From Paraglaciecola sp. (GTDB taxonomy: Bacteria > Pseudomonadota > Gammaproteobacteria > Enterobacterales > Alteromonadaceae), in NCBI GenBank assembly GCA_009993955.1, contig JAACSL010000007.1:1-64000 (forward strand): 64,000 nucleotides of DNA, in the 5' to 3' direction. Shown here in pieces: positions 1-64,000 of this stretch. Both the position numbers and the translations under genes were made by a program. The stretch's first letter is position 1, and every line of letters begins with the position of its first letter. Under the pieces are notes generated by a model, which saw only the letters and a list, made by a program, of their open reading frames with translations, ran no database searches and was not told where the DNA came from.

Positions 1-83
1 CAATAACAAACGCTTCTTGTGGACGTTTACTCGCTGGCTTCGCCAAAACGCTCGCAACCGCCACAAAAGCGAAACGTTATAGC
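1..83 (+). other. attC-like integron recombination site
   Basis: The stretch opens with TAACAAA (4-10) and closes with GTTATAG (76-82). Between them the arms CGCTTCTTGTGG and CCACAAAAGCG pair almost perfectly, the fold expected of an integron attC site. The closing box fits the GTTRRRY consensus only partly. It immediately precedes the DUF1801 gene, as a cassette boundary should. The left side is cut by the window start, so the full length is uncertain. Confidence 0.5.
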
Positions 84-183
84 GAATCACTATTTTTGTT
101 CCGTGCCAATTTTGGAAATGTTTTTCGTAATAAATTTAGATATCTTCACGGACTCGAAATATGGTCCATTTAGGAGGTCGGCT

Positions 184-519
184 TTGGCTTCATCTGTCGA
201 GGAATATATAAATTCACATAGCCCTGAAGTAAAAAAAATCCTTCAGGAAATTTTGCGTGTGTCAAAAGCAGCTGTACCAACTTCTCACGAAGTTATTAGT
301 TATAAAATGCCTGCATTAAAACAAGAAAAGTGTTTCTTCTATTTTGCAGCGTTCCAAAATCATATTGGTATATATCCACCTGTAAAAAATAACCAAATGC
401 TAATTGAAGAAATTAAACCTTTTGCAAACGAAAAAGGAAACCTTAAGTTTAAGTTGTCTGAACCAATCCCTTTTGAGTTAATCGCCCGTATTGCATTGTC
501 TTTATCATTACAGTATTAA
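184..519 (+). CDS. DUF1801 (YdhG-like) domain protein, integron cassette gene
   Basis: The 111-residue product shows the DUF1801 pattern: an N-terminal helix EEYINSHSPEV, then SHEVISYKMPALK and FAAFQNHIGIYPP. Family members are small soluble proteins, some described as iron chaperones (YdhG/frataxin-like), but no function can be assigned here. The frame stays open back to position 19, inside the attC site, so the long version is unlikely. I chose TTG at 184 because a perfect AGGAGG (172-177) lies six bases ahead of it and the domain begins there; ATG at 118 is the alternative. It lies between two attC-like sites, which is the arrangement of a mobile cassette gene. Confidence 0.7.
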   Translation: MASSVEEYINSHSPEVKKILQEILRVSKAAVPTSHEVISYKMPALKQEKCFFYFAAFQNHIGIYPPVKNNQMLIEEIKPFANEKGNLKFKLSEPIPFELIARIALSLSLQY

Positions 520-558
520 AAGCAAAATTCATGAGGTTTACTCGCATTTCAAAAAGTG

Positions 559-699
559 GTGTAACAAATCGTTGCAGCACCACTCCGGCACTTCGTGCCT
601 GCGTTGGACAGTTTTTAAGTCGCGGTTTTATGGTTTTGCTGCGCAAAAGTATTCCATAAAACCACAACTTAAAAACTGCCGCTGAACTCGGCGTTATGC
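559..699 (+). other. attC-like site with long imperfect stem
   Basis: Opens GTGTAAC (559-565) and ends GTTATGC (693-699), the latter a good attC R' box preceded by GCTGAACTCGGC, a form common in marine integron cassettes. The inside folds into a long stem: 609-620 pairs with 667-678 and 624-633 pairs with 654-663. Length of about 140 bp resembles Vibrio-type repeats. It separates the DUF1801 gene from the GNAT gene. No integrase gene is visible in the window. Confidence 0.7.
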
Positions 700-720
700 A
701 AATCATGTAGAAAGTTAATC

Positions 721-1026
721 ATGGAAATTAAAATTGAATTTAACGGCACAATCGAAGAGCAAGAAGTTGTTGATTTATATCGTTTAAACAACTGGTCTTC
801 TGCCGAGAAGCCGAATCAACTTCTACCCGCTTTAAGAAATTCACATACCTTAGTTACCGCAAGAATTTCAGGCTCTCTAGTTGGTATTGCTAATGCTACT
901 TACTACTTACAAAGACACCCACCCTTAGCTACTTACTTACAAAGACACCTACTACTTACAAAGACACCCACCCTTAGCTACTTACTTACAAAGACACCTA
1001 CTACTTACAAAGACACCCACCCTTAG
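721..1026 (+). pseudogene. GNAT acetyltransferase, truncated by repeat array
   Basis: Residues 1-60 look like the start of a small GNAT acetyltransferase: DLYRLNNWSSAEKP, then NSHTLVTARISGSLVGIANA. At about position 897 the reading frame runs into a tandem repeat and codes for low-complexity Tyr/Leu/Gln/Arg/His/Pro sequence, so the acetyl-CoA-binding half is missing. No continuation of the gene was found on the far side of the transposase. This was probably a cassette gene (it directly follows an attC site), now inactive. Confidence 0.75.
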
Positions 1027-1135
1027 CTGTTAAAATCTTAATTAATACTACTTACAAAGACACCCACCTTTAGCTGTTAAATCTTAATTAATACTACTTA
1101 CAAAGACACCCACCTTTAGCTGTTAAAATCTTAAT
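897..1135 (+). repeat. Tandem repeat array, seven copies of ACAAAGACACC
   Basis: ACAAAGACACC occurs at 909, 939, 958, 988, 1007, 1054 and 1100, always preceded by ACTT. Spacing alternates 30 and 19 bases (a 49-bp higher unit, twice), then 47 and 46 bases, where the unit also carries TTAGCTGTTAAA and TCTTAAT. A related ACCAAAGACACC lies at 2181-2192, just after the transposase gene. The array therefore flanks the Y1 transposase and probably contains its recognition ends, multiplied. It is not a CRISPR: the spacing is irregular and the intervening sequences repeat too. Confidence 0.85.
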
Positions 1136-1181
1136 CATGTACTACGCTTAAAGCACTTTAATCAACCACGGACGGTGATCT

Positions 1182-2162
1182 ATGCCTCAAGCACGTCTTA
1201 GCCAAATCAGTCTTATTGATACCCCTTATTACCATTGTGTTTCTCGCTGTGTGCGGCGCTCGTTTTTGTGCGGTATCGATAAATTCAGTGGTCAAAGTTA
1301 CGAACATCGCCGCGGTTGGGTGGCGTCGCGTTTGTTGTTTTTAGGCTCGGTGTTTGCCATTGATATTGCGGCCTATGCAGTAATGAGTAACCACACTCAT
1401 GTAGTGTTGTGTGTAGATAAAGCGCTTGCTGATAGCTGGTCGATGAATGAGGTTATAACTCGCTGGCACCAACTGCACAAAGGCACCTTGCTAACACAAA
1501 AGTATCTGCGTGGTGATGAGTTAAGTGCTGGAGAAAAGTTCACCTTGGACGAAACCGTTGAGGTGTACCGCCAACGTTTATACGACATCAGTTGGTTTAT
1601 GCGTAATCTCAATGAATATGTCGCCCGTGAGGCCAACAAAGAAGATGAGTGTACAGGCAGGTTCTGGGAAGGCAGATTCAAATCTCAAGCCCTGTTAGAT
1701 GAAAGTGCTGTGCTGGCCTGTATGGCCTATGTGGATTTAAACCCCATTCGCGCCAAGATGGAAACCACCCCAGAAACCTCCCAACACACCAGCATATTTC
1801 AGCGCATCGAGGCCATTAAAAACGCCGAACAACCCCATAGCCTAATGCGATTTGTTGGCAATCAAAGAGACAATATGCCTAAAGGCATTGCCTATAGCCT
1901 AATAGATTATTGTGAATTAGTAGATTGCACCGGCAGATGTATTCGTGAAGACAAAGCAGGGCATATTGACCACAGCCACAGTCCAATATTAGAACGCTTA
2001 GGCATTAACACTGAACAATGGCTCACCCTTACCACAGAGTTTGAACAGCACTTCTCCACCGCAGTAGGCAGTGAGCACATGCTGCAACAATTCAAAAGCC
2101 ATACACACCATCAACGAATACGCGGCATGGGCAAGGCAAAAGTACTGCTTAAACACACCTGA
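1182..2162 (+). CDS. Y1 (REP-associated / IS200-like) transposase
   Basis: This 326-residue protein belongs to the Y1 HUH single-strand transposase superfamily. Visible are the N-terminal YHCVSRC strand, the metal-binding HUH motif in SNHTHVVL (about residues 68-75), the helix with the candidate catalytic tyrosine in LNEYVAREAN, and the GRFWEGRFKSQALL and YVDLNPIRA segments typical of REP-associated tyrosine transposases. Such enzymes move or maintain short repeated palindromes as single-stranded DNA. The repeated ACAAAGACACC motif on both sides is a likely substrate. The protein is longer at its C-terminus (about 110 residues after NPIRA) than the minimal family. The gene appears intact. Confidence 0.85.
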   Translation: MPQARLSQISLIDTPYYHCVSRCVRRSFLCGIDKFSGQSYEHRRGWVASRLLFLGSVFAIDIAAYAVMSNHTHVVLCVDKALADSWSMNEVITRWHQLHKGTLLTQKYLRGDELSAGEKFTLDETVEVYRQRLYDISWFMRNLNEYVAREANKEDECTGRFWEGRFKSQALLDESAVLACMAYVDLNPIRAKMETTPETSQHTSIFQRIEAIKNAEQPHSLMRFVGNQRDNMPKGIAYSLIDYCELVDCTGRCIREDKAGHIDHSHSPILERLGINTEQWLTLTTEFEQHFSTAVGSEHMLQQFKSHTHHQRIRGMGKAKVLLKHT

Positions 2163-2518
2163 CACCGATCAAACCTCAAAACCAAAGACACCGACACGAG
2201 TTGGTAAATACAGCTGCCTGAGAATTGGCTAATCACTCAAAATCTAAGCAGAAACAAACCGCATCACTCAAAAATCAGCAGATAAGCCAATCTGAACTCT
2301 CTTAAGCACAATAAAATCAGCAAATAACTATTGTCTGCAAAATGCCAAAGGCGTAGTTTCTAACAATGGCTGTCTTTTTAAATTTTAAATTTAAACTACC
2401 TCTGTCTTCTCGCTCTGTTGTGTTTGTTATCTTAGTCGGAGATTGGTCGTCGTGCTCGGTTTTGTATTGCACCGAGATGCCAGATTTAAAGCGGTTTTAT
2501 CAACAGAAGGGGAATGAT
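2163..2518. other. Non-coding stretch after the transposase
   Basis: Holds the last copy of the AAAGACACC motif (2184-2192), an AT-rich self-complementary run near 2378-2398, and a short CTCGGT...ACCGAG hairpin at about 2455-2476. No convincing attC site, promoter or gene was seen; the open frame from 2366 probably begins upstream of the true start of the next gene. Confidence 0.4.
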
Positions 2519-3055
2519 ATGTTCTTACCTATATGGTTAATCGTTGCAGTGAGCCTCGCTTTTGCGCTACTCGCTATTTGGGCTTATCTCATGGCTATTG
2601 GGCGCAACCCACTTCCTTTCCCAGATCCTGGGTCCCGTATTTTCACTACACCTTCACCGGCGGCAAAAGAGGCTTTGGTTGCGCTTTTGGCTACTCATGG
2701 CATTAAAGAGCGGTTTGAAGCGAATAGCAGCGGTATTCTTCGTTCAATTATGTGGGATGGAACCATTATCAACCACAGTCCTCCAGATGTTCTTGAGAAG
2801 CTTGCAAATGCCTCAGCCTGTATTGGTGTGGTTGTTGATGATCCTGTGGTTAGTGCAAATGCCGCAGTTGAATTTTTGCGTTCTCGTGGTTTTGAGGCAG
2901 AAGTGGTATTGGATGTCGAGCCTGAACTACCGATTGCTTTTGTCGTGACTAACGCAACATCTGGCACGGCGCTGAATTTTCGTAAGCACATCATTCATCT
3001 ACCACGGCCACAATCTGTCAAGGCAAATAGCGGAGCAGAAGGGCGGAGCATTTAA
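2519..3055 (+). CDS. Unknown protein with one N-terminal membrane segment
   Basis: I do not recognise this 178-residue protein. The start at 2519 is preceded by AAGGGG about seven bases away, and the protein then opens with a membrane segment (about residues 4-28, LIVAVSLAFALLAIW). The rest is soluble, with alternating helices and strands (AAKEALVALLATHGI, PDVLEKLANASACIGVVVDD, AVEFLRSRGFEAEVVLDV) reminiscent of an alpha/beta fold. It sits among cassette remnants and could itself be a cassette gene, but no clear attC follows it. Function unknown. Confidence 0.6.
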   Translation: MFLPIWLIVAVSLAFALLAIWAYLMAIGRNPLPFPDPGSRIFTTPSPAAKEALVALLATHGIKERFEANSSGILRSIMWDGTIINHSPPDVLEKLANASACIGVVVDDPVVSANAAVEFLRSRGFEAEVVLDVEPELPIAFVVTNATSGTALNFRKHIIHLPRPQSVKANSGAEGRSI

Positions 3056-3113
3056 GGCGGAGCTATTTCACAGCGCTGTATATTTCAAATATTGTTCATC
3101 AGTGCGGTGTTAA

Positions 3114-3425
3114 GAAAAGGCTGCGCATTTAATAAGTGAACATTCCCTTTTTAAATCTTCGGTCAACGATCTTGCGCAGATCAAGGCGTATTATCTTGAG
3201 CAAGGTGTTCCTCATATAGGTACCTATTTCGTTTCAGTTATAGCGGGGCACGTTGAAACTCTCTCAAAACATCTTGATATGGGTCTTAAGGTTCCTGAGT
3301 GTAACGATGGATTAATCCTTGAACTAATACATGTCTCATTTCGTGTCGTGTATTTGCCAGAGGGTACATCAATAAAAGTTATAAGACTCTGGCGCGCTGA
3401 AAGAATCCTTCATTTACCCAAATAA
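3114..3425 (+). pseudogene. ParE/RelE-like toxin remnant without a start codon
   Basis: The frame 3114-3425 encodes a protein matching the ParE/RelE plasmid-stabilisation toxin family: NDLAQIKAYYLEQG, then VSVIAGHVETLSKH, LIHVSFRVVYL and the end VIRLWRAERILHLPK. No ATG, GTG or TTG occurs in frame between the upstream stop at 3111 and the conserved core, so normal translation is not expected. No antitoxin gene is adjacent. ParE toxins are frequent cassette cargo, and this one appears decayed or cut at its 5' end. The family call is firm; activity is doubtful. Confidence 0.7.
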
Positions 3426-3514
3426 GAGCAAAACAAGGCATTCAAATAGATGCCGTAATATTGTCACCTTTGCTGCAAAGAAACGCGGTAAAGCCGCTGA
3501 CAATACTTCATCAG

Positions 3515-5716
3515 TTACGGAAGCGGTAGGTGACTAGACAGAGAGGCCTGCATTGTTTGCTTTAGTTGCTGTCGAATACAACTCAATAAAATTTCTTTGT
3601 CGACGGGCTTTGATAACATCTCATTCATGCCTGCAGCCAAACAGTTTTCTCGGTCTTCTACAAAAGCGTTGGCGGTTAAGGCAACAATTGGCTTAGTGAA
3701 ATTCAATTCATTGCGTAACTTGATGGTGGCTGTGATGCCATCCATGACCGGCATTTGCATATCCATTAAAATTAACTGGTATTCTTCGGCGATAACGGCA
3801 TTTAATGCGTTTTTACCATTGGTGGCGACGGCGACACTGTAACCACTCATCTCAAGCATGGTTTTCACAATTTCTGCATTGATGTCATTGTCTTCAACCA
3901 CCAGAATTTTTTGATCATGGGTAATATCTGTTTTGCCCTCACCAAGGCGCAGATGAATATTTTTTAATTCGATTAAGTCGGCTTCTAACTGTTGTCTGTG
4001 CAGTGGTTTTGCATGTGTACGCCAGATTAAATTACGTATTTCTGGGGAACAATCGAGCTGCTCGATCATGGCCGAGACCAAAATAACATAGGGCAGGGGG
4101 TGCGTGCTGCTAGCTTGTAGCATCTCAAGCAAGGTCACACCATCTATTTTGGGCATGGATAGGTCTAACAACAATACGTTTATTTGGCTGATGTCGCTGG
4201 CGAAAAACGCCTCTGCACCATCAAACACTTGGGTTTTGTATCCCACACTGGCGGCGACATGTGCTAGGTACTCACGGCTGGTTTGCAAGTCATCAACGAT
4301 GCCACAGCATAATTCAACTGATTGGCTGATGCGTTCATCACGTTTGTGATCCAGTTCAATGGGCAAGGAAAAGGAAAAACTGCTGCCTTGTCTGGGTGCA
4401 CTGTCTACTTCTAGGGTACCGTGCATGAGATCAACAAGCTCTTTGCAGATCGCTAATCCCAAGCCGGTACCGCCATATAAACGCGAGGTGGATTGGTCAG
4501 CTTGTTCAAATTTATTAAAAATTTGCTCAAGATTTTGCTGCTCAATACCGATGCCACTGTCTTGCACCGTGGCTTTGAACCAGAGCTTTTTGTTTCTAAC
4601 GTGCACTCCAACACGCAGCATTATTTGCCCACTTGGCGTGAATTTAATCGCGTTACTTAGCAAGTTGTGCAGTATTTGCGCAAGCCGCGTTGGATCACCA
4701 AGCACATAGTCAGGTAAAGACGTGTCTTTTTCGCATTTAAAATCTAAGTTTTTCAGGCGACAGTTGGCGGCTTGCAAAGAACTGACATCATCAATTAGCT
4801 GCAGCAGGCTAAAGGAAATTGTCTCTATCCGCAGTTTGCCCGCTTCTATTTTTGATAGGTCGAGTAGGCCGTTGATCAAGGCCAGTAGTTGTTGACCCGA
4901 ACGTTTGGCTTTTCGCAGATATTCACCGCTTTTTTGCGGGTTATCCATGGCCAGTTCAATCATGCCAAACAAGCCATTCATTGGGGTGCGTAATTCGTGG
5001 CTCATATTGGCCAAAAATTCCGATTTTGCTTTATTTGCCGCTGTGGCTATTTGCTCAGCGCGTTTCGCTTCTGCTAACGTTTGATTGAGTGACAGCAGAG
5101 TTTGTTTAATTTTAATATCCATGGGGCGAAAAATGAGGAAAAACTCCAGCACCAGCAAGATCAAAGTGAAAATCCATAGCGCTGTTTCAATGGATTCGAC
5201 CTGTTTTACCCGGTCTGTTGCTGCTTGTTCATAAGCTTTTACGGCCTCGTTGAGATCAAATAACAAGGCGTCACTGTTTGCGATATTGAAGAGCTCGGGA
5301 ATAGGCTGGCAACTAGATACATCGTTTGCATAACTTGCAGCCCCTTGGCCATATTGCTTGATACGTTGGTCAAGCTGCCGAGCGCCAAAATACAATTCCG
5401 CAACAGAAGGGGGCAGGTTAGTCAGATTGGCAAGGTAGCCTTGGTTGTTGGTAAATTGTTCAATCACCTGCCTAAGTATGTCTCTTGAGGTTGCTGAATC
5501 TTTGTCGCAGGCAGCGAGCCGCGTGATATACAGGGCGATGCGTTGGGACAACATGCGTTGTTGCCCTGCAATATTGATGATTTTCGCATCACTCGACTGC
5601 ACATTTAATATGTATTTGAGGGTTAACGCCGAGGTGGTAACAGTTAAACCAATAAGTAACAAGGCAACAATATACCTGACTCGGATAGACAGCTTGGCAA
5701 AGGTGGTTAACTTCAT
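3515..5716 (-). CDS. Hybrid sensor histidine kinase with PilJ-type sensor and two receiver domains
   Basis: A 733-residue membrane sensor. Residues 13-35 and about 180-196 are membrane segments bracketing a periplasmic helical domain containing [19 protein letters not shown], the signature of the PilJ/NarX-like sensor. HisKA follows with His240 in [11 protein letters not shown]. The ATPase domain has the N box ([13 protein letters not shown]), DSGIGI and [10 protein letters not shown] first receiver-like domain (about 468-590, Asp518) lacks part of the usual acidic cluster but has VDD; the second (603-725) is canonical, with Asp652 in [10 protein letters not shown]. No phosphotransfer domain is present, so the phosphorelay partner must be elsewhere. 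The input signal is unknown. It stands alone, with no response regulator beside it. Confidence 0.88.
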
Positions 5717-5994
5717 TTAAGCCCTACACTCACTGCCCATGTTTTCTCGCGGAATATTCTAGGCAACAATGATTCGCTATTAACATAACACTAAGTCTGA
5801 GGATAAAACATAGCTTGGCAGCAAAGCGAAGATTAACGTTTTAAACTGTAGAACTTGACGATGACACACACTCATCAGCAAACATAAAAGGCTTGTTCAA
5901 GGACGACTGATGGGCTATCACTACGACTTTATTATCCCTTTTGCCACTTTGGTTTATCGATATTGAGCAACTAGCTCTATAACTAAGGATTTAT

Positions 5995-6750
5995 ATGTAC
6001 CTGCGGCGTCCCTCTGTGTTGTTGTTTTTTGCTGGTTTCATTGGTGTGTTGTCCATGCTGCCTCTTATTCCCCAACTGCTTGCCTTGCAAACTGAACCCG
6101 CGCCCTTACCGGTGCCTGTCATACAACTGATTGGCGCTGTGCAATCTTCATTAATGTTAGCTGCCTTGGTATGGTTGGGCAGCAAGTGTGCACGCAAAGT
6201 TGGTTTAAAGGCCCCGATGTTTGAAGCGTTTTGTCAGCAACAGCCACTTTATCCAATTTTTCAAATGCAATGGTTTGCCGCGTTAATCGGCGGAATAGTA
6301 GGTGGTATTGGCCTGTTAGGTTTTTTTGCTTATATGCAGCCAAGTTTACCCTCTGATTTTTTGCGCGCTGCTGCCAATTTAAACCCAGCTTGGTATACCA
6401 AACTGTTGTATGGGGGTGTGACGGAAGAAGTGTTATTACGTTGGGGAGTAATGTCATGCATCGCTTGGTTAGTATGGCGTGTAACACAGGGTGGTAAAGG
6501 ACAATTACGGCCTTTGCATGTGCTGATTGCCGTGTGTTTTTCTGCTTTGTTATTTGGTGTCGGGCATTTACCGGTGGCCATGTCTTTGAGTCATGAACTT
6601 ACTGTGCCACTCTTGACTTACATTATTCTGGGTAACGCAGCCTTCGGTTTTATTGCTGGGTATTTATTTTGGCGATACGGGCTGGAGTGCGCCATCATGG
6701 CACATATGATAGCCCACATCACGATGCTGACATTGCAAGCTTTGGTCTGA
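5995..6750 (+). CDS. CPBP-family intramembrane metalloprotease
   Basis: A 251-residue polytopic membrane protein of the CPBP (CAAX/bacteriocin-processing) family. The family motifs are present: EEVLLRWG (EExxxR, about residues 142-147) and FGVGHLP with the later metal-ligand histidine, followed by an Asn in FGFIAGYLFWR and ECAIMAHMIAH near the end. Members cleave prenylated or small peptide substrates within the membrane; the substrate is not evident here. It is separated by 90 bp from the SOUL gene on the same strand, but no functional link can be shown. Confidence 0.85.
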   Translation: MYLRRPSVLLFFAGFIGVLSMLPLIPQLLALQTEPAPLPVPVIQLIGAVQSSLMLAALVWLGSKCARKVGLKAPMFEAFCQQQPLYPIFQMQWFAALIGGIVGGIGLLGFFAYMQPSLPSDFLRAAANLNPAWYTKLLYGGVTEEVLLRWGVMSCIAWLVWRVTQGGKGQLRPLHVLIAVCFSALLFGVGHLPVAMSLSHELTVPLLTYIILGNAAFGFIAGYLFWRYGLECAIMAHMIAHITMLTLQALV

Positions 6751-6839
6751 GCAGCCTAGGTTTAAATAGCTTAACTCGACGGTGATCAACTGCGATGGTG
6801 TAGACGTAACACCTTCTTTGGTTGACTCAGAGTTTTATT

Positions 6840-7463
6840 ATGCAAATGAAGAAATATGCATTTCTCATTGTTTTAGTGTTAGTCATAGGCAAGGTAATGG
6901 CAGTTGAAGAAGCAGAATATTCGGTGCTCATCAAGGATGACAACATTGAATTGCGGCAATATACAGCACACATTGTTGCTGAAACCCTGGTTTACGGCGA
7001 GTTTGAAAACGCGGGCGGCATGGCCTTTCGCCCCTTGTTTAACTATATCTCTGACCAAAATACCACTCGCCAAAACATCGCCATGACCGCCCCTGTGGCG
7101 CAACAAGCACAAGGTGAAAAAATAGCCATGACGGCACCCGTTGGGCAGAGAAAAGAGCGTGACGCTTGGGCGGTGAGTTTTATGATGCCTAGCAGTTACA
7201 GCATGGATACTTTGCCAGTGCCGCTCAACGCAGACGTGACACTACGGGAAGTGCCAGCTCAGCTGGTTGTGGCCCTCCGTTACAGTGGCTTATGGCGTGA
7301 CAGCACTTATCAGCAGCACAAAGACACGCTCAGCCAGTGGATAAAAGATCACAACCTGCTTATCGCGGGTGAAGCGATGTGGGCGCGTTATGATCCACCG
7401 TATATTCCATGGTTTATGCGCCGTAATGAGATCCTGATCCCAGTACTACGTGAAGAGCATTAG
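6840..7463 (+). CDS. SOUL-family haem-binding protein, secreted
   Basis: The 207-residue product starts with a signal peptide ([18 protein letters not shown]) and then shows the SOUL/HBP pattern: [26 protein letters not shown], two copies of IAMTAPV, and FMMPSSY. The family binds haem or other tetrapyrroles; exported bacterial members have no settled function. Start: ATG at 6840 is placed at the signal peptide; the frame is open from 6822. The gene overlaps the convergent transporter gene by four bases at its 3' end. Confidence 0.85.
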
Positions 7464-8815
7464 GGTGATAGTTTTGCTTGGCGTTTTTCATGAGCTATTT
7501 CATGTTTTAAGGTCATGGCGATTAAAATAATCGACGCGATACAGCCCCCCACCAACAGTACAAAACCGCCATCCCAGCCGAAGTGATCAACGGTGTAACC
7601 AAGGGCAATGTTAGCGATAACCGCGCCACCTAAATAACCAAAAAGGCCGGTTAACCCTGCTGCGGTGCCCGCCGCTTTTTTGGGCACGAGTTCTAAGGCA
7701 AAAAGTCCAATTAACATCACCGGACCATAGATCAGAAAGCCGATAGCCATCAGTGCGGCAATATCAATACTCGGATTACCTGGCGGATTGAGCCAATAGA
7801 TCAAAACAGCAATTAATACCAATACCATGTATAAAATTCCGGCTGGTGCACGCCGCCCTTTAAACCAACGGTCGCTGATGTAACCGCAGAGTAATGTGCC
7901 GGGTATGCCGGCCCACTCGTAGAGAAAATAGGCCCAAGAACTTTTGTTGATGGAAAATGCTTTTGCCTCTGATAAGTAGGTTGGAGCCCAGTCTAACACC
8001 CCGTAACGGATCAAATAGACAAAGGCATTGGCCACCGCGATATACCACAACAATTTATTGTTAAGCACATAGGTGAGAAAAATTTGTTTGGCGCTTAACT
8101 CTTGCTCGTGGCTGGCATTGTAATCTTTTGGATAGTCCTGACGGTATTCTTCAATGGGCGGTAAACCCAAAGACTGAGGGGTATCACGCACGGTAAGCCA
8201 AATAAAACCTGCCACTAAGGTAGCCACACAGGCTGGTACATAAAAGGCACTGTGCCAATCGTTGAACCACGCCATGCCCAAGATAAACAGAGGGCCAATG
8301 AGCCCACCACCCACATTGTGGGCGACATTCCACACCGAAACAGTGGTACCGCGTTCATTACCCGAGTACCAATGCACCATGGTGCGACCACACGCTGGCC
8401 AGCCCATACCTTGTGCCCAGCCATTGAGAAACAGCAAAATAAAAATGGTACTGACACTTTGCATCGCCCAATCACTGAAACCAAAAATAAACATGATGCT
8501 GGCAGAGAGCAGTAAACCGGCCATCAAAAAGTAGCGGGGATTGGAGCGGTCAGAAACGCTGCCCATTAAGAATTTGCTTAATCCGTAAGCAATAGACACC
8601 GCCGACAAGGCAATACCAAGCTGGCCTTTGGTATAGCCATAGTCTTCAATAAGAAACGGCATCGCCAATGAAAAGTTTTTGCGCACCAAGTAATACGCGG
8701 CGTAACCGACAAAAATACCAACAAAAATCTGCCAGCGATGTTTTTTGTACGTGCTATCTATTGCGTCTTTTTCGAGTAAGGGAAGATGAGGGGCGGGCTT
8801 GAACAGTCCAAACAT
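7460..8815 (-). CDS. glpT: GlpT-type glycerol-3-phosphate / organophosphate:phosphate antiporter
   Basis: A 451-residue major facilitator protein, the same length as E. coli GlpT (452). It carries the family pattern [29 protein letters not shown] with the substrate-binding arginine region, the [17 protein letters not shown] loop, and [18 protein letters not shown]. Twelve membrane segments are expected. It would exchange external glycerol-3-phosphate for phosphate across the inner membrane. It follows puuD on the same strand after 100 bp containing an imperfect hairpin, so it is probably a separate transcription unit. OPA-family specificity can vary, so the exact substrate is inferred. Confidence 0.85.
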
Positions 8816-8841
8816 GGCAGCTACTTAGGGTGACGACGTTT

Positions 8842-8892
8842 GCCTGATTAGAGCAAACAAGCAGTGCTGTTGTCTAGTTTGTTCAATCAGGC
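8842..8892 (-). terminator. Imperfect hairpin between puuD and glpT
   Basis: GCCTGATT (8842-8849) pairs with AATCAGGC (8885-8892), and GAGCAAAC (8851-8858) pairs with GTTTGTTC (8877-8884) with one wobble, giving a stem of about 16 bp. It lies after the last gene of the purine operon. There is no clear T-run, so it may be a processing or pause structure rather than a true intrinsic terminator. Confidence 0.4.
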
Positions 8893-8915
8893 TCGCCTGT
8901 TTTACAGATTCGCGA

Positions 8916-10130
8916 TTAGTGCTGGCTAAGTTGTTGAAACCACGTGGCAATGACTTGTCGTTCAGCCTCGGTCATATTGGTTTTATTCATCAAGGGCATG
9001 TCTTTACTCACGGCAGCACGTTGGTGAATGATGGCAGCGCGACTTTCGATTTGTTGCCAGCTATCAAACATCAAACCCATGGGAGCAACTACAAATATAT
9101 CATCACTTGGCTGAGCGGAATGACAGTTGGCGCAGTGGGTTTGCATGATTGTCATGACGTGTGTTTCAAGCTCGCTCAATGGCGCAATTGCCGCACTTTC
9201 CATGTTTGTTTGTAAATTTTGTTCAACGCTAGGCAGGGGCTTTGCTACCCAATAGGCAATGATCAGCATGCCTAAGGCACCAGTAATGAGGATAGATGGG
9301 CGGCTAATGCCTAGGTGTTTTAGGTTGAAGTAATGCCTGATCCAAGCGGATACGATGCCAATCGCCACCAATACCAACCAGTTATCTGGATGCTGATATG
9401 TCATGGGATAGTGGTTGCTGATCATGATAAACAACAGAGGTAAGGTGAAGTAGTTGTTGTGTACAGAACGTAATTTGGCCGCAGCGCCCCAGGCCGGATC
9501 AATCGGCAGTTTATTGGCTACCGCGTGAACCATTTGTCGCTGTGCAGGCATGATCTTAAAAAACACATTCCCTGCCATAATGGTACCAATCACCGCGCCG
9601 ACATGAATAAACGCGCCTCTGCCGCTAAACCAATGGGCGGCGAGGTAAGCGGTAAGCGTGAGCAGGACGACTAACAATGCCAAGCCAAACAAAGTCGGGA
9701 AACGGGCTAGGGCACTTCGGCAGGCGGCTTCGTAAATGAGCAAAGCACCAAAAATTAAGCCAAGCCCCCGCCATATCGCTTCGTTTGCGCTCATGGCCAT
9801 CACTTGGTTGTCAATCAGGTAAACCGCTGCGCCATGGTAATACACAATACCTAATAGCAGCATGCCACTTAGCCAAGTACTGTAAGCCTCCCATTTAAAC
9901 CAATGTAAGGTCTCAGGCATGGTTTCGGGGCCATAATTGTATTTAGCAACTTCGTAAAAACCACCCCCGTGCACCGCCCATAAGTCACCTTTTATGCCTT
10001 TTTGTTTTTTCCAATCAGGCGGCGTACGCAAGTTGTTGTCGAGCCAAATAAAATAAAAAGAAGCACCTATCCACGCCACCCCTGCGATCACATGAAACCA
10101 GCGAACAAATAAACTCAACCAATCAAGCAT
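8916..10130 (-). CDS. puuD: Membrane urate hydroxylase PuuD with C-terminal cytochrome c
   Basis: A 404-residue protein with eight predicted membrane segments (starting LSLFVRWFHVIAGVAWIGASFYFIW) and a C-terminal cytochrome c domain with the haem motif CANCH near residue 335 and a later Met ligand. This is the PuuD urate oxidase, which converts urate to 5-hydroxyisourate and passes electrons into the respiratory chain instead of making peroxide. It is the last gene of the operon; its start overlaps the guaD stop by eight bases. Downstream products go to UraH, UraD and PuuE in this window. Confidence 0.93.
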   Translation of the reverse strand: MLDWLSLFVRWFHVIAGVAWIGASFYFIWLDNNLRTPPDWKKQKGIKGDLWAVHGGGFYEVAKYNYGPETMPETLHWFKWEAYSTWLSGMLLLGIVYYHGAAVYLIDNQVMAMSANEAIWRGLGLIFGALLIYEAACRSALARFPTLFGLALLVVLLTLTAYLAAHWFSGRGAFIHVGAVIGTIMAGNVFFKIMPAQRQMVHAVANKLPIDPAWGAAAKLRSVHNNYFTLPLLFIMISNHYPMTYQHPDNWLVLVAIGIVSAWIRHYFNLKHLGISRPSILITGALGMLIIAYWVAKPLPSVEQNLQTNMESAAIAPLSELETHVMTIMQTHCANCHSAQPSDDIFVVAPMGLMFDSWQQIESRAAIIHQRAAVSKDMPLMNKTNMTEAERQVIATWFQQLSQH

Positions 10131-11487
10131 TCACCGCTCCTTGTGTGGCGTTAACAACAGGCTGGGATCCTCGTGTATACACGGCAGTTCCAGCGATATA
10201 AGTGGCAACGGTGGCCCGGTCATCACCCAACATGCTCAGGGCAAAAAGAATGTCTTGTGCCTCTGAATCGGGGGTAAAACGTAATTGGGTTAACTCATCG
10301 AAATACGGATCGAGGATCACAAAATCGGCATCACTACCGGGATTTAAATTTCCAATCTGCTCATCAAGCCCTAGGGCGACAGCGCTACCCTGGGTCATTA
10401 AGTATAAGCCGTGTAAAGGATGCAATTGCCCGCCTCGCAACTGACACACTTTGTAGGCTTCGCCCATGGTTCTGAGCATATTGAAACTGGTTCCGCCGCC
10501 AACATCGGTGGCAAGCAGCACAGGGATGCCATGCGATTCAGCCAGGTTTAGATCAAACAGTCCGCTGCCTAAAAATAAGTTTGAGGTAGGGCAAAACGCG
10601 ATGCTGGCACCTCGTTGGGCTAGGCATTGCCACTCATCCTCTTGGAGGTGAATGGCATGCCCAAAGACCGCACCAGGGCGCACTAAGCCATAGTGATCAT
10701 AGACATCCAGATAATGACTGCGTTGGGGATACAAAGACTTCACCCAAGCGATTTCATGGTGATTTTCACTCAAGTGGGTTTGAATGAACACGTTTGGATT
10801 ATCCTGGGCCAATTCACCCAACATGGCCAATTGTGCTTCACTACTGGTTGGCGCAAAACGTGGGGTAATGACGTATTTTAAGCGCCCATGATTGTGCCAA
10901 GTTTTAATCAAGTCGGCGCTGTCTTGTTGGGCTGACTGGGGTGTGTCTTGTAGGTAGGGAGGGCAATGACGATCCATGCATACCTTGCCTGCCATTAACA
11001 ACATATTGTATCGCTTGGCGGCACTAAACAGACAATGTGTCGCGCCTTTATGCACGGATGAATACACCATGGCCGACGTTGTGCCGTGGCGAAATAACTG
11101 AGCTAAAAAAATCTCAGCTATGGTTGCCGCATAGTGCGAGTCAGCAAACTTATTTTCCACCGGAAAAGTGTAGTTTGTTAACCAATCCAGTAACTGTTCA
11201 CCATAACTGGCCAGCATTTCTGTCTGGGGAAAGTGCATGTGGCTATCGATAAAGCCGGGTAACAACAACTTACCGCTATAATCCTGAACAGCAAGGTTAG
11301 GGTATTGATTAATAAGGGTTTTGTAATCATCTAAAGCGACTATTTTGCCGTTACGTGTTACCATCAAGCCGTCATCATAATACACATAATCCTGTGCAGG
11401 GGTGGCGGTGGCGTGACTAAAATGCAAAATTCTGGCGCGATAAGAACACAGGTTTGAATCGTGAGAATGTTTGTTACTAGGGTTCAT
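10123..11487 (-). CDS. guaD: Guanine deaminase
   Basis: The 454-residue amidohydrolase has the metal ligands HMH in GFIDSHMHFPQTEM, then a histidine in THLSENHHE, GHAIHL and Asp in LATDVGGGTSFNM, all typical of GuaD. It deaminates guanine to xanthine, feeding XdhAB encoded upstream in the same operon. The start overlaps the uraH stop region and the stop overlaps puuD, so translation is probably coupled. The N-terminal region RARILHFSHATATPAQDYVYYDDGLMV is the standard strand pair of the family. Confidence 0.93.
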   Translation of the reverse strand: MNPSNKHSHDSNLCSYRARILHFSHATATPAQDYVYYDDGLMVTRNGKIVALDDYKTLINQYPNLAVQDYSGKLLLPGFIDSHMHFPQTEMLASYGEQLLDWLTNYTFPVENKFADSHYAATIAEIFLAQLFRHGTTSAMVYSSVHKGATHCLFSAAKRYNMLLMAGKVCMDRHCPPYLQDTPQSAQQDSADLIKTWHNHGRLKYVITPRFAPTSSEAQLAMLGELAQDNPNVFIQTHLSENHHEIAWVKSLYPQRSHYLDVYDHYGLVRPGAVFGHAIHLQEDEWQCLAQRGASIAFCPTSNLFLGSGLFDLNLAESHGIPVLLATDVGGGTSFNMLRTMGEAYKVCQLRGGQLHPLHGLYLMTQGSAVALGLDEQIGNLNPGSDADFVILDPYFDELTQLRFTPDSEAQDILFALSMLGDDRATVATYIAGTAVYTRGSQPVVNATQGAVNA

Positions 11488-11813
11488 TAACTGCCCCGAT
11501 AACTACTAAAACCATAAGGGGAAATCAGCAGCGGTACATGATAATGCCCCCCGTCGGCTTGTAGTTCAAAACTCACATCGACGTAGGGGTAAAAGCCTTT
11601 GTCATGATGTTTGAGTAAGTAGTCTTGAGTATGAAAGCGCAAGTGATAAATTCCGGCCTTTAGGAGCATATTTTGCCAGCTTTTACAGCGCCCATCGGCA
11701 TCGGTGATGGCTTCAACTTGTTCACCAGAGGCGTTGCTTAAAGTAAGGCGCATATTGGCCGCGGGTTTACCAAGGGTTGTATCGAGCACATGGCTAGAGA
11801 GACTAATACTCAT
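11487..11813 (-). CDS. uraH: 5-Hydroxyisourate hydrolase
   Basis: A 108-residue transthyretin-like protein starting LSSHVLDTTLGKPAANM and ending with the diagnostic YRGS tetrapeptide. It hydrolyses 5-hydroxyisourate, the PuuD product, to the OHCU intermediate. Length is normal for the family and the product is expected to be a cytoplasmic homotetramer, with no signal peptide. It follows uraD by one base and touches guaD, in the middle of the purine operon. Confidence 0.96.
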   Translation of the reverse strand: MSISLSSHVLDTTLGKPAANMRLTLSNASGEQVEAITDADGRCKSWQNMLLKAGIYHLRFHTQDYLLKHHDKGFYPYVDVSFELQADGGHYHVPLLISPYGFSSYRGS

Positions 11814-11814
11814 G

Positions 11815-12321
11815 TTATTCTGCGAGTCCTTTGTGAATGCGTAATAAGGTAATTTTAAGTTGTTCCAGCGCGGCTAATTCGATTTCAGTTGCCGTATCGT
11901 GGTCGAAGCGCTGGCGCAAAGCGTCTAACATCGCTTGTGCACTTAGGCCCGTGGCACAAATAATAAAAATAAATCCATGTTTCGCTAAATACTTTTGATT
12001 TAGCGCATGTAAAGCCGTGAGTGTAGCTTCATCTGCCCCTTGCACACCGCTTTGTTCGTGGCTGGCAAGGCCCTGGGTTGAGGCATATTTTTTGCGTAAC
12101 GAAGCCACATCGCCAATCATGGGATGACCTTCAAAGGCCTGTAAGTAATCCGTGTCGTTGCATTCTGCCCACGTTTGCTCTGCTGTTTTCGCGAGCGCTT
12201 CTAGACTGGCGAAAGGTCGTTTCGCCAGCATGGATTGACACCACGTATCCGCCGCACAACATTGGTTAAACCACGTGAAAGCGAGTTTATTGTTGCATGT
12301 ATTTAATTCATTTAAGGTCAT
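11815..12321 (-). CDS. uraD: OHCU decarboxylase
   Basis: The 168-residue protein carries HPMIGDVASLRKKY with the catalytic histidine and the downstream QGLASHEQSG, as in UraD. It decarboxylates OHCU to S-allantoin. I chose ATG at 12321 because it overlaps the xdhC stop as ATGA and matches the family N-terminus; the frame stays open further upstream inside xdhC. The arrangement UraD-UraH-PuuD completes urate to allantoin in one transcript. Confidence 0.94.
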   Translation of the reverse strand: MTLNELNTCNNKLAFTWFNQCCAADTWCQSMLAKRPFASLEALAKTAEQTWAECNDTDYLQAFEGHPMIGDVASLRKKYASTQGLASHEQSGVQGADEATLTALHALNQKYLAKHGFIFIICATGLSAQAMLDALRQRFDHDTATEIELAALEQLKITLLRIHKGLAE

Positions 12322-13262
12322 GATGATGTGCCTAAACGAGCAATCAGTTGCTGGTTTTGCTGCCACTGTTGTTTTTGTTGTGTGGGTGTAATTTGTGTAT
12401 TTGTCTGCTGACGTTGAAGATATTGCATCAGTTGTGCCGCGATCGACACCGCCACATTAATCGGCTCTTTGCCGGGTACATCCAATAAACCAATAGGACT
12501 GACTAAACGCTTAATTTGCTCAACACTTAGGCCCTCATGTTTTAAGCGGGTGCAAAAACGGCGAGCTTTGGTTTGTGATCCAATCATGCCCACATAAGGC
12601 AAATCCGGGCGAAGTAACGCTGCTTTCACTAAGGCATAATCTAATTGATGATTGTGAGTCATGATCACTAGCCACGTATCAGCCGGTAAGGCGGCCACGT
12701 CATGCGCTGCATTCTCCAGAGCGTCTTGGGTGGTAATCGCTTTGAGGTTGGTGATGTGTTTATGTGCGCTGTGGAATTGATCAAACAGCGCTGGGCGTTC
12801 ATCTAACCACAACAGTTGCATTGGCATTTGACTGACAATGGGCACCAGAGCCTGAGCCACATGCCCCGCACCAAATATGGCTAAGTGCTGAGTATGTTGC
12901 ACAAACACCTCAAACAAAATATTGGTGGCGCCACCACAGCATTGGCCAAGTTTGCTCGACAAGGGAAAATGCTCTACGTGTTGGCTATTGCTAAGGCTAG
13001 CATGGTTTTTCTGATCAAGGGCAGCAAGCAATAAAGCTCGCGCGCGTTGCACCGCCATAAACTCAAGATTGCCCCCCCCGATGGTATCGAACTGACTGTC
13101 ATCACATACCAGCATTTTAGTGCCACCGTTGCGTGGTGTGGAGCCCGCTGTGGCCAACAAGGTTAACAATACATAGGGTTTTCCTTGCTGTTGACACCGC
13201 ATCAGCGCGTCGAACCACGTTGTGGGTGGCCCTTGCATCGGTGTATTAATGTTCATGCTCAT
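12318..13262 (-). CDS. xdhC: Xanthine dehydrogenase accessory protein XdhC
   Basis: A 314-residue XdhC family protein: AGSTPRNGGTKM, IGGGNLEF, a Rossmann motif FGAGHVAQAL, and VSPIGL near the end. XdhC binds molybdenum cofactor, promotes its sulfuration and inserts it into XdhB. The ATG at 13262 overlaps the xdhB stop as ATGA, which settles the start. The cofactor is made by the moa/mob genes near 51-54 kb in this window. Confidence 0.94.
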   Translation of the reverse strand: MSMNINTPMQGPPTTWFDALMRCQQQGKPYVLLTLLATAGSTPRNGGTKMLVCDDSQFDTIGGGNLEFMAVQRARALLLAALDQKNHASLSNSQHVEHFPLSSKLGQCCGGATNILFEVFVQHTQHLAIFGAGHVAQALVPIVSQMPMQLLWLDERPALFDQFHSAHKHITNLKAITTQDALENAAHDVAALPADTWLVIMTHNHQLDYALVKAALLRPDLPYVGMIGSQTKARRFCTRLKHEGLSVEQIKRLVSPIGLLDVPGKEPINVAVSIAAQLMQYLQRQQTNTQITPTQQKQQWQQNQQLIARLGTSS

Positions 13263-15601
13263 GTGCTCTGTGCCTCGCGGGATTGCATGTTTTTCACCGC
13301 CCAAAAGACTTTTTCTGGGGTGGCCGGCACGGGCAAGTCAGGATCAAATTTATAGTCAGCTAGGCTGGATATGGCATCTTTTAAGGCACACCAAACAGAG
13401 TTCGCCAGCATGAAGGGCGGCTCTCCCACCGCTTTTGAATGATAAATGCTGTCTTCGTCATTGGCGCGTGGATACAGGGCAACGTTAAACACCCTTGGGG
13501 TATCACCGATGGCTGGGATTTTATAGGTCGCAGGATTATTGCTGATGAGTTTGCCTTTAGCATCCCACAATAATTCTTCCGTGGTTAACCAGCCCATTCC
13601 TTGAATAAAGCCACCCTCTATTTGACCAATATCAATGGCTGGATTCAGACTTTGTCCTACATCATGGAGGATGTCTACTCGATCAACTTGGTATTCACCG
13701 GTTAAGGTATCTACGCTGACTTCCGCGCAACTGGCGCCGTAGGCAAAATAGAAAAAAGGACGCCCCTTACCCACACTGCGATCGTAGTGGATCTTGGGTG
13801 TACGGTAGAAGCCACTGGCCGAAAGCGATATGCGCGCAAAATAGGCTTGCTCCACCAATTCAAAAAAGGGCAGGCTATGTTCGGCCAAATGCACAGTTTG
13901 CTCACTAAATGTGACGTCATTGGCATTGCCACCAACAGACTCTGCAAAAAAGGTGGCCAAACGCTGTTTGATCTCAAGACATGCATTTTGCGCCGCTTTG
14001 CCATTGAGGTCGGTACCACTGGAGGCTGCGGTGGGCGAGGTGTTAGGTACTTTATCAGTACGGGTTGCAGTGACGTCTACCCAATCTAAGGGAATACCAA
14101 ACTCATGTGCCACTATCTGAGCAATTTTGGTGTGCAAACCTTGGCCCATTTCGGTGCCACCGTGGTTGATTTGCATGCTACCGTCGGTATAAACATGTAA
14201 CAGGGCGCCCGCCTGATTTAGGTGTTTAGCGGTAAAAGAAATACCAAATTTGACCGGACATAAGGCCAAGCCTTTTTTGATGATTGGACTTTGCTGGTTA
14301 AAGGCTTGCAGGGCCTTGCGCCGTGCCCAATAATCAGCAGAGCTGGCCAGTTTCTCGATGAGGTCGCCACTGATGTTATGGTCGACTTGCATGCCATAGT
14401 GAGTGATGTTGCGGCTTTTATCGCCATATAAATTGCGCTGGCGAATCGTCAGCGGATCTTCGCCTAATTGTCTGGCTATGGCGTCCATCATGGCCTCAGC
14501 GACTATCATGCCTTGCGGGCCACCAAAGCCACGATAAGCCGTATGCGACACTTGATTGGTGCGGCAACGGTGCCCTTCTACATAACAATCAGCTAAATAA
14601 TAAGTATTGTCACAGTGGAACATGGCGCGATCGACAATGGCGTCAGACAAATCGGGTGAATGCCCACAGTTGCCATTAATCTCGATGTGGGTCGCTTGAA
14701 TGATCCCTTGATGATCAAAGCCTACTTCAAAGCGATTTTCAAAGGGGTGACGTTTACCCGTGGCTTGCATGTCTTGCATACGCGGCAAGCGCAGTTTTAC
14801 CGCAACACGATTGCGCTGAGCGAGCAGGGCGGCGAGGCAAGCCCATTGCGCAGCCTGTGTTTCTTTGCCGCCAAACCCCCCGCCCATGCGGCGCATGTCT
14901 ACCACGACTTTATGTAATTTTACATTTAACACTTCAGCAATCAGTTTTTGCACTTCACTGGGATGTTGACTTGAGGTGTAGACCAACATGCGGTCTTCTT
15001 CTTGCGGCACCGCGAGAGAAATGTGTCCTTCCAAGTAGAAATGTTCTTGGCCACCAATAAACAGTTCGCCCTTTGCGCTACGTTCACTCGCCGCTAAGGC
15101 TTTGGCCATGTCACTCTGTTGCATGAAGTGTGGTGGACGGACAAAACTTTGCTGAGTTTTGGCCTGGCTGACAGATAAATAAGGTTCTAGTTGTTTGATT
15201 TTTGTTTTGGCTTTAAGTGAGGCTTGCCGAGCCAGCTTAGTGGACGTGGCTAAGACAGCAAACAAGGGTTGAGCGTGAAAACGAATGTCGCCATCAGCCA
15301 GCAGAGGGTCACCCGGAAATACCGGGCCAATGTCTCGATGTCCGGGTACGTCAGCAATAGTGATGACATCCACCACACCTTCACTTGCCCACACTTCACT
15401 GAGATCAAGTTCCGTGATCGTTCCCCGTGTTACTTGACTTAAGCCAACCGCGGCATAATGACAATTGGCGGGTTCGGGCATGTCATCCACATAGTGGGCG
15501 CTGCCACTGACTTGCCGAATCGCGCTCTCATGGGGAAAGTCTTGGCCAATCGTGCCGGTTGTTTGAGTGTTGTGGGCTTGTACGTCGATAAGTTTACGCA
15601 T
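13259..15601 (-). CDS. xdhB: Xanthine dehydrogenase, molybdopterin-binding subunit
   Basis: A 780-residue large subunit. Family motifs are clear: MGGGFGGKETQ, AYRGFGGPQGM, GTEMGQGLHTKI, and the catalytic glutamate in KAVGEPPFMLA near residue 740. It oxidises hypoxanthine and xanthine to urate at a molybdenum-sulfido centre. One base separates it from xdhA and four bases overlap xdhC. The length is usual for the split bacterial XdhAB type. Confidence 0.96.
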   Translation of the reverse strand: MRKLIDVQAHNTQTTGTIGQDFPHESAIRQVSGSAHYVDDMPEPANCHYAAVGLSQVTRGTITELDLSEVWASEGVVDVITIADVPGHRDIGPVFPGDPLLADGDIRFHAQPLFAVLATSTKLARQASLKAKTKIKQLEPYLSVSQAKTQQSFVRPPHFMQQSDMAKALAASERSAKGELFIGGQEHFYLEGHISLAVPQEEDRMLVYTSSQHPSEVQKLIAEVLNVKLHKVVVDMRRMGGGFGGKETQAAQWACLAALLAQRNRVAVKLRLPRMQDMQATGKRHPFENRFEVGFDHQGIIQATHIEINGNCGHSPDLSDAIVDRAMFHCDNTYYLADCYVEGHRCRTNQVSHTAYRGFGGPQGMIVAEAMMDAIARQLGEDPLTIRQRNLYGDKSRNITHYGMQVDHNISGDLIEKLASSADYWARRKALQAFNQQSPIIKKGLALCPVKFGISFTAKHLNQAGALLHVYTDGSMQINHGGTEMGQGLHTKIAQIVAHEFGIPLDWVDVTATRTDKVPNTSPTAASSGTDLNGKAAQNACLEIKQRLATFFAESVGGNANDVTFSEQTVHLAEHSLPFFELVEQAYFARISLSASGFYRTPKIHYDRSVGKGRPFFYFAYGASCAEVSVDTLTGEYQVDRVDILHDVGQSLNPAIDIGQIEGGFIQGMGWLTTEELLWDAKGKLISNNPATYKIPAIGDTPRVFNVALYPRANDEDSIYHSKAVGEPPFMLANSVWCALKDAISSLADYKFDPDLPVPATPEKVFWAVKNMQSREAQST

Positions 15602-15602
15602 A

Positions 15603-17099
15603 TCAAAGCTCCACTTGCTTGGCGTGAAGGTTTACTTGAACAAGGCGAGTGGCAATCTGCTGTTGTTGTCTGTTGGTTTCCAGCCAGTAACGACGCCATA
15701 AGTTCTGCAACATCTGTTGGCGATACGCTTTAGATGCACGTACATCATCGATGGGGTTGAAAGCTTCACCGATGAGCTTTGCACCACATTCGAAGGCGCT
15801 AGTTGCCGACCAACGTTTACCTTGTAAGTGACTGTTTAAGTCCACACTTACTGGGGTAGCGGCCACCCCACCAAAACCACACAGCGCAGAGACCACTGTG
15901 TCATTGTCCACAGTGATGTTAAATACCGCACAAACCGCGGAAATATCATCTTCTATGCGCTTGGATATTTTATAGGCCCTTAGCTGAGAGGGGGCGTCAA
16001 TGAACGGTAGATAAATGGCTTCAATCCATTCTCCCGCTTGTAATTGTGTTTTGCGGTAATCGATAAAAAATTCACGGGCGGCGAGCGCCTGGCGGGTTTG
16101 GCCATTGTCTAGGTGGATGTTGGCATTCAAGGCCAAGAGAACTGGGGGTAAATCGCCAATCGGTGAGGCGTTGGCGACATTGCCTCCTAACGTTGCTTGA
16201 TTACGGATAGGGCGTGATGCAAATCGAGTGATGAGCTCTTCTAAACTGGGAAAATGTTGCAGCAGCGTGGCTTCAATGTCACTCAGTGGTAGCGCCGCGC
16301 CAATCCACAGCCCTTTGTCTCTGACTTCCAATTGATTTAATTCTGCCACCTGACTTAGGGCAATCAGATGGCGAAAATGTTTAAGCTGTTGGGTAACTTG
16401 TAAGGCCAAATCAGTGCTGCCAGCAAACAGTGCCGCCTCTGGAAAACGCGCTATGCTGTGTGCCAGTTCAATGCGGCTTTTTGGCATGCTGATGGGCAAG
16501 TTCTGTTGCGTTGTATCCACGGCAGAGGACAGGCGTAAGTCACTCAATTGGCGACTAACGGCGGCCTCACTTGCATCAAAGTGGTCGGCTTTTTTGTTGG
16601 CACAAGCATGCAGTGTGGCATCGATGATGGGCCGGTATCCCGTGCAACGACATAAATTACCTGACAAGGCGTGAGAAACGGCGTTGCGATCAACAGGACT
16701 GTTTGCTTTTTCGTTTTGATGGTAAAGAGCAAACATCGACATGATAAAACCTGGGGTACAGAATCCGCACTGGGAACCATGGTGTTCCACCAAACTTTGT
16801 TGCACAGGATGCAATACACCGTTGTCAGGCAGATGTTCAACGGTAATGAGTTGTTTGCCCTGTAAGGCCGGCATAAACGTGATGCAGCTATTGATGGTAC
16901 GATAGCGCAATGTGGGCTCGCCATCAGCATGTTGTATCGGTTCGGCTAAGACAACGGTACACGCACCACAATCACCTGATGCACAGCCTTCTTTTGCGCC
17001 GGTCAGGTGTTGTTCTTCACGCAGGTAATCGAGCACCGTTAAATCGGCCTGCTTGGGACTAAGTTGAATAAGGGTATTGTTGAGCAAAAAGCGTAGCAT
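15603..17099 (-). CDS. xdhA: Xanthine dehydrogenase, Fe-S / FAD subunit
   Basis: A 498-residue small subunit. The N-terminal ferredoxin-like domain has CASGDCGACTV, and the second [2Fe-2S] domain has CGFCTPG and CRCTGYRPI. The FAD-binding domain follows, with ALFAGSTDLALQ and ATLGGNVANASPIGDLPP. It passes electrons from XdhB to NAD. First gene of the seven-gene purine operon; a RutR-like palindrome lies 76 bp upstream of its start and is shared with the divergent regulator gene. Confidence 0.96.
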   Translation of the reverse strand: MLRFLLNNTLIQLSPKQADLTVLDYLREEQHLTGAKEGCASGDCGACTVVLAEPIQHADGEPTLRYRTINSCITFMPALQGKQLITVEHLPDNGVLHPVQQSLVEHHGSQCGFCTPGFIMSMFALYHQNEKANSPVDRNAVSHALSGNLCRCTGYRPIIDATLHACANKKADHFDASEAAVSRQLSDLRLSSAVDTTQQNLPISMPKSRIELAHSIARFPEAALFAGSTDLALQVTQQLKHFRHLIALSQVAELNQLEVRDKGLWIGAALPLSDIEATLLQHFPSLEELITRFASRPIRNQATLGGNVANASPIGDLPPVLLALNANIHLDNGQTRQALAAREFFIDYRKTQLQAGEWIEAIYLPFIDAPSQLRAYKISKRIEDDISAVCAVFNITVDNDTVVSALCGFGGVAATPVSVDLNSHLQGKRWSATSAFECGAKLIGEAFNPIDDVRASKAYRQQMLQNLWRRYWLETNRQQQQIATRLVQVNLHAKQVEL

Positions 17100-17174
17100 G
17101 GTTGGCCTCGGTGAGATGGCAACAGGCCATCACGGCTAATATTACGACAGTATTTTGCAATTACAATCAAAAAC

Positions 17175-17190
17175 CAGACCAACTGGTCAA
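17175..17190. promoter_or_regulatory. RutR-like operator between xdhA and the regulator gene
   Basis: CAGACCAACTGGTCAA matches the E. coli RutR consensus TTGACCA-NN-TGGTCAA at 12 of 14 fixed positions, with perfect GACCA/TGGTC arms. It lies 76 bp upstream of xdhA and 142 bp upstream of the divergent TetR-family gene, so it can control both. Binding itself is inferred. Confidence 0.7.
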
Positions 17191-17331
17191 GTTTTGGCGC
17201 TACGCTTGCATAATTAGCGTATTATTTTTAACAACGCTGTCAGATCCTTACGTCATGCGCCTAAGGTTGAATAAAAATAAACCACTTTATTAAATTTCAT
17301 AAACAGTGATTTCCAGACTAATTAGCTAAGC

Positions 17332-17985
17332 ATGAAGAAGACAATGAAGCAAAGTGAATACCAAAAAGACGACAGTATCGGCTCGATGAATCGGCATAAA
17401 ATTATGGCTGCCGCTGAGTATGAGTTTGCCTTGCACGGGTACGCAGGCACACGAGTACAGCATATTGCTGACCGAGCGCAATTACCTAAAACCAATGTCT
17501 TGTATTACTTTAAATGCAAGGAAGGTTTGTATTTGGCACTACTCGAAGAAATTTTAAGTTTGTGGAATGGGCAGTTTGATGAAGCCACCGCTGAAGACGA
17601 CCCTGCGGTAATTTTAGCCGCGTATATTCGCGATAAAATGACAAAAGCTCGCCAACGTTCCGCTGCATCGAAAGTATTTGCACTAGAAATCATCAATGGT
17701 GCACCAAATTTGAACACTTTTTTTCGGGAACAACATTGTCAGTGGATGGCCGGTAGAGTGCAGGTGTTATACAGTTGGATGGCACAGGGCAAAATGAAAG
17801 CATTGAATCCCGAGTACCTGTTATTTCATATTTGGGCGACCTGTCAGCATTATGCAGACTTCGCGGCGCAGATTACGCAGCTTAAAGGTAAGCCCATGGG
17901 AGAACCAGAATTTGCCGAAGCCACAGACAATTTAATTGAACTAATCTTAACGGGTTGTGGGCTAACTGTACCTGAGCGTTTTTAA
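17332..17985 (+). CDS. TetR-family regulator, RutR-like
   Basis: A 217-residue protein with an N-terminal TetR helix-turn-helix (KIMAAAEYEFALHGYAGTRVQHIADRAQLPKTNVLYYF) and a C-terminal ligand domain of the RutR (YcdC) type, with FALEIINGAPNL and IWATCQHYADFAAQI. E. coli RutR senses uracil and thymine and also acts on purine genes. Position between the xdh operon and puuE, together with RutR-like operators at several purine promoters here, argues that this protein governs purine utilisation; its ligand could be a purine or pyrimidine. The start could also be ATG 17344 or 17386; the first ATG was kept. Confidence 0.85.
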   Translation: MKKTMKQSEYQKDDSIGSMNRHKIMAAAEYEFALHGYAGTRVQHIADRAQLPKTNVLYYFKCKEGLYLALLEEILSLWNGQFDEATAEDDPAVILAAYIRDKMTKARQRSAASKVFALEIINGAPNLNTFFREQHCQWMAGRVQVLYSWMAQGKMKALNPEYLLFHIWATCQHYADFAAQITQLKGKPMGEPEFAEATDNLIELILTGCGLTVPERF

Positions 17986-18005
17986 TCAGTTAATTAAGGA
18001 ATTTT

Positions 18006-18908
18006 ATGAGTCATGCATATCCTCGGGATCTTATCGGTTATGGTCAGTTTCCTCCGCATCCGAAATGGCCAGGACAGGCCAAGATTGCCGTGCAGTTTGT
18101 ATTAAATTACGAGGAGGGCGGAGAAAACTCGGTCTTGCATGGTGATGAACACTCAGAAATCTTCTTATCTGAAATTATCGGCGCCCAGCCTTATCCAGAT
18201 CGTCACCTGAGCATGGAATCTATCTATGAATATGGCAGCCGTGCAGGTTTCTGGCGTTTATTCAATTTATTTGAGCAGTACAAGCTTCCTATCACAGCTT
18301 TTGGTGTCACTATGGCTCTGCAACGCAACCCAGAAGCGGTGGCCGCCATGCAAAGCGCAAATTGGGAAATTGCCAGCCATGCGATGCGCTGGATCCATTT
18401 TCAGACCATGCCTGAAGCGCAAGAACGTAAAATGATCCATGCCGCCATTCAGTTACATCAAGCCATAACCGGCCAAAAACCCTATGGTTGGTACACCGGG
18501 CGAACCAGCCCAAACACCTTAAAATTACTCGCTGAGCGGGATGACATCTTATATTGTGCCGATTCTTACGCAGATGATTTGCCGTATTATGATACTCAGT
18601 ATGCCAAGCCACTATTGATGGTGCCTTACACCCTCGATACCAATGACATGCGTTTTGTGACACCCCAAGGGTTCAACAGTGGAGAGCAGTTTTTTCAGTA
18701 TTTGAAAGACGCCTTTGATGTGTTGTACCGAGAGGGCGACAAGGCGCCAAAAATGTTATCTGTGGGCTTGCATTGCCGCATCATTGGTAGACCCGCCAGA
18801 ATGGCAGCCCTGCAGCGCTTTATTGAGTATGTGCAGTCCCACGACAAAGTATGGTGGTGTACCCGGGAACACATTGCTCGGCATTGGCTTGAACATTTCC
18901 CTCGATAA
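18006..18908 (+). CDS. puuE: Allantoinase PuuE (polysaccharide-deacetylase fold)
   Basis: The 300-residue protein matches cofactor-free allantoinase PuuE: RDLIGYGQFPPHPKWP, FVLNYEEGGENSVLHGD, EYGSRAGFWRLF, IASHAMRW and HCRIIGRPARMAAL. It opens the allantoin ring to allantoate, the step after UraD. AAGGA precedes the ATG. It follows the regulator gene by 20 bp, so the two are probably cotranscribed. No allantoate-degrading enzyme is in the window, so later steps lie elsewhere. Confidence 0.95.
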   Translation: MSHAYPRDLIGYGQFPPHPKWPGQAKIAVQFVLNYEEGGENSVLHGDEHSEIFLSEIIGAQPYPDRHLSMESIYEYGSRAGFWRLFNLFEQYKLPITAFGVTMALQRNPEAVAAMQSANWEIASHAMRWIHFQTMPEAQERKMIHAAIQLHQAITGQKPYGWYTGRTSPNTLKLLAERDDILYCADSYADDLPYYDTQYAKPLLMVPYTLDTNDMRFVTPQGFNSGEQFFQYLKDAFDVLYREGDKAPKMLSVGLHCRIIGRPARMAALQRFIEYVQSHDKVWWCTREHIARHWLEHFPR

Positions 18909-18929
18909 CCATACCCCGTGGGAAATACG

Positions 18930-18953
18930 AGCCACCACTAGTTGATGGTGGCT
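18930..18953. terminator. Hairpin between convergent puuE and permease genes
   Basis: AGCCACCA (18930-18937) and TGGTGGCT (18946-18953) form a perfect 8-bp stem with an 8-base loop. It sits between the ends of two converging genes, so it could stop transcription from either side, although no strong T-run follows. Confidence 0.5.
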
Positions 18954-18970
18954 GCCAAGCAAGATGCAAG

Positions 18971-20299
18971 TTATTTTAAATCTAACACGTAACGCAAGAT
19001 AAACACCGCTGCCATCACGTAGGTGATCAAACTCACTTGTTTAAAGCGTCCTGTGCCCAACATAATACCCACGTAGGTAATAAAACCCAGGGCGATACCT
19101 TCGCTAATGCTGAATGTCAGAGGCATGGCCAACAAAGCCACCGATGCAGTGGCTAGGGCCCCTAAATCATCGAAATCCAATTGCTTAAATGAGTCCATCA
19201 TCAAAATGCCCACCATGATAAGCGCGGGTGTGGTGGCCATTAGTGGGATGACTTTCATCAACGGTGTGAAAAATAAGGCCAGTAAAAAACACAAGGCTAC
19301 CACGATGGACGTGAGCCCCGTGCGCCCACCTGCTGACACCCCTGCCGCAGATTCCACATAAGAAGTAACGGGTGAGGTACCTAAAGCTGCTCCCACTACA
19401 CTGGCTGTTGCATCGGCGGTCATGGCTGGGCCAATCTTAGGTAGTTTGCCTTCAGGAGTAAGTAAATTGGCCCGACGTGATACGCCAATTAAGGTACCAA
19501 TGGTGTCGAACATGTTGACAAACAACAAGGCAAAAATGAGATCCCACGTTTCAGCCAAATGCTCAATAGGATACAGTATATCCATGGCCATGAAGGTGGT
19601 ACCAATGCCATCAGGCATGCCAATTAGACTATCGGTATGTTGCGTCAGATAACCGTCACCAACTGGAATAAAGACACCAACTAAGGTTAACAACAGTACG
19701 GAAATTAGGATCGCGCCACTGACTTTTTTGATCACTAAGACGATGGTTAATAGAATGCCTGCAATGGCCAGCAACGCCGCAGGTTGCGATAAATCACCGA
19801 TGGTCACAAAAGTCGCTGGGTGAGCCACCACTAAGCCAGCGTTTTTGAGACCGATAAACGCAATAAACAAACCTATTCCACACTGCACGCCGATTTTTAA
19901 GGCTGCTGGGATCGCCTCAGCAATTTTTGTGCGAACCCCAGTAAGTGACAACACTAAAAACAAAATACCATTCCAAAATACAATACCTAAGGCCGCATCC
20001 CACGGTATTTCACGACTTAAACATATGGTGAAGGCAAAAAACGCATTGAGACCCATACCAGGCGCCATGGCGATGGGATAGTTGGTCATCAGAGCCATCA
20101 GCAAGGTGCCTAAACAGGCGGCTAAAGCGGTGACCGTGATTAAGCCTTCGATGGGCATGCCGCCAGCCGACAGAATCCCAGGATTGACCACCAGAACATA
20201 AGACATGGCCGCAAAGGTGGTAAGACCGGCAATAAACTCGGTTTTTAAATTACTGCCTTTTTCACTCAGTTTAAACAGGCGTTCCAGTAGGTTTGACAT
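18971..20299 (-). CDS. NCS2 guanine/hypoxanthine permease (AzgA/GhxP type)
   Basis: A 442-residue membrane protein opening FKLSEKGSNLKTEFIAGLTTFAAMSYVL, with the conserved NPGILSAGG, MAPGMGLNAFFAF and GTSPVTSYVESAAGV segments of the AzgA-like NCS2 branch. Such transporters import guanine, hypoxanthine or adenine with protons. It is divergent from the adenine deaminase gene, and two RutR-like boxes lie in the shared intergenic region. The purine specificity is inferred from branch and context. Confidence 0.9.
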   Translation of the reverse strand: MSNLLERLFKLSEKGSNLKTEFIAGLTTFAAMSYVLVVNPGILSAGGMPIEGLITVTALAACLGTLLMALMTNYPIAMAPGMGLNAFFAFTICLSREIPWDAALGIVFWNGILFLVLSLTGVRTKIAEAIPAALKIGVQCGIGLFIAFIGLKNAGLVVAHPATFVTIGDLSQPAALLAIAGILLTIVLVIKKVSGAILISVLLLTLVGVFIPVGDGYLTQHTDSLIGMPDGIGTTFMAMDILYPIEHLAETWDLIFALLFVNMFDTIGTLIGVSRRANLLTPEGKLPKIGPAMTADATASVVGAALGTSPVTSYVESAAGVSAGGRTGLTSIVVALCFLLALFFTPLMKVIPLMATTPALIMVGILMMDSFKQLDFDDLGALATASVALLAMPLTFSISEGIALGFITYVGIMLGTGRFKQVSLITYVMAAVFILRYVLDLK

Positions 20300-20382
20300 G
20301 GATTATTCTCATAAAATCACTAACAGCCGGAAGAGCAGTTGTCAGTAAGGACGGATGGATTGACATTTTATTCTGCAAAAAC

Positions 20383-20398
20383 CTGACCAAAGAGTCCA
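20383..20398. promoter_or_regulatory. RutR-like operator upstream of the AzgA-type permease
   Basis: CTGACCAAAGAGTCCA keeps 10 of 14 fixed positions of TTGACCA-NN-TGGTCAA. It shares the core TGACCAAAGAGTC with the box upstream of the other permease at 44173. It lies 84 bp upstream of the permease start. Confidence 0.55.
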
Positions 20399-20466
20399 GT
20401 TGTGGTGCGAATTATGCTCAAATGCAGGCGATAGCGGATCTTCAGGGTTTGTTTCAATCTAAATTG

Positions 20467-20482
20467 TTGATTTATTGGTCAA
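20467..20482. promoter_or_regulatory. Second RutR-like box in the permease / adenine deaminase spacer
   Basis: TTGATTTATTGGTCAA keeps 11 of 14 consensus positions, with an intact right half TGGTCAA. It lies about midway between the divergent permease (20299) and adenine deaminase (20647) starts, so it could serve either. The rest of this 347-bp spacer shows no other clear element. Confidence 0.45.
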
Positions 20483-20646
20483 GTTGAATTTCTCATCGGT
20501 GATAAACCACGATTGTATGAGAATTTGACAGCTATCACGGTGAAGGATAATTTGGGTTTGCACTAAAGTGAGGCGGATTTACCGTGCTTGATCACTTTGA
20601 ACAGGTAGTAAGGTAGACTGCGGGTAAATAGAGTGAGGAGAGATTA

Positions 20647-21654
20647 ATGAGAAACCAGCTAAAAGACTGGGTGTTGGCAGTCCCAAAGGCTGAACTTCAT
20701 TTGCACATAGAGGGCTCACTTGAACCTGAGTTAATGATGCAGTTAGCGGACAAACATGGTGTCAATTTACCTTATTCCTCGATTGACGAGGTACGCCAAG
20801 CCTATGATTTCGAAAATTTGCAGAGTTTTTTAGACCTGTATTATCTCGGTGCGTCGGTACTTAGGGATGAAGATGATTTTTACCAATTAATGTATGCCTA
20901 TCTGCAAAATTGTCGGGCCAATAATGTGGTGCATAGTGAAATCATGTTCGACCCGCAAACACACACTGCGCGTGGCATTGGTTTTGATGTATTCATGCCT
21001 GGGTTTCAGCGGGCAATGCATCAAGCCGAACGAGAATGGGGGCAATCGTGTTTTTTAATTATGTCGTTTTTACGCCATTTATCTGAAGTAAGCGCTCTTG
21101 CCACCTTGGACCAAGCGCAGCATTATCTTGATGGTATCAGTGCAGTTGGCTTGGATAGTTCGGAACAAGGCAATCCACCCGAAAAATTTGCCCGGGTGTT
21201 TGCCAAGGCAAAAGCATTAGGCTTAAAACGTGTTGCCCATGCAGGGGAAGAAGGGCCGCCAGCCTACGTGTGGGGAGCTGCAAAAGTATTAGATGTGCAG
21301 CGCATCGACCATGGAGTGCGCAGTATTGAAGATCCTGTGCTGATGGACTACCTGTTGGCAGAACAATTGTCCCTCACCGTATGCCCCTTGTCCAATACTA
21401 AGCTGCGGGTTTTTAACCACATGCAAGAACACAACATTCTTGAGTTGTTGGATAGAGGCTTGTTAGTCACGGTGAATGCGGATGATCCCAGTTATTTTGG
21501 CGGCTACTTAGCCGACAACTATTTGGCCTTGATTGAACATTTACCCCTGCAGTTCGACCAATTGCAACAGCTTGTACGCAATGGCTTCACGGCAAGCTTT
21601 TTACCCGAAGAAACAAAGGCCAAATGGTTGGCCAAAGTTGACTCGCTGAACTAA
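20647..21654 (+). CDS. Adenine deaminase (adenosine-deaminase-like family)
   Basis: The 335-residue amidohydrolase has PKAELHLHIEGSLEPE (metal HxH), VAHAGEEGPP with the catalytic glutamate, RIDHGVRS and VNADDPSYFGGY. These forms are typical of the adenine deaminase branch rather than adenosine deaminase, where HxHLDG and a DxDP loop differ. It converts adenine to hypoxanthine, which then enters XdhAB. GAGGAG directly precedes the ATG. Adenosine activity cannot be excluded from sequence alone. Confidence 0.85.
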   Translation: MRNQLKDWVLAVPKAELHLHIEGSLEPELMMQLADKHGVNLPYSSIDEVRQAYDFENLQSFLDLYYLGASVLRDEDDFYQLMYAYLQNCRANNVVHSEIMFDPQTHTARGIGFDVFMPGFQRAMHQAEREWGQSCFLIMSFLRHLSEVSALATLDQAQHYLDGISAVGLDSSEQGNPPEKFARVFAKAKALGLKRVAHAGEEGPPAYVWGAAKVLDVQRIDHGVRSIEDPVLMDYLLAEQLSLTVCPLSNTKLRVFNHMQEHNILELLDRGLLVTVNADDPSYFGGYLADNYLALIEHLPLQFDQLQQLVRNGFTASFLPEETKAKWLAKVDSLN

Positions 21655-21660
21655 ATGCGT

Positions 21661-22128
21661 TTAGGGGGTGACAGGGTTTACTTGATAGGCCTGGGTGCCC
21701 CACAACGGCACCGTGGAGAGACTGTGTTTGTAGCTCCCAGAACTTTCCTTGGTGGAGTAAGACAAATACAACAAGGTTTGTGAGTTGTGATCGTAGATAC
21801 GACGCACTTTCATATTTTTAAAAAACACACTTTTTGATTTCTTAAAGACCACTTCACCGGATTTGGATTTATCGATTTGTTCGATCATGGCTGCCGTTAT
21901 GTCACCCGTTTGACGACAGGCAATGGCGCTGTCTGACGGGTCAGAAAAATCTAAACCAGCTTCAATACTCGCCACATGGCAGGTAACACCTGTCACGATT
22001 GGATCAACTAAGGTGTTGATCGTAATGTCTTTTGTGGTGAATAGACCAAGTGATACATCTCCCACCTCGTTGTCGCTGCAGGCAACTAAGCTGCTACTCA
22101 AACACAGTGCAAACAGTATTTTATACAT
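21661..22128 (-). CDS. creA: CreA-family lipoprotein
   Basis: A 155-residue exported protein with a lipobox at residues 14-18 (SLVAC-SD). The body matches CreA: DVSLGLFTTKDITINTLVDPIVTGVTCHVA and SDSAIACRQTGDI, with SVFFKNMKVRRIYD. The function of CreA is unknown; in E. coli it is near the creABCD locus. Its stop faces the adenine deaminase stop six bases away, so the genes converge. No link to purines is implied. Confidence 0.88.
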   Translation of the reverse strand: MYKILFALCLSSSLVACSDNEVGDVSLGLFTTKDITINTLVDPIVTGVTCHVASIEAGLDFSDPSDSAIACRQTGDITAAMIEQIDKSKSGEVVFKKSKSVFFKNMKVRRIYDHNSQTLLYLSYSTKESSGSYKHSLSTVPLWGTQAYQVNPVTP

Positions 22129-22145
22129 AGTATTTCCTTGATTAG

Positions 22146-22442
22146 TTATGGTGTTGCAGGGCTTTTTTCAGTGGCCATCGCCACCACGATCTTTAATGCT
22201 TCATTAGCCTCAAAGCCTGCATCGATGAGTGCCAAATACAGTAAGCGAAAATATTGTGCTTGCGCTTGCACAAGCTGTGGAGTGCTCTTCGCGCGGAGGT
22301 TATTTAGTAATTGCACAGACAACTGCTCGCTAACAAAATCTAAGGGCACGGCCTGTGGGCTTGGCATAACATGCTCTTGGCTTCTTGTGGAAAAGGATAG
22401 CAACAACACACAGCAGATGAAACAAGCTAAAAGTTTTGGCAT
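22146..22442 (-). CDS. Small exported protein, unknown
   Basis: A 98-residue protein with a signal peptide (KLLACFICCVLLLSFSTRS) and a helical remainder containing LDFVSEQLSVQLLNNLRAK and LALIDAGFEANEALKIVVAMA. No family recognised. ATG 22442 was chosen because AGAAG lies upstream and the signal peptide follows directly; the frame extends 26 codons upstream without signal-like sequence. It lies 17 bp ahead of creA on the same strand and may be cotranscribed with it. Confidence 0.6.
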   Translation of the reverse strand: MPKLLACFICCVLLLSFSTRSQEHVMPSPQAVPLDFVSEQLSVQLLNNLRAKSTPQLVQAQAQYFRLLYLALIDAGFEANEALKIVVAMATEKSPATP

Positions 22443-22536
22443 GGGCTTCTCTTGGTTAGGCACAATCATCGTCAGTGGTGAGTGTAGCAAATTGCATGAA
22501 GGATAGAGGGATTGATGCATGGATCCCTCTTTAAGG

Positions 22537-24228
22537 TTAGCGGGTCATTCGTTTGATTAACTCAGCATGTGCCGGAAACTGTTGGCTTAAGGAAGCCACT
22601 TCGCCCAATTGCATGTCAGCATATTCAAAGCCCGGTGCGACGGCTTCGCCGATCAATCCATAACCAAACACACCGTCGGTGGGGATGCTAGAGGCTTTCC
22701 ACGTTCCCCCTTTTACCACTAACTGCATCTGTTGGCCTTGGCGTGGATCATTGCCCATGACGACGGTTTCCAATTGGCCATCGGCATGAATAAGATAATA
22801 GGTGATGGGGTCTCCCGCATGAAAATAATGCACGATATCAGATTGATTCATGTGAAAGTGACCGATGGGGGACGCCGCACTGAGCAGATAGTAAATCGAG
22901 GTCATGGTGACTCGCTCACCAATGGCCGTTGCGATACGAGGGCGATGTTCTGCTTTAAAAGTTTGGCGAAAATAGCCACCCTCAACATGCCCTTCAAGTT
23001 GCAAGGCCTCAACCAACGCTCCAGTGGTCATAGGTGGATTGCCCTGATTTGCAATGCTGGATGCATTAACCTTGGCTGTTTTCTCGGCTGGGGGCTGGCT
23101 GGAAAGAGTCTTTGGATCACTTTCATAGGGCATGTTGTGTTGATACAGCGACCAATTTGTCACGAGCTCATTGACCACATGACTGCCCACCAAATAAGCG
23201 CTCTGCAAGGCAGCATTAAGACCAGCAAAACCACTGTCTGTGCTTTCCATTGCCAGATTCTGCGCAGCGCTCAGGTCGTCAGGTTGCATGGCGTAATTAC
23301 TGGCGGTGCGCAACACCATAAATCGCTGTTTATTAGCTTTACCAGCTTGGTGTAAGAAACTGATGGCTTGATAGCTGCCGGTGTCTTCCATGCCTGAGGT
23401 CACAAAATTACCTTGACCATGAGTCCAAAACTTCGTCCAGTTATTGGCCCAAGTGTTTAATAACTTACCGTGCCAAAATGTACCTGCTGCGAGTTGATCG
23501 CCCTTCAGCACAAAGGGAGGGCGCAGGGCATTAGGATAGCTAGGATAGCGCGCACGTAAGCGCTGAATAGCGGGATCATCCGCCAACACCAAATCTTTGG
23601 TTAAGTGATATGCCCAGTCCGTCAGTTGTGGATTAAGTTGATACACTTCGCCATTGGGGGAATCGGCATACGCTTGGTTTTGTTTGGTCTCGATATCTTG
23701 TGCGGTGAGGGCAGAATTTTTAAACAGAGGGAAGTAGCCACTTGCCCAATCATCGGGGATCTCTCTGGCGTCGATCTCATGGGCTAAATCTCCATCAACT
23801 AAAAAAGTTGCCCATGCAGCCGAACCCAGGGACGCATCCTCTGGATCCACACCGGCAATGCCCGCCACTAACCAATAGGCTTCACGTAAATCAAAACGCG
23901 GATCCAAACCTAAGGCCATGACGGCGGCGGTGGCTCTTGCCGTACCCATGCCGGTGACAATACCGATTACCCCCGTCTGTGGATTCATGCAGATGTCGTG
24001 ATAGGAAGCAGGGAAGGGTAAACAGGTATTCAAATGTTGACCCGCCTTCCACAGTTGAAATTCGCCTGCTTTGTCGCCGGCGTCTTGGCCAATTTCAAAC
24101 ATTGTCACCACCACAACCTTTACCTTGAACGGCTCAGTTGCAGCTCGCTCAGTGTGATTTATCGCTGGCTCTGAACAGGCCAGTAAAAAACCTAAACTGA
24201 GTAATAACACCCCTAGTTTAACGGCCAT
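22537..24228 (-). CDS. Lipoprotein fusing a purine-nucleoside (NUP) domain to a DUF985 cupin
   Basis: A 563-residue two-domain protein. A lipoprotein signal ends in LLACS (about residues 15-19). Residues about 38-340 are the NUP family (KVVVVTMFEIGQDAGDKAGEFQLW, GIVTGMGTARATAAVMALGLDPRFDL, GNFVTSGMEDTG, MVLRTASNYAMQP), named purine nucleoside permease but resembling nucleoside phosphorylases. After a linker rich in Pro and Ala, residues about 420-555 form a DUF985/cupin_5 domain (LEGHVEGGYFRQTF, MTSIYYLLS, GHFHMNQSDIVHYFHAGDPITYYLI, GYGLIGEAVAPGFEY). Start: ATG 24228 has GGAGGGG in front; the annotated frame could begin at 24240. It sits after the TonB receptor and likely handles nucleosides at the envelope. 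Confidence 0.88.
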   Translation of the reverse strand: MAVKLGVLLLSLGFLLACSEPAINHTERAATEPFKVKVVVVTMFEIGQDAGDKAGEFQLWKAGQHLNTCLPFPASYHDICMNPQTGVIGIVTGMGTARATAAVMALGLDPRFDLREAYWLVAGIAGVDPEDASLGSAAWATFLVDGDLAHEIDAREIPDDWASGYFPLFKNSALTAQDIETKQNQAYADSPNGEVYQLNPQLTDWAYHLTKDLVLADDPAIQRLRARYPSYPNALRPPFVLKGDQLAAGTFWHGKLLNTWANNWTKFWTHGQGNFVTSGMEDTGSYQAISFLHQAGKANKQRFMVLRTASNYAMQPDDLSAAQNLAMESTDSGFAGLNAALQSAYLVGSHVVNELVTNWSLYQHNMPYESDPKTLSSQPPAEKTAKVNASSIANQGNPPMTTGALVEALQLEGHVEGGYFRQTFKAEHRPRIATAIGERVTMTSIYYLLSAASPIGHFHMNQSDIVHYFHAGDPITYYLIHADGQLETVVMGNDPRQGQQMQLVVKGGTWKASSIPTDGVFGYGLIGEAVAPGFEYADMQLGEVASLSQQFPAHAELIKRMTR

Positions 24229-24270
24229 ACACCCCTCCATTTTTATCCAATATTTAACACGGCAGATAAC

Positions 24271-24303
24271 AAAAAGGATAAATACGCTGACATATTTATC
24301 CTT
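24271..24303 (-). terminator. Intrinsic terminator after the TonB receptor gene
   Basis: On the minus strand an 11-bp stem (24303-24293 with 24284-24274; arm AAGGATAAATA) is followed by a run of T (24275-24271). It lies between the receptor stop and the NUP-cupin gene, so the latter probably has its own promoter. Confidence 0.75.
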
Positions 24304-24358
24304 CTTTTCTCACCGCATGTTTACGACAACAAGTGTTGTCGTCGCTGTGTATTAAGCG

Positions 24359-26003
24359 TTAGAACTTGTAGCTAAACTTCGCTTGATAGCTGGTTGGCAG
24401 TTCTGGTAATACAATCTGCGCACCAAACAAGTCTGGAAAGTTGGCACGGTAGTACTCTTCATCCGTTAAGTTTTTCACCGATAAATTAACCGTCCAAGTA
24501 TCTGTTGAGTAGGATACGCCCGCATTCACTAAAGTATAAGAAGGCAACATGACACTTTTCGAGAATCCAGAAAAGGTCGAGTCGGCACGAATGATACTGG
24601 TATTAACCGTAAATCCATTCTGGAAGTCATAGGTAGCTGTTGCCGTATAGATATTCTCTGGAATACCTTGTTTGCGCACATCTTCCAAACTACCGCCGTC
24701 AGCCGCAGATGGGATCAAGGTTAAACCTATGGGGTTACCGCCTAGCACCAGGGAGGGATCCGTTAAGCTGGTTAAGTCTTCAATACCTAAGAAGCCAAAC
24801 AATGAACCACCGTTACCGTTGTTCCAAGCGGTTAAATTATACACTTTCATATTGGTATAACCAGCAGTGACCACTAATTGGTCATTAACTACCCAGCGCA
24901 ACTCAAATTCAGTGCCTTTGTTTTGAGTGGTGGCATTGGTAACAATAGCTTGGGCATTAAAATCGGTTCTTTCTTGTTCATAAGAGGCGAGAGCAAAATA
25001 CAAAGAATCTTCTAAGAAGGAACCTTTGATACCAAATTCAGTTAATGTTGAGGTATCAAACGCACCGTTAAACGCATTGCCATCTCCATCAACCAATTGA
25101 CCATAACCAATTTCGGCCCCTTGACCGGCGACTAAGGTAGCCTGCTCAGCTTGGGTAAAATAAGGAATTAAACCGAAATCAAATTTATAGGAGATACTGG
25201 CATTCCATGAGGTGCCACTGAACGTATCTTCCGCTGTCGCAATTGGCCCTTTATTTAATAACAAATCGCCACGGGTGGTGGTTTTCACATCAATACTGTC
25301 ATAACGCAAACCTAAGACGATGTTCAGACCAAAGTCCCACGTTAAGTCAGTCATAGCAGCAATACCGTAGTCGGTATAATGACCCACGTCATAATTGTCA
25401 AAGTTATCATTGATACGGGTTGCCAACTGACGTCTGTCTAACGCAGTCGAAGGCATCGTTAAATCACGACGGTTAAAATATTCGTACGTGAAATCATCTG
25501 CATGCATGAATTCTGTATGGCGAATCGACGGAGACACTTGCACCTGAGCAAGCAAAGAATCCGTTTCGAATGACTTAGCAAATATCAATTTGTTTTCTAC
25601 GACTGAGCTATCGTGCATTTGTGAGAAGCCGTAGGCATTTTCATTCAAGTTGTCATAAGCTTCGTAGAACAATTGGTTTTTAATTTCCCAGCCACTTTGG
25701 GTGTAATACATGATGTCGAAATACAGGGTATCAACGGTGTTTTCTAAGACATCATCGGCGGCAACCAAGGTTTGGTTGCCTTTCAATTTAGTCGTACCCG
25801 GATTGTTTAACTTCATCAAATCCGTTGCATCGGCATCGGTAAATCCCGGCGCAAAAGGATAGAAAAACCCAGCGCCAGCGATATTTACTGCGCCATATTC
25901 AGCATGAGATATCGAACCATCGTCGTCAGTGTCGAGGGGTTTCGCGGTACCAGTAATATAGGTGCCGTTATCAATTAGATCTTGGGTTAAGCGGTTCCAA
26001 CCA
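24359..26003 (-). pseudogene. TonB-dependent receptor, C-terminal part (gene split by transposon)
   Basis: Encodes the distal two thirds of a TonB-dependent receptor beta-barrel, including LRWVVNDQLVVTAGYTNMKVYN, NGFTVNTSIIRADSTFSGF, WTVNLSVKNLTDEEYYRANFPD and the terminal aromatic residue (SYQAKFSYKF). From the transposon edge the frame reads GWNRLTQDLIDNGTY and continues unbroken to the stop, including an EF-hand-like loop DTDDDGSISHAE at about 25898-25933. The 5' part is at 40187-41000. Joining the two across the 5-bp duplication gives 845 codons. No start or ribosome site exists for this half, so it should be inactive. Confidence 0.93.
25999..26003. repeat. Target-site duplication AACCA, left copy
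   Basis: AACCA abuts the left inverted repeat and is repeated at 40187-40191 just outside the right one. Five-base duplications are the rule for Tn3-family transposition. Confidence 0.93.
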
Positions 26004-26042
26004 GAGGGTCCAACGGGATTCTGAATTTATTTCACAAAAAGT
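26004..26042. repeat. Transposon left terminal inverted repeat
   Basis: Begins GAGGGTCCAACGGGATTCTG and matches the reverse complement of 40148-40186 at 38 of 39 positions (single A/T difference at position 26). Similarity continues weakly for about seven more bases. Length fits the Tn3-family norm of about 38-40 bp; the end is GAGGG rather than the usual GGGG. Confidence 0.95.
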
Positions 26043-26143
26043 TGTTTAAGCTATTGTTATAAATAAACTAAATCTCAAAGCAAAGATGTGATTTTAGGTT
26101 TTTTGGCAACACGAACGTCTTTCAGCTTACTGACAAGATTGCC

Positions 26144-26428
26144 TTATATATCCACCATTTTCGTTATATTGTCTCTGGCGCCCCGGCCTGCCCCAATTAA
26201 AGTCGCTGAACCTAGACTCACCCAGTCTCCATATTCAAACAGCCAGAGTCTGCGGTCTTTTATTGATTGTTCGTCCTGGTTCATCACTTTGCCATCGTCT
26301 TCCAGAATTTCTAATTCTGCCATATGACTCAGCTTAGGTTGAAAACCAGTGCACCAAAACACGGCATCAAAAACTTGTTCAGCGTGGTCCTGCCTCACAA
26401 CGCCTGCTGGGTTATGCAACAGGTGCAA
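26144..26428 (-). pseudogene. C-terminal fragment of an ArsO-like flavin monooxygenase
   Basis: The 94-codon frame encodes FDAVFWCTGFQPKLSHM, an acidic turn, then RRLWLFEYGDWVSLGSATLIGAGRGARDNI. This is the C-terminal third of NAD(P)-binding flavoproteins of the ArsO (arsenic-cluster monooxygenase) kind. The N-terminal FAD domain is absent and a stop precedes the fragment, so it is a remnant. No other arsenic gene is present in the transposon. Family level is likely; ArsO itself is a guess. Confidence 0.55.
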
Positions 26429-26721
26429 TCAGATGATTGAATAGACTGAGTCGTATTGGTTCCGCCACAGCAAACCTGCTTTCAATACAATTGGGTAAGT
26501 ATGGCTAACCTAACGGGTGAAACTTAAGAGAAACTTAAGTTTGAAAAGTGGTCTGCGCTACATGCAAAAATAATGTAAGCACTGATGTTGAAAATTTAAG
26601 CAACACGCTAATTGAACGATTAGTCGTTTCAGCATTATTGTTTCTTCGAGGCAAAATTATAGATAGATGAGAAAGTTCAGAAAACTGCTCTCGTCGAGAT
26701 AAGACCCAGATTTGAGTCTTA
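26429..26721. other. Non-coding stretch in the transposon cargo
   Basis: No gene seen. GAAACTTAAG (26519-26528) is repeated almost at once inside the 12-base palindrome AAACTTAAGTTT (26531-26542). At its right edge GATAAGAC (26698-26705) pairs with GTCTTATC (26716-26723), a hairpin overlapping the stop codon of the unknown gene to the right, possibly a terminator without T-run. Confidence 0.45.
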
Positions 26722-27075
26722 TCATTGAATATCTTGCTTAAACGAAATAACAGGCGCGATGTGATTAAGGCGTCCAGTCCACAGCAACAACTTCAGTTGA
26801 TGAATGTGAAGCACTAGAAATTCATCAATCTCTTCAGTCAAATCTGAGAGCTGAGGAAATAAACACAATAGCTGTGACACTTCAAACATCAGCATCAGTA
26901 AGTCATCAAAGTCATAATAAAGGCCGTCAATAAAAAATCGGTCCACCTCCTGTTCAGCTAACGGTCGATGAATTCGCTGAAGTAGCTGCACTGAGGCGAC
27001 GAGGCGTTGGTAATACTTATGAGTCGAGACGCTTGTTTGCTCGACAAGCTTTGCAACGGTTGGCTCCAGAGACAT
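26722..27075 (-). CDS. Unknown helical protein, third gene of the tRNA-linked block
   Basis: A 117-residue acidic, mostly helical protein; no family recognised. Notable segments are a Tyr/Asp-rich stretch YYDFDDLLMLMFEVSQLL (about residues 53-70) and LVLHIHQLKLLLWTG near the end. The start is well supported: GGAGGGG precedes the ATG at 27075 by a few bases. It follows the previous frame by 19 bp, so it belongs to the compact block running from the tRNA-Pro gene. No signal peptide or membrane segment. Confidence 0.65.
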   Translation of the reverse strand: MSLEPTVAKLVEQTSVSTHKYYQRLVASVQLLQRIHRPLAEQEVDRFFIDGLYYDFDDLLMLMFEVSQLLCLFPQLSDLTEEIDEFLVLHIHQLKLLLWTGRLNHIAPVISFKQDIQ

Positions 27076-27094
27076 AGACCCCTCCTTTTAAGGG

Positions 27095-27451
27095 TTACTT
27101 ATTTTGATGAAGCGCTTCAGCAAGCTTCAACACGGACAAATACAGATAATCGACATCAAAGGCATGAAGTGGCGCTTGCCCTGTGTTCCATGATGATTGA
27201 ATAGACATGCGTCTGGCCTGATAGTGGGTGTACACCTGAGCAAATAAATCTGCAAATGCGCTGACACTTTGGTTCAATCCTTCATGAAACAGATGGACAA
27301 AGGTCGGCCAGTGAAACCAGGATACGCGCATTAGCTGATTTCGTAAAAAAGACAGTAACTCTTCATCCTTTAAAGACGCAGACAGAAAACTCTGTCTGTC
27401 ATCTGGAGGCAACACCACGGAAACCAGTTGCGTCAGAGCGTCCTTAGACAA
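27095..27451 (-). CDS. Unknown helical protein, second frame of the block (may be the 3' part of the preceding gene)
   Basis: The 118-codon frame has no ATG and no clear ribosome site; its only start is TTG at 27451. It lies in exactly the same frame as the preceding gene, separated only by one TAA (27473-27475) and seven sense codons. So it could be a separate, translationally coupled gene, a product of readthrough, or the back half of a gene interrupted by an ochre mutation. Sequence includes VSWFHWPTFVHLFHEGLNQSV and FDVDYLYLSVLKLAEAL. No family recognised. Confidence 0.5.
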   Translation of the reverse strand: MSKDALTQLVSVVLPPDDRQSFLSASLKDEELLSFLRNQLMRVSWFHWPTFVHLFHEGLNQSVSAFADLFAQVYTHYQARRMSIQSSWNTGQAPLHAFDVDYLYLSVLKLAEALHQNK

Positions 27452-27472
27452 AACAACTCGTGCAAGGCAGAG

Positions 27473-28009
27473 TTATACACAAAACAGCTCAAATAAGCGG
27501 ATCGTCTCAAAATAAAGCATTTCATAGTGAGCGCCCGACAGTGGCTCCGCATTGAGCCGGGCAGAATGCACCTCAGATAGTCGTTTAGTCAGGATGTGTT
27601 TTGCGTTTTCTGGTGAAGCCTGTACCGGAGAGAGAGAAAATGCAGTATCTGTACTTAACATCCATTGCTTTTGACCTGACGCTTCAATACTGCGCACAAC
27701 AGACATGATCACCCGCTCGGGCACAATCATATGAAATCGTGAACTAAGCTCAAATTCTGCGTCGAACAAGCGGCTGTTTGCATACACGTATCGACCTCTT
27801 CGGTGATCAAATGGCAAACATTGCTGGGGACTGGAGTAACGATGCAAGAACCAGGTCATTAAAGCCTGATGCTGCTCTTGTTCTGAGGCAGAGGTAAGCC
27901 ATTCGTCTGAAGGGGAAAAAGGATAAAGCTCAACAAAAGAAGTGCTGTGAAAAGCAACATGAGGCAATTGCTTTAACCAGACTTCATTAACAAAGGAACT
28001 GATTGACAT
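27473..28009 (-). CDS. Unknown protein, first gene after tRNA-Pro
   Basis: A 178-residue protein with a strong ribosome site (GAGGAG) before ATG 28009. No family recognised. Segments include VAFHSTSFVELYPFSPSDEW, FDHRRGRYVYANSRLFDAEFEL and HYEMLYFETIRLFELF; the last resembles in pattern the end of the next frame (YLYLSVLKLAEAL), which may only reflect similar amphipathic helices. It starts 32 bp downstream of the tRNA 3' end on the same strand, so tRNA and protein genes may share a transcript. Confidence 0.65.
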   Translation of the reverse strand: MSISSFVNEVWLKQLPHVAFHSTSFVELYPFSPSDEWLTSASEQEQHQALMTWFLHRYSSPQQCLPFDHRRGRYVYANSRLFDAEFELSSRFHMIVPERVIMSVVRSIEASGQKQWMLSTDTAFSLSPVQASPENAKHILTKRLSEVHSARLNAEPLSGAHYEMLYFETIRLFELFCV

Positions 28010-28041
28010 CAGGACTCCTCAAAAGAGTACAGAGCAAAAAA

Positions 28042-28118
28042 TGGTCGGTGATGCAAGATTCGAACTTGCGACCCCTTGGACCCAAACCAAGTGCGCTACC
28101 AAGCTGCGCTAATCACCG
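28042..28118 (-). tRNA. tRNA-Pro (anticodon TGG), inside the transposon
   Basis: A complete 77-nt tRNA ending in an encoded CCA. The acceptor stem CGGTGAT/ATCACCG pairs perfectly, the anticodon stem CTTGG/CCAAG encloses the loop TTTGGGT with anticodon TGG, and the T arm is GCAAG-TTCGAAT-CTTGC. No base change breaks the fold, so it should be functional. It is cargo well inside the Tn3 element, not the insertion target. It would read CCA and, by wobble, other proline codons. A tRNA as Tn3 cargo is unusual. Confidence 0.95.
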
Positions 28119-28169
28119 CCAACTGATTGGGAGAAAATTGTCTACTAAGGTTACCATCATGAGTTATTT

Positions 28170-28190
28170 CATGATAATAATATTATCATG
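28170..28190. promoter_or_regulatory. Perfect 10-bp-arm palindrome upstream of tRNA-Pro
   Basis: CATGATAATA (28170-28179) and TATTATCATG (28181-28190) flank a single central A. It lies 52 bp upstream of the tRNA 5' end and 34 bp after the HU stop. No T-run follows, so an operator near the tRNA promoter is as likely as a terminator. Confidence 0.4.
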
Positions 28191-28223
28191 CCATTACACT
28201 AAAGATGCCATTAAAAAATCTTA

Positions 28224-28502
28224 CTAATCTGCATTTACTTCCTGTTTTAATGCTAACCCCGCAGAAAACTTGGGGTAATTTTTACCTTGAATTTCGATAC
28301 GCTCTCCAGTTCGCGGGTCGCTGCCCAATCTGGAGCCGCGTTTTGTTACGGTAAAGCTCCCAAAGCCGATCAACGTTACGGCTCCACCTTCCGACAACTC
28401 ATCCATAATGGCGCTAGTCAGTGCGTTGAGTACTTGCTCTGAAGTGCTTCTTGGCAATTTTGTTTAGTTTGACATTGCTTGGATTAACTGTTTTTTGTTC
28501 AT
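28224..28502 (-). pseudogene. HU/IHF-type DNA-binding protein gene with in-frame ochre at codon 13
   Basis: From ATG 28502 the frame reads MNKKQLIQAMSN, then TAA (28464-28466), then TKLPRSTSEQVLNALTSAI and the full HU body (GAVTLIGFGSFTVTKRGSR, DPRTGERIEI, KNYPKFSAGLALK). The 92 codons equal a normal HU apart from the stop, which one C-to-T change (CAA to TAA) would explain. A shortened product could start at TTG 28457 but would lack the first helix. So this is either a fresh pseudogene or depends on readthrough. HU could help transposon synapsis or nucleoid binding, but nothing here shows that. Confidence 0.85.
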
Positions 28503-28637
28503 CACAGATACCTTGTAAAGGAGCAAAGGCTCATGTCGTTTATAATTTTATGAGTGGCTGTGCTTCACACGACGTCGTGTACGTTTTCTTCGCTGATTTG
28601 CCAACCACATCGCTCTTCTTTTCATGCTTACACCAGG

Positions 28638-30278
28638 CTAACTAAGCTCAAATTTAGACACTTTATCCTGCAATGCCCGTCCCATAGAGATAAGTCTTTT
28701 TCCCTGCTGCGCGGTCTCATTTGCCTCCAGCGCAGATTTATCCGCTACCTCATTCAAATCGCAAATACGGCGATTGATTTCTTCAACGACTACCGCTTGT
28801 TGTTCAGCGGCAGTCGCTATCTGTGTGTTCATGTACTGCATTTTTTCGATGGACACATTAATCTGTACCGCAGCAGAGCCAGCCTGAGCCACTTCATCGA
28901 CAGCAGTCGCAGAGACCACCTGGCATTCGGCCATGTAGCCGGAGACCTGACGTGAAATCGCTTTTAAGGTATCAATCATCTGAGCAATTTCAGCCGTTGA
29001 GGTTTGAGTGCGGCTGGCGAGGCTTCGTACTTCATCAGCTACCACCGCAAATCCACGACCTGCATCCCCGGCTCTGGCTGCTTCGATAGCTGCATTTAAG
29101 GCGAGTAAGTTGGTTTGCTCCGCTATCGCACGGATCACATCTAAAATACCACCGATACGATCGCTCTCCTGTTGCAACTCTCCCATTGCCGCAGCAGAGC
29201 GTTCAATTTGTTTGGACAATGCCAGAATTTGCTCTTGCGCTTTGTTCGATAGGGCGGTGCTTTGTGTAGATTGCTCTGCTGCGTCATGAGCTGTGGATGC
29301 GGCTTCTTCGCATAATTTCGCCACTGACTCAGCTGTTGCTAATAGCTCATGGATAGCCGTCGCTACTTGTTGAAATTGATTTTTCTCATCAAGAACGAGC
29401 TGGTTTGACGCCTCAGCACGACCTGAAATATCTTCGGCCTGGCCTGAAATCTCAGTAGAGACCGAGCGGATCTCGCTAATCATGGTGATTAAGTCACCGC
29501 GCATGATATCAAGCGATTTCATAACACCTCCAAGCTCCAGGTGTGACGATGAGCCAGATAATTTGCCTCTGGATACTTTATTGGCTAATTCAGCAAGCAC
29601 TTTAGGTTCCGCACCAAGCTGGATCACAATGGATCGAGAGATGAATACCGCAGCAGAAAGGCTAAACACCAGAGCGGCAACGGAGACTAAAATCAGCAAA
29701 AGCCGTTGATTCGGGAAGCTATCTGTTGCCGTTTTTTCTTCTTCATCGGACAGTGCGTGGGCGTAACGGATATACTCTTCTACTTGTGACATCAGTTGTA
29801 AAAGCAAGGGCATACATTCTTTCACTATTCTGCGTCTGGCTTCTTCCATTTGTCCGTGGGCGGCTGTCTCAACAATCTCAGTGGCCACTTTGCCATACAG
29901 TTGCTCAGTGGCTTGCATGCGTTCGATAATCACACGCTCTTTTGGCGTCACATCGTTATCATTTTTGAGTCGTGCTGTTAGTTCTGAAATAGCGCTCATA
30001 ACATTTTGGTGCGCCTCCAAAGCTCTTGTTTGCTCCAGAATTCTGCTATCGCTTGTCGTCACTACTAACATATTACGTGCAGAGATAGCACGAACAGACA
30101 CTTCATTTCTGATCTGCACAGCAATAGAAGACCGCTCGTTAGCCCCATGAAGCACCGCAGTGAGCTGGTGATTCGCGTCGCCGAGCAGTGAAATGGACAA
30201 AGAGGAAACAATCAGCAGACAAAGCAGAACGCCACCAAAACTTGCATACAAAGTATTACGAACAGTCCAAGCTATCAT
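28638..30278 (-). CDS. Methyl-accepting chemotaxis protein (transposon cargo)
   Basis: A 546-residue chemoreceptor. Membrane segments at about residues 7-30 and 190-212 bracket a periplasmic four-helix-type domain ([25 protein letters not shown]). A HAMP region and the signalling domain follow with the conserved tip [20 protein letters not shown] and [15 protein letters not shown]. No C-terminal pentapeptide for CheR docking. ATG 30278 has AGGTG seven bases upstream and was preferred to the start four codons earlier. No che genes accompany it, so it must plug into the host's system. Ligand unknown. Confidence 0.9.
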
Positions 30279-30317
30279 AGTGCACCTCAATGCAGAGCCA
30301 GTGGCCCTTGGTTAGAT

Positions 30318-30503
30318 TCATTCGTCTTGTGTACGTTGTGCAATCCTTGCTTTGTAGTCCACACCATTTGCGTTCAGATAATCACGGATCAACTGCCGCA
30401 ACACCTGAGATGGCGTTATGTCCTGTTGTGCACATAACTCTTCAAAGGCCGCCTTTTTATCAGGGTCAATCAAAATAGTCAGTCTTGCTGTTTTCTTTTC
30501 CAT
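30318..30503 (-). CDS. Ribbon-helix-helix (CopG-like) DNA-binding protein
   Basis: A 61-residue basic protein with a strand (TARLTILIDPDKKAAFEELC) and two helices (TPSQVLRQLIRDYLNANG), the arrangement of a ribbon-helix-helix repressor or antitoxin. No toxin is adjacent: the neighbours are a chemoreceptor gene 39 bp downstream and a spermidine-synthase-like gene 11 bp upstream. It may regulate the cargo operon. The start is either ATG 30503 or ATG 30509. Confidence 0.75.
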   Translation of the reverse strand: MEKKTARLTILIDPDKKAAFEELCAQQDITPSQVLRQLIRDYLNANGVDYKARIAQRTQDE

Positions 30504-30514
30504 AATCACACTAC

Positions 30515-31360
30515 TTATCGTTTGTTATTAGTTAAGTGGCCTGGATGATGTGGTGCTCGCTGTAACGAGCGGCCCAGACTATCCATTTTACAATTCAGAC
30601 GCGCTTCCAGACTGGGCAAGCGCTGATAAAAGCCTTGCATTCCACCACTTTTTTCTAAAGAACCCGCTAGCACAACGGCATTCCCATTCGGGATATAACA
30701 GACCAGTACATCCTCAAAATATCGATACAACGCATTCACCAACTCATCATCAATATCCGCTTTTTGCTCATAGTTAACTATAAGCCAGCCATGTGGCCGC
30801 AGTTGCCGATGACAGCCCTCAATAAAATTGATGCTGGACTGTGCCGGATTCATTTGCATAGCCCAAAATAGGTCAGAAAAAATCAAATCAACCTGCATGC
30901 ACTGCTCGCATACATAATACAAAGCATCCTGACAGACCAGGTTCAAAGACGGTGACGCTGGCAATGCAAAGTATTGAAAAGCCAGTTCTATCACCGCAGG
31001 TCTGATTTCCACCACGGTGAGGGATGCGTCCGGCTCAATATAGTGCAATGTTCTGACCAGGCTACCGCCGCCTAAGCCAAGTAGTAATACGTCCCGGAAT
31101 GGGCATAACGCAACACCGAGTAACATCGCTTTTGTATACTCAAACACAGGATAGTGCGTTTTCAAGACATCCATCTTGCTTTGTTCATAAATCTCATCAA
31201 ATTTCAGTGCCCTGTAGTTATCTTCTTCAACTATAAAAATAGTTCCCCAGTCATCCTCAATAGAGACCAGGCGATGCTCTTCACTGTGAAGTACCGCAGA
31301 GAGCAAAATGATTTTCTCGCGTTCAAACCGACTATCGGTCGAGATACAGCTTTGAGGCAT
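30515..31360 (-). CDS. Spermidine-synthase-like protein
   Basis: A 281-residue Rossmann protein. VLLLGLGGGSLVRTLHYIEP matches the nucleotide loop of spermidine synthases, followed by LTVVEIRPAVIELA, CQDALYYV and VDLIFSDLFWAMQMNPAQSS. The active-site Asp pair of true polyamine synthases (DEYI...DGG) is not obvious, so it may be a related methyltransferase-fold protein rather than SpeE. ATG 31360 has AAGGA eight bases upstream and overlaps the end of the SulP gene by 29 bp, suggesting coupling. The C-terminus is Arg/His-rich. Confidence 0.7.
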   Translation of the reverse strand: MPQSCISTDSRFEREKIILLSAVLHSEEHRLVSIEDDWGTIFIVEEDNYRALKFDEIYEQSKMDVLKTHYPVFEYTKAMLLGVALCPFRDVLLLGLGGGSLVRTLHYIEPDASLTVVEIRPAVIELAFQYFALPASPSLNLVCQDALYYVCEQCMQVDLIFSDLFWAMQMNPAQSSINFIEGCHRQLRPHGWLIVNYEQKADIDDELVNALYRYFEDVLVCYIPNGNAVVLAGSLEKSGGMQGFYQRLPSLEARLNCKMDSLGRSLQRAPHHPGHLTNNKR

Positions 31361-33008
31361 GCATAAATCCTTGTAGCTCTTTAGGTAGCGGAGCATTCTC
31401 AATAATGATGTGTGCTGCGCTTATTGCTTCATGAAAGGTGCCGCAGTGCTGAGCACTGTCCATCAGTTGTGATCTATATAGTTTTTGCTGCACCCGACTG
31501 TTAGCCTCGCTGATGAGAACCTGTACCCCTTGTTTATTGAGGGTGCCGATCGTTTTACGAAGGCTTTCTAAGCCAGATGCGTCAATAAAAGGTACTCCAT
31601 CAAACCGGAGGATCATGACCTGCGTTTCGTGATGGATACTACTGAGCGCATTTTCAACATTCGATATCGCAGCAAAGAAAAACGGCCCTTCAATACTGAA
31701 TACACACACACCATGAGGGAGTATGACGGAGGTATCGGACTGTGGATGCGCGACAACTTCAACACTTTCACTCATGCGTTTCATAAAAAACAAAACCGCA
31801 AGCAATATCCCGACATTTACAGCGACAACGAGATCGGCAAACACTGTCAGAAAAAAAGTGACGAGTAAAATAGCCACATCCGATTTCGGTGCAGTTTTTA
31901 TCATCCGTATAACATGGTGTACCTCAGACATGTTCCAGGCGACGATAAACAATACTGCTGCAAGCACAGACAAAGGGATAAACGAGGCAAGAGGAGCAAG
32001 CAACAGTAACACAAGAACCAGAACTACGGAATGCACCACACCTGCCAATGGGCTTTGTGCTCCCATCCTTATATTGGTTGCGGTACGGGCTAATGCACCT
32101 GTCGATGCAAAGCCCCCAAAAAATGGTGCCACTATATTGGCCATTCCCTGACCAATCAGTTCCTGATTTGGTCTGTGCCGGTAACCCGTCATTCCATCAG
32201 CCACCAAGGCAGAAAGCAGAGATTCGATGGCCCCCAACATAGCAATGGTAAGTGCAGGACCGATTAACTGAAGTGCATGCGCAGCGTCAATAGCCACCCA
32301 CTTAAACTCAGGTAGGCCAACCGGAATACCACCATAGGCAGAGCCGATAGTTTTCACGGAACTCCATTGCATAAACCACTGCACTGACGTCATCACTACT
32401 AAGGCGATAAGTGGTGCTGGAATAGTACGCAATGCTTTGACCTTCGGTACACCAAGTAAGATGGCCAATGCAAAAAGGCCAAGAAGGCTTGTGGTCGCAT
32501 CGACATCGGAAATAGTCTGTAGGAGGTGCCAGAGTTTTTGGTGAAAGTGCTCGCCGTCAGGTTGGGTAAGACCGAGAAATGCAGGCCACTGACTGAAGAA
32601 AATCAGAACGGCGATACCCGCAGTAAATCCGAGCACCACAGGAGCCGGAATATATTGGATCAGACTCCCCAGACGCGTCAGGCCAAGAATGAGTAAAATG
32701 CCTCCCGCCATAACGGTTGCGAGGAGCAAACCACTCATCCCATGACTTTGAACTATCCCGGCAAGCACAACAATAAATGCGCCGGTAGGACCGGAGATTT
32801 GAACTCTGGTGCCACCGCACAAAGAGACAATCACGCCTGCGAGAATCGCGGTATAAATACCTTGCTCTGGTTTGGCACCAATAGCAATTGCAAATGCCAT
32901 CGCTAAAGGAAGTGCGACAATCCCTACAACACAGCCTGCCAAGACATCTTTTACCCAGTTTTTTGAGGAAAAAAGACCTGCTTTGTAGGACTCGATAACT
33001 GCGAACAT
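31332..33008 (-). CDS. SulP-family anion transporter with STAS domain
   Basis: A 558-residue transporter: DVLAGCVVGIVALPLAMAFAIA, GGTRVQISGPTGAFIVVLAGI and GFTAGIAVLIFFSQW are SulP/SLC26 hallmarks, with about 12-14 membrane segments. The C-terminal STAS domain (about residues 440-545) has CVFSIEGPFFFAAI and RFDGVPFIDASGLESL. It imports sulfate, bicarbonate or another anion; the sequence does not settle which. A divergent universal stress gene remnant follows, a pairing often seen with SulP genes. First gene of the chemoreceptor/RHH/spermidine-synthase-like cargo unit. Confidence 0.9.
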   Translation of the reverse strand: MFAVIESYKAGLFSSKNWVKDVLAGCVVGIVALPLAMAFAIAIGAKPEQGIYTAILAGVIVSLCGGTRVQISGPTGAFIVVLAGIVQSHGMSGLLLATVMAGGILLILGLTRLGSLIQYIPAPVVLGFTAGIAVLIFFSQWPAFLGLTQPDGEHFHQKLWHLLQTISDVDATTSLLGLFALAILLGVPKVKALRTIPAPLIALVVMTSVQWFMQWSSVKTIGSAYGGIPVGLPEFKWVAIDAAHALQLIGPALTIAMLGAIESLLSALVADGMTGYRHRPNQELIGQGMANIVAPFFGGFASTGALARTATNIRMGAQSPLAGVVHSVVLVLVLLLLAPLASFIPLSVLAAVLFIVAWNMSEVHHVIRMIKTAPKSDVAILLVTFFLTVFADLVVAVNVGILLAVLFFMKRMSESVEVVAHPQSDTSVILPHGVCVFSIEGPFFFAAISNVENALSSIHHETQVMILRFDGVPFIDASGLESLRKTIGTLNKQGVQVLISEANSRVQQKLYRSQLMDSAQHCGTFHEAISAAHIIIENAPLPKELQGFMHASKLYLDR

Positions 33009-33100
33009 ACGGTTAATATCCCACTTCAAACATTGTAATTAAATTATAATTAAAAACTAATAAAACGCAAATAAACAGAGAGTCAGTCAAGTGTTTTTCG

Positions 33101-33126
33101 TTTACGTTTTCATTTGAAAACGTAAA
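33101..33126. promoter_or_regulatory. Perfect 11-bp-arm palindrome upstream of the SulP gene
   Basis: TTTACGTTTTC and GAAAACGTAAA are separated by ATTT. It sits 93 bp upstream of the SulP start, in the divergent spacer with the stress-protein remnant. There is no T-run, so it looks more like an operator than a terminator. Confidence 0.5.
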
Positions 33127-33242
33127 GAGTTCAAAAATGAAAAGTGAGCACAGCCTGACAATATCGGCCCCTAGCCTTAAAAGCTAGTGACCAAAACTTG
33201 TTCTGGTCGGTTTTGGCCTTCTGTGATTTGAATAAAGTCTAT

Positions 33243-33277
33243 ATTCTAATCATAAAATGATATTTCTTGATTAGAAT
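33243..33277. promoter_or_regulatory. Inverted repeat directly upstream of the usp remnant
   Basis: ATTCTAATCA (33243-33252) and TGATTAGAAT (33268-33277) are perfect 10-bp arms around a 15-base spacer. A weaker pair CCAAAAC/GTTTTGG occurs at 33191-33216. Role unknown; operator or remnant of a recombination site. Confidence 0.35.
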
Positions 33278-33283
33278 AGCCTT

Positions 33284-33657
33284 GTGACTTTTAGGCTTGT
33301 GTTGTTAATTGATTATGATGGCAGCTCGACAGCTCTTAAAGGCTTAGAAATGCTCGCCGGAAGCCCTTTAGTCAAAGGTTTACCTGTGCATTTGGTGATG
33401 GCAGGCGCTGATGTAGATGCAACCAGAATACAGATGGAGAAAGCGGCCAGTATTCTGCGCAAGAGCGGTTTTAGCACAACCAATGCTATTGTTGCAGGCG
33501 AGCCGGAAACGGTTCTGCATCAGTATCAGCAGCAACATGACATTGATCTGATTGTGATGGGCGCATACGCCATTCCCGCATCAGGCAATTTATCGTGGGG
33601 AGCATGACTACGGCAATGTTAAGCGATGCCAAGTGTTCCTTATTGATCCTGCGCTAA
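33284..33657 (+). pseudogene. Universal stress protein, frameshifted and 5'-truncated
   Basis: The frame encodes a UspA domain (LVLLIDYDGSSTALKGLEML, LPVHLVMAGADVDATR, DIDLIVMGAY), like the second domain of the tandem Usp proteins that accompany SulP transporters; the first domain is missing. At about 33568 one base is lost relative to TACGGCCAT. Restoring it gives GHSRIRQ and then SMTTAMLSDAKCSLLILR before the stop at 33655-33657. Without it the product ends early at 33607. Start is GTG/ATG-poor, so the gene is probably dead. Confidence 0.8.
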
Positions 33658-33662
33658 CCTTT

Positions 33663-33691
33663 CAAGGGCCAGTGAACTGGCCCTTGTTTAT
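33663..33691 (+). terminator. Strong intrinsic terminator after the usp remnant
   Basis: CAAGGGCCAGT (33663-33673) and ACTGGCCCTTG (33676-33686) form an 11-bp GC-rich stem with a two-base centre, followed by TTTATT. It separates the left cargo from the transposition genes. Confidence 0.85.
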
Positions 33692-33779
33692 TCAGACGCT
33701 ATGGGTCCATTGAAGGCGAATCTCTGCGTCGCCTGGACTCTACCTCAACCATGTTTAAAGTAACAAACAAATAAGTCCA

Positions 33780-36700
33780 TCATCGTTTTGTTTTTTCATT
33801 GGGGATCTCTAATTGATAAACCATCGGTTCGATCGGTCGGTTTACATCAATGTTGTAGTCACCAAACCGATTGATATATGACGTCCAGTAGGGAGCCAGG
33901 CATCCAAGCAACTCCTGTGTGATTTCATGGCCCTCCGCAGTAAGCTGTTTTAAAATCTGTGTCATTTTCGCGGTGGTGTACAAAATCACCATATTGGCCA
34001 CCAACTGGTTGTACTTCACTATTTTTTGCTGCTCGTAGCGGATATTTTCGGCGATGATCCGCTCACCACCAAAAAACAGCCATTTCTTGTACTGATGGAA
34101 CTCTTCGGTTTTGTTGGTCTCCGCATGAATGGTCTGACGCATGATAGGGTCATCGATGTAGTTCAGCAAGAAGATGGTCCGGATCACTTTCCCAAGCTCT
34201 TTGAAGGCAAAATACAGTTTGTTTTTGCGGCTGTACGTACCTAAACGCTTGAGCAGTGTCGAGGGAGTGATCCGTCCCAGCTTGATAGAGACCATCACCC
34301 GGAGCATGTCTGGCAGGTATTTACGAATAAGCTCAAAATCAATACTGCCGCTAAACAGTGAGTCAATGTGCTGATACTTGGCGTTCTTGTCCGGCCTGAA
34401 GAACCGCAAGTCGTGAATATTGCGAATGCGGGGCATCAACTTGATCCCAAGGAGATGCGACAATCCAAAGACGGTGTAGCTTTGTGCGTGAGTATCGCCA
34501 TGCAGTGTATCGGGCTGAATGTCTGACTCATTTTTTTGCAGAACATCAAGGATATAGACCCCTTCATAGGTGCCACATGGAATAAAGTGGCTGAACAAGG
34601 CAATGTACGTATCCGATACATGGTAATAGCCGATCCCGCCATACCCGCCGTAGCGAATGTGATACTGAGACATCATGTTTTGCTCGTACAGATCCCATTT
34701 GGTGCCATCGGCAGATGCGTGGCTACCATCCCCCCAGAATTTCGGCAGATCAAATTGATTGTACGCATTAATCACTTTGGTGATGGCCTTTTCCAGTTTG
34801 ACCTCGCTGACCTGTTTGATATTCAGCCAAGCCACCTGGCGCGGGCTCAGACCTTTGATGGACCGAGCTGTTTGGGTTGGACCCAGATTACACCCATAGC
34901 AGAACAAGGTCGTAATAAAGCGGTACTGCGGATTGTCCAACCGGCTTTTGTTACCCGAGTGTGGGTAGATGATCTTATGCAGATCCAGCCAGTGCTCGGT
35001 GTCTGTCAGTATATCGACGATACTGGTGGTCTCTAATTTTCCGGTGATCAGCTCCTTCAGTGCTTCCACTTCGTTATCCGGCCGTTCTTTTTTGCCCTTT
35101 TTCAGGCTCAGTCGTCCGGATTTGAGCGTTGCACTGTCGTTGGCAGGAAACCGGGCATCCACCCGTTGAGCCGTTTCGGTCAGCAAGGTTTTTAACTGTT
35201 CAATAAATTCATCCGGCTTATTCACCGGCAGTTCTATTTCCTGCGCGTACCGATCTATTTCCTGCAGATACTCTTCGACGCTGACAAATTCTTCGCGGTG
35301 GTCGTAGTATTCCTGGCCATGAAGGACATGCAGATCTCCAGACTCGAGTTCCTGCTTGATCAGGGTCCATATCGCCAACTCTAAATACTTTCTATGGTAT
35401 TTCACATCGTCGCTGTCGTTCGTTAGCGTCACTTTAATAAGCTTCGCCCATTGGGCTGGAAACAGCGGTGTGAGATCGGCGTCACAGTACTCCAGCACCT
35501 GCTCTGCGGAAATAAACTCTTTATGACTGTTTCGAAGGGCCAGAAGCAGACGAAGTAATTGCAATGAGCTGTCATCACTGGTGGCGCTTTGCAGTTGCAG
35601 CACATCTAGGCAGCGGTACATCAATCCTCGTTTCAACCGGTACGAGGTCAGCATAAAGGGATAAAAGTTGTTTCCTGAGTACGCCAGGTATTCATCACAC
35701 CGCGACATCACCAACGTACTGCCGGGTTTCAGTGCTTCACCGACCGCATCCAAGCGCTCGGTTTCAGAGCTATCCATTTCATACGCCACCGTCACAGCGC
35801 GGAGTGTCTGGATCAGATCCGTGACTTTTTTCTGTTGCTTTAGAATGTACTCATCCAGATTTTTTTGGGCCAGGCTCTCCATCTGCCGTAACATCCGGAT
35901 GAGCATATTGGTCACATCGTCTAAAGCTTTGCCTTTTTGGCCCCGGATCAACAGCACGGCCAGTGCATAGCGCTTGGTGGGTTTGAGTTCCCGCATCTCG
36001 CGCACGTCCAGTGCCTGCGCTTCCGTCAGAAATTGCTTCAGTTTGACTGCAGGGATATGCACGTCCGGCATTTTTTCGGACAAATCCAACAGCCAGGCGA
36101 CATGCTGCAGGTAAAAGTTAATTTCCTTGGCACCGGGTTTCTTTGGCTCTCGCTTGAGCTGCTGCCAGGCACTGTAACTTTGCTCGGTGTCTTTTTGCAG
36201 CAGCGTATCGATGTGCAGCCGGGCCTCGGTGCTGAGACCTTCGGCAATGGTCTTAAAGTAAGCGGTGTTTACCTGATTGCGCATGAGCCGGGCAATGCGT
36301 TGCAGCTCAGAAAAACCAGGCAGTTCGTAGCAAAAGCGAACCAGCTCTTCCAGCATCACGTTGATAATGTCGGAGACATTGTCTTTGGTTTGCGCTGCTT
36401 TTCGCGCCACGTCCATCAACCATGGCTCATCTTCATCGGTGTACCGCCGCACACCCCGAGTGGCCCGAATGTCATCCAGTTGCTTATACCGGCTGGCAGC
36501 GGTGCTGTACGTGGACCATTCGGCCTCAGTGGGCAGGCTGTGGACCCCGGCAAATTTCATCAAAAAGCGGATCAGTGGCAGTGGGAACTCTTTGGGCACC
36601 ACAAAGTAACCCATCCGCTGGAAAAGCTTCAGGTGAATAAGAAAGCCCAGCCGGTGTAAAGGCTTGCGATACGCGCTGGCCCAGCTCAGTTCCAGATCGG

Positions 36701-36785
36701 TCGGTCGATAATGCTTTTCCAGTAAACGAGCGCTGTACTGTGTATCTAAGACGGGATACGCCGTATCCTGATAACCACCTTGCAT
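33780..36785 (-). CDS. tnpA: Tn3-family transposase TnpA
   Basis: A 1001-residue DDE transposase. The N-terminal DUF4158-type region has PLHRLGFLIHLKLFQRMGYFV; the catalytic domain shows WGDGSHASADG, then LHGDTHAQSYTVFGL (second Asp) and the Glu in the FFGGERIIAEN region. Length is typical (about 1000). It binds the 39-bp inverted repeats, carries out replicative transposition and leaves 5-bp duplications, all of which are visible here. It is downstream of the tyrosine recombinase gene on the same strand with an 18-bp gap. Apparently intact. Confidence 0.96.
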   Translation of the reverse strand: MQGGYQDTAYPVLDTQYSARLLEKHYRPTDLELSWASAYRKPLHRLGFLIHLKLFQRMGYFVVPKEFPLPLIRFLMKFAGVHSLPTEAEWSTYSTAASRYKQLDDIRATRGVRRYTDEDEPWLMDVARKAAQTKDNVSDIINVMLEELVRFCYELPGFSELQRIARLMRNQVNTAYFKTIAEGLSTEARLHIDTLLQKDTEQSYSAWQQLKREPKKPGAKEINFYLQHVAWLLDLSEKMPDVHIPAVKLKQFLTEAQALDVREMRELKPTKRYALAVLLIRGQKGKALDDVTNMLIRMLRQMESLAQKNLDEYILKQQKKVTDLIQTLRAVTVAYEMDSSETERLDAVGEALKPGSTLVMSRCDEYLAYSGNNFYPFMLTSYRLKRGLMYRCLDVLQLQSATSDDSSLQLLRLLLALRNSHKEFISAEQVLEYCDADLTPLFPAQWAKLIKVTLTNDSDDVKYHRKYLELAIWTLIKQELESGDLHVLHGQEYYDHREEFVSVEEYLQEIDRYAQEIELPVNKPDEFIEQLKTLLTETAQRVDARFPANDSATLKSGRLSLKKGKKERPDNEVEALKELITGKLETTSIVDILTDTEHWLDLHKIIYPHSGNKSRLDNPQYRFITTLFCYGCNLGPTQTARSIKGLSPRQVAWLNIKQVSEVKLEKAITKVINAYNQFDLPKFWGDGSHASADGTKWDLYEQNMMSQYHIRYGGYGGIGYYHVSDTYIALFSHFIPCGTYEGVYILDVLQKNESDIQPDTLHGDTHAQSYTVFGLSHLLGIKLMPRIRNIHDLRFFRPDKNAKYQHIDSLFSGSIDFELIRKYLPDMLRVMVSIKLGRITPSTLLKRLGTYSRKNKLYFAFKELGKVIRTIFLLNYIDDPIMRQTIHAETNKTEEFHQYKKWLFFGGERIIAENIRYEQQKIVKYNQLVANMVILYTTAKMTQILKQLTAEGHEITQELLGCLAPYWTSYINRFGDYNIDVNRPIEPMVYQLEIPNEKTKR

Positions 36786-36803
36786 CCGATGCGAACTCCC
36801 TCA

Positions 36804-38045
36804 TTAATCCCAATAACGTCCTGACACTGGCTCCGTCAGGGTGATCTCAATCATGCACTGGTGATCCTGAGCCATGCGATAGAGGCTCGCCAGGAGGTCA
36901 TCAATACGTTCATCCAGTTCCGCATCGTCAGCAACCCGCAATGTCAGACGGTAACGATGATCCACTTCATCGATGCACTCGGCTTTGAGTGGTTTAAGGC
37001 AAAAGCGGTCTATTTTTTGGCGGACTTTCACCGGATCACGACTATTTTTGTGGTACCGCTGCAAGCTGTAGCGAAGTTCCAGCTCGTGTGTACTTAACGT
37101 CTGCACAGGTGCTGGCTCCACCTCTGTGGGAGTAGCAGGCAAAAACGGCACCGGGCTATCCATGTAACGCATGGCGGAATTCAGATCTTTCCAGCCCACG
37201 TATTCCATTAATGCCTTTAGCGACCAGCCGCTTTGACCGGCCCATGTGGCAAAGCCGCGGCGTAAGGAATGGGCGCTGTAGTGTCCTGCATCGGCGACTC
37301 CGGCCACGATGAAGTTTTTGCGCAGCAGTGGCACAATATTTTTGGCGGTCAATGCCGCGCTGCCCAGATGGCCCCAGCGGTTGATGCTACGAAATACCGG
37401 CCCCTCGGTCAGCCCGGCCACCGCCAGATAACGCTCGAGGGCCTGCACAGGACACAGTTGGGCTAAGGCCGGTAATCGATAGACTTCCCCACGGTTGGTG
37501 CGATCCGTTTTGCTTCGACGCAGATAAATTTGCAGTCCTTCCCCTTTGGCCAGTGCAATATGCTCCACTTCCATCCGGCACAGTTCATCGCCACGAAAGC
37601 CACGCCAAAATCCAACCAAGATAAAGGCCCGATCACGACAGCAGCGCAGCAACTCCGGTTGCTCATTCCCGTCAATGGCCAGGGCTTCGCGCTGATCCAG
37701 ACTCCAGACGATTTGAGCCAGCGCCTCCAGTTGCAGAGGTTTGGCTTGTTTTTCCCGGACGGGATGCAATTCACGGATCCCTTTTAGCACCTTTTTCACC
37801 ATCGGTGCTTTGGTCGGATCGACAAAGCCTTGCTCACGGTGCCAGGCGGATAAGCCGGACAGTCGCTGCTTGAGTGTGTTGAAGGTTAACGAAGGTGCGT
37901 AGTGGGCCAGGTAGCGGCAGATCTCTGCGCTGGTTGTCGGCAGTAGCCCCCCAAACTGGGTTTCGAAATGTTCAACCGCCGCTTGATAACTGCGTCGGGT
38001 GTTATCCCGTGTCGCGGCCTGCAGATACTGATCAATGGTGTTCAC
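36804..38045 (-). CDS. tnpS: Tyrosine recombinase, TnpS-like cointegrate resolvase
   Basis: A 413-residue integrase-family protein with an N-terminal SAM-like domain (NTRRSYQAAVEHFETQFGGL) and catalytic residues Arg in GFRGDELCRM, HxxR in AHSLRRGFATWAG and Tyr in AMRYMDSPVPF. A C-terminal extension of about 110 residues follows the active tyrosine, longer than XerC/D. By analogy with Tn4651 TnpS it resolves cointegrates at a site between itself and tnpT. It is divergent from the tnpT-like gene and cotranscribed with tnpA. Confidence 0.88.
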   Translation of the reverse strand: MNTIDQYLQAATRDNTRRSYQAAVEHFETQFGGLLPTTSAEICRYLAHYAPSLTFNTLKQRLSGLSAWHREQGFVDPTKAPMVKKVLKGIRELHPVREKQAKPLQLEALAQIVWSLDQREALAIDGNEQPELLRCCRDRAFILVGFWRGFRGDELCRMEVEHIALAKGEGLQIYLRRSKTDRTNRGEVYRLPALAQLCPVQALERYLAVAGLTEGPVFRSINRWGHLGSAALTAKNIVPLLRKNFIVAGVADAGHYSAHSLRRGFATWAGQSGWSLKALMEYVGWKDLNSAMRYMDSPVPFLPATPTEVEPAPVQTLSTHELELRYSLQRYHKNSRDPVKVRQKIDRFCLKPLKAECIDEVDHRYRLTLRVADDAELDERIDDLLASLYRMAQDHQCMIEITLTEPVSGRYWD

Positions 38046-38193
38046 AGCGTAAGTTGTCCCCCATACAGTACCGCTGATTGTTTTTTGTACGCTTACTATA
38101 CGGGTTCGCTCTGATGCTTCGCAAGGGGTTCTGAACGGAGTCCGAAAAATACGTATGGCGTAGGCCTACAGTTGACGCGGCTTACAGCCTAAC

Positions 38194-38218
38194 AAGTAAT
38201 AATCCATAATTATTACTT
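38194..38218. other. Candidate resolution-site core (inverted repeat)
   Basis: AAGTAATAAT (38194-38203) and ATTATTACTT (38209-38218) are perfect inverted arms around the 5-base spacer CCATA. It lies in the divergent tnpS/tnpT spacer, where Tn4651-type elements keep their recombination site. A second 14-base palindrome, TATGTATATACATA (38262-38275), lies just upstream of the tnpT-like gene and may be an operator; GTAGGCCTAC occurs at 38159-38168. Confidence 0.6.
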
Positions 38219-38304
38219 ATTAGAAATGATGAAATTTTGACTATTTTTATTTTTGATTTAGTATGTATATACATATTACGTATTAGTACGAAATGGAGTT
38301 AATC

Positions 38305-39312
38305 ATGGCCAGAACCGGGATCACCAAAGACGATGTAAAAGACGCCAGACAGCGGCTGATAGACGAAGGTCAGTCGGTTACGTTGGATTCGTTGCGTATT
38401 GAGCTGGGCAATACCGGTTCCCGGTCAACCATACAGCGCTGGCTCCGGGAGTTGGAGAATGACGACTCGACCTTGTTGATGGATGAACAGCTTCTGACGG
38501 AGGCGATCAAGACGACGGTGCTGCAATTGGCTAGACGACTGCAGGAAGAGGCTTTGGCCAAAGTAGAACAAGCAGAGGCCATGCATAAAACTGCCCAAGC
38601 GAATTGGCAGCAGCTGGCGGACAACCTGCGTACTCAAATTCAGGATTTGACGGCGCAAACCGACGACATGCAGCGAAAGCTCTCATCATCCGAAGACAGC
38701 AATAAAAAACTTCAGGAAGCCAGACAGCAGGATGCACTCACAATGGCGGAACTCTCCGGTGTAAATGCCCATCTGAAAAGCCTGCTCGCCACCAAAGATC
38801 AGCATATTAGCTCTCTGGAAGACAAACATCAGCATGCCAGACAAGCACTTGAACATTACCGAGCTTCTGTCCAAACGCAGCGTGAGCAGGACGTACAACG
38901 CCATGAACACCAGATCCAGCAGGTGCAGGCTGATCTTCGCCTGGCGCAACAAACTGTGATGGTGAAACAGCAGGAAGTGAGCACTCTACAGGCGCAGGTA
39001 CAGCAATTAACAGCCACGCTGCAGCATACAGAGACTACATCCGCGCAGTTGAAGGAACAGCTGGGTAGTCTTCAGACTGAGCGACGTCAATTGGAGCGTC
39101 AGTTGGAACATCGAGATACACTGTATGCGGAGCTGCAAAAGGTATTTGATGCGAAATGCCACGATGTACAGGAATTGCAGGCCCATATTTCGAGCGTGAA
39201 AACACAAGAAACGACCTGGTTACAGGAAAAGGCCGCATTAACAGCGACCTTGGCCACTCAGCAGCAACTGTGGCAGCAGTTTTCACGCAGTTCAGTAGCA
39301 CCTGCATCCTGA
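38305..39312 (+). CDS. tnpT: TnpT-like protein (KfrA N-domain plus coiled coil)
   Basis: A 335-residue protein. Residues 1-110 form a KfrA-type DNA-binding domain (GITKDDVKDARQRLIDEGQSVTLDS, STIQRWLRELEN). Residues about 80-330 are a long Gln/Leu-rich coiled coil. In Tn4651, TnpT assists TnpS in cointegrate resolution. ATG 38305 follows GGAG by six bases; the frame opens four codons earlier. A palindrome immediately upstream could allow self-regulation, as in KfrA. Confidence 0.85.
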   Translation: MARTGITKDDVKDARQRLIDEGQSVTLDSLRIELGNTGSRSTIQRWLRELENDDSTLLMDEQLLTEAIKTTVLQLARRLQEEALAKVEQAEAMHKTAQANWQQLADNLRTQIQDLTAQTDDMQRKLSSSEDSNKKLQEARQQDALTMAELSGVNAHLKSLLATKDQHISSLEDKHQHARQALEHYRASVQTQREQDVQRHEHQIQQVQADLRLAQQTVMVKQQEVSTLQAQVQQLTATLQHTETTSAQLKEQLGSLQTERRQLERQLEHRDTLYAELQKVFDAKCHDVQELQAHISSVKTQETTWLQEKAALTATLATQQQLWQQFSRSSVAPAS

Positions 39313-39337
39313 TTATTATTGCTTTGGAGTTGTATTT

Positions 39338-39547
39338 ATGGCCCTAACGGATGAACAGTCACAAGAACTCATGGACGCCATCATAGAAAAATGTGAAACC
39401 ATGGAGCTATCGCCGGAGGAAATCATTGATGGTTTAGGGCTGGCGCTTATGAGTGCCACTATGGCCTTTGAAAAGCAGTCAGCTTCCATAACTGTAGAAG
39501 GCGTAGGCTACTGCGATGTTGTTTTAGAAACCGTAAACTCACTGTGA
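39338..39547 (+). CDS. Small acidic protein, unknown (overlaps GIY-YIG gene)
   Basis: A 69-residue acidic protein with a helical N-terminal half (SQELMDAIIEKCETMELSPEEIIDGLGLALM) and a strand-forming end (ITVEGVGYCDVVLETVNSL). No family recognised. Its stop codon overlaps the GTG start of the next gene (GTGA), so the two are probably coupled. It lies 25 bp after the tnpT-like gene. It could be a partner or inhibitor of the nuclease-like protein, but this is only suggested by position. Confidence 0.6.
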   Translation: MALTDEQSQELMDAIIEKCETMELSPEEIIDGLGLALMSATMAFEKQSASITVEGVGYCDVVLETVNSL

Positions 39548-40086
39548 GCATGAAGCCAAGACAGCGGGTGAATGCTATGCCACATTGGTGGCAACAGCAG
39601 CACGGAGTAGGTGGGCTTATATTTCATGATGAAATTATCTTAGCTCCAGACAACTATGACTTAAACCCCAACAGCAAATGGGCACACTTTAAAACTACCC
39701 AGCTAAAATTGCAGTGTCCAACGCCACAAAACATTTCCCAAGATATGTTCAGGCGTATTCACCCGAGCCAAAAGAATAGCGCCAACGTGAACGATCATGC
39801 CGAAATGCAGTCATTGCCGACAAGACCGGGTTATTATGCTGTGATCCGTGACAAACAGGTTCTGTACGTCGGTGCCTCGAGTGACCTTAGAGAACGATGC
39901 CATCGATTCATTGGCAAGGGGGAGATAGCAGACCGGCTTTACTTCTGGATCTGGCGCTATCCGTATTTTTTGGAATACATCTTGATTTCGTTCCTAGCAC
40001 CAAAGGACAACTGCCACGGTAAGTACACTAAGTTTCCGGCTATATGCGCTTGGAACGGTAAATTCAGAGAAGAATTGGATTTTTAA
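39544..40086 (+). CDS. GIY-YIG nuclease-like protein at the transposon right end
   Basis: A 180-residue protein with a GIY-YIG-type domain in its C-terminal half: PGYYAV (95-100), LYVGASSDLRERCH (107-120) with the conserved Arg, and Glu144 in FLEYILISFLAPKDN, the usual metal-binding glutamate followed by the Pro/Asn pattern. The N-terminal 90 residues have no recognised fold but contain MPHWWQQQHG. Catalytic positions look conserved, so nuclease activity is plausible. Start GTG 39544 overlaps the preceding stop; ATG 39550 is the alternative. It ends 62 bp before the right inverted repeat. Confidence 0.7.
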   Translation: MSMKPRQRVNAMPHWWQQQHGVGGLIFHDEIILAPDNYDLNPNSKWAHFKTTQLKLQCPTPQNISQDMFRRIHPSQKNSANVNDHAEMQSLPTRPGYYAVIRDKQVLYVGASSDLRERCHRFIGKGEIADRLYFWIWRYPYFLEYILISFLAPKDNCHGKYTKFPAICAWNGKFREELDF

Positions 40087-40147
40087 AAAGTCTCGTAAAA
40101 GCGTGATCACATCAATTTATATATTAATACTATCAATGCTTTAAATC

Positions 40148-40186
40148 ACTTTTTGTGAAAAAAATTCAGAATCCCGTTGGACCCTC
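40148..40186. repeat. Transposon right terminal inverted repeat
   Basis: Reverse complement matches the left repeat at 38 of 39 positions and ends GAGGGTCC when read inward. The outer edge is at 40186, next to the AACCA duplication. Confidence 0.95.
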
Positions 40187-40191
40187 AACCA
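40187..40191. repeat. Target-site duplication AACCA, right copy
   Basis: Identical to 25999-26003. One copy belongs to the original receptor gene, where it is part of the codons for Gly-Trp read on the minus strand. Confidence 0.93.
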
Positions 40192-41000
40192 GCGACTTGG
40201 TTGCCATCATATTTATGATGCATGCCCCCCATTTCGAAACGCAAATTTTCAGTTACATCGATGTTAAATGAACCTTGCAATATAGTTTGGTCGGTGGCGC
40301 TGTCATCATAATAACTGCCAGAGTTCTCAACTTCACCGTATAAATAAAATCCGCCTTTTTTCTCGCCAATTGAGCCAGGGCCGCCTACTTCAGCGCTCAA
40401 GACACTTTTATCCCAACTGCCTAGGGTATATGAAAACGCGCCGGTATTTTGTTCGAGATATTGACCACGGCTGGCACTGGCTGATTTGGGATTAAAGTTT
40501 AAGTAGCCGCCAATTTTTGCTGGACCGTAAATGGGTGACGCTGGACCACGCACTACGTCAATACGACTTGAGGCACCGATAGGGGTTGGGTAGTTACCGG
40601 GGTTATCTAAACGTTTTACGCCGCGAAAGTAAGCTTCACCGGGTGTGCCACGCACATCCAACGAGCCCGCCACGCCAAAAAATGATTGGGTATAGGTACC
40701 CGGCGCGAAGGCCACTAATTCATCAATGTCACCAATCGCAAAACGTTCCAATTGTTCATCACTGATGGTTGACGCAGAACGAGGGGTTTCTAATATCGAC
40801 TTTCCAAAGCCAAATACCGCTTCAACATCTTGTCCGGGTAGACTGCCTAACGAACCGACCACCTCGATTTTTTCAACTTCTGCTTCTTTTTTGCTAGCAG
40901 CATCAGGCTCCTGCGCCAACACCTGTCCAGATAAAGTGAGGGCTAAACCCAGTGCAACCGCTTGGGCAAGCTGGCTTCTGTTAAACGTATTTTTTCTCAT
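40187..41000 (-). pseudogene. TonB-dependent receptor, N-terminal part (gene split by transposon)
   Basis: Encodes a signal peptide (MRKNTFNRSQLAQAVALGLA, cleaved near SGQVLAQ), a TonB box (EKIEVVG) and the plug domain (SASTISDEQLERFAIGDIDELV, GSLDVRGTPGEAYFRGV, SRIDVVRGPASPIYG), then enters the barrel and stops at the transposon after NQVAG. ATG 41000 fits the signal peptide; the frame is open to 41084. Rejoined with 24359-25998 it gives 845 codons. Flanking genes and an upstream RutR-like box suggest uptake of purines or nucleosides across the outer membrane. The truncated product would lack most of the barrel. Confidence 0.93.
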
Positions 41001-41088
41001 TATATTTCCCCGGGATGGTTCTAAAGATCTAACGTGTTGTGTGTAAAGTGAGTTCAAGGCCTGAAGTTGCACGAAGAGTGCCAATTTC

Positions 41089-41104
41089 TTGTCCAGTTGG
41101 TCAA
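41089..41104. promoter_or_regulatory. RutR-like operator upstream of the TonB receptor
   Basis: TTGTCCAGTTGGTCAA matches TTGACCA-NN-TGGTCAA at 13 of 14 fixed positions, the best match in the window. It lies 89 bp upstream of the receptor start. The remainder of the 41001-41324 spacer is AT-rich with no other clear feature. Confidence 0.7.
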
Positions 41105-41324
41105 CATCTAATCTGCTAGTTATGTGGTTGAAAAGTAAAGAAAATAATGCTTAATATGTTTCAGTAAAACGTTAATTTTATGTAAACTTTTAAAGCGCAG
41201 AACGGTGTGGCGCACCATGCGCGAACAAGCCCTTTCATTATGCACCAAAATAATGCTTTGCAAGGAAGATCTAAAATTTTTCCGCCGTCACAGTAGTATT
41301 GTGAAATTATTTTGCCGAAGCGGT

Positions 41325-42692
41325 TTACAGAATGTGTTGTAATTTTTTGGCGAGTTGATGATGGCGCTGCATAAGCGTTTCTTGCATCACACTAACATGC
41401 TGTTTGTCTTCAATGACCCAGCGCCCCGCTATCATCAAGCGATCAACTTGATGGGCTCCACAGGTGACGAGGGCAGCGAGGGGATCGCCAATGCCTGAAA
41501 AACGTAATTCATTGGTGCTAAACATCGCAATGTCAGCTTGATAACCAGGGGCAAATTGACCAAGCGTGTGTCGCCCAAGCACCTGCGCCGAACCGCGCGT
41601 GGCATAACCTAAGACAAGTTCAGCGGTAATGGTTTGTGCGCCGTAACGCAAACGCTGTTGGAGCAATGACTGACGTACTTCTTGGATCATATTAGAACAA
41701 TCATTTGATGCCGATCCATCCACAGCCAAGCCAATGGGGCAACCTGCCTGTTGCAGTTCGATAGTTGGGCAAATGCCCGAAGCCAGCAGCATATTCGAAC
41801 TTGGACAATGTGCGATACCAACTCGCGCTTTCCCTAAGCGTTGAATTTCTTGTGGGTCAAAATTTATGCCGTGTGCTAACCATGTATTGGCGTTTAGCCA
41901 GCCGCAGGATTCTAAATAATCCAGAGGGCGCATACCGTAAGTACGCTGACAAAACGTGTTTTCGTCTTCGGTCTCGGCAAGATGAGTGTGCATGCGCACC
42001 TTATTTTGCATGGCTAAGGCGGCGGTATTTTCCATGAGTGATGTAGACACAGAAAAAGGCGAGCAGGGGGCTAAGGCGATTTGCAGCATCGCGTCATCTT
42101 GGTCATCGTGATACAGGTCAATTAAACGTTGGCTGTCGAGTAAAATAACATCGTCACTTTGAATAACGGAATCAGGCGGAAGACCACCCTTGCTTTCACC
42201 CAAGCTCATGGATCCCCGAGTAAGCGTTGCTCTGCAGCCAAGGGATTGCAATGCAGCAACTTGCACATCAATAGCCTGTTCCAGCCCTTTAGGAAATACA
42301 TAGTGATGGTCAGACACGCAACTTGTGCCCGACAACATCAGCTCTAAGGCCGCTAATTGTGTTGCGCTGTATAACATCTCTTCATCGAGATGTTGCCACA
42401 GTCGGTAGAGAAATTTTAACCAAGGGAACAAGGGTTTATTCAACGCGCCTGGTACACAACGTGTCAGGGTTTGATAAAAATGATGGTGCGTATTGATAAG
42501 ACCCGGAGTCAAAATGCGTTCACTGCAATCAATGCTCACATCGATTTTATGTATTGGTTGTTCACCAGATGCCACTAGTTCGATAATGCGGGTACCCTGA
42601 ATGACGATTCCAGCGCCGGCATTGTGTGCGTTGCCCGTATATATGGCAGCTGGATGTTTTAACCACTGAATAGGCTTTGTTAGGTCGTGCAT
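41325..42692 (-). CDS. 8-Oxoguanine deaminase-type amidohydrolase
   Basis: A 455-residue amidohydrolase: NTHHHFYQTLTR (metal HxH), HTHLAETEDE, AHGINFD and AVDGSASNDCSNM. These match the 8-oxoguanine deaminase / hydroxydechloroatrazine ethylaminohydrolase branch rather than GuaD, which is separately encoded at 10.1-11.5 kb. It would deaminate 8-oxoguanine to urate, feeding PuuD, or act on a related amino-purine. The start is ATG 42692 or GTG 42707. It follows the permease gene by about 20 bp and precedes the TonB receptor, on the same strand. Confidence 0.85.
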   Translation of the reverse strand: MHDLTKPIQWLKHPAAIYTGNAHNAGAGIVIQGTRIIELVASGEQPIHKIDVSIDCSERILTPGLINTHHHFYQTLTRCVPGALNKPLFPWLKFLYRLWQHLDEEMLYSATQLAALELMLSGTSCVSDHHYVFPKGLEQAIDVQVAALQSLGCRATLTRGSMSLGESKGGLPPDSVIQSDDVILLDSQRLIDLYHDDQDDAMLQIALAPCSPFSVSTSLMENTAALAMQNKVRMHTHLAETEDENTFCQRTYGMRPLDYLESCGWLNANTWLAHGINFDPQEIQRLGKARVGIAHCPSSNMLLASGICPTIELQQAGCPIGLAVDGSASNDCSNMIQEVRQSLLQQRLRYGAQTITAELVLGYATRGSAQVLGRHTLGQFAPGYQADIAMFSTNELRFSGIGDPLAALVTCGAHQVDRLMIAGRWVIEDKQHVSVMQETLMQRHHQLAKKLQHIL

Positions 42693-42714
42693 TGATTGCT
42701 TATCCACATTGACG

Positions 42715-44067
42715 TCAAAGGACGTGACTTGATGGTTTATTGGTTTGCTCAGGCAAAAGTATATTTAAAAAGATGGCGCTAAAGCCGGCAACTGTCACCG
42801 ACGAAGAGAGGATATTTTTAGCTAGGGTAGGTAAATTGCTTAATATTTCTGGCACCATCATGACCCCCAATCCTAGCCCCAAAGAGGTAGCGATGATCAA
42901 ACTTTTACGACGATCAATGGGTTCACTGGTGAGAATATTTAAGCCTGCCACGGCTATGGTAGCGAACATTACCAGAGTCGCGCCACCTAATACCGCTTTT
43001 GGCATTAACTGAATAAACGCACCGATAACAGGGAACAGGCCAAGTACTACCAAGAAAGCTGCGATATAAAAAGCCACATGCCGACTCGCCACACCCGTCA
43101 ACTGAATCACGGCATTGTTTTGTCCAAAGGTGGTATTGGGAAAATTGTTAAACATCGCAGCTAAAATGGAATTGATGCCATCCGCTAAGATCCCGCCTTT
43201 GATGCGTTTTAGGTAAATGGGACCGCTGATAGGTTGACGGCAGAATAAACTGTTGGCGGTAAGATCACCGGCTGTTTCAATGGCACTCAAAAAGTAGATA
43301 AGGGCAATGGGAATAAACACGTCCCACTGAAAATCAATGCCATATTTAAACGGTATGGGCAGGCTTACTAAGGGCAGTTCAACCATGTTGTCGAAGTCGA
43401 TTAAACCCTGCCACCATGCCAAAACACTGCCTACCAACATGCCAATGAAAATCGCACTGAGTCGCAGCATGGGTATGCGCGATGCGTTAAAAGCAATCAC
43501 AATAAACAATACGCTGGTACCAAGAATGAGATTATCGACGGAGGCAAAATCGGCGTTGCCAAACCCTCCGGCTAAGTCTGTCATGCCAACCTTAATTAAC
43601 GTAATGCCAATGGTGGTAATCACAATGCCAGTAGTCAGTGGGGTGATGACACTTTTTATTTTGTCGATAAATCGACTTAAAATGATTTCCACCAAAGCGC
43701 CCCAGAAACAAATTCCAAACATCAGCGCAAGAATATCGTCGTTGCTGCCTCCCTGATTTTTTACCATAAAGCCTGCCGCAAGCAGGGCACTAATAAAGGT
43801 AAAACTGGTGCCCTGAACGGCAATTAAACCGCTGCCAATAGGGCCAATTTTTTTGACTTGGATAAAGGTTGAAATACCAGAAACCATCAAGGCCATGCTG
43901 ACTAAATAAGGTATTTCAGCTTGCAAATCCAAGACATTACCGATGATGAGGGTTGGCGTTATAATGCCAATAAAACAAGCCATAACATGTTGGATTGCCG
44001 CAGTGATACAGTGGCTAACAGGTGGTTTATCATCGAGGCCATACAGGATATCGTTGTTGCTTAACAT
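42715..44067 (-). CDS. NCS2 xanthine/urate permease
   Basis: A 450-residue nucleobase:cation symporter-2 protein with PVSHCITAAIQHVMACFIGIITPTLI, GIGPVGSGL-like IGPIGSGLIAVQGTSFTF, SAIETAGDLTAN and NFPNTTFGQNNAVIQLTGVASRHVA. The latter segments are the conserved helices 8-10 of xanthine and urate transporters (XanQ/UacT type). It probably imports xanthine or urate with protons for XdhAB and PuuD. A RutR-like box lies 106 bp upstream. Exact substrate is inferred. Confidence 0.9.
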   Translation of the reverse strand: MLSNNDILYGLDDKPPVSHCITAAIQHVMACFIGIITPTLIIGNVLDLQAEIPYLVSMALMVSGISTFIQVKKIGPIGSGLIAVQGTSFTFISALLAAGFMVKNQGGSNDDILALMFGICFWGALVEIILSRFIDKIKSVITPLTTGIVITTIGITLIKVGMTDLAGGFGNADFASVDNLILGTSVLFIVIAFNASRIPMLRLSAIFIGMLVGSVLAWWQGLIDFDNMVELPLVSLPIPFKYGIDFQWDVFIPIALIYFLSAIETAGDLTANSLFCRQPISGPIYLKRIKGGILADGINSILAAMFNNFPNTTFGQNNAVIQLTGVASRHVAFYIAAFLVVLGLFPVIGAFIQLMPKAVLGGATLVMFATIAVAGLNILTSEPIDRRKSLIIATSLGLGLGVMMVPEILSNLPTLAKNILSSSVTVAGFSAIFLNILLPEQTNKPSSHVL

Positions 44068-44172
44068 GCGTAGCTTGCTTCTTATCAGTGGTGAATGGAA
44101 AGACTATGTGTGCGACAAAATAGAACTATATTGTGACTAATTACTGCCTAGTGTTTTACACAAAGCAACTTT

Positions 44173-44188
44173 TTGACCAAAGAGTCAG
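44173..44188. promoter_or_regulatory. RutR-like operator upstream of the xanthine/urate permease
   Basis: TTGACCAAAGAGTCAG keeps the full left half TTGACCA and 11 of 14 fixed positions overall. Its core TGACCAAAGAGTC is identical to the box before the AzgA-type permease (20383). Confidence 0.6.
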
Positions 44189-44329
44189 ATTTTGATTATT
44201 TTAGTTATGTTAATGATATATATAGCTTTATTGTGCCAGTGCTAATGACTGACACTGAACCATATCGACTCCGTTGCTCTGTTATTGTGCAACACCCTAC
44301 TACGCCATACAGTTGAGGAAAATGCCCGA

Positions 44330-45154
44330 ATGCCAAACATCATAGACGTAAACTGGCTTAAATCTCGCCTTGGATCCAAAGACCTCGTTATTTTATTTAC
44401 GAGCATGAAAGACATCAGCACAGGGCAGGCTGAGCCGATACCAACAACGTTAATTCCTGGATCAATTTATGTCGATTTCGAAGGGCAATTTTGCGATCAT
44501 CAATCTCCTTTGCCACATACTTTAGCTAACGAACAACAATTTGAAAAAGCGGCGCAAGCATTGGGCATCAATGCAGATACTCACCTCATCGTGTATGACG
44601 CCAAGGGCGTGTATACCGCTCCCCGAGTGTGGTGGATGTTCAACGTGATGGGACATCATAAGATCAGTATTTTAAACGGCGGTCTACCTGCATGGCTTGC
44701 TGCCCAAGGTGAAGTTGCACCGAGTTTAGCGACACCAAGTCAGCGAGGGAATTTTAAAGCAACACGACAAGGCCAACGCATCGTGGATGTCAGTGTTTTG
44801 CAGCACAATATGAACAATTTCAATATTATCGATGCTCGTTCTGCTGCCAGATTTCATGGCACTGCGCCAGAGCCTAGACTGGGATTGCGTTCTGGCCATA
44901 TACCCGGATCAGTCAATTTACCCTTTACTCAAGTGCTCCACGGGCACTATTTGAAAGGGCATGAGGCTTTAAAAGCGGAATTTGCTGCCCTTAAGTTAGA
45001 TGCGAGCAAAGACCTAGTCATGACTTGTGGTTCAGGGGTAACCGCATGCATTCTTGCCCTTGCTGCAGAGGAGCTAGGCTATCAAAACTGCCAAGTCTAT
45101 GATGGCTCTTGGAGTGAGTGGGGCGGCAACAACGCGCTGCCCATCGTTAATTAG
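44330..45154 (+). CDS. Rhodanese-type sulfurtransferase (SseA-like)
   Basis: A 274-residue protein of two rhodanese domains. The second holds the active cysteine in the loop CGSGVTA, the form seen in 3-mercaptopyruvate sulfurtransferases; the first is inactive. ARSAARFHG and RSGHIPGSVNLPF are also typical. It moves sulfur from mercaptopyruvate or thiosulfate to thiol acceptors. ATG 44330 is preceded by GAGGAAA; the frame extends 15 codons further. It is divergent from the permease gene. Confidence 0.88.
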   Translation: MPNIIDVNWLKSRLGSKDLVILFTSMKDISTGQAEPIPTTLIPGSIYVDFEGQFCDHQSPLPHTLANEQQFEKAAQALGINADTHLIVYDAKGVYTAPRVWWMFNVMGHHKISILNGGLPAWLAAQGEVAPSLATPSQRGNFKATRQGQRIVDVSVLQHNMNNFNIIDARSAARFHGTAPEPRLGLRSGHIPGSVNLPFTQVLHGHYLKGHEALKAEFAALKLDASKDLVMTCGSGVTACILALAAEELGYQNCQVYDGSWSEWGGNNALPIVN

Positions 45155-45186
45155 CGAAATAAAAAAAGCGCCCACGTAAAGTGGGC
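45155..45186 (-). terminator. Intrinsic terminator for the EF-hand genes
   Basis: GCCCAC (45170-45175) and GTGGGC (45181-45186) pair around GTAAA. On the minus strand a run of seven T (45167-45161) follows, so it ends transcription of the EF-hand genes; it also lies just past the rhodanese stop. Confidence 0.8.
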
Positions 45187-45218
45187 AAAGGGAGTGTTAA
45201 TTCAGCTGCCTGTGGATA

Positions 45219-45434
45219 TTATTCAGATGGCGAGGCAATTTCAGATTTTGACAAATAGCCATCCTTGTTGGTGTCAAGTTCAGCAAATAACGCTGTTATG
45301 GTTTTATCTGCCTTGGCTTCTTCAATACTAATCAGCCCGTCTTTATTCACATCTAATTCTTCAAAACTTGCGGCTGTGGCCAAAGTCGAGGCCGCGGTTA
45401 ACAATGTTAAGGTACAAAAAATAACCTTTCTCAT
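45219..45434 (-). CDS. Exported EF-hand protein
   Basis: A 71-residue protein: signal peptide MRKVIFCTLTLLTAASTLATA followed by two EF-hand calcium loops, DVNKDGLISIEE and DTNKDGYLSKSE. Start ATG 45434 has AAGGAG upstream. It closely resembles the gene just upstream (45451-45660), so the pair arose by duplication. Probably a periplasmic calcium-binding protein; partner unknown. Confidence 0.85.
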   Translation of the reverse strand: MRKVIFCTLTLLTAASTLATAASFEELDVNKDGLISIEEAKADKTITALFAELDTNKDGYLSKSEIASPSE

Positions 45435-45450
45435 TGACACACTCCTTGCT

Positions 45451-45660
45451 TTATTTATTGGCATATTCAGCTGGTGTGAGGTAGCCATCTTTATCTGCAT
45501 CTAGCTCGGTAAATACCGCGGCCAGTGAGGCATCGGCTGCTGCTTCTTCAATGCTGATGAGACCATCTTCATCGGTATCTAATTGGCTAAACTTGTCTTC
45601 ATCTGCCATGACGGCTGTGGTAGTCAATAAAATCGAAAGCACGAGGATTAAATTTTTCAT
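45451..45660 (-). CDS. Exported EF-hand protein, paralogue
   Basis: A 69-residue protein with signal peptide MKNLILVLSILLTTTAVMA and two EF-hand loops, DTDEDGLISIEE and DADKDGYLTPAE. It is 16 bp upstream of its paralogue and shares the terminator after it. Calcium binding is well supported by the loop residues; function beyond that is unknown. Confidence 0.85.
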   Translation of the reverse strand: MKNLILVLSILLTTTAVMADEDKFSQLDTDEDGLISIEEAAADASLAAVFTELDADKDGYLTPAEYANK

Positions 45661-45982
45661 GATCTTTGCTCCAATAGTAGGTTAGACGTAGCGAGTAAAA
45701 AGTAGGGCTCAATCTTTTCACTGCACTCACATACGTACTTATCAAGTACTATGCCAAACAAATAATATTCAATTAAAACAATGGCATAGAATATTTTCGT
45801 GGTGGTTTTTTTAATGAATGATGGTAGAGCAAAAGTATTGTGTGGGTAATGGCATACTGCTCGCGCCAAGTTTTTATAAATCACAATAAAATCAATGGCT
45901 TGAAGTGAAGCCAATGAGTGACGCAAAGCAAAAAGAGCAGTGAACAGGTTGTCACTTGCTCTATTTTCTGGCGTGTAATGGC
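45661..45982. other. Intergenic region before the EF-hand pair, with operon terminator
   Basis: At 45929-45962 a stem (AGAGCA-GTGA with TCAC-T-TGCTCT, one bulge) is followed on the minus strand by five T. It is a good intrinsic terminator for the glucosylglycerate operon that ends at 45983. The remainder is AT-rich promoter space for the EF-hand genes; the open frame 45657-45926 has no recognisable protein features. Confidence 0.65.
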
Positions 45983-47746
45983 CTAGGTGAACTGCCCTTG
46001 GTTACTGATCCAAGCCGCTTGATAGGGCTTTAAATCGAGCACTAAGTCTTCTGGCGTCAATACTTTGTGAGAGAGAAGATCAAACCAAACGTCGGTACCG
46101 ATTAAATTGATATCACTCAACCTGACCTGCTGCATTTGATCACTGATGTTAAACAAGCAAAAAATACTTTGGCGACGATCAAGACTCTGCCGCCAGAAAC
46201 CGAAGATCTGTTCACCAAGTTGCAAAGTAAATTGGGTGGCGTTGGGGTGAAATGCCGGTTTTCGTTTGCGTATAGCTAATAATTCTGTGATGCGAGTTAA
46301 TACTTTTGCGTGTTGACTGTAGGGGGAGGCCAACTCTTGAATGAGCTGGTCGTACTGCCATTTGTGGCGATTTATTGAACGGTTTTGACTGGTGTTTTTT
46401 ACTTTCTCGTAATCGTTAGATGTACCCAACAGACTATGAATATACAATCCGGGTATGCCCTCGAGGGCAAACATAATCGCGTGAGCACAAACAAAACGTT
46501 CCAATCCCCATTTGTCTGCGCCTTTGGTTGTGCCTTGCAGGGCATCATACAGGGCGATGTTTATTTCATAGGCCTTCTGTCCACCATTTTCGGCCTTGCG
46601 CCATGAAATTCGCCCACCAAAGTTTTGCATGGTAGTCAGCAGCGTGCTTAGTTCCTGATCTTGTAACAAACCCTCAGCCGGGCGCAGGCCAATGCCATCA
46701 TGCGAAGCAATAAAATTAAAATAGAAGGTACCATTTTGTGCAGGTGGCATGCTGCTCAGCCATGCCTTTAAATGACGACAATTCCCCGTTACGAGTGTAT
46801 TGACAAGTAAGGGGGGTAAGGAAAAATTGTAGATCCCATGGGCTTCATTGGCGTTGCCAAAATAGCTTAAATTTTGTCGATTGGGGATGTTAGTTTCAGT
46901 GATGATCACGGCATCTGCCACTGCATGTTCTATCAAGGTACGCAGTAATCTGACAACTTCATGTGTCTGCTCTAAGTTAATGCTAGGACTGGCAATTTTT
47001 TTCCACAGAAAGGCGACGGCATCCAAGCGAAATAAACGGATCCCCACATCTAAATATTGGCGCATGATAGACACAAAAGTGATGAGCACTTTAGGGTTAC
47101 GAAAATCAAAGTCCACTTGGTCATGGCTAAAGGTACACCACACATATTTCTCACCTTGTGCGGTTTCGGTTAAGCGCAATAAGTCTGAGGTGCGCGGCCT
47201 CACCACCTGTGAAAGGTCATCTTGCGGTGAAGCGGTAAAGAAAAAATCACTACCGGGGCCTTCGCCTTTTACAAAGTTTGCAAACCACGCACTGCGGGCA
47301 GAGCAGTGGTTAATGACTACATCTGACATCACCCGAAAATCGCTGCAAATGGCTTGAATATCGTGCCAACTGCCCAATGCTTCATTCACACTCGAATAAT
47401 CAATCACCGCAAAACCATCGTCTGAGCTATACGGAAAAAACGGTAGGATGTGCACAGTACTGATGCTTTGCCGACAATATTGACTGAGAAATTGATGCAG
47501 GGTTTGCAGCGGTTTCTGCTCATTCTGCTCGATGCTGTCTCCGTAAGTAATGAGGATCACATCTTGTTGATCCCAATTGTTGTGGTGACGCAAAGGAATT
47601 TGCAGCTTGTCACTGCTGTCTATTTGCATAGTTTGTAATAATTGTGTGGCGATGTCTTCCAGCGATTCACTGGTTTGAACATCAGCATAAATGACGTTTA
47701 AGTGATGATGTAAACGCTCTTGTAGTTGTTCAAATATACTTAACAT
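45983..47746 (-). CDS. GH13_18 phosphorylase, probably glucosylglycerate phosphorylase
   Basis: A 587-residue GH13 subfamily 18 enzyme (sucrose phosphorylase-like). Visible are the N-terminal [18 protein letters not shown], the nucleophile Asp in [15 protein letters not shown], the acid/base Glu in IITETNIPN, and the His-Asp in [12 protein letters not shown]. In this subfamily the neighbours discriminate between sucrose, sucrose-6-phosphate and glucosylglycerate; here it sits behind glycerate kinase, GpgS and a phosphatase. The likely reaction is glucosylglycerate plus phosphate to glucose-1-phosphate and glycerate. Last gene of a four-gene operon, 15 bp after gpgS. Confidence 0.85.
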
Positions 47747-47761
47747 TCAAGTTCCTCAGCC

Positions 47762-48988
47762 CTAGCCAGCACGAAATTCGTTGTAATCTTCCTCAACCGC
47801 GGTTTTCAGGCGGTCTAATACATCAGGCATGGCACTGACAACCCGATTCCAAGTTGGCATAAACGGCGTTTCCATGGGATTGACCAAAAAACTTTCGCCG
47901 GCTTTCATGATGTTTTGTGCAAATAGTTCCACGGCTTTTTCTTCACTATGAATGTCGAGATCTAAACCGTTCATCAAGGCATCGTTGTGGTAGGCCTCAA
48001 CAAAATCGAGGGCGATACGATAGTAGGTTGCTTTTAAGCTGCGAAATAATTCCATACTGAAGGTTTCACCTTGCGTCGCCAATTTGCGCAGCAGCGACTT
48101 GGTAATGTCGATAGACATTTTCGACAGCCCACCTTGATCATTGTTAGCGGATAGATCCTGATGTTTGTGATCATAAGTATGAGCAATATCAGCCTGACAC
48201 AGCCGATTAGATGAATAATTGCGGTGCATCTCAGACAGCACACCGATTTCAAGCCCCCAATCACTTGGGATCCGCAAATCATTTAATACATCTTTACGAA
48301 ATGAAAATTCCCCCGCCAAGGGATAGCGAAAGCTATCCATGTAATCCAAGTATGCACTGGGCCCAAGAACTTTTTTTAAGGCTTTGATAAGGGGTGTGAC
48401 CAATAACCTGGATACTCGGCCATTGATTTTTCCGTCTGCTACACGGGCGTAGAAGCCTTTGCAGAACTCGTAGTTGAATTGTGGATTGGCCACAGGGTAA
48501 ATGAGTTTAGCTAACAGTGAGCGTTCGTAGGTAAGAATATCACAGTCATGTAAGGCCACCGATTCGGTTTTATTTGATGCCAATACATAACCCATGCAAT
48601 ACCATACATTGCGACCTTTCCCCAGTTCTTTGGGGGCAAGATTGAGGGCGGCAAGTTCAGTATCGAGTTGTTTAAGACGTTGGCCGTCATTCCATAAAAC
48701 CCGATGATGCTGGGGCAGGGCAGAAAAAAAGGCCAAGGCATGTTGATATTCTTGGACATTGGCACGGTCTAGGCCAATCACAATTTGCGACAGATATGGC
48801 ACATGACTAAGTTCTTTAATAATGTGGGGCAGAGCAACACCCTGCAGTTCTGAAAACAGTGAAGGCAAAATCAAGCCCATGGGGCGCGTTTTGGAAAAAC
48901 GCAGTAGTTCTTTTTCTAGGGCTTCGACGGGTCTATCTGCCAAATTATGTAAGGTCGTTACAATGCCATTTTGGTAAAAGTCGGCCAT
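47762..48988 (-). CDS. gpgS: Glucosyl-3-phosphoglycerate synthase
   Basis: A 408-residue GT81-type glycosyltransferase: LILPSLFSELQGVALPHI, a metal motif in ALHDCDILTYER, and GEFSFRKDVLNDLRIPSDWGLEIGVL, all typical of GpgS. It transfers glucose from an NDP-glucose to 3-phosphoglycerate. The 3-phosphoglycerate may come from the D-glycerate 3-kinase encoded first in the operon. GAGGCAAC precedes the ATG. Confidence 0.9.
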   Translation of the reverse strand: MADFYQNGIVTTLHNLADRPVEALEKELLRFSKTRPMGLILPSLFSELQGVALPHIIKELSHVPYLSQIVIGLDRANVQEYQHALAFFSALPQHHRVLWNDGQRLKQLDTELAALNLAPKELGKGRNVWYCMGYVLASNKTESVALHDCDILTYERSLLAKLIYPVANPQFNYEFCKGFYARVADGKINGRVSRLLVTPLIKALKKVLGPSAYLDYMDSFRYPLAGEFSFRKDVLNDLRIPSDWGLEIGVLSEMHRNYSSNRLCQADIAHTYDHKHQDLSANNDQGGLSKMSIDITKSLLRKLATQGETFSMELFRSLKATYYRIALDFVEAYHNDALMNGLDLDIHSEEKAVELFAQNIMKAGESFLVNPMETPFMPTWNRVVSAMPDVLDRLKTAVEEDYNEFRAG

Positions 48989-49062
48989 GTTGCCTCCTGT
49001 GTTAAGGTAAAAATACTTAGCTTAGTAAGTTACAGCGTTAAGGCTGCGCCACGAGAAAATAA

Positions 49063-49890
49063 TTAAGCATTAAACAATAAGCGTTCAAGGCACTCTGCCC
49101 AGCCACTGGGGCCGTATAAAGAGCTAGTAATAAGATGTTCACTGTGATGGATAACAGGTAGAGAATTGGTGGGTGAAAGGATGCGGATAGCCACATCGGC
49201 TGCCTCTAACATGGCAATGTCGTTTTTGCCATCACCGAGGGCAATGGTTTGCCAAGTGCGCTCAGGACATTGTTGATGATACTGGTTCTTTAACCACTTC
49301 ATGGCAGCCCCTTTGTTGCATTCACCCACCAAATGAATGTAGCGCCCGCCTTCCACAGGATTGGCCCCTTGCCCCATTAAATATTCGATAAACTCATGTT
49401 TTTGCTGGCTTGTGCCGAGCCATTCAATGGGTTCGCCAAATTCTCTTTGTGCGGCTAATTTTGCAGACTCTGCATTTAAGCCTGTTGATTGCATCAACTC
49501 TTCTATGGTCATCGTGGCAAAATATCGAAACTGGCCACTAAACTTGGTTTCTGCCGCTTTTAATAATTTCAGCCATCGAGTGCGTGGTGGTGAAAATGCT
49601 TTACACCAAAATTCACCATATAGCTCAGTGTCCTCAGGCTGCTTAGGCAAACTGTCGATGGGCAGGTAGGCGGCAGCCCCATTTTCTACAATGAAGGCGC
49701 CATCAAGCTTGAGTGCTTCGCGCAGCTGCATGAGCTCAGCACGGGTTTTACTGGTATTAGGGATCACCGGTATATGCAGGTTTTTAAGCTTTTCCAAGGT
49801 CTGTATGGCGGGAGCAAAGCTGTAATCATGGTGATCGAGTAAGGTGCCATCCATATCTGTAAAAATCAGTACATTCGCCAGATTACCCAT
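49063..49890 (-). CDS. HAD phosphatase for glucosyl/mannosyl-3-phosphoglycerate
   Basis: A 275-residue HAD-IIB phosphatase of the mannosyl-3-phosphoglycerate phosphatase family: VLIFTDMDGTLLDHHDY with the nucleophile Asp, NTSKTRAELMQLRE, FIVENGAAAYLP, and ALGDGKNDIAMLEAADVAI. Next to gpgS it should dephosphorylate glucosyl-3-phosphoglycerate to glucosylglycerate. ATG 49890 overlaps the end of the glycerate kinase gene by eight bases, so coupled translation is likely. Confidence 0.88.
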   Translation of the reverse strand: MGNLANVLIFTDMDGTLLDHHDYSFAPAIQTLEKLKNLHIPVIPNTSKTRAELMQLREALKLDGAFIVENGAAAYLPIDSLPKQPEDTELYGEFWCKAFSPPRTRWLKLLKAAETKFSGQFRYFATMTIEELMQSTGLNAESAKLAAQREFGEPIEWLGTSQQKHEFIEYLMGQGANPVEGGRYIHLVGECNKGAAMKWLKNQYHQQCPERTWQTIALGDGKNDIAMLEAADVAIRILSPTNSLPVIHHSEHLITSSLYGPSGWAECLERLLFNA

Positions 49891-50788
49891 CAGATACTTT
49901 ATCCACATGATTGAGACGCTGGTGAGTCAAAATTTCTCGCCTATGGTTGAGCACAAAAACGTCATGACAATGGGCTGGCAGGGTACGCAACGCATGTTCG
50001 GTGAGACGTTGATAAAATTGAATGAAACGCGCAATCTGCGTTTCATCCATTAAGTGACTCATTTGATCACCAGGGGTAACGGCGGCAAGTTTTCGCTCCT
50101 GCTCGGCGCGCCACGAAAATACTTCGGCAAAACTCGGCGCCTGAAACATGATCCAATGTTGCATGTAGGCATATAGCGGCTGGTAGTGTCGGCCGAGCTG
50201 TTGATTAACGTAGTCTCGCCATACTGCATCCTTGTCCTCGTTATATTCAAGGGCATTCACTGGTGCTGCAAGTTCTCGTTGGTGTTGCGCGGTTACGCCC
50301 CAACACCAGCCTTCAAAAATAACGATGTCAACCGGGCTTTGAATCCTTGGCCAATAGTCTGCAGCAAAGGGATTATCCAGTGCTTTGTTAAATCGTGGCA
50401 GTGTTAGGTCGACATTTTGTGCCGATAAGTCAGACAGCACTTTGCGCATTAAGCCGGTATCGTGTGTACCGGGCACGCCACGGGTCTTGAGTAAGGGATG
50501 AACGGTGCTGGCTAATTGTTCACGTGCTGTTTGGCTTAAATAGAAATCATCGAGGGATAACACCACCACATTAAGGTGTTTTGTTTCACTTAAGTAGTCT
50601 TGCAAAAAAGCGGCGAGGGTAGATTTGCCAGATCCCTGACAACCATTTATGCCTACATAGTAGGTGCTTTTTGCACGCTTATGGTGCAAAGCAATTTTCT
50701 CTGCCAATGGTACAAAATAGCTTTGTGCCGCTGCTTTGAATCCTTCGCCAAGTCTTTGTTTTTCTATAAAGTGTTCAATTACGGGCAT
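49883..50788 (-). CDS. D-Glycerate 3-kinase
   Basis: A 301-residue P-loop kinase with GINGCQGSGKSTLAAFL (Walker A), VLSLDDFYLSQTARE, HPLLKTRGVPGTHD, LPRFNKALDNP and FEGWCWGV, as in glycerate 3-kinases of the GLYK type. It makes 3-phosphoglycerate from glycerate, closing the glucosylglycerate cycle by reusing the glycerate freed by the phosphorylase. First gene of the operon; promoter presumably in 50789-50900. Confidence 0.9.
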   Translation of the reverse strand: MPVIEHFIEKQRLGEGFKAAAQSYFVPLAEKIALHHKRAKSTYYVGINGCQGSGKSTLAAFLQDYLSETKHLNVVVLSLDDFYLSQTAREQLASTVHPLLKTRGVPGTHDTGLMRKVLSDLSAQNVDLTLPRFNKALDNPFAADYWPRIQSPVDIVIFEGWCWGVTAQHQRELAAPVNALEYNEDKDAVWRDYVNQQLGRHYQPLYAYMQHWIMFQAPSFAEVFSWRAEQERKLAAVTPGDQMSHLMDETQIARFIQFYQRLTEHALRTLPAHCHDVFVLNHRREILTHQRLNHVDKVSDG

Positions 50789-51146
50789 TTCCCATCCTAG
50801 TTGACTGCCACCTTAAGGGTAGCAAATTAAAATAGTCATGTTGTTATGCTACTTGTTAGGTTCAACATATATGCCACTTTGAACGTTTGCCATATTGCGT
50901 GAGTCGCTACTTGGTTTGTACAAGGGTTTATTGGCTGTGCATGCGGCAAATATCTGCTTGGCCAATCTAGTGGTTTAAGCATGTACAAGATAATTGCACA
51001 AAAATGTGTAAGTCTCTGGTCTGCTTGCACGTGAATATGGTAAAATTAGGGGTTAATTGCGTTATTTAAGCAATCTAATTTGTTAGCTGTTAAGTTCAAT
51101 CATACATGTGCTGATGTACATGAAGTACAAAACAAGATAAGACAAG
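50789..51146. other. Intergenic region between the glucosylglycerate and Moco operons
   Basis: Divergent promoter space. Nothing coding was recognised; a 64-codon open frame on the minus strand (50836-51030) lacks a ribosome site and family features. The moaA transcript presumably starts in the right half of this stretch, upstream of the riboswitch. Confidence 0.4.
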
Positions 51147-51262
51147 CGTTAACTCCGAGCCCTTTAACCTACGTCACAGATACGGTTACTGGGCCGCGTA
51201 AAATACGTAATGTGTTTTTTACGCCAGGGTTGTAAGAGAAATCGAGCTACCTCCCGAAGTGT
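51147..51262 (+). ncRNA. Moco (molybdenum cofactor) riboswitch
   Basis: The moaA leader contains CTCCGAGCC (51154-51162), AACCTACGTCAC, GGTTACTGGGCCGCG, ACGCCAGGG and the signature GCTACCTCCCG (51246-51256), in the order and spacing of the Moco RNA motif known upstream of E. coli moaA. It should sense molybdenum or tungsten cofactor and lower moa expression when cofactor is plentiful. The family is recognised from consensus; the fold was not computed. Confidence 0.88.
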
Positions 51263-51279
51263 TGCATGGTGCAGCACTT
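51257..51279 (+). promoter_or_regulatory. Hairpin between riboswitch and moaA ribosome site
   Basis: AAGTGTTGCA pairs along ten positions (one wobble) with TGCAGCACTT around the loop TGG. It lies just after the riboswitch core and seven bases before GGAAAGG, the moaA ribosome site. With no T-run it fits a switch acting on translation rather than a terminator. Confidence 0.5.
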
Positions 51280-51300
51280 TACTTTGGAAAGGTGTTATTC

Positions 51301-52269
51301 ATGTTAGAAGATAAGTTTGGGCGCCGCTTTCATTACTTGCGGCTGTCCATCACCGACGTATGCAATTTTAGCTGCAACTATTGTTTGCCCGATGGGTATG
51401 CCTGCGATTCCCACCGTGATTTTCTGAGTCTTGAAGAAATCACTACCTTGGTTCAGTGTTTTGCTCAACTTGGTACCAGTAAAATTCGCATTACAGGTGG
51501 TGAGCCTTCCTTACGCAAAGATCTCAGTGCCATTATTGCTCAGTGTGCAAAAACTCCTGGTATCAAGCAGGTCGCCATGACCACCAATGGATATCGACTC
51601 GAAAAGGATATTGAACAGTGGCAATCTGCCGGCTTACATTCGATAAATGTAAGCATCGATTCTCTTGATCCTCGCCAGTTTGCCGCTATCACAGGCCATG
51701 ACAAACTTGAGTCGATTATGCGCGGTATTGATAAAGCACTGACACTGGGTCTCAAGGTCAAAGTGAACGCGGTGTTATTGCGTCAATACAACGCCCATGA
51801 ACTGACAACTTTTCTCAACTGGATTAAACATTTGCCAGTGAGCTTACGGCTGATTGAATTAATGCAGACAGGAGAAAATACTCAGTTTTTTAAACAACAA
51901 CACCTGTCTGGAGAACCCATTAAAAGGCAGTTACTGACTCAAGGCTGGGTGCAAACGCTGCGTGATAAAACGGCTGGACCGGCGGAGGAGTTTTTTCATC
52001 CTGATTATGCAGGCAAGATCGGATTGATCATGCCTTACAGTAAGGATTTCTGTGCTTCCTGCAACCGCTTGCGCATCGCTGCAACGGGTAAACTTCATCT
52101 GTGTTTATTTGCTGAGCAAGGTTTGGATATACGTCATTATTTGCTGGAAAATGATGTACAAGGTTTGGCAGTCGAATTGACTAAACTACTCGGTGATAAA
52201 GAGGCCACCCATTGGTTACAGGATGGTTATACCGGCGCCACTAAACACTTGGCTATGCTTGGCGGTTGA
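51301..52269 (+). CDS. moaA: GTP 3',8-cyclase MoaA
   Basis: A 322-residue radical-SAM enzyme. The N-terminal cluster is CNFSCNYC, SAM motif GGEPSLRKD, and the C-terminal cluster is CASCNRLRIAATGKLHLC; the protein ends in the functional Gly-Gly. It performs the first step of molybdopterin synthesis. ATG 51301 with GGAAAGG upstream was chosen over the earlier 51259 frame, which lies in the riboswitch hairpin. First gene of the Moco operon. Confidence 0.95.
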   Translation: MLEDKFGRRFHYLRLSITDVCNFSCNYCLPDGYACDSHRDFLSLEEITTLVQCFAQLGTSKIRITGGEPSLRKDLSAIIAQCAKTPGIKQVAMTTNGYRLEKDIEQWQSAGLHSINVSIDSLDPRQFAAITGHDKLESIMRGIDKALTLGLKVKVNAVLLRQYNAHELTTFLNWIKHLPVSLRLIELMQTGENTQFFKQQHLSGEPIKRQLLTQGWVQTLRDKTAGPAEEFFHPDYAGKIGLIMPYSKDFCASCNRLRIAATGKLHLCLFAEQGLDIRHYLLENDVQGLAVELTKLLGDKEATHWLQDGYTGATKHLAMLGG

Positions 52270-52305
52270 TAGTTGAAGTTTAATGGTTGAAGGGTGTCTG
52301 AAGCG

Positions 52306-52896
52306 ATGAACGAGTCACTAGCCACAGTACTGTTAGCCGGCGGGCTTTCGTCGCGCATGGGGCAGGATAAAAGTAGTTTGTACGCCGCTCCCTTAAAACA
52401 AACCTTGTTAGAATTTGGCCTACAAAAACTGGGGCGTTTGAGTTCAAATACACCGCTTTTAAGCAGTAACCATGATGGGTGTGGCATACCAGACCGCTTT
52501 GCTTTGCGTGGCCCCTTAGGAGGGATCCACGCAACACTGCTGCATGTAGAAAACAGGCTTGTGCACTGCACAGAATTGTTGGTGGTGCCGGTTGATATGC
52601 CAAATTTGTCCATAGATTTATTGCAAAGCTTGCTGCAATTTGGTCGACATAATCAGTGTGCGAGTTACCTTAACCAGCAATATTTACCCTTGTACCTGCC
52701 CATATCCTCAACATTAACAGCCAGTCTTACGGCACAATTACGTGATAGCCAAGATTGGTCTCTTCGCCGTTTAACAGCGAATATAGGCGCACAATCGTTA
52801 AAGCTGAAACAAGACAACAGTCTGCTAAATATTAATCATCCCGCAGAGTGGCGGCAGTTTTGTACGACACTCAATAGAAGTGAACAGGCAAACTAA
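52306..52896 (+). CDS. mobA: Molybdenum cofactor guanylyltransferase MobA
   Basis: A 196-residue nucleotidyltransferase with VLLAGGLSSRMGQDKSSL, the family signature loop, and VVPVDMPNLS for metal binding. It attaches GMP to Mo-molybdopterin. XDH-family enzymes use the plain cofactor (sulfurated, via XdhC), so MobA here implies other molybdoenzymes of the DMSO reductase type elsewhere. Start ATG 52306 has AGGGTG nine bases upstream; GTG 52294 is possible. Confidence 0.88.
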   Translation: MNESLATVLLAGGLSSRMGQDKSSLYAAPLKQTLLEFGLQKLGRLSSNTPLLSSNHDGCGIPDRFALRGPLGGIHATLLHVENRLVHCTELLVVPVDMPNLSIDLLQSLLQFGRHNQCASYLNQQYLPLYLPISSTLTASLTAQLRDSQDWSLRRLTANIGAQSLKLKQDNSLLNINHPAEWRQFCTTLNRSEQAN

Positions 52897-52912
52897 CCAG
52901 ATAGAATGAAAT

Positions 52913-53455
52913 ATGACTGAAAATGAATTAAACAAAGCCGGACAGGCATTAAATATTGCGGTGTTAACTGTTTCTGATACACGCACCTTTGCCAACGATA
53001 CATCGGGAGACTACCTTGTTTCGGCTCTCAAAGAGGCCGGACACAACTTGCACGAGCGATTGATTGTTAAAGATGATAAATACCAGTTGCGCGCGGTGGT
53101 ATCCAAATGGATTGCGTCGCCTGATATTCAAGTCGTTATTAGCACCGGTGGTACGGGCTTTACTGGACGCGACACCACGCCTGAAGCCTTAAGTGTTTTG
53201 TTTGATAAAAACATAGAGGGATTTGGCGAGTTATTCCGAGCAATATCATATAACGAAATCGGTACATCAACCGTGCAATCTAGGGCGTTAGCGGGTATGG
53301 CCAACAGAACGGCCATATTTTGTTTACCCGGTTCAACAGGGGCATGCAAAACAGCGTGGCAAGGTATTTTGGCCCAACAGCTTAATGTTAACCATAAACC
53401 CTGTAATTTTGTCATGCACCTGCAAATCGCATCATCCTGTGATTCAAGGGGGTAA
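52913..53455 (+). CDS. moaB: Molybdopterin adenylyltransferase MoaB
   Basis: A 180-residue MoaB/MogA-family protein: [21 protein letters not shown], the active loop [20 protein letters not shown], and [14 protein letters not shown]. It adenylates molybdopterin before metal insertion. The spacing [17 protein letters not shown] is that of the MoaB branch. It follows mobA by 16 bp and abuts moaC. Confidence 0.93.
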
Positions 53456-53456
53456 T

Positions 53457-53981
53457 GTGGCAGATAACTCGAGGGAACATGCACAATTCTCCCACGTTGA
53501 CCAGCAAGGCAAAGCCTCAATGGTAGACGTAACCGCCAAAGCCACGACAAGCAGAATAGCCATCGCCGAAGGTTATATTGCCATGTCGGATCAGGCTTTT
53601 GACATGTTAAAAAATAATCAGCACGAAAAAGGTGATGTACTAGCGGTGGCGCGAATAGCAGGCATACAAGCCGCGAAAAAATGCGCTGATCTTATCCCCC
53701 TATGTCATCCTTTAAACCTAAGCAAAGTGCAAGTAGATTTTACTTTGCTCGATAAACACAATTCAGTGCGTATTGAAGCCATGTGCAAATTGTCGGGGCA
53801 AACTGGGGTAGAAATGGAAGCCCTAACCGCGGTGAGTGTTAGTGCGTTGACCCTGTTTGATATGTGTAAAGCCGTAGATCCTAGTATGCAAATTAGTGGG
53901 ATCAAAGTGCTGCACAAACAAGGGGGTAAAACTGGCAGTTGGAGCAATCAATCCGGCGCACAGGAGCCAGCATCACGATGA
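53457..53981 (+). CDS. moaC: Cyclic pyranopterin monophosphate synthase MoaC
   Basis: A 174-residue Moa[62 protein letters not shown] with the catalytic lysine. It turns the MoaA product into cPMP. The likely start is GTG 53457, one base after the moaB stop and behind AAGGGGG; no closer ATG gives the full domain. Its stop overlaps moaD as ATGA. Confidence 0.93.
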
Positions 53982-54235
53982 TTACAGTGTTGTTTTTTGG
54001 GCAATTACGTGAACGGCTACAAACGGCAAAATTGCAAGTGCCGTTGCATGAACTTAGTGCCTCTGCCACGATCGCTGACCTACGCCAGCATCTGCAACAA
54101 AAAGGCGATGAATGGCAGCTGTATCTTGGTGCTGATACCTGTTTAATTGCACTGAATCACAGTATGACAAAAAGTGATGTTCTGTTGAGCGAAAATGATG
54201 AAGTTGCTTTTTTCCCACCAGTAACAGGAGGTTAG
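53978..54235 (+). CDS. moaD: Molybdopterin synthase small subunit MoaD
   Basis: An 85-residue beta-grasp protein ([16 protein letters not shown]) ending FFPPVTGG, whose C-terminal Gly-Gly carries the sulfur for dithiolene formation. ATG 53978 overlaps the moaC stop as ATGA, which fixes the start. It partners MoaE, encoded two bases downstream. Confidence 0.94.
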
Positions 54236-54237
54236 GG

Positions 54238-54714
54238 ATGGGCATTGCAGCAGATGATAGGCTTGCTGACAAAATTATGGTGCAGGACGCTGACTTTGAC
54301 GTAGCAGCAGAATATCAAGGCCTATTGCACCACAACGCTCAGGCTGGGGCCGTGGTGATGTTTGTTGGTTTAGTGCGTGATTTTAGCCATGACAGTCAAG
54401 TACAGGGATTGTATCTGGAACACTATCCCGCCATGACGCATTTGGCGCTCCAAGGTATTGTAGCTGACGCTCGTCAACGCTGGGCCTTACAACAAGTTAG
54501 TTTGATTCATCGCATTGGCTATTTGGCTGCGGCAGACCAGATTGTAATGGTGGCAGTAAGCGCGAAGCATAGGCACGAGGCCTTCGCCGCCGCAGAATTC
54601 ATAATGGATTTTCTCAAGGTGAAAGCGCCTTTTTGGAAGAAAGAAATAACCTCAAAAGGCGATGTTTGGGTTGAAGCAAAAGTAAGCGATGAAGAGGCAA
54701 AGGATAGATGGTGA
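54238..54714 (+). CDS. moaE: Molybdopterin synthase large subunit MoaE
   Basis: A 158-residue MoaE: GAVVMFVGLVRDFSHDSQVQGLYLEHYPAMT, LIHRIGYLAAADQIVMVAVSA, HRHEAFAAAEFIMDFLKVKAPFWKKE with the catalytic Lys region. It inserts sulfur from MoaD into cPMP to give molybdopterin. GGAGG lies in front of the ATG. The stop overlaps the modA start. Confidence 0.95.
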   Translation: MGIAADDRLADKIMVQDADFDVAAEYQGLLHHNAQAGAVVMFVGLVRDFSHDSQVQGLYLEHYPAMTHLALQGIVADARQRWALQQVSLIHRIGYLAAADQIVMVAVSAKHRHEAFAAAEFIMDFLKVKAPFWKKEITSKGDVWVEAKVSDEEAKDRW

Positions 54715-55526
54715 GCTTTAATTTAATGCTGAAAAGACGTATGAAGCCAGTCGGCCTCATGCTGTTTGGTGTGTTAACTATATCAGCCGCTTGGGCTCAA
54801 TCAGAGAGTGCACAAGCTAGCGAGGAAAAAACCATAGTACAAATTGCGGTTGCCACTAACTTTAAACCGAGTTTAGAAAAATTATTACAACTTTATGTCG
54901 CGCGCCATCCACAAGAGCAACTCGTTTTGTCCTCTGCATCTAGCGGTGTGTTAACCAATCAAATTAAACATGGTGCACCATTTGAACTATTTCTGTCCGC
55001 TGACGCCGCGAGACCCAAGATGCTGGAGCAAGAAAATTTAATAAAACAAGGTTCAAGAGTTACCTACGCTCGAGGACAATTAGCTTTGTGGCGGCCCAAA
55101 GGCCAGAATATTAACGAACAATGGTTGCGGCAGTATTCGGGGCAGCTAGCGTTGGCTAATCCAACATTTGCTCCTTTTGGTGCGGCCGCCAAAGAGGTAT
55201 TGTTGCAACTGGACCTTGAGCAGAGCAATAAACTAACGATTATTACAGCCAATAACGTGGCACAAGTTCTACAAATGCTGTCATTAGGTGCTGTTGAAGT
55301 TGGTTTTGTGGCCTACAGTCAAGTGCAACAACAAGCAGAATCAGAGGTCTGGCTCGTTCCGCCTATATACTACAACGGTATCGATCAGCAGATGGTGTTG
55401 ATGGCAAAAGCCACGGCGCCAGCAGAAAGGTTTTATCATTTTTTACTCAGTGAAGAAGCGCAAACAAAGATCACCGAGATGGGTTATTTACCTAAAGTCG
55501 TGTTGTTAGAAAAAGCCAAAGGCTAG
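54708..55526 (+). CDS. modA: Molybdate-binding periplasmic protein ModA
   Basis: A 272-residue solute-binding protein with a signal peptide (GLMLFGVLTISAAWAQS) and the ModA pattern: IAVATNFKPSLEKLLQLY, LSSASSGVLTNQIKHGAPFELFLSADAARPKMLEQ, and YARGQLALWRP. It captures molybdate for the ABC importer. ATG 54708 overlaps the moaE stop; ATG 54726 and 54741 are also possible. Joining molybdate uptake to cofactor synthesis in one transcript puts both under the riboswitch. Confidence 0.93.
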   Translation: MVSFNLMLKRRMKPVGLMLFGVLTISAAWAQSESAQASEEKTIVQIAVATNFKPSLEKLLQLYVARHPQEQLVLSSASSGVLTNQIKHGAPFELFLSADAARPKMLEQENLIKQGSRVTYARGQLALWRPKGQNINEQWLRQYSGQLALANPTFAPFGAAAKEVLLQLDLEQSNKLTIITANNVAQVLQMLSLGAVEVGFVAYSQVQQQAESEVWLVPPIYYNGIDQQMVLMAKATAPAERFYHFLLSEEAQTKITEMGYLPKVVLLEKAKG

Positions 55527-55537
55527 AGGCAAGCAAC

Positions 55538-56200
55538 ATGGCAAACAGTGAAATTTGGTTAGCGCTTTGGCTGAGTGTTAAGTTGGCGGGGCTGACAACA
55601 GTTTGTCTTCTGGTGTTTGGCATTCCACTCGCTTGGTGGTTGAGTCAAACAAAGGCTCTCCTTAGGCCAGTGATTGAGTCGATTATTACCCTGCCATTAA
55701 TTCTGCCTCCTACGGTGTTAGGTTTTTACCTGCTGGTGCTATTTTCTCCTCAAAATATTGTGGGGGCGACATGGCTACGCTGGTTCGATCACAGCTTAGT
55801 TTTTTCATTTAGTGGTTTGTTAATTGGCTCGATTATTTATAGTCTGCCGTTTGTGGTGCAACCGATAAAAAATAGCTTTAGCAACATTACGCCAGAATTA
55901 CTTGATCTGACCGCGACCCTTGGTGCTAGCAGGTGGCAACGGTTTTACATGCTTATTTTACCGTTATCTAAGCCAGCGATAATCACAGGAGCAATTCTAG
56001 GTTTTGCCCATACACTCGGTGAGTTTGGTGTGGTTTTGCTAATTGGTGGAAATATTTCCGGTGAGACAAGAGTGTTGTCTATTGCGCTGTATGATCTTAT
56101 TGAGAGTATGCAAATTACCCAGGCAAATTGGGTAGCAGGGGGCTTGTTAAGTTTCTCTTTTATGGTGTTGTTGGTACTGAATTTGGTAAAAAAAAGCTAA
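55538..56200 (+). CDS. modB: Molybdate ABC transporter permease ModB
   Basis: A 220-residue permease with about five membrane segments: LPLILPPTVLGFYLLVLFSP and the EAA loop (LLDLTATLGASRWQRFYMLILPLSKPAI) that docks the ATPase. It pairs with ModA. No modC follows: the next gene is fur on the other strand. The ATPase must be supplied from elsewhere. The last codons overlap the fur terminator. Confidence 0.93.
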   Translation: MANSEIWLALWLSVKLAGLTTVCLLVFGIPLAWWLSQTKALLRPVIESIITLPLILPPTVLGFYLLVLFSPQNIVGATWLRWFDHSLVFSFSGLLIGSIIYSLPFVVQPIKNSFSNITPELLDLTATLGASRWQRFYMLILPLSKPAIITGAILGFAHTLGEFGVVLLIGGNISGETRVLSIALYDLIESMQITQANWVAGGLLSFSFMVLLVLNLVKKS

Positions 56201-56218
56201 CCCAAACTCAGGTTAGCT
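56187..56218 (-). terminator. Intrinsic terminator for fur
   Basis: AGCTAACC (56195-56202) and GGTTAGCT (56211-56218) form an 8-bp stem. On the minus strand eight T follow (56194-56187). It lies 43 bp after the fur stop and its T-run overlaps the end of modB, so it may also slow modB transcripts. Confidence 0.8.
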
Positions 56219-56260
56219 AACTTGGAGAAACGTGACTTTAGGTAATAAAACACTGCTTAC

Positions 56261-56680
56261 TTATTCACCTTCACACTCTGTTTTACAGGTGCCGTAAAGG
56301 TATAAACTGTGGTGTGTTAACGTCATATTGTGACGTTGGGCCACTTCTTCTTGACGCTTTTCGATAACATCATCTTCAAACTCAACAACTTTGCCACACT
56401 TAAGGCAAACTAAATGGTCGTGATGTTTCTTATGACTAATCTCAAAAACAGATTTACCCCCTTCAAAATGATGTCTATTTAAGATGCCAGCATCATCGAA
56501 TTGGTTGAGCACACGGTAAACAGTGGCCAAACCAATATCGTCACCGTGTTCAAGCAAAATTTTGTACACATCTTCTGCACTAATGTGCTGATTACTCGGC
56601 TCTTGCAGAATTTCCAAAATTTTTAAGCGCGGGAGGGTGATTTTTAAACCCGCTTTTTTGAGTTCTTTGTTTTGTTCCAT
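56261..56680 (-). CDS. fur: Ferric uptake regulator Fur
   Basis: A 139-residue Fur: KAGLKITLPRLKILEIL and the helix-turn-helix, GLATVYRVLNQFDDAGI, the metal site KKHHDHLVCLKCGKVVEF, and a second Cys pair near the end (CKTEC). It represses iron-uptake genes when loaded with Fe(II). Length and order are standard. No clear Fur box was found upstream, though the region is AT-rich. Confidence 0.96.
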   Translation of the reverse strand: MEQNKELKKAGLKITLPRLKILEILQEPSNQHISAEDVYKILLEHGDDIGLATVYRVLNQFDDAGILNRHHFEGGKSVFEISHKKHHDHLVCLKCGKVVEFEDDVIEKRQEEVAQRHNMTLTHHSLYLYGTCKTECEGE

Positions 56681-56909
56681 GAGCTTTTATTCTAATTAAC
56701 TGATTGAGCATTATAAGGGACTGACCGTGATTTGAAAGTAATACCCCAAAATTTTACGGCTCCAAGTGATGATGACAAGAGACGCTGCCGAGATTGCTTG
56801 TTTATCCAACTGTCAAACATGGAAAAACGCATTTTACGCGGTAGAAACTTGTTAATCATAGGTTAATTGCTTTAAATCAAGATAAGTTTGTCGATATGAT
56901 TTAACAAGT

Positions 56910-56944
56910 GACATATATTTACTGAACTAAATCACTGATATGTC
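56910..56944. promoter_or_regulatory. Inverted repeat upstream of the chemoreceptor gene
   Basis: GACATAT (56910-56916) and ATATGTC (56938-56944) face each other across 21 bases, 36 bp before the start codon. It may be an operator or overlap the promoter; arms are short, so this is weak. The remainder of 56681-56979 shows no other clear element. Confidence 0.3.
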
Positions 56945-56979
56945 GATAAAATCATTGTGAGAGTAAGGATTTTAGATAA

Positions 56980-58989
56980 ATGAATTTAACGGTTGTTCGA
57001 AAGATCATTTTAGGCTTTGCCATTATTTCAGCGATGCTATTGGTCACTAACGTTGTGTCTTATCTTGGTTTGGGTGATATCAGCCAGTCGGCACAATCTG
57101 TTGTGAATGAAAAAATGCCCGTACAAGAAAAAATGTTGCAGGTTGAAGTGGGTATGTTGTCGCTTGCTAAAGAATCTACACGAGGTTTTTTTATCGCAGA
57201 TCTCGACAGTTTACGTGAAAATCATGACAAGTTTTCTCAATTGGCCGCGGCGGTTGAGCAACAACTGGTAGAACTAGGTCAACTACTCGATACAGATAAT
57301 GCCGCATTTCTTGAGGGGCGGGAAAATGCCACAATCTACTTAGATAATTCGAAAAAGATGTACCTAAACCGCATTGAGCAGTTAAAAACCAGCAAGAAGG
57401 TACAAACCCTCGTAACTGAGATGATCGGTCATGCCGACGAGGCCAGTGCACTTCTCCAAGATTTATCATACATGGAAAGTAAAGCCGCCAATTTTGATCG
57501 TTTGGTCGGTACGGGTAACAATATTGACAATAAAATCACACCAATGATCAATGGCATTAAAGAATTCATTAAAATTTTGGATGCAAACACCAATACCACC
57601 GAAAGAGAAAATATCGAATTTTCTATTAGCAATGCCGATGTTGACGTGAACTACTTAAATCGTCTAGCGCAAGATATCAATACCGATGGTTTAGTGGATG
57701 AATTTAATAATCAATATCAACAATTTGTTCAAGGTTACGCAGGCAACGAAGGTTTGTTTGCCTTGCAGCAAACCCGTATCGACAAACATGCCGCTGCGCA
57801 ACAACAGCAGGACCTCGCTAATCAATCGTTAGAACAAGCAATTACCGCACTCGCCACCTTGTTCGAACAAGTCAATCAGTCAACCTTAGACGGTCAAAAT
57901 TACATTTTGAGTGTGGTACAAACCAATATCTGGCGCGGCGTTGCCATCATGGTCATGACCTTGGCGATGGTATTTGCGGTGGGTATGTGGGTAACACGTT
58001 CTATCGCTATTCCCTTAGCGCGTATCAATCGGAGTTTAAATGTACTCGGCAGTGGCGACTTAACCCATAAAGCGCGTGTGATTGGTGACGATGAATTTGC
58101 ACTATTAGCCACCAGTGTCAATCAACTGTCAGCGAGTCTGCATGGGGTGGTAGAGCAAATTCACGACAAAGAGAAGTTACTCAGTGATGCAGTACATTTT
58201 AGTGTGGATTTGGGTGAAAAGAATTTAAGCAAAGTCGCGCTACAGCGACAGCAAGTAATAGAAACCAGTGAACACACTAATGTGGTGCACGAAACGAGTT
58301 TGAGTAATTTACAACAGATTAATCAATCCACTGAACAAATGCAGATGGTAGCGAAGCAGAGTGAGTTAGTGGCACAGTTAGTGGCTAAGACCAAACACCA
58401 AGTGTTAGAACAAGCACAGCAATCCGCCGTGTCGTCTAAGATCATCCATCGTTTGGATGAAAACAGTAAGAATATTGTTAGCATCCTTGATGTTATTAAA
58501 AGTATTGCCGAGCAAACCAATTTGTTGGCTCTTAATGCCGCGATTGAAGCAGCAAGAGCAGGGGAGCAAGGACGAGGATTTGCCGTGGTTGCTGATGAAG
58601 TGCGTAATCTTGCGACAAAAACTCAGGCATCGACCGCTGAGATTGAAAACGTCATCAGTACCCTGCACAAAGATGCAGAGCAGGCGGTAAAAGCCATGGA
58701 GATAGACAGTGCACAATCAAACGAGAGTGTTGGCTTGATTGAAAAGGTAACCGATGAGGTCATGTCTATCACGCGAGTCATTGAACAACTATCGAGTATC
58801 AATAAAAAAATCGCGACAGATACTAATCTCCAAGACCAACTGTTAAACACCGTGGTGAACAATTTACAAACTATTGTTGATATTTCAGAACAAAGCGCTC
58901 AAAGCACCTCGGAATCTAATCACGCTATCGCGCAAATTAGCGTGCTTAATGAAGAATTAAAAGGGGTGGTAGCAAGCTTTAAATTGTAG
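56980..58989 (+). CDS. Methyl-accepting chemotaxis protein
   Basis: A 669-residue chemoreceptor. Membrane segments at about residues 8-28 and 312-334 enclose a large periplasmic helical domain of about 280 residues ([21 protein letters not shown]). A HAMP domain ([20 protein letters not shown]) and the signalling domain follow, with [20 protein letters not shown] and [25 protein letters not shown] precedes the ATG. It stands alone between fur and fldA. Ligand unknown. It differs from the transposon-borne receptor in size and sensor. Confidence 0.92.
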
Positions 58990-59035
58990 TTTTGATGCAC
59001 TTTGCTCATCGACTACGTCTACGTTTTTCTGCACC

Positions 59036-59063
59036 CAAAAAAAATGGAGTCATATGACTCCAT
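59036..59063 (-). terminator. Intrinsic terminator for fldA
   Basis: ATGGAGTCATATGACTCCAT (59044-59063) is a perfect 20-base palindrome; on the minus strand it is followed by a T-run (59043-59036). It lies between the converging chemoreceptor and flavodoxin genes. Confidence 0.8.
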
Positions 59064-59079
59064 CATTTAGATCATTGCT

Positions 59080-59604
59080 TTAGCTTAATTCAGCTAAACA
59101 CATCTCTTCGTAAATTTGTTTACACCAACCTTTAACCCGCTGTTCGGTGAGTTCAGGTTGACGGTCTTCGTCGATACCAAGCCCAACAAAATGATTCTCA
59201 TCGGCTAGGCCTTTAGAGGCTTCGAAGTCATAGGTGTCGGTAGGCCACTGACCAATCAGTATCGCGCCTCTGGCTTCAACGATGTCTCTCACCATACCCA
59301 TGGCATCAAGGAAGTACTCAGCATAATCCTCTTGATCGCCACAACCAAAAATGGCGACAAGTTTGTCAGTAAAGTCGATTTGCTCTAATTCAGGAAAGAA
59401 GTCATCCCAGTCACACTGAGCTTCACCGTAGTACCAAGTAGGAATGCCAAATAACAAGAGATCAAATTTTGCGATGTCTTCTTTGCTGCTTTTGGCAATA
59501 TCATGTACATCTATTAAATTTTTACCCAGTTCTTTTTGGATCATCTTAGCAATATGTTCTGTATTGCCTGTGTCGCTGCCGAAAAAAAGCCCCACACTTG
59601 CCAT
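59080..59604 (-). CDS. fldA: Flavodoxin FldA
   Basis: A 174-residue long-chain flavodoxin with the FMN phosphate loop FGSDTGNTEHIAKMI, LLFGIPTWYYGEAQCDWDDF (FMN-stacking Trp/Tyr) and FGCGDQEDYAEYF. It carries low-potential electrons, replacing ferredoxin when iron is scarce; proximity to fur is conserved in many gammaproteobacteria. The DUF2788 gene is 47 bp upstream on the same strand. Confidence 0.96.
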   Translation of the reverse strand: MASVGLFFGSDTGNTEHIAKMIQKELGKNLIDVHDIAKSSKEDIAKFDLLLFGIPTWYYGEAQCDWDDFFPELEQIDFTDKLVAIFGCGDQEDYAEYFLDAMGMVRDIVEARGAILIGQWPTDTYDFEASKGLADENHFVGLGIDEDRQPELTEQRVKGWCKQIYEEMCLAELS

Positions 59605-59651
59605 CGTTTACCTTACCTCAATTATGTATTTGTCAATTTAATCGTCGTGAT

Positions 59652-59861
59652 TTAATGCTCAATAATAAATTGCATTATACCTTTAAAAATGAATCCTGCC
59701 GCACCTAAAAACAATACAAAGTACACCACCACCTTACCTAACAATGGCACATTATTTTTTTTAAGTAGGTCATGCACCACGTAGGCCATTAATAAAAAAA
59801 GACCCGCCAGGGCTAGATTAAGCCCAATCGCTTCAATTTGTTCGTAGTGTTCACTCAGCAT
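59652..59861 (-). CDS. DUF2788 small membrane protein
   Basis: A 69-residue protein with two membrane segments (about 14-31 and 42-63: LALAGLFLLMAYVVHDLL, VVVYFVLFLGAAGFIFKGI). This is the DUF2788 pattern, commonly found beside fldA. No function is known. Confidence 0.88.
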   Translation of the reverse strand: MLSEHYEQIEAIGLNLALAGLFLLMAYVVHDLLKKNNVPLLGKVVVYFVLFLGAAGFIFKGIMQFIIEH

Positions 59862-59954
59862 AAGCCGCCCTTGGGCTAAAAAAACGTGCGCATACTAGCA
59901 TAGACAGTTCCTGATGAGAATTATTCAAAAGACAGTCCACTTCAATCAAGATAA

Positions 59955-60734
59955 CTACGCCGATTGGTTAATAAAAGATTCAATTAACTTGGCGCACACG
60001 GCGGGTTTTTGCGCATGTAGCCAATGGCCAGTATTTGCCACGACCTTAAGTGCTGCGTTTGAAAAGAGAGACTGTATGTAGTCTTTGTCGTCGCTATTTA
60101 CATAGTCTGACAATTCCCCTTTGATGAACAGGGTCGGCCCACTATAGGGGTGTTCGCTGGATATGGCTGCGGATAATCTCAAATAGTCGCGTTGTAATAA
60201 GGCTAAATTAAATCGCCAGCGCCAACCATCTGCGGATTTTTCCAGACTTTTCAGTAAAAACTGGCGGGTGCCAATGTCTTCAATAAATGCTGCCATAATG
60301 GCATCGGCAGCAGAACGGCTTGTTAGTGTTGCCAAATTGACGGCGGTTAAACCCGCCAATACTTGATCATGCCTAGGCTGATAACTAACGGGCGCCATGT
60401 CTAATACTACCAATCGTTTCACTAACACGGGGCGTTGTAGGGCAATTTGCATGGCGACTTTGCCCCCTAAAGAATGACCCACCAAATTGACTTCAGGGAT
60501 GTGTAAGTCGTTTAACAGCGCGATGATGAGATCAGCGTAGTGTTCGAAACTAAAACCTTCCGTCCACGTTGAACGACCATGATCGGGCAAATCAATGGCA
60601 ACAACATTAAACTCTTGCTCAAGGCAACGTCGCATTGCTGATAAGTTATCAGCATCGCCAAAAAGACCATGGATTAAGGCAATCCATGGTGCTTGTGGAT
60701 TAGCGTTATAACATTGGTAATGGAGTGTAGACAC
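59955..60734 (-). CDS. ybfF: Alpha/beta-hydrolase, YbfF-type esterase
   Basis: A 259-residue hydrolase: ALIHGLFGDADNLSAM (oxyanion loop), VVAIDLPDHGRS, nucleophile Ser in LVGHSLGGKVAMQIAL, and the His in VANTGHWLHAQKP. This is the YbfF family of short-chain acyl or thioester esterases, usually near fldA. Its physiological substrate is unknown. The start is 10 bp after the H-NS-like gene's stop, so the two may be cotranscribed. Confidence 0.9.
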   Translation of the reverse strand: MSTLHYQCYNANPQAPWIALIHGLFGDADNLSAMRRCLEQEFNVVAIDLPDHGRSTWTEGFSFEHYADLIIALLNDLHIPEVNLVGHSLGGKVAMQIALQRPVLVKRLVVLDMAPVSYQPRHDQVLAGLTAVNLATLTSRSAADAIMAAFIEDIGTRQFLLKSLEKSADGWRWRFNLALLQRDYLRLSAAISSEHPYSGPTLFIKGELSDYVNSDDKDYIQSLFSNAALKVVANTGHWLHAQKPAVCAKLIESFINQSA

Positions 60735-60744
60735 AGCCTACAAA

Positions 60745-61140
60745 TCAGATGGCAAAATTTTGTAAGGACTTTCCACTAGCAATGGCTTGCGCGTAAACTT
60801 TTGGCATTCTTCCAATACCCGTCCACAAATGCTCCTGACCTTGTGCGTCAGTTAATTTGTATTTAACTGGGCGTTTTTGTACAGGTTTATTGGTTTTGCT
60901 TGTGCCCTCGGGTTGTAAGTCTGATACTTCTAACCCGGCTTCGCGCATTTGCTGCAAAATACTTTCACGCTTTGCTTGTTTTTCAGCTTCAAACTGCTTT
61001 TGTTCAGCTTCTTTACTTTTACGTTGTTCAATAATATTACCCAATTTTTCTTGAACAGTTTCTAGTTCCGCAATACTAAGTTCTTTTACTGCACCCTGAA
61101 ATCTGCGCCCGTGTGTTAAGATTGCTAGAAAATCAGTCAT
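60745..61140 (-). CDS. H-NS family nucleoid protein
   Basis: A 131-residue protein with a helical oligomerisation half (SIAELETVQEKLGNIIEQRKSKEAEQ) and a C-terminal DNA-binding domain (YKLTDAQGQEHLWTGIGRMPKVY) matching H-NS, with a variant of the usual TWTGQGRTP motif (LWTGIGRMP). Basic linker RPVKYK precedes it. It likely silences AT-rich, often foreign, DNA; the window contains several such regions. Confidence 0.88.
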   Translation of the reverse strand: MTDFLAILTHGRRFQGAVKELSIAELETVQEKLGNIIEQRKSKEAEQKQFEAEKQAKRESILQQMREAGLEVSDLQPEGTSKTNKPVQKRPVKYKLTDAQGQEHLWTGIGRMPKVYAQAIASGKSLQNFAI

Positions 61141-61202
61141 AAGCCCTCGATAAATAAAAAAAGTGTCTAATTAAAATATAGAAAAGCCATATTTAGCGCA
61201 AT

Positions 61203-61230
61203 AAAAAAGCGAGAATAATCTCGCTTTTTT
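61203..61230. terminator. Bidirectional intrinsic terminator after ETF-QO
   Basis: AAAAAAGCGAGA (61203-61214) and TCTCGCTTTTTT (61219-61230) pair around ATAA, with A- and T-runs built in, so it works on both strands. It lies five bases after the ETF-QO stop on the minus strand, upstream of the H-NS-like gene. Confidence 0.88.
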
Positions 61231-61234
61231 AAAC

Positions 61235-62887
61235 TTACATATTTGGATAATTTGGACCACCACCACCTTCTGGTGCCGTCCAATTTATATTCTGACTGGG
61301 ATCTTTAATATCACAGGTTTTACAATGTACGCAGTTTTGGGCATTAATTTGAAATTGTTTTTCGCCTTGAGCGCTTTCAATGACTTCATAGACTCCAGCC
61401 GGGCAGTAACGCTGAGCGGGTTCATCAAATTTGACTAAATTTACCTGAATAGGAATGTTTGGGTCTTGCAGTTTTAAATGACAAGGTTGATCTTCTTCGT
61501 GATTAGTATTGGATAAAAATACTGAAGACAATTTATCAAAACTTAATTTTCCATCAGGTTTTGGATATTTGGGTATATCACATTGATCGGCTAATTTAAG
61601 TTGCGCATAATCCTCATTGCCATCTTGCAAGGTAACCAACATATTTCCTGCAAATATGTTTTGTTCCAAGGTATTGAACGCGCCTCCCCAAAACGTACCA
61701 AATTTATGAATGGCTGAGCCAAAGTTACGCGACGAAAATAACTCCTTGTATAACCAAGATTGTTTGAAATTCTCAGTATACACAGCAAGATCTTTACCTT
61801 GAGAGTGCTCATCAGCTTGTAACTCAGAAAATAGCGTCTGCGCCGCCAACATGCCTGATTTCATGGCGGTATGATTGCCTTTAATTTTGGCGAAGTTTAA
61901 GGTGCCTGCATCACAGCCAATTAATAAACCACCTGGAAAAGACATTTTGGGAAGAGAATTAAACCCACCCTTGGCAATGGCACGCGCGCCGTATGACACA
62001 CGTTTACCTCCCTCTAAGTATTGGCTAATCACGGGGTGATGTTTCAAACGTTGAAACTCATCAAAAGGACTCAAGTGTGGGTTGCTGTAATTGAGATCCA
62101 TGATCAAGCCCACAAAGACTTGGTTATTTTCAGCATGATAGAGGTATGAACCACCCGACGCATCACCCAAGGGCCAGCCCGCTGTGTGCACAACCAAACC
62201 TGGTTGATGTTTTTCAGGTGCGATATCCCAAATTTCTTTGAAGCCAATGCCATAGTGCTGAGGCGCTTTACCTTCATCTAAGGCAAAATGTTTGATCAGT
62301 TGTTTGCCAAGGTGGCCGCGACAACCTTCAGCAAAAATTGTATATTTCGCACGCAATTCCATGCCCGGCATAAACGAATCTTTCGCCTCTCCCTTGGCAT
62401 CGATGCCCATGTCTCCGGTAATCACTCCGGCCACGCTACCGTCATCATTTAAAATCAGCTCAGCTGCCGCGAAACCCGGGAAGATCTCCACACCAAGTTC
62501 TTCAGCTTGGCTGGCGAGCCAACGGCACATATTACCCATACTGGTAATGTAATTACCGCTATTGTGCATGGTTTTTGGTGTAATGAAATTGGGCAGTTTT
62601 GTCGCTTTATGCTCATCATTTAACAAATAAATATGGTCGTCTGTCACTGGGGTGGTGAGCGGGGCGCCGCGGTCTTGCCAATCGGGGAACAATTCGTTTA
62701 AGGCGGCGGGTTCAAACACTGCACCAGATAAGATATGTGCCCCAACTTCTGAGCCTTTTTCAACCACACACACCATCAACTCTTTGTCTGCGCTTCTTGC
62801 AAGCTGCATCAGATGACAAGCAGCAGAAAGCCCAGCAGGGCCAGCACCGACAATGACAACATCAAACTCCATCGATTCTCTTTCCAC
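61235..62887 (-). CDS. Electron transfer flavoprotein-ubiquinone oxidoreductase
   Basis: A 550-residue ETF-QO. N-terminal FAD loop VVIVGAGPAGLSAACHL, GSEVGAHILSGAVFEP, and the C-terminal [4Fe-4S] site NCVHCKTCDIKDPSQNINWT, ending PEGGGGPNYPNM. It passes electrons from reduced ETF to ubiquinone in the inner membrane, serving fatty-acid and amino-acid oxidation. GTG 62887 (MERES...) gives the N-terminus common in this family; ATG 62872 is possible. Divergent from etfB. Confidence 0.95.
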   Translation of the reverse strand: MERESMEFDVVIVGAGPAGLSAACHLMQLARSADKELMVCVVEKGSEVGAHILSGAVFEPAALNELFPDWQDRGAPLTTPVTDDHIYLLNDEHKATKLPNFITPKTMHNSGNYITSMGNMCRWLASQAEELGVEIFPGFAAAELILNDDGSVAGVITGDMGIDAKGEAKDSFMPGMELRAKYTIFAEGCRGHLGKQLIKHFALDEGKAPQHYGIGFKEIWDIAPEKHQPGLVVHTAGWPLGDASGGSYLYHAENNQVFVGLIMDLNYSNPHLSPFDEFQRLKHHPVISQYLEGGKRVSYGARAIAKGGFNSLPKMSFPGGLLIGCDAGTLNFAKIKGNHTAMKSGMLAAQTLFSELQADEHSQGKDLAVYTENFKQSWLYKELFSSRNFGSAIHKFGTFWGGAFNTLEQNIFAGNMLVTLQDGNEDYAQLKLADQCDIPKYPKPDGKLSFDKLSSVFLSNTNHEEDQPCHLKLQDPNIPIQVNLVKFDEPAQRYCPAGVYEVIESAQGEKQFQINAQNCVHCKTCDIKDPSQNINWTAPEGGGGPNYPNM

Positions 62888-63315
62888 TGCTATTTCCTCT
62901 TTTATATTTATCTATTAATTAAAAAAATACTGTTTTGCCTAGGGTTTACCAGCAATTCACCATGTTTTAAGCCGCTATTGGCGGCATAGTTTGGCAGTTA
63001 CGCCACCTTTAATGTCAATGGCTTACCAAGGTTGGGACAAGCAAGTATTGCGGTTAATAAAATTATATTTTTAGTAAAAACAATAACATAGTTAAAAATA
63101 TTCAGTGGTAATTGCGATCCACTCAGGCACATTTAAAGTAACTAAACACAGATATCATACTCGACCTTGTAGCGACTAAAAACGCACAATTTTGTTTACT
63201 GTGCTGAAAGTGTACGAAGTTGACGTTTAGGTAAACAAAACGTAAATTGTCGCCACCTTCAGGGCAGTCACCGCACTGCTTATTTAATAGTCATATAATC
63301 TCAAAAGAGGTAGCA
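62888..63315. promoter_or_regulatory. Divergent promoter region between ETF-QO and etfB
   Basis: 428 bases without a gene. A palindrome GTTTAGGTAAAC lies at 63225-63236, 80 bp before etfB, and a related TTTGTTTAC at 63191-63199. Regulators of fatty-acid oxidation such as PsrA or FadR often act on etf genes, but neither consensus is matched well enough to name one. The rest is AT-rich. Confidence 0.35.
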
Positions 63316-64000
63316 ATGAAAATTTTAGTGCCTATCAAACGGGCGATTGATTACAACGTGAAAGTGCGGGTGAAACCCGACAACTCAGCTGTCGATTTAA
63401 CCAACGCTAAAATGTCTCTTAATCCTTTTTGTGAAATAGCGGTTGAGGAAGCGGTTAGGCTGAAAGAACAAGGACTTGCTACTGAGATAGTGGTTGTTTC
63501 TATCGGTGACAAAGCTTGTCAAGAACAAATAAGAACCGCCCTAGCACTAGGAGCCGATCGTGGTTTGCATATCGATACCGCGTTAAGCCTTGACTCATTG
63601 CAAGTCGCCAAGTTGTTGCAAAAGGTCGTCGAGCAAGAAAGCCCTGATCTCGTTATTCTTGGCAAACAGTCTATCGATTCAGATAATAATCAAACGGGTC
63701 AAATGTTAGCTGCGCTTACTGGCATGCCCCAAGGTACCTTTGCCTCAAAAGTACAATTAAGCGCCGCGAGCGTGCAAGTAACGCGTGAAATTGACGGAGG
63801 CTTACAAACGGTAGAATTGACATTACCTGCTATCGTTACCACAGATTTACGTCTGAACGAGCCGCGTTATGCGTCACTGCCTAACATTATGAAGGCTAAG
63901 CGTAAACCTTTAGACAGCAAGGCCGCTGACGAGTACGCCGTGAATTTGCAGTCCAATGTAAAAACCCTGAAGGTTGAAGCACCTGCAGCGCGTCAAGGTG
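63316..64000 (+). CDS. etfB: Electron transfer flavoprotein beta subunit (cut by window end)
   Basis: The first 228 residues of EtfB: MKILVPIKRAIDYNVKVRV, NPFCEIAVEEAVRLKEQG, VILGKQSIDSDNNQTGQMLAALTG and the flavin/AMP-binding DLRLNEPRYASLPNIMKAKRKP. It forms ETF with EtfA, which would be expected just past the window. AAAGAGG precedes the ATG at 63316. Only about 20 residues should be missing. Confidence 0.95.
   Translation, partial: MKILVPIKRAIDYNVKVRVKPDNSAVDLTNAKMSLNPFCEIAVEEAVRLKEQGLATEIVVVSIGDKACQEQIRTALALGADRGLHIDTALSLDSLQVAKLLQKVVEQESPDLVILGKQSIDSDNNQTGQMLAALTGMPQGTFASKVQLSAASVQVTREIDGGLQTVELTLPAIVTTDLRLNEPRYASLPNIMKAKRKPLDSKAADEYAVNLQSNVKTLKVEAPAARQG

What the first reader, a model, noticed from the sequence alone, without database searches (positions are those of the whole stretch)
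28042..28118. Intact tRNA-Pro(TGG) gene carried as cargo by a Tn3-family transposon
All stems pair, CCA is encoded, and the gene is 2 kb inside the element, so it is cargo and not an insertion target. Tn3-family cargo is normally resistance or catabolic genes. A mobile proline tRNA could compensate for codon bias of the cargo, replace a host tRNA cut by an anticodon nuclease, or be a captured fragment of a former genomic island end.
Basis: partly seen in the sequence, partly recalled or inferred. Interest (0 to 1): 0.75.

Follow-up and report, generated by a model that had tools for sequence, protein, structure and literature searches.

The report
Transposon carrying a foreign proline tRNA
A jumping DNA element in this bacterium carries an intact proline tRNA gene that matches relatives of other genera exactly and differs from the host's own copy, most likely as a hitchhiking piece of a former host's chromosome with no demonstrated role.

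Summary
28042-28118 (minus strand) is a complete tRNA-Pro(TGG) gene with encoded CCA. It lies 2.0 kb inside a 14.2-kb Tn3-family, Tn4651-subgroup transposon at 26004-40186: 46-bp inverted repeats (43/46), AACCA 5-bp duplications, TnpA/TnpS/TnpT, inserted in a TonB-receptor gene. The site is empty in 9 of 9 relatives' loci examined. The tRNA is foreign to the genus: 41 of 117 other family genomes sampled have an identical gene, but 0 of 21 same-genus genomes do (best 94%), and the host's own copy is 90% identical. The cargo is a patchwork of captured and broken pieces. Of 36 stretches from related elements, none showed a tRNA inside the element. Codon compensation and anticodon-nuclease escape are not supported: proline codons are not enriched and the anticodon arm equals the host's. 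Best reading: a passively captured chromosomal tRNA gene riding in decaying cargo. Unusual, a singleton in what I searched; expression and function are not shown.

The parts
28042..28118 (-). tRNA-Pro(TGG) gene with encoded CCA
   Evidence: identical over 77 nt to a gene in 41 of 117 other family genomes sampled
26004..26049 (+). left terminal inverted repeat, 46 bp
40141..40186 (-). right terminal inverted repeat, 46 bp, 43/46 to the left one
25999..26003 (.). target duplication AACCA, left
40187..40191 (.). target duplication AACCA, right
33780..36785 (-). TnpA, Tn3-family DDE transposase, 1001 aa
   Evidence: Pfam DDE_Tnp_Tn3 E 7.8e-142; NCBIfam transpos_Tn3, 652 bits over a cut-off of 500
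36804..38045 (-). TnpS-like tyrosine recombinase (resolvase)
   Evidence: Pfam Phage_integrase; beside tnpA and divergent from the next gene
38293..39312 (+). TnpT-like resolvase helper (KfrA_N domain)
   Evidence: divergent from tnpS as in the Tn4651 subgroup (passages of PMC7157771)
27473..28009 (-). orphan ORF, 178 aa, starts 32 nt after the tRNA; in frame with 27095-27451 across one stop codon, so probably a broken gene
   Evidence: no relative; weak match to phrog_17908, unknown function, E 1.1e-4; the weak hit is to a longer frame that looks unrelated
27095..27451 (-). second piece of the same frame, 118 aa
   Evidence: no family
26722..27075 (-). orphan ORF, 117 aa; sub-threshold resemblance to RegB endoribonuclease
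   Evidence: Pfam E 0.048, 14.2 bits against a cut-off of 27; PHROGs E 0.034
28224..28457 (-). HU-type DNA-binding protein fragment lacking the start of the domain in this frame (profile 18-90 of 90)
   Evidence: Pfam Bac_DNA_binding E 1.5e-20
28638..30290 (-). methyl-accepting chemotaxis protein, cargo
30318..30509 (-). ribbon-helix-helix protein (RHH_9), cargo
30515..31402 (-). spermidine-synthase-like / methyltransferase protein, cargo
   Evidence: below curated cut-offs; PADLOC mads_2 E 2.9e-12
31332..33029 (-). SulP-family anion transporter, cargo
33313..33685 (+). 3' fragment of a universal stress protein gene, up to 91% DNA identity to other genera of the family
26416..26547 (.). 132-bp captured piece, 93% to the start region of a PAP2-like gene in genus g45
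   Evidence: the name PAP2 is recalled from reading the sequence, not from a profile search
39544..40086 (+). GIY-YIG-like protein at the right end (weak matches to the UvrC and exonuclease models in the region that I take to be GIY-YIG)
   Evidence: E 1.4e-4 at best and far under cut-offs; the name GIY-YIG is recalled

Best explanation
The tRNA gene is a fragment of another bacterium's chromosome that was captured, probably in a host of another genus of the same family, into the space between the left terminal repeat and tnpA of a Tn4651-subgroup Tn3 transposon. It then travelled with the element into this genome, where the transposon inserted into a TonB-receptor gene. It is structurally a working gene and may give extra tRNA-Pro if a cargo transcript runs through it, but it most likely has little or no selected role. 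Shown: intact gene, position inside a bounded element, empty site in relatives, foreign sequence type, patchwork and partly broken cargo. Inferred: donor lineage, route of capture, replicative transposition (from the family), expression, near-neutrality.
For: Intact gene. Repeats and AACCA duplication. Of 22 genus genomes searched, own included, 20 match the receptor's barrel half; in the 9 relatives' loci that I compared, the two flanks abut with exactly the 5-bp overlap. One copy of the element in this genome. tRNA identical in 41 of 117 other genomes; the 6 loci with an identical gene that I opened lie in tRNA-Pro/Arg/His clusters (L074-L077; L166, L167). 0 of 21 same-genus genomes identical, best 94%; host's own TGG copy has 8 differences. 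Two other cargo pieces match genus g45 at 87-93%, and the tRNA is identical in 3 of 3 g45 genomes. Truncated usp, HU fragment and a frame split by a stop show decay around it. The two closest sister elements (TnpA 87%, genus g17) have their repeat about 60 bp from tnpA, so no cargo on that side, and no tRNA.
Against: The tRNA carries no change from the common family type although neighbouring genes are broken; that could mean selection or only recent capture. No long shared flank: among the rows listed, alignments reach at most about 13 nt upstream (G021) and 18 nt downstream (G155), with mismatches, so donor and junctions are not shown. The usp fragment's best match (91%) is in one g17 genome whose tRNA is 96%, so a single donor is not established. 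Some neighbouring ORFs have weak resemblances that a functional reading could use (RegB-like, mads_2-like, GIY-YIG-like).
Confidence: 0.72

Rival explanations
1. Functional passenger: the tRNA raises proline-tRNA supply in new hosts, or supplies a variant that escapes a tRNA-acting factor, and is kept for it.
For: The gene is unmutated in decaying cargo. A similarity search finds only one other TGG gene in the host, whereas 6 of 6 opened other-genus loci hold two or more. The differences from the host copy lie in the acceptor, D and T arms. ORF 26722-27075 has a weak RegB-like match.
Against: Proline codons not enriched and CCA share similar; anticodon arm identical to the host's; no tRNA inside the elements in 36 stretches examined; promoter-like matches in 26000-30000 no more than chance (5 found, 6.1 expected).
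Confidence: 0.13
2. Remnant of a genomic island or other element that integrated at a tRNA-Pro gene and was later swallowed by the transposon.
For: tRNA 3' ends are usual integrase targets (general knowledge); unknown ORFs follow directly, one with a weak match to a PHROGs family of unknown function.
Against: Whole gene, not a 3' fragment; with up to 5 substitutions allowed, the only copy of its 3' end in the element is itself; no integrase recognised among the cargo proteins scanned.
Confidence: 0.12
3. Phage-derived tRNA.
For: 288 phage records hold similar sequence; some cargo proteins match PHROGs families (for example the chemotaxis protein, phrog_8572, unknown function, E 3.5e-75; HU fragment, E 2.9e-18; ORF 27473-28009, E 1.1e-4).
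Against: Identity in the 10 listed phage records is at most 86%, and only 3 of 288 records have a best piece at 90-95%, none higher, against 100% for bacterial genomes of the family. No phage structural or integration protein was recognised.
Confidence: 0.02

Closest known systems
Tn4651 subgroup of the Tn3 family (TnXax1 as structural model)
   Same: tnpA; divergent tnpS/tnpT; passenger genes at the ends; terminal repeats of the same GAGGGTC...GGGATTC type as in related elements that I compared
   Different: Passenger includes a tRNA gene; the held main text of PMC7157771, seen by a term search and passages, has no occurrence of tRNA
Transposon module on Proteus mirabilis plasmid NZ_CP077964.1
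   Same: TnpA 97.3% identical in protein; DNA 91% over pieces between 33818 and 39580; a repeat with 2 mismatches of 23
   Different: No tRNA in the 35.7-kb stretch; efflux genes and a MazF-like pair instead of this cargo
Elements in G725 and G776 (genus g17, same family)
   Same: TnpA 87%, DNA 74%, same repeat type
   Different: Repeat about 60 bp from tnpA, no cargo on that side, no tRNA
tRNA arrays on plasmids, phages and mycobacterial genomes
   Same: tRNA genes on mobile DNA
   Different: Those are clusters of many tRNAs (abstract starts of PMC5966550 and PMC12803027); here it is one gene in a unit transposon

Membership tests
Tn3 family, Tn4651 subgroup | Tn3-type DDE transposase | tested here: met
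Tn3 family, Tn4651 subgroup | tyrosine recombinase TnpS and divergent helper TnpT | tested here: met
   Domains and gene order, layout as in passages of PMC7157771
Tn3 family, Tn4651 subgroup | long terminal inverted repeats like those of related elements | tested here: met
   46 bp, 43/46; GAGGG...GGGATTC start also found in related elements with up to 2 substitutions
Tn3 family, Tn4651 subgroup | 5-bp target duplication | tested here: met
   AACCA on both sides and empty site
Tn3 family, Tn4651 subgroup | rst resolution site between tnpS and tnpT | not tested
   Spacer 38046-38292 is present; its sites were not mapped
tRNA-Pro(TGG) gene | tRNA structure, anticodon, CCA end | tested here: met
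tRNA-Pro(TGG) gene | transcribed, processed and charged | not testable with these tools
   no RNA data
Integrase-type island at tRNA-Pro | duplicated tRNA 3' end and adjacent integrase | tested here: not met

The most novel reading that the evidence does not exclude
A Tn3-family transposon that delivers a working foreign tRNA as a selected passenger: the tRNA, unmutated amid broken cargo and differing from the host's only outside the anticodon arm, adds a tRNA-Pro that host RNases or modification control treat differently, linked to the unknown genes that begin 32 nt downstream, one of which weakly resembles the RegB endoribonuclease.
Probability: 0.08. Interest if true: 0.7.

Novelty: new variant of a known kind. 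Interest (0 to 1): 0.36.

Why it matters
It documents a tRNA gene moved between genera by a unit transposon, a route for adding tRNA genes that is distinct from islands, phages and plasmid tRNA arrays. If passive, it shows how these transposons pick up chromosomal scraps; if active, it would be a new class of passenger.

Tried and rejected
Codon compensation: proline use in 9 element ORFs and 26 neighbouring ORFs of the window (ORFs picked by me; the piece 27095-27451 and the 62-aa ORF were left out), not supported. Anticodon-nuclease escape: the anticodon arm is unchanged. Duplicated 3' end: none. Similarity of the tRNA region to the tnpS-tnpT spacer: longest shared run 8, reached by 38 of 100 shuffles. 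Phage origin: lower identity. Internal copies of the repeat that could mark nested insertions: best 15 of 23. The orphan ORF 27473-28009: no relative in viral contigs or genome contigs, no PDB match, structure prediction without an alignment uninformative (mean pLDDT 37); weak PHROGs match only. PADLOC: mads_2 for 30515-31402 and a weak UzuA match for 39544-40086; TnpT gives weak matches to long coiled-coil models, which I take for chance coiled-coil similarity. Literature: searches listed no paper whose title or shown abstract start describes a tRNA gene as cargo of a Tn3-family transposon. Listings were capped (20 of 107, 15 of 26, 25 of 28), only open-licence PMC papers are held, and only PMC7157771 was opened, by term passages.

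Full report
What is there. The window holds one tRNA gene, tRNA-Pro(tgg), 28042-28118 on the minus strand, scoring 63.9 bits against Rfam's tRNA model (threshold 29) with no non-standard pair marked; CCA is encoded.

The element. Its ends are 46-bp inverted repeats at 26004-26049 and 40141-40186, 43 of 46 identical, flanked by AACCA at 25999-26003 and 40187-40191. It carries a Tn3-family transposase, a tyrosine recombinase and a divergent KfrA_N protein, the tnpA/tnpS/tnpT layout of the Tn4651 subgroup as described in passages of PMC7157771. It is present once in this genome. The flanking genes are two halves of one TonB-dependent receptor. Of 22 genus genomes searched, own included, 20 match the receptor's barrel half. 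In the 9 relatives' loci that I compared, the two flanks abut with an overlap of exactly the 5 duplicated bases and no insertion. So the tRNA came with the element.

Where the tRNA comes from. A similarity search finds two other tRNA-Pro genes in the host: TGG in an Arg-His-Pro cluster, 90% identical (8 differences), and GGG, 79%. None of 21 same-genus genomes has an identical gene; the best is 94%. Of 117 other genomes of the family sampled (4 of them same-genus), 41 have a gene identical over all 77 bases; I counted these by hand from the genome table (E below 5e-34). The 6 loci with an identical gene that I opened hold tRNA-Pro/Arg/His clusters (L074-L077; L166 and L167). The element's tRNA is therefore a common type of other genera, foreign to this one. 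No long flank is shared: alignments in the listed rows reach at most about 13 nt before and 18 nt after the gene, with mismatches; the printed flanks of the six opened loci show little beyond a T-rich start downstream.

The cargo. Two other pieces of the 7.7-kb cargo match other genera of the family in DNA (395 genomes): 33313-33685 is the 3' part of a universal stress protein gene (91% to one g17 genome, 87% to two g45 genomes), and 26416-26547 matches the start region of a PAP2-like gene in g45 at up to 93%. In the two loci that I read, that usp gene follows a SulP gene, but the element's own SulP gene does not align to the part of it held there. The tRNA is identical in 3 of 3 g45 genomes, so a g45-like donor is plausible, not shown; the best usp match is in g17, whose tRNA differs. 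Around the tRNA genes look broken: an HU fragment without the start of its domain in frame, and an orphan frame split by one stop.

Is it recurrent? Two sister elements in g17 (TnpA 87%) have the repeat about 60 bp from tnpA, so cargo on that side varies and is probably a later gain here. I ran ARAGORN on 36 stretches from related elements: 22 (donor loci L166 and L167 of that call not counted) and 14. Of these, 21 of the 22 have a transposase match, the other being the part of pWW0 fetched, L191 continues L179, so there are 13 elements. One stretch, L154, had tRNAs (Cys, Gly), but about 5 kb beyond the repeat that ends the element next to tnpA. Limits: many stretches are cut by contig ends or by my 20-kb windows, both ends were located in only a few, and some belong to other Tn3 subgroups. 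Three fetched stretches (L145, L146, L149) were not scanned. In what I searched, the tRNA passenger is a singleton.

How it most likely works. The transposon moved in the way usual for its family; the tRNA was passively captured and is carried along. Whether it is transcribed is unknown: promoter-like matches in 26000-30000 are no more than shuffles give (5 against 6.1). Against special roles: proline codons are 3.5% of element codons and 4.2% of neighbouring codons, with a similar CCA share though a higher CCG share in the element; the anticodon arm is identical to the host's. For a possible role: the tRNA is unmutated while its neighbours decay, and a neighbouring ORF has a sub-threshold RegB endoribonuclease match (Pfam E 0.048; PHROGs E 0.034). 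That weak match came up clearly only on checking and does not change my odds. I hold passive capture at 0.72.

Novelty. The element is an ordinary Tn4651-subgroup transposon with an unusual passenger, a new variant of a known kind. I saw no report of this in nine literature searches over open-licence PMC papers, judged from capped listings and abstract starts.

Noticed in passing
33818-39580: The transposition module is 91% identical in DNA (TnpA 97% in protein) to one on a Proteus mirabilis IncC plasmid (NZ_CP077964.1), linking this genome's element with a clinical plasmid.
   Followed up: partly
51141-51309: Molybdenum cofactor riboswitch, 70.1 bits, at the start of the ORF frame 51259-52269.
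   Followed up: no
26722-28009: Orphan ORFs directly after the tRNA; one frame is split by a stop, one ORF weakly resembles RegB endoribonuclease, one weakly matches phrog_17908.
   Followed up: partly
28163-28197: AT-rich inverted repeat (two 17-nt arms, 82% complementary, 1 nt apart) upstream of the tRNA, unexplained.
   Followed up: no
18971-24240 and 41325-44067: Purine-type genes (two xanthine/uracil-type permeases, adenosine deaminase, purine nucleoside permease, amidohydrolase) on both sides of the disrupted receptor, suggesting that the receptor served purine uptake (inference).
   Followed up: no
L105, L106: A conserved block of SulP transporter, universal stress protein and NUDIX-like gene (names read from sequence) in two genera, with two usp matches in one genome; it may itself be mobile.
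   Followed up: no
30515-31402: Spermidine-synthase-like cargo protein matches the PADLOC model mads_2 (E 2.9e-12, residues 102-239).
   Followed up: no
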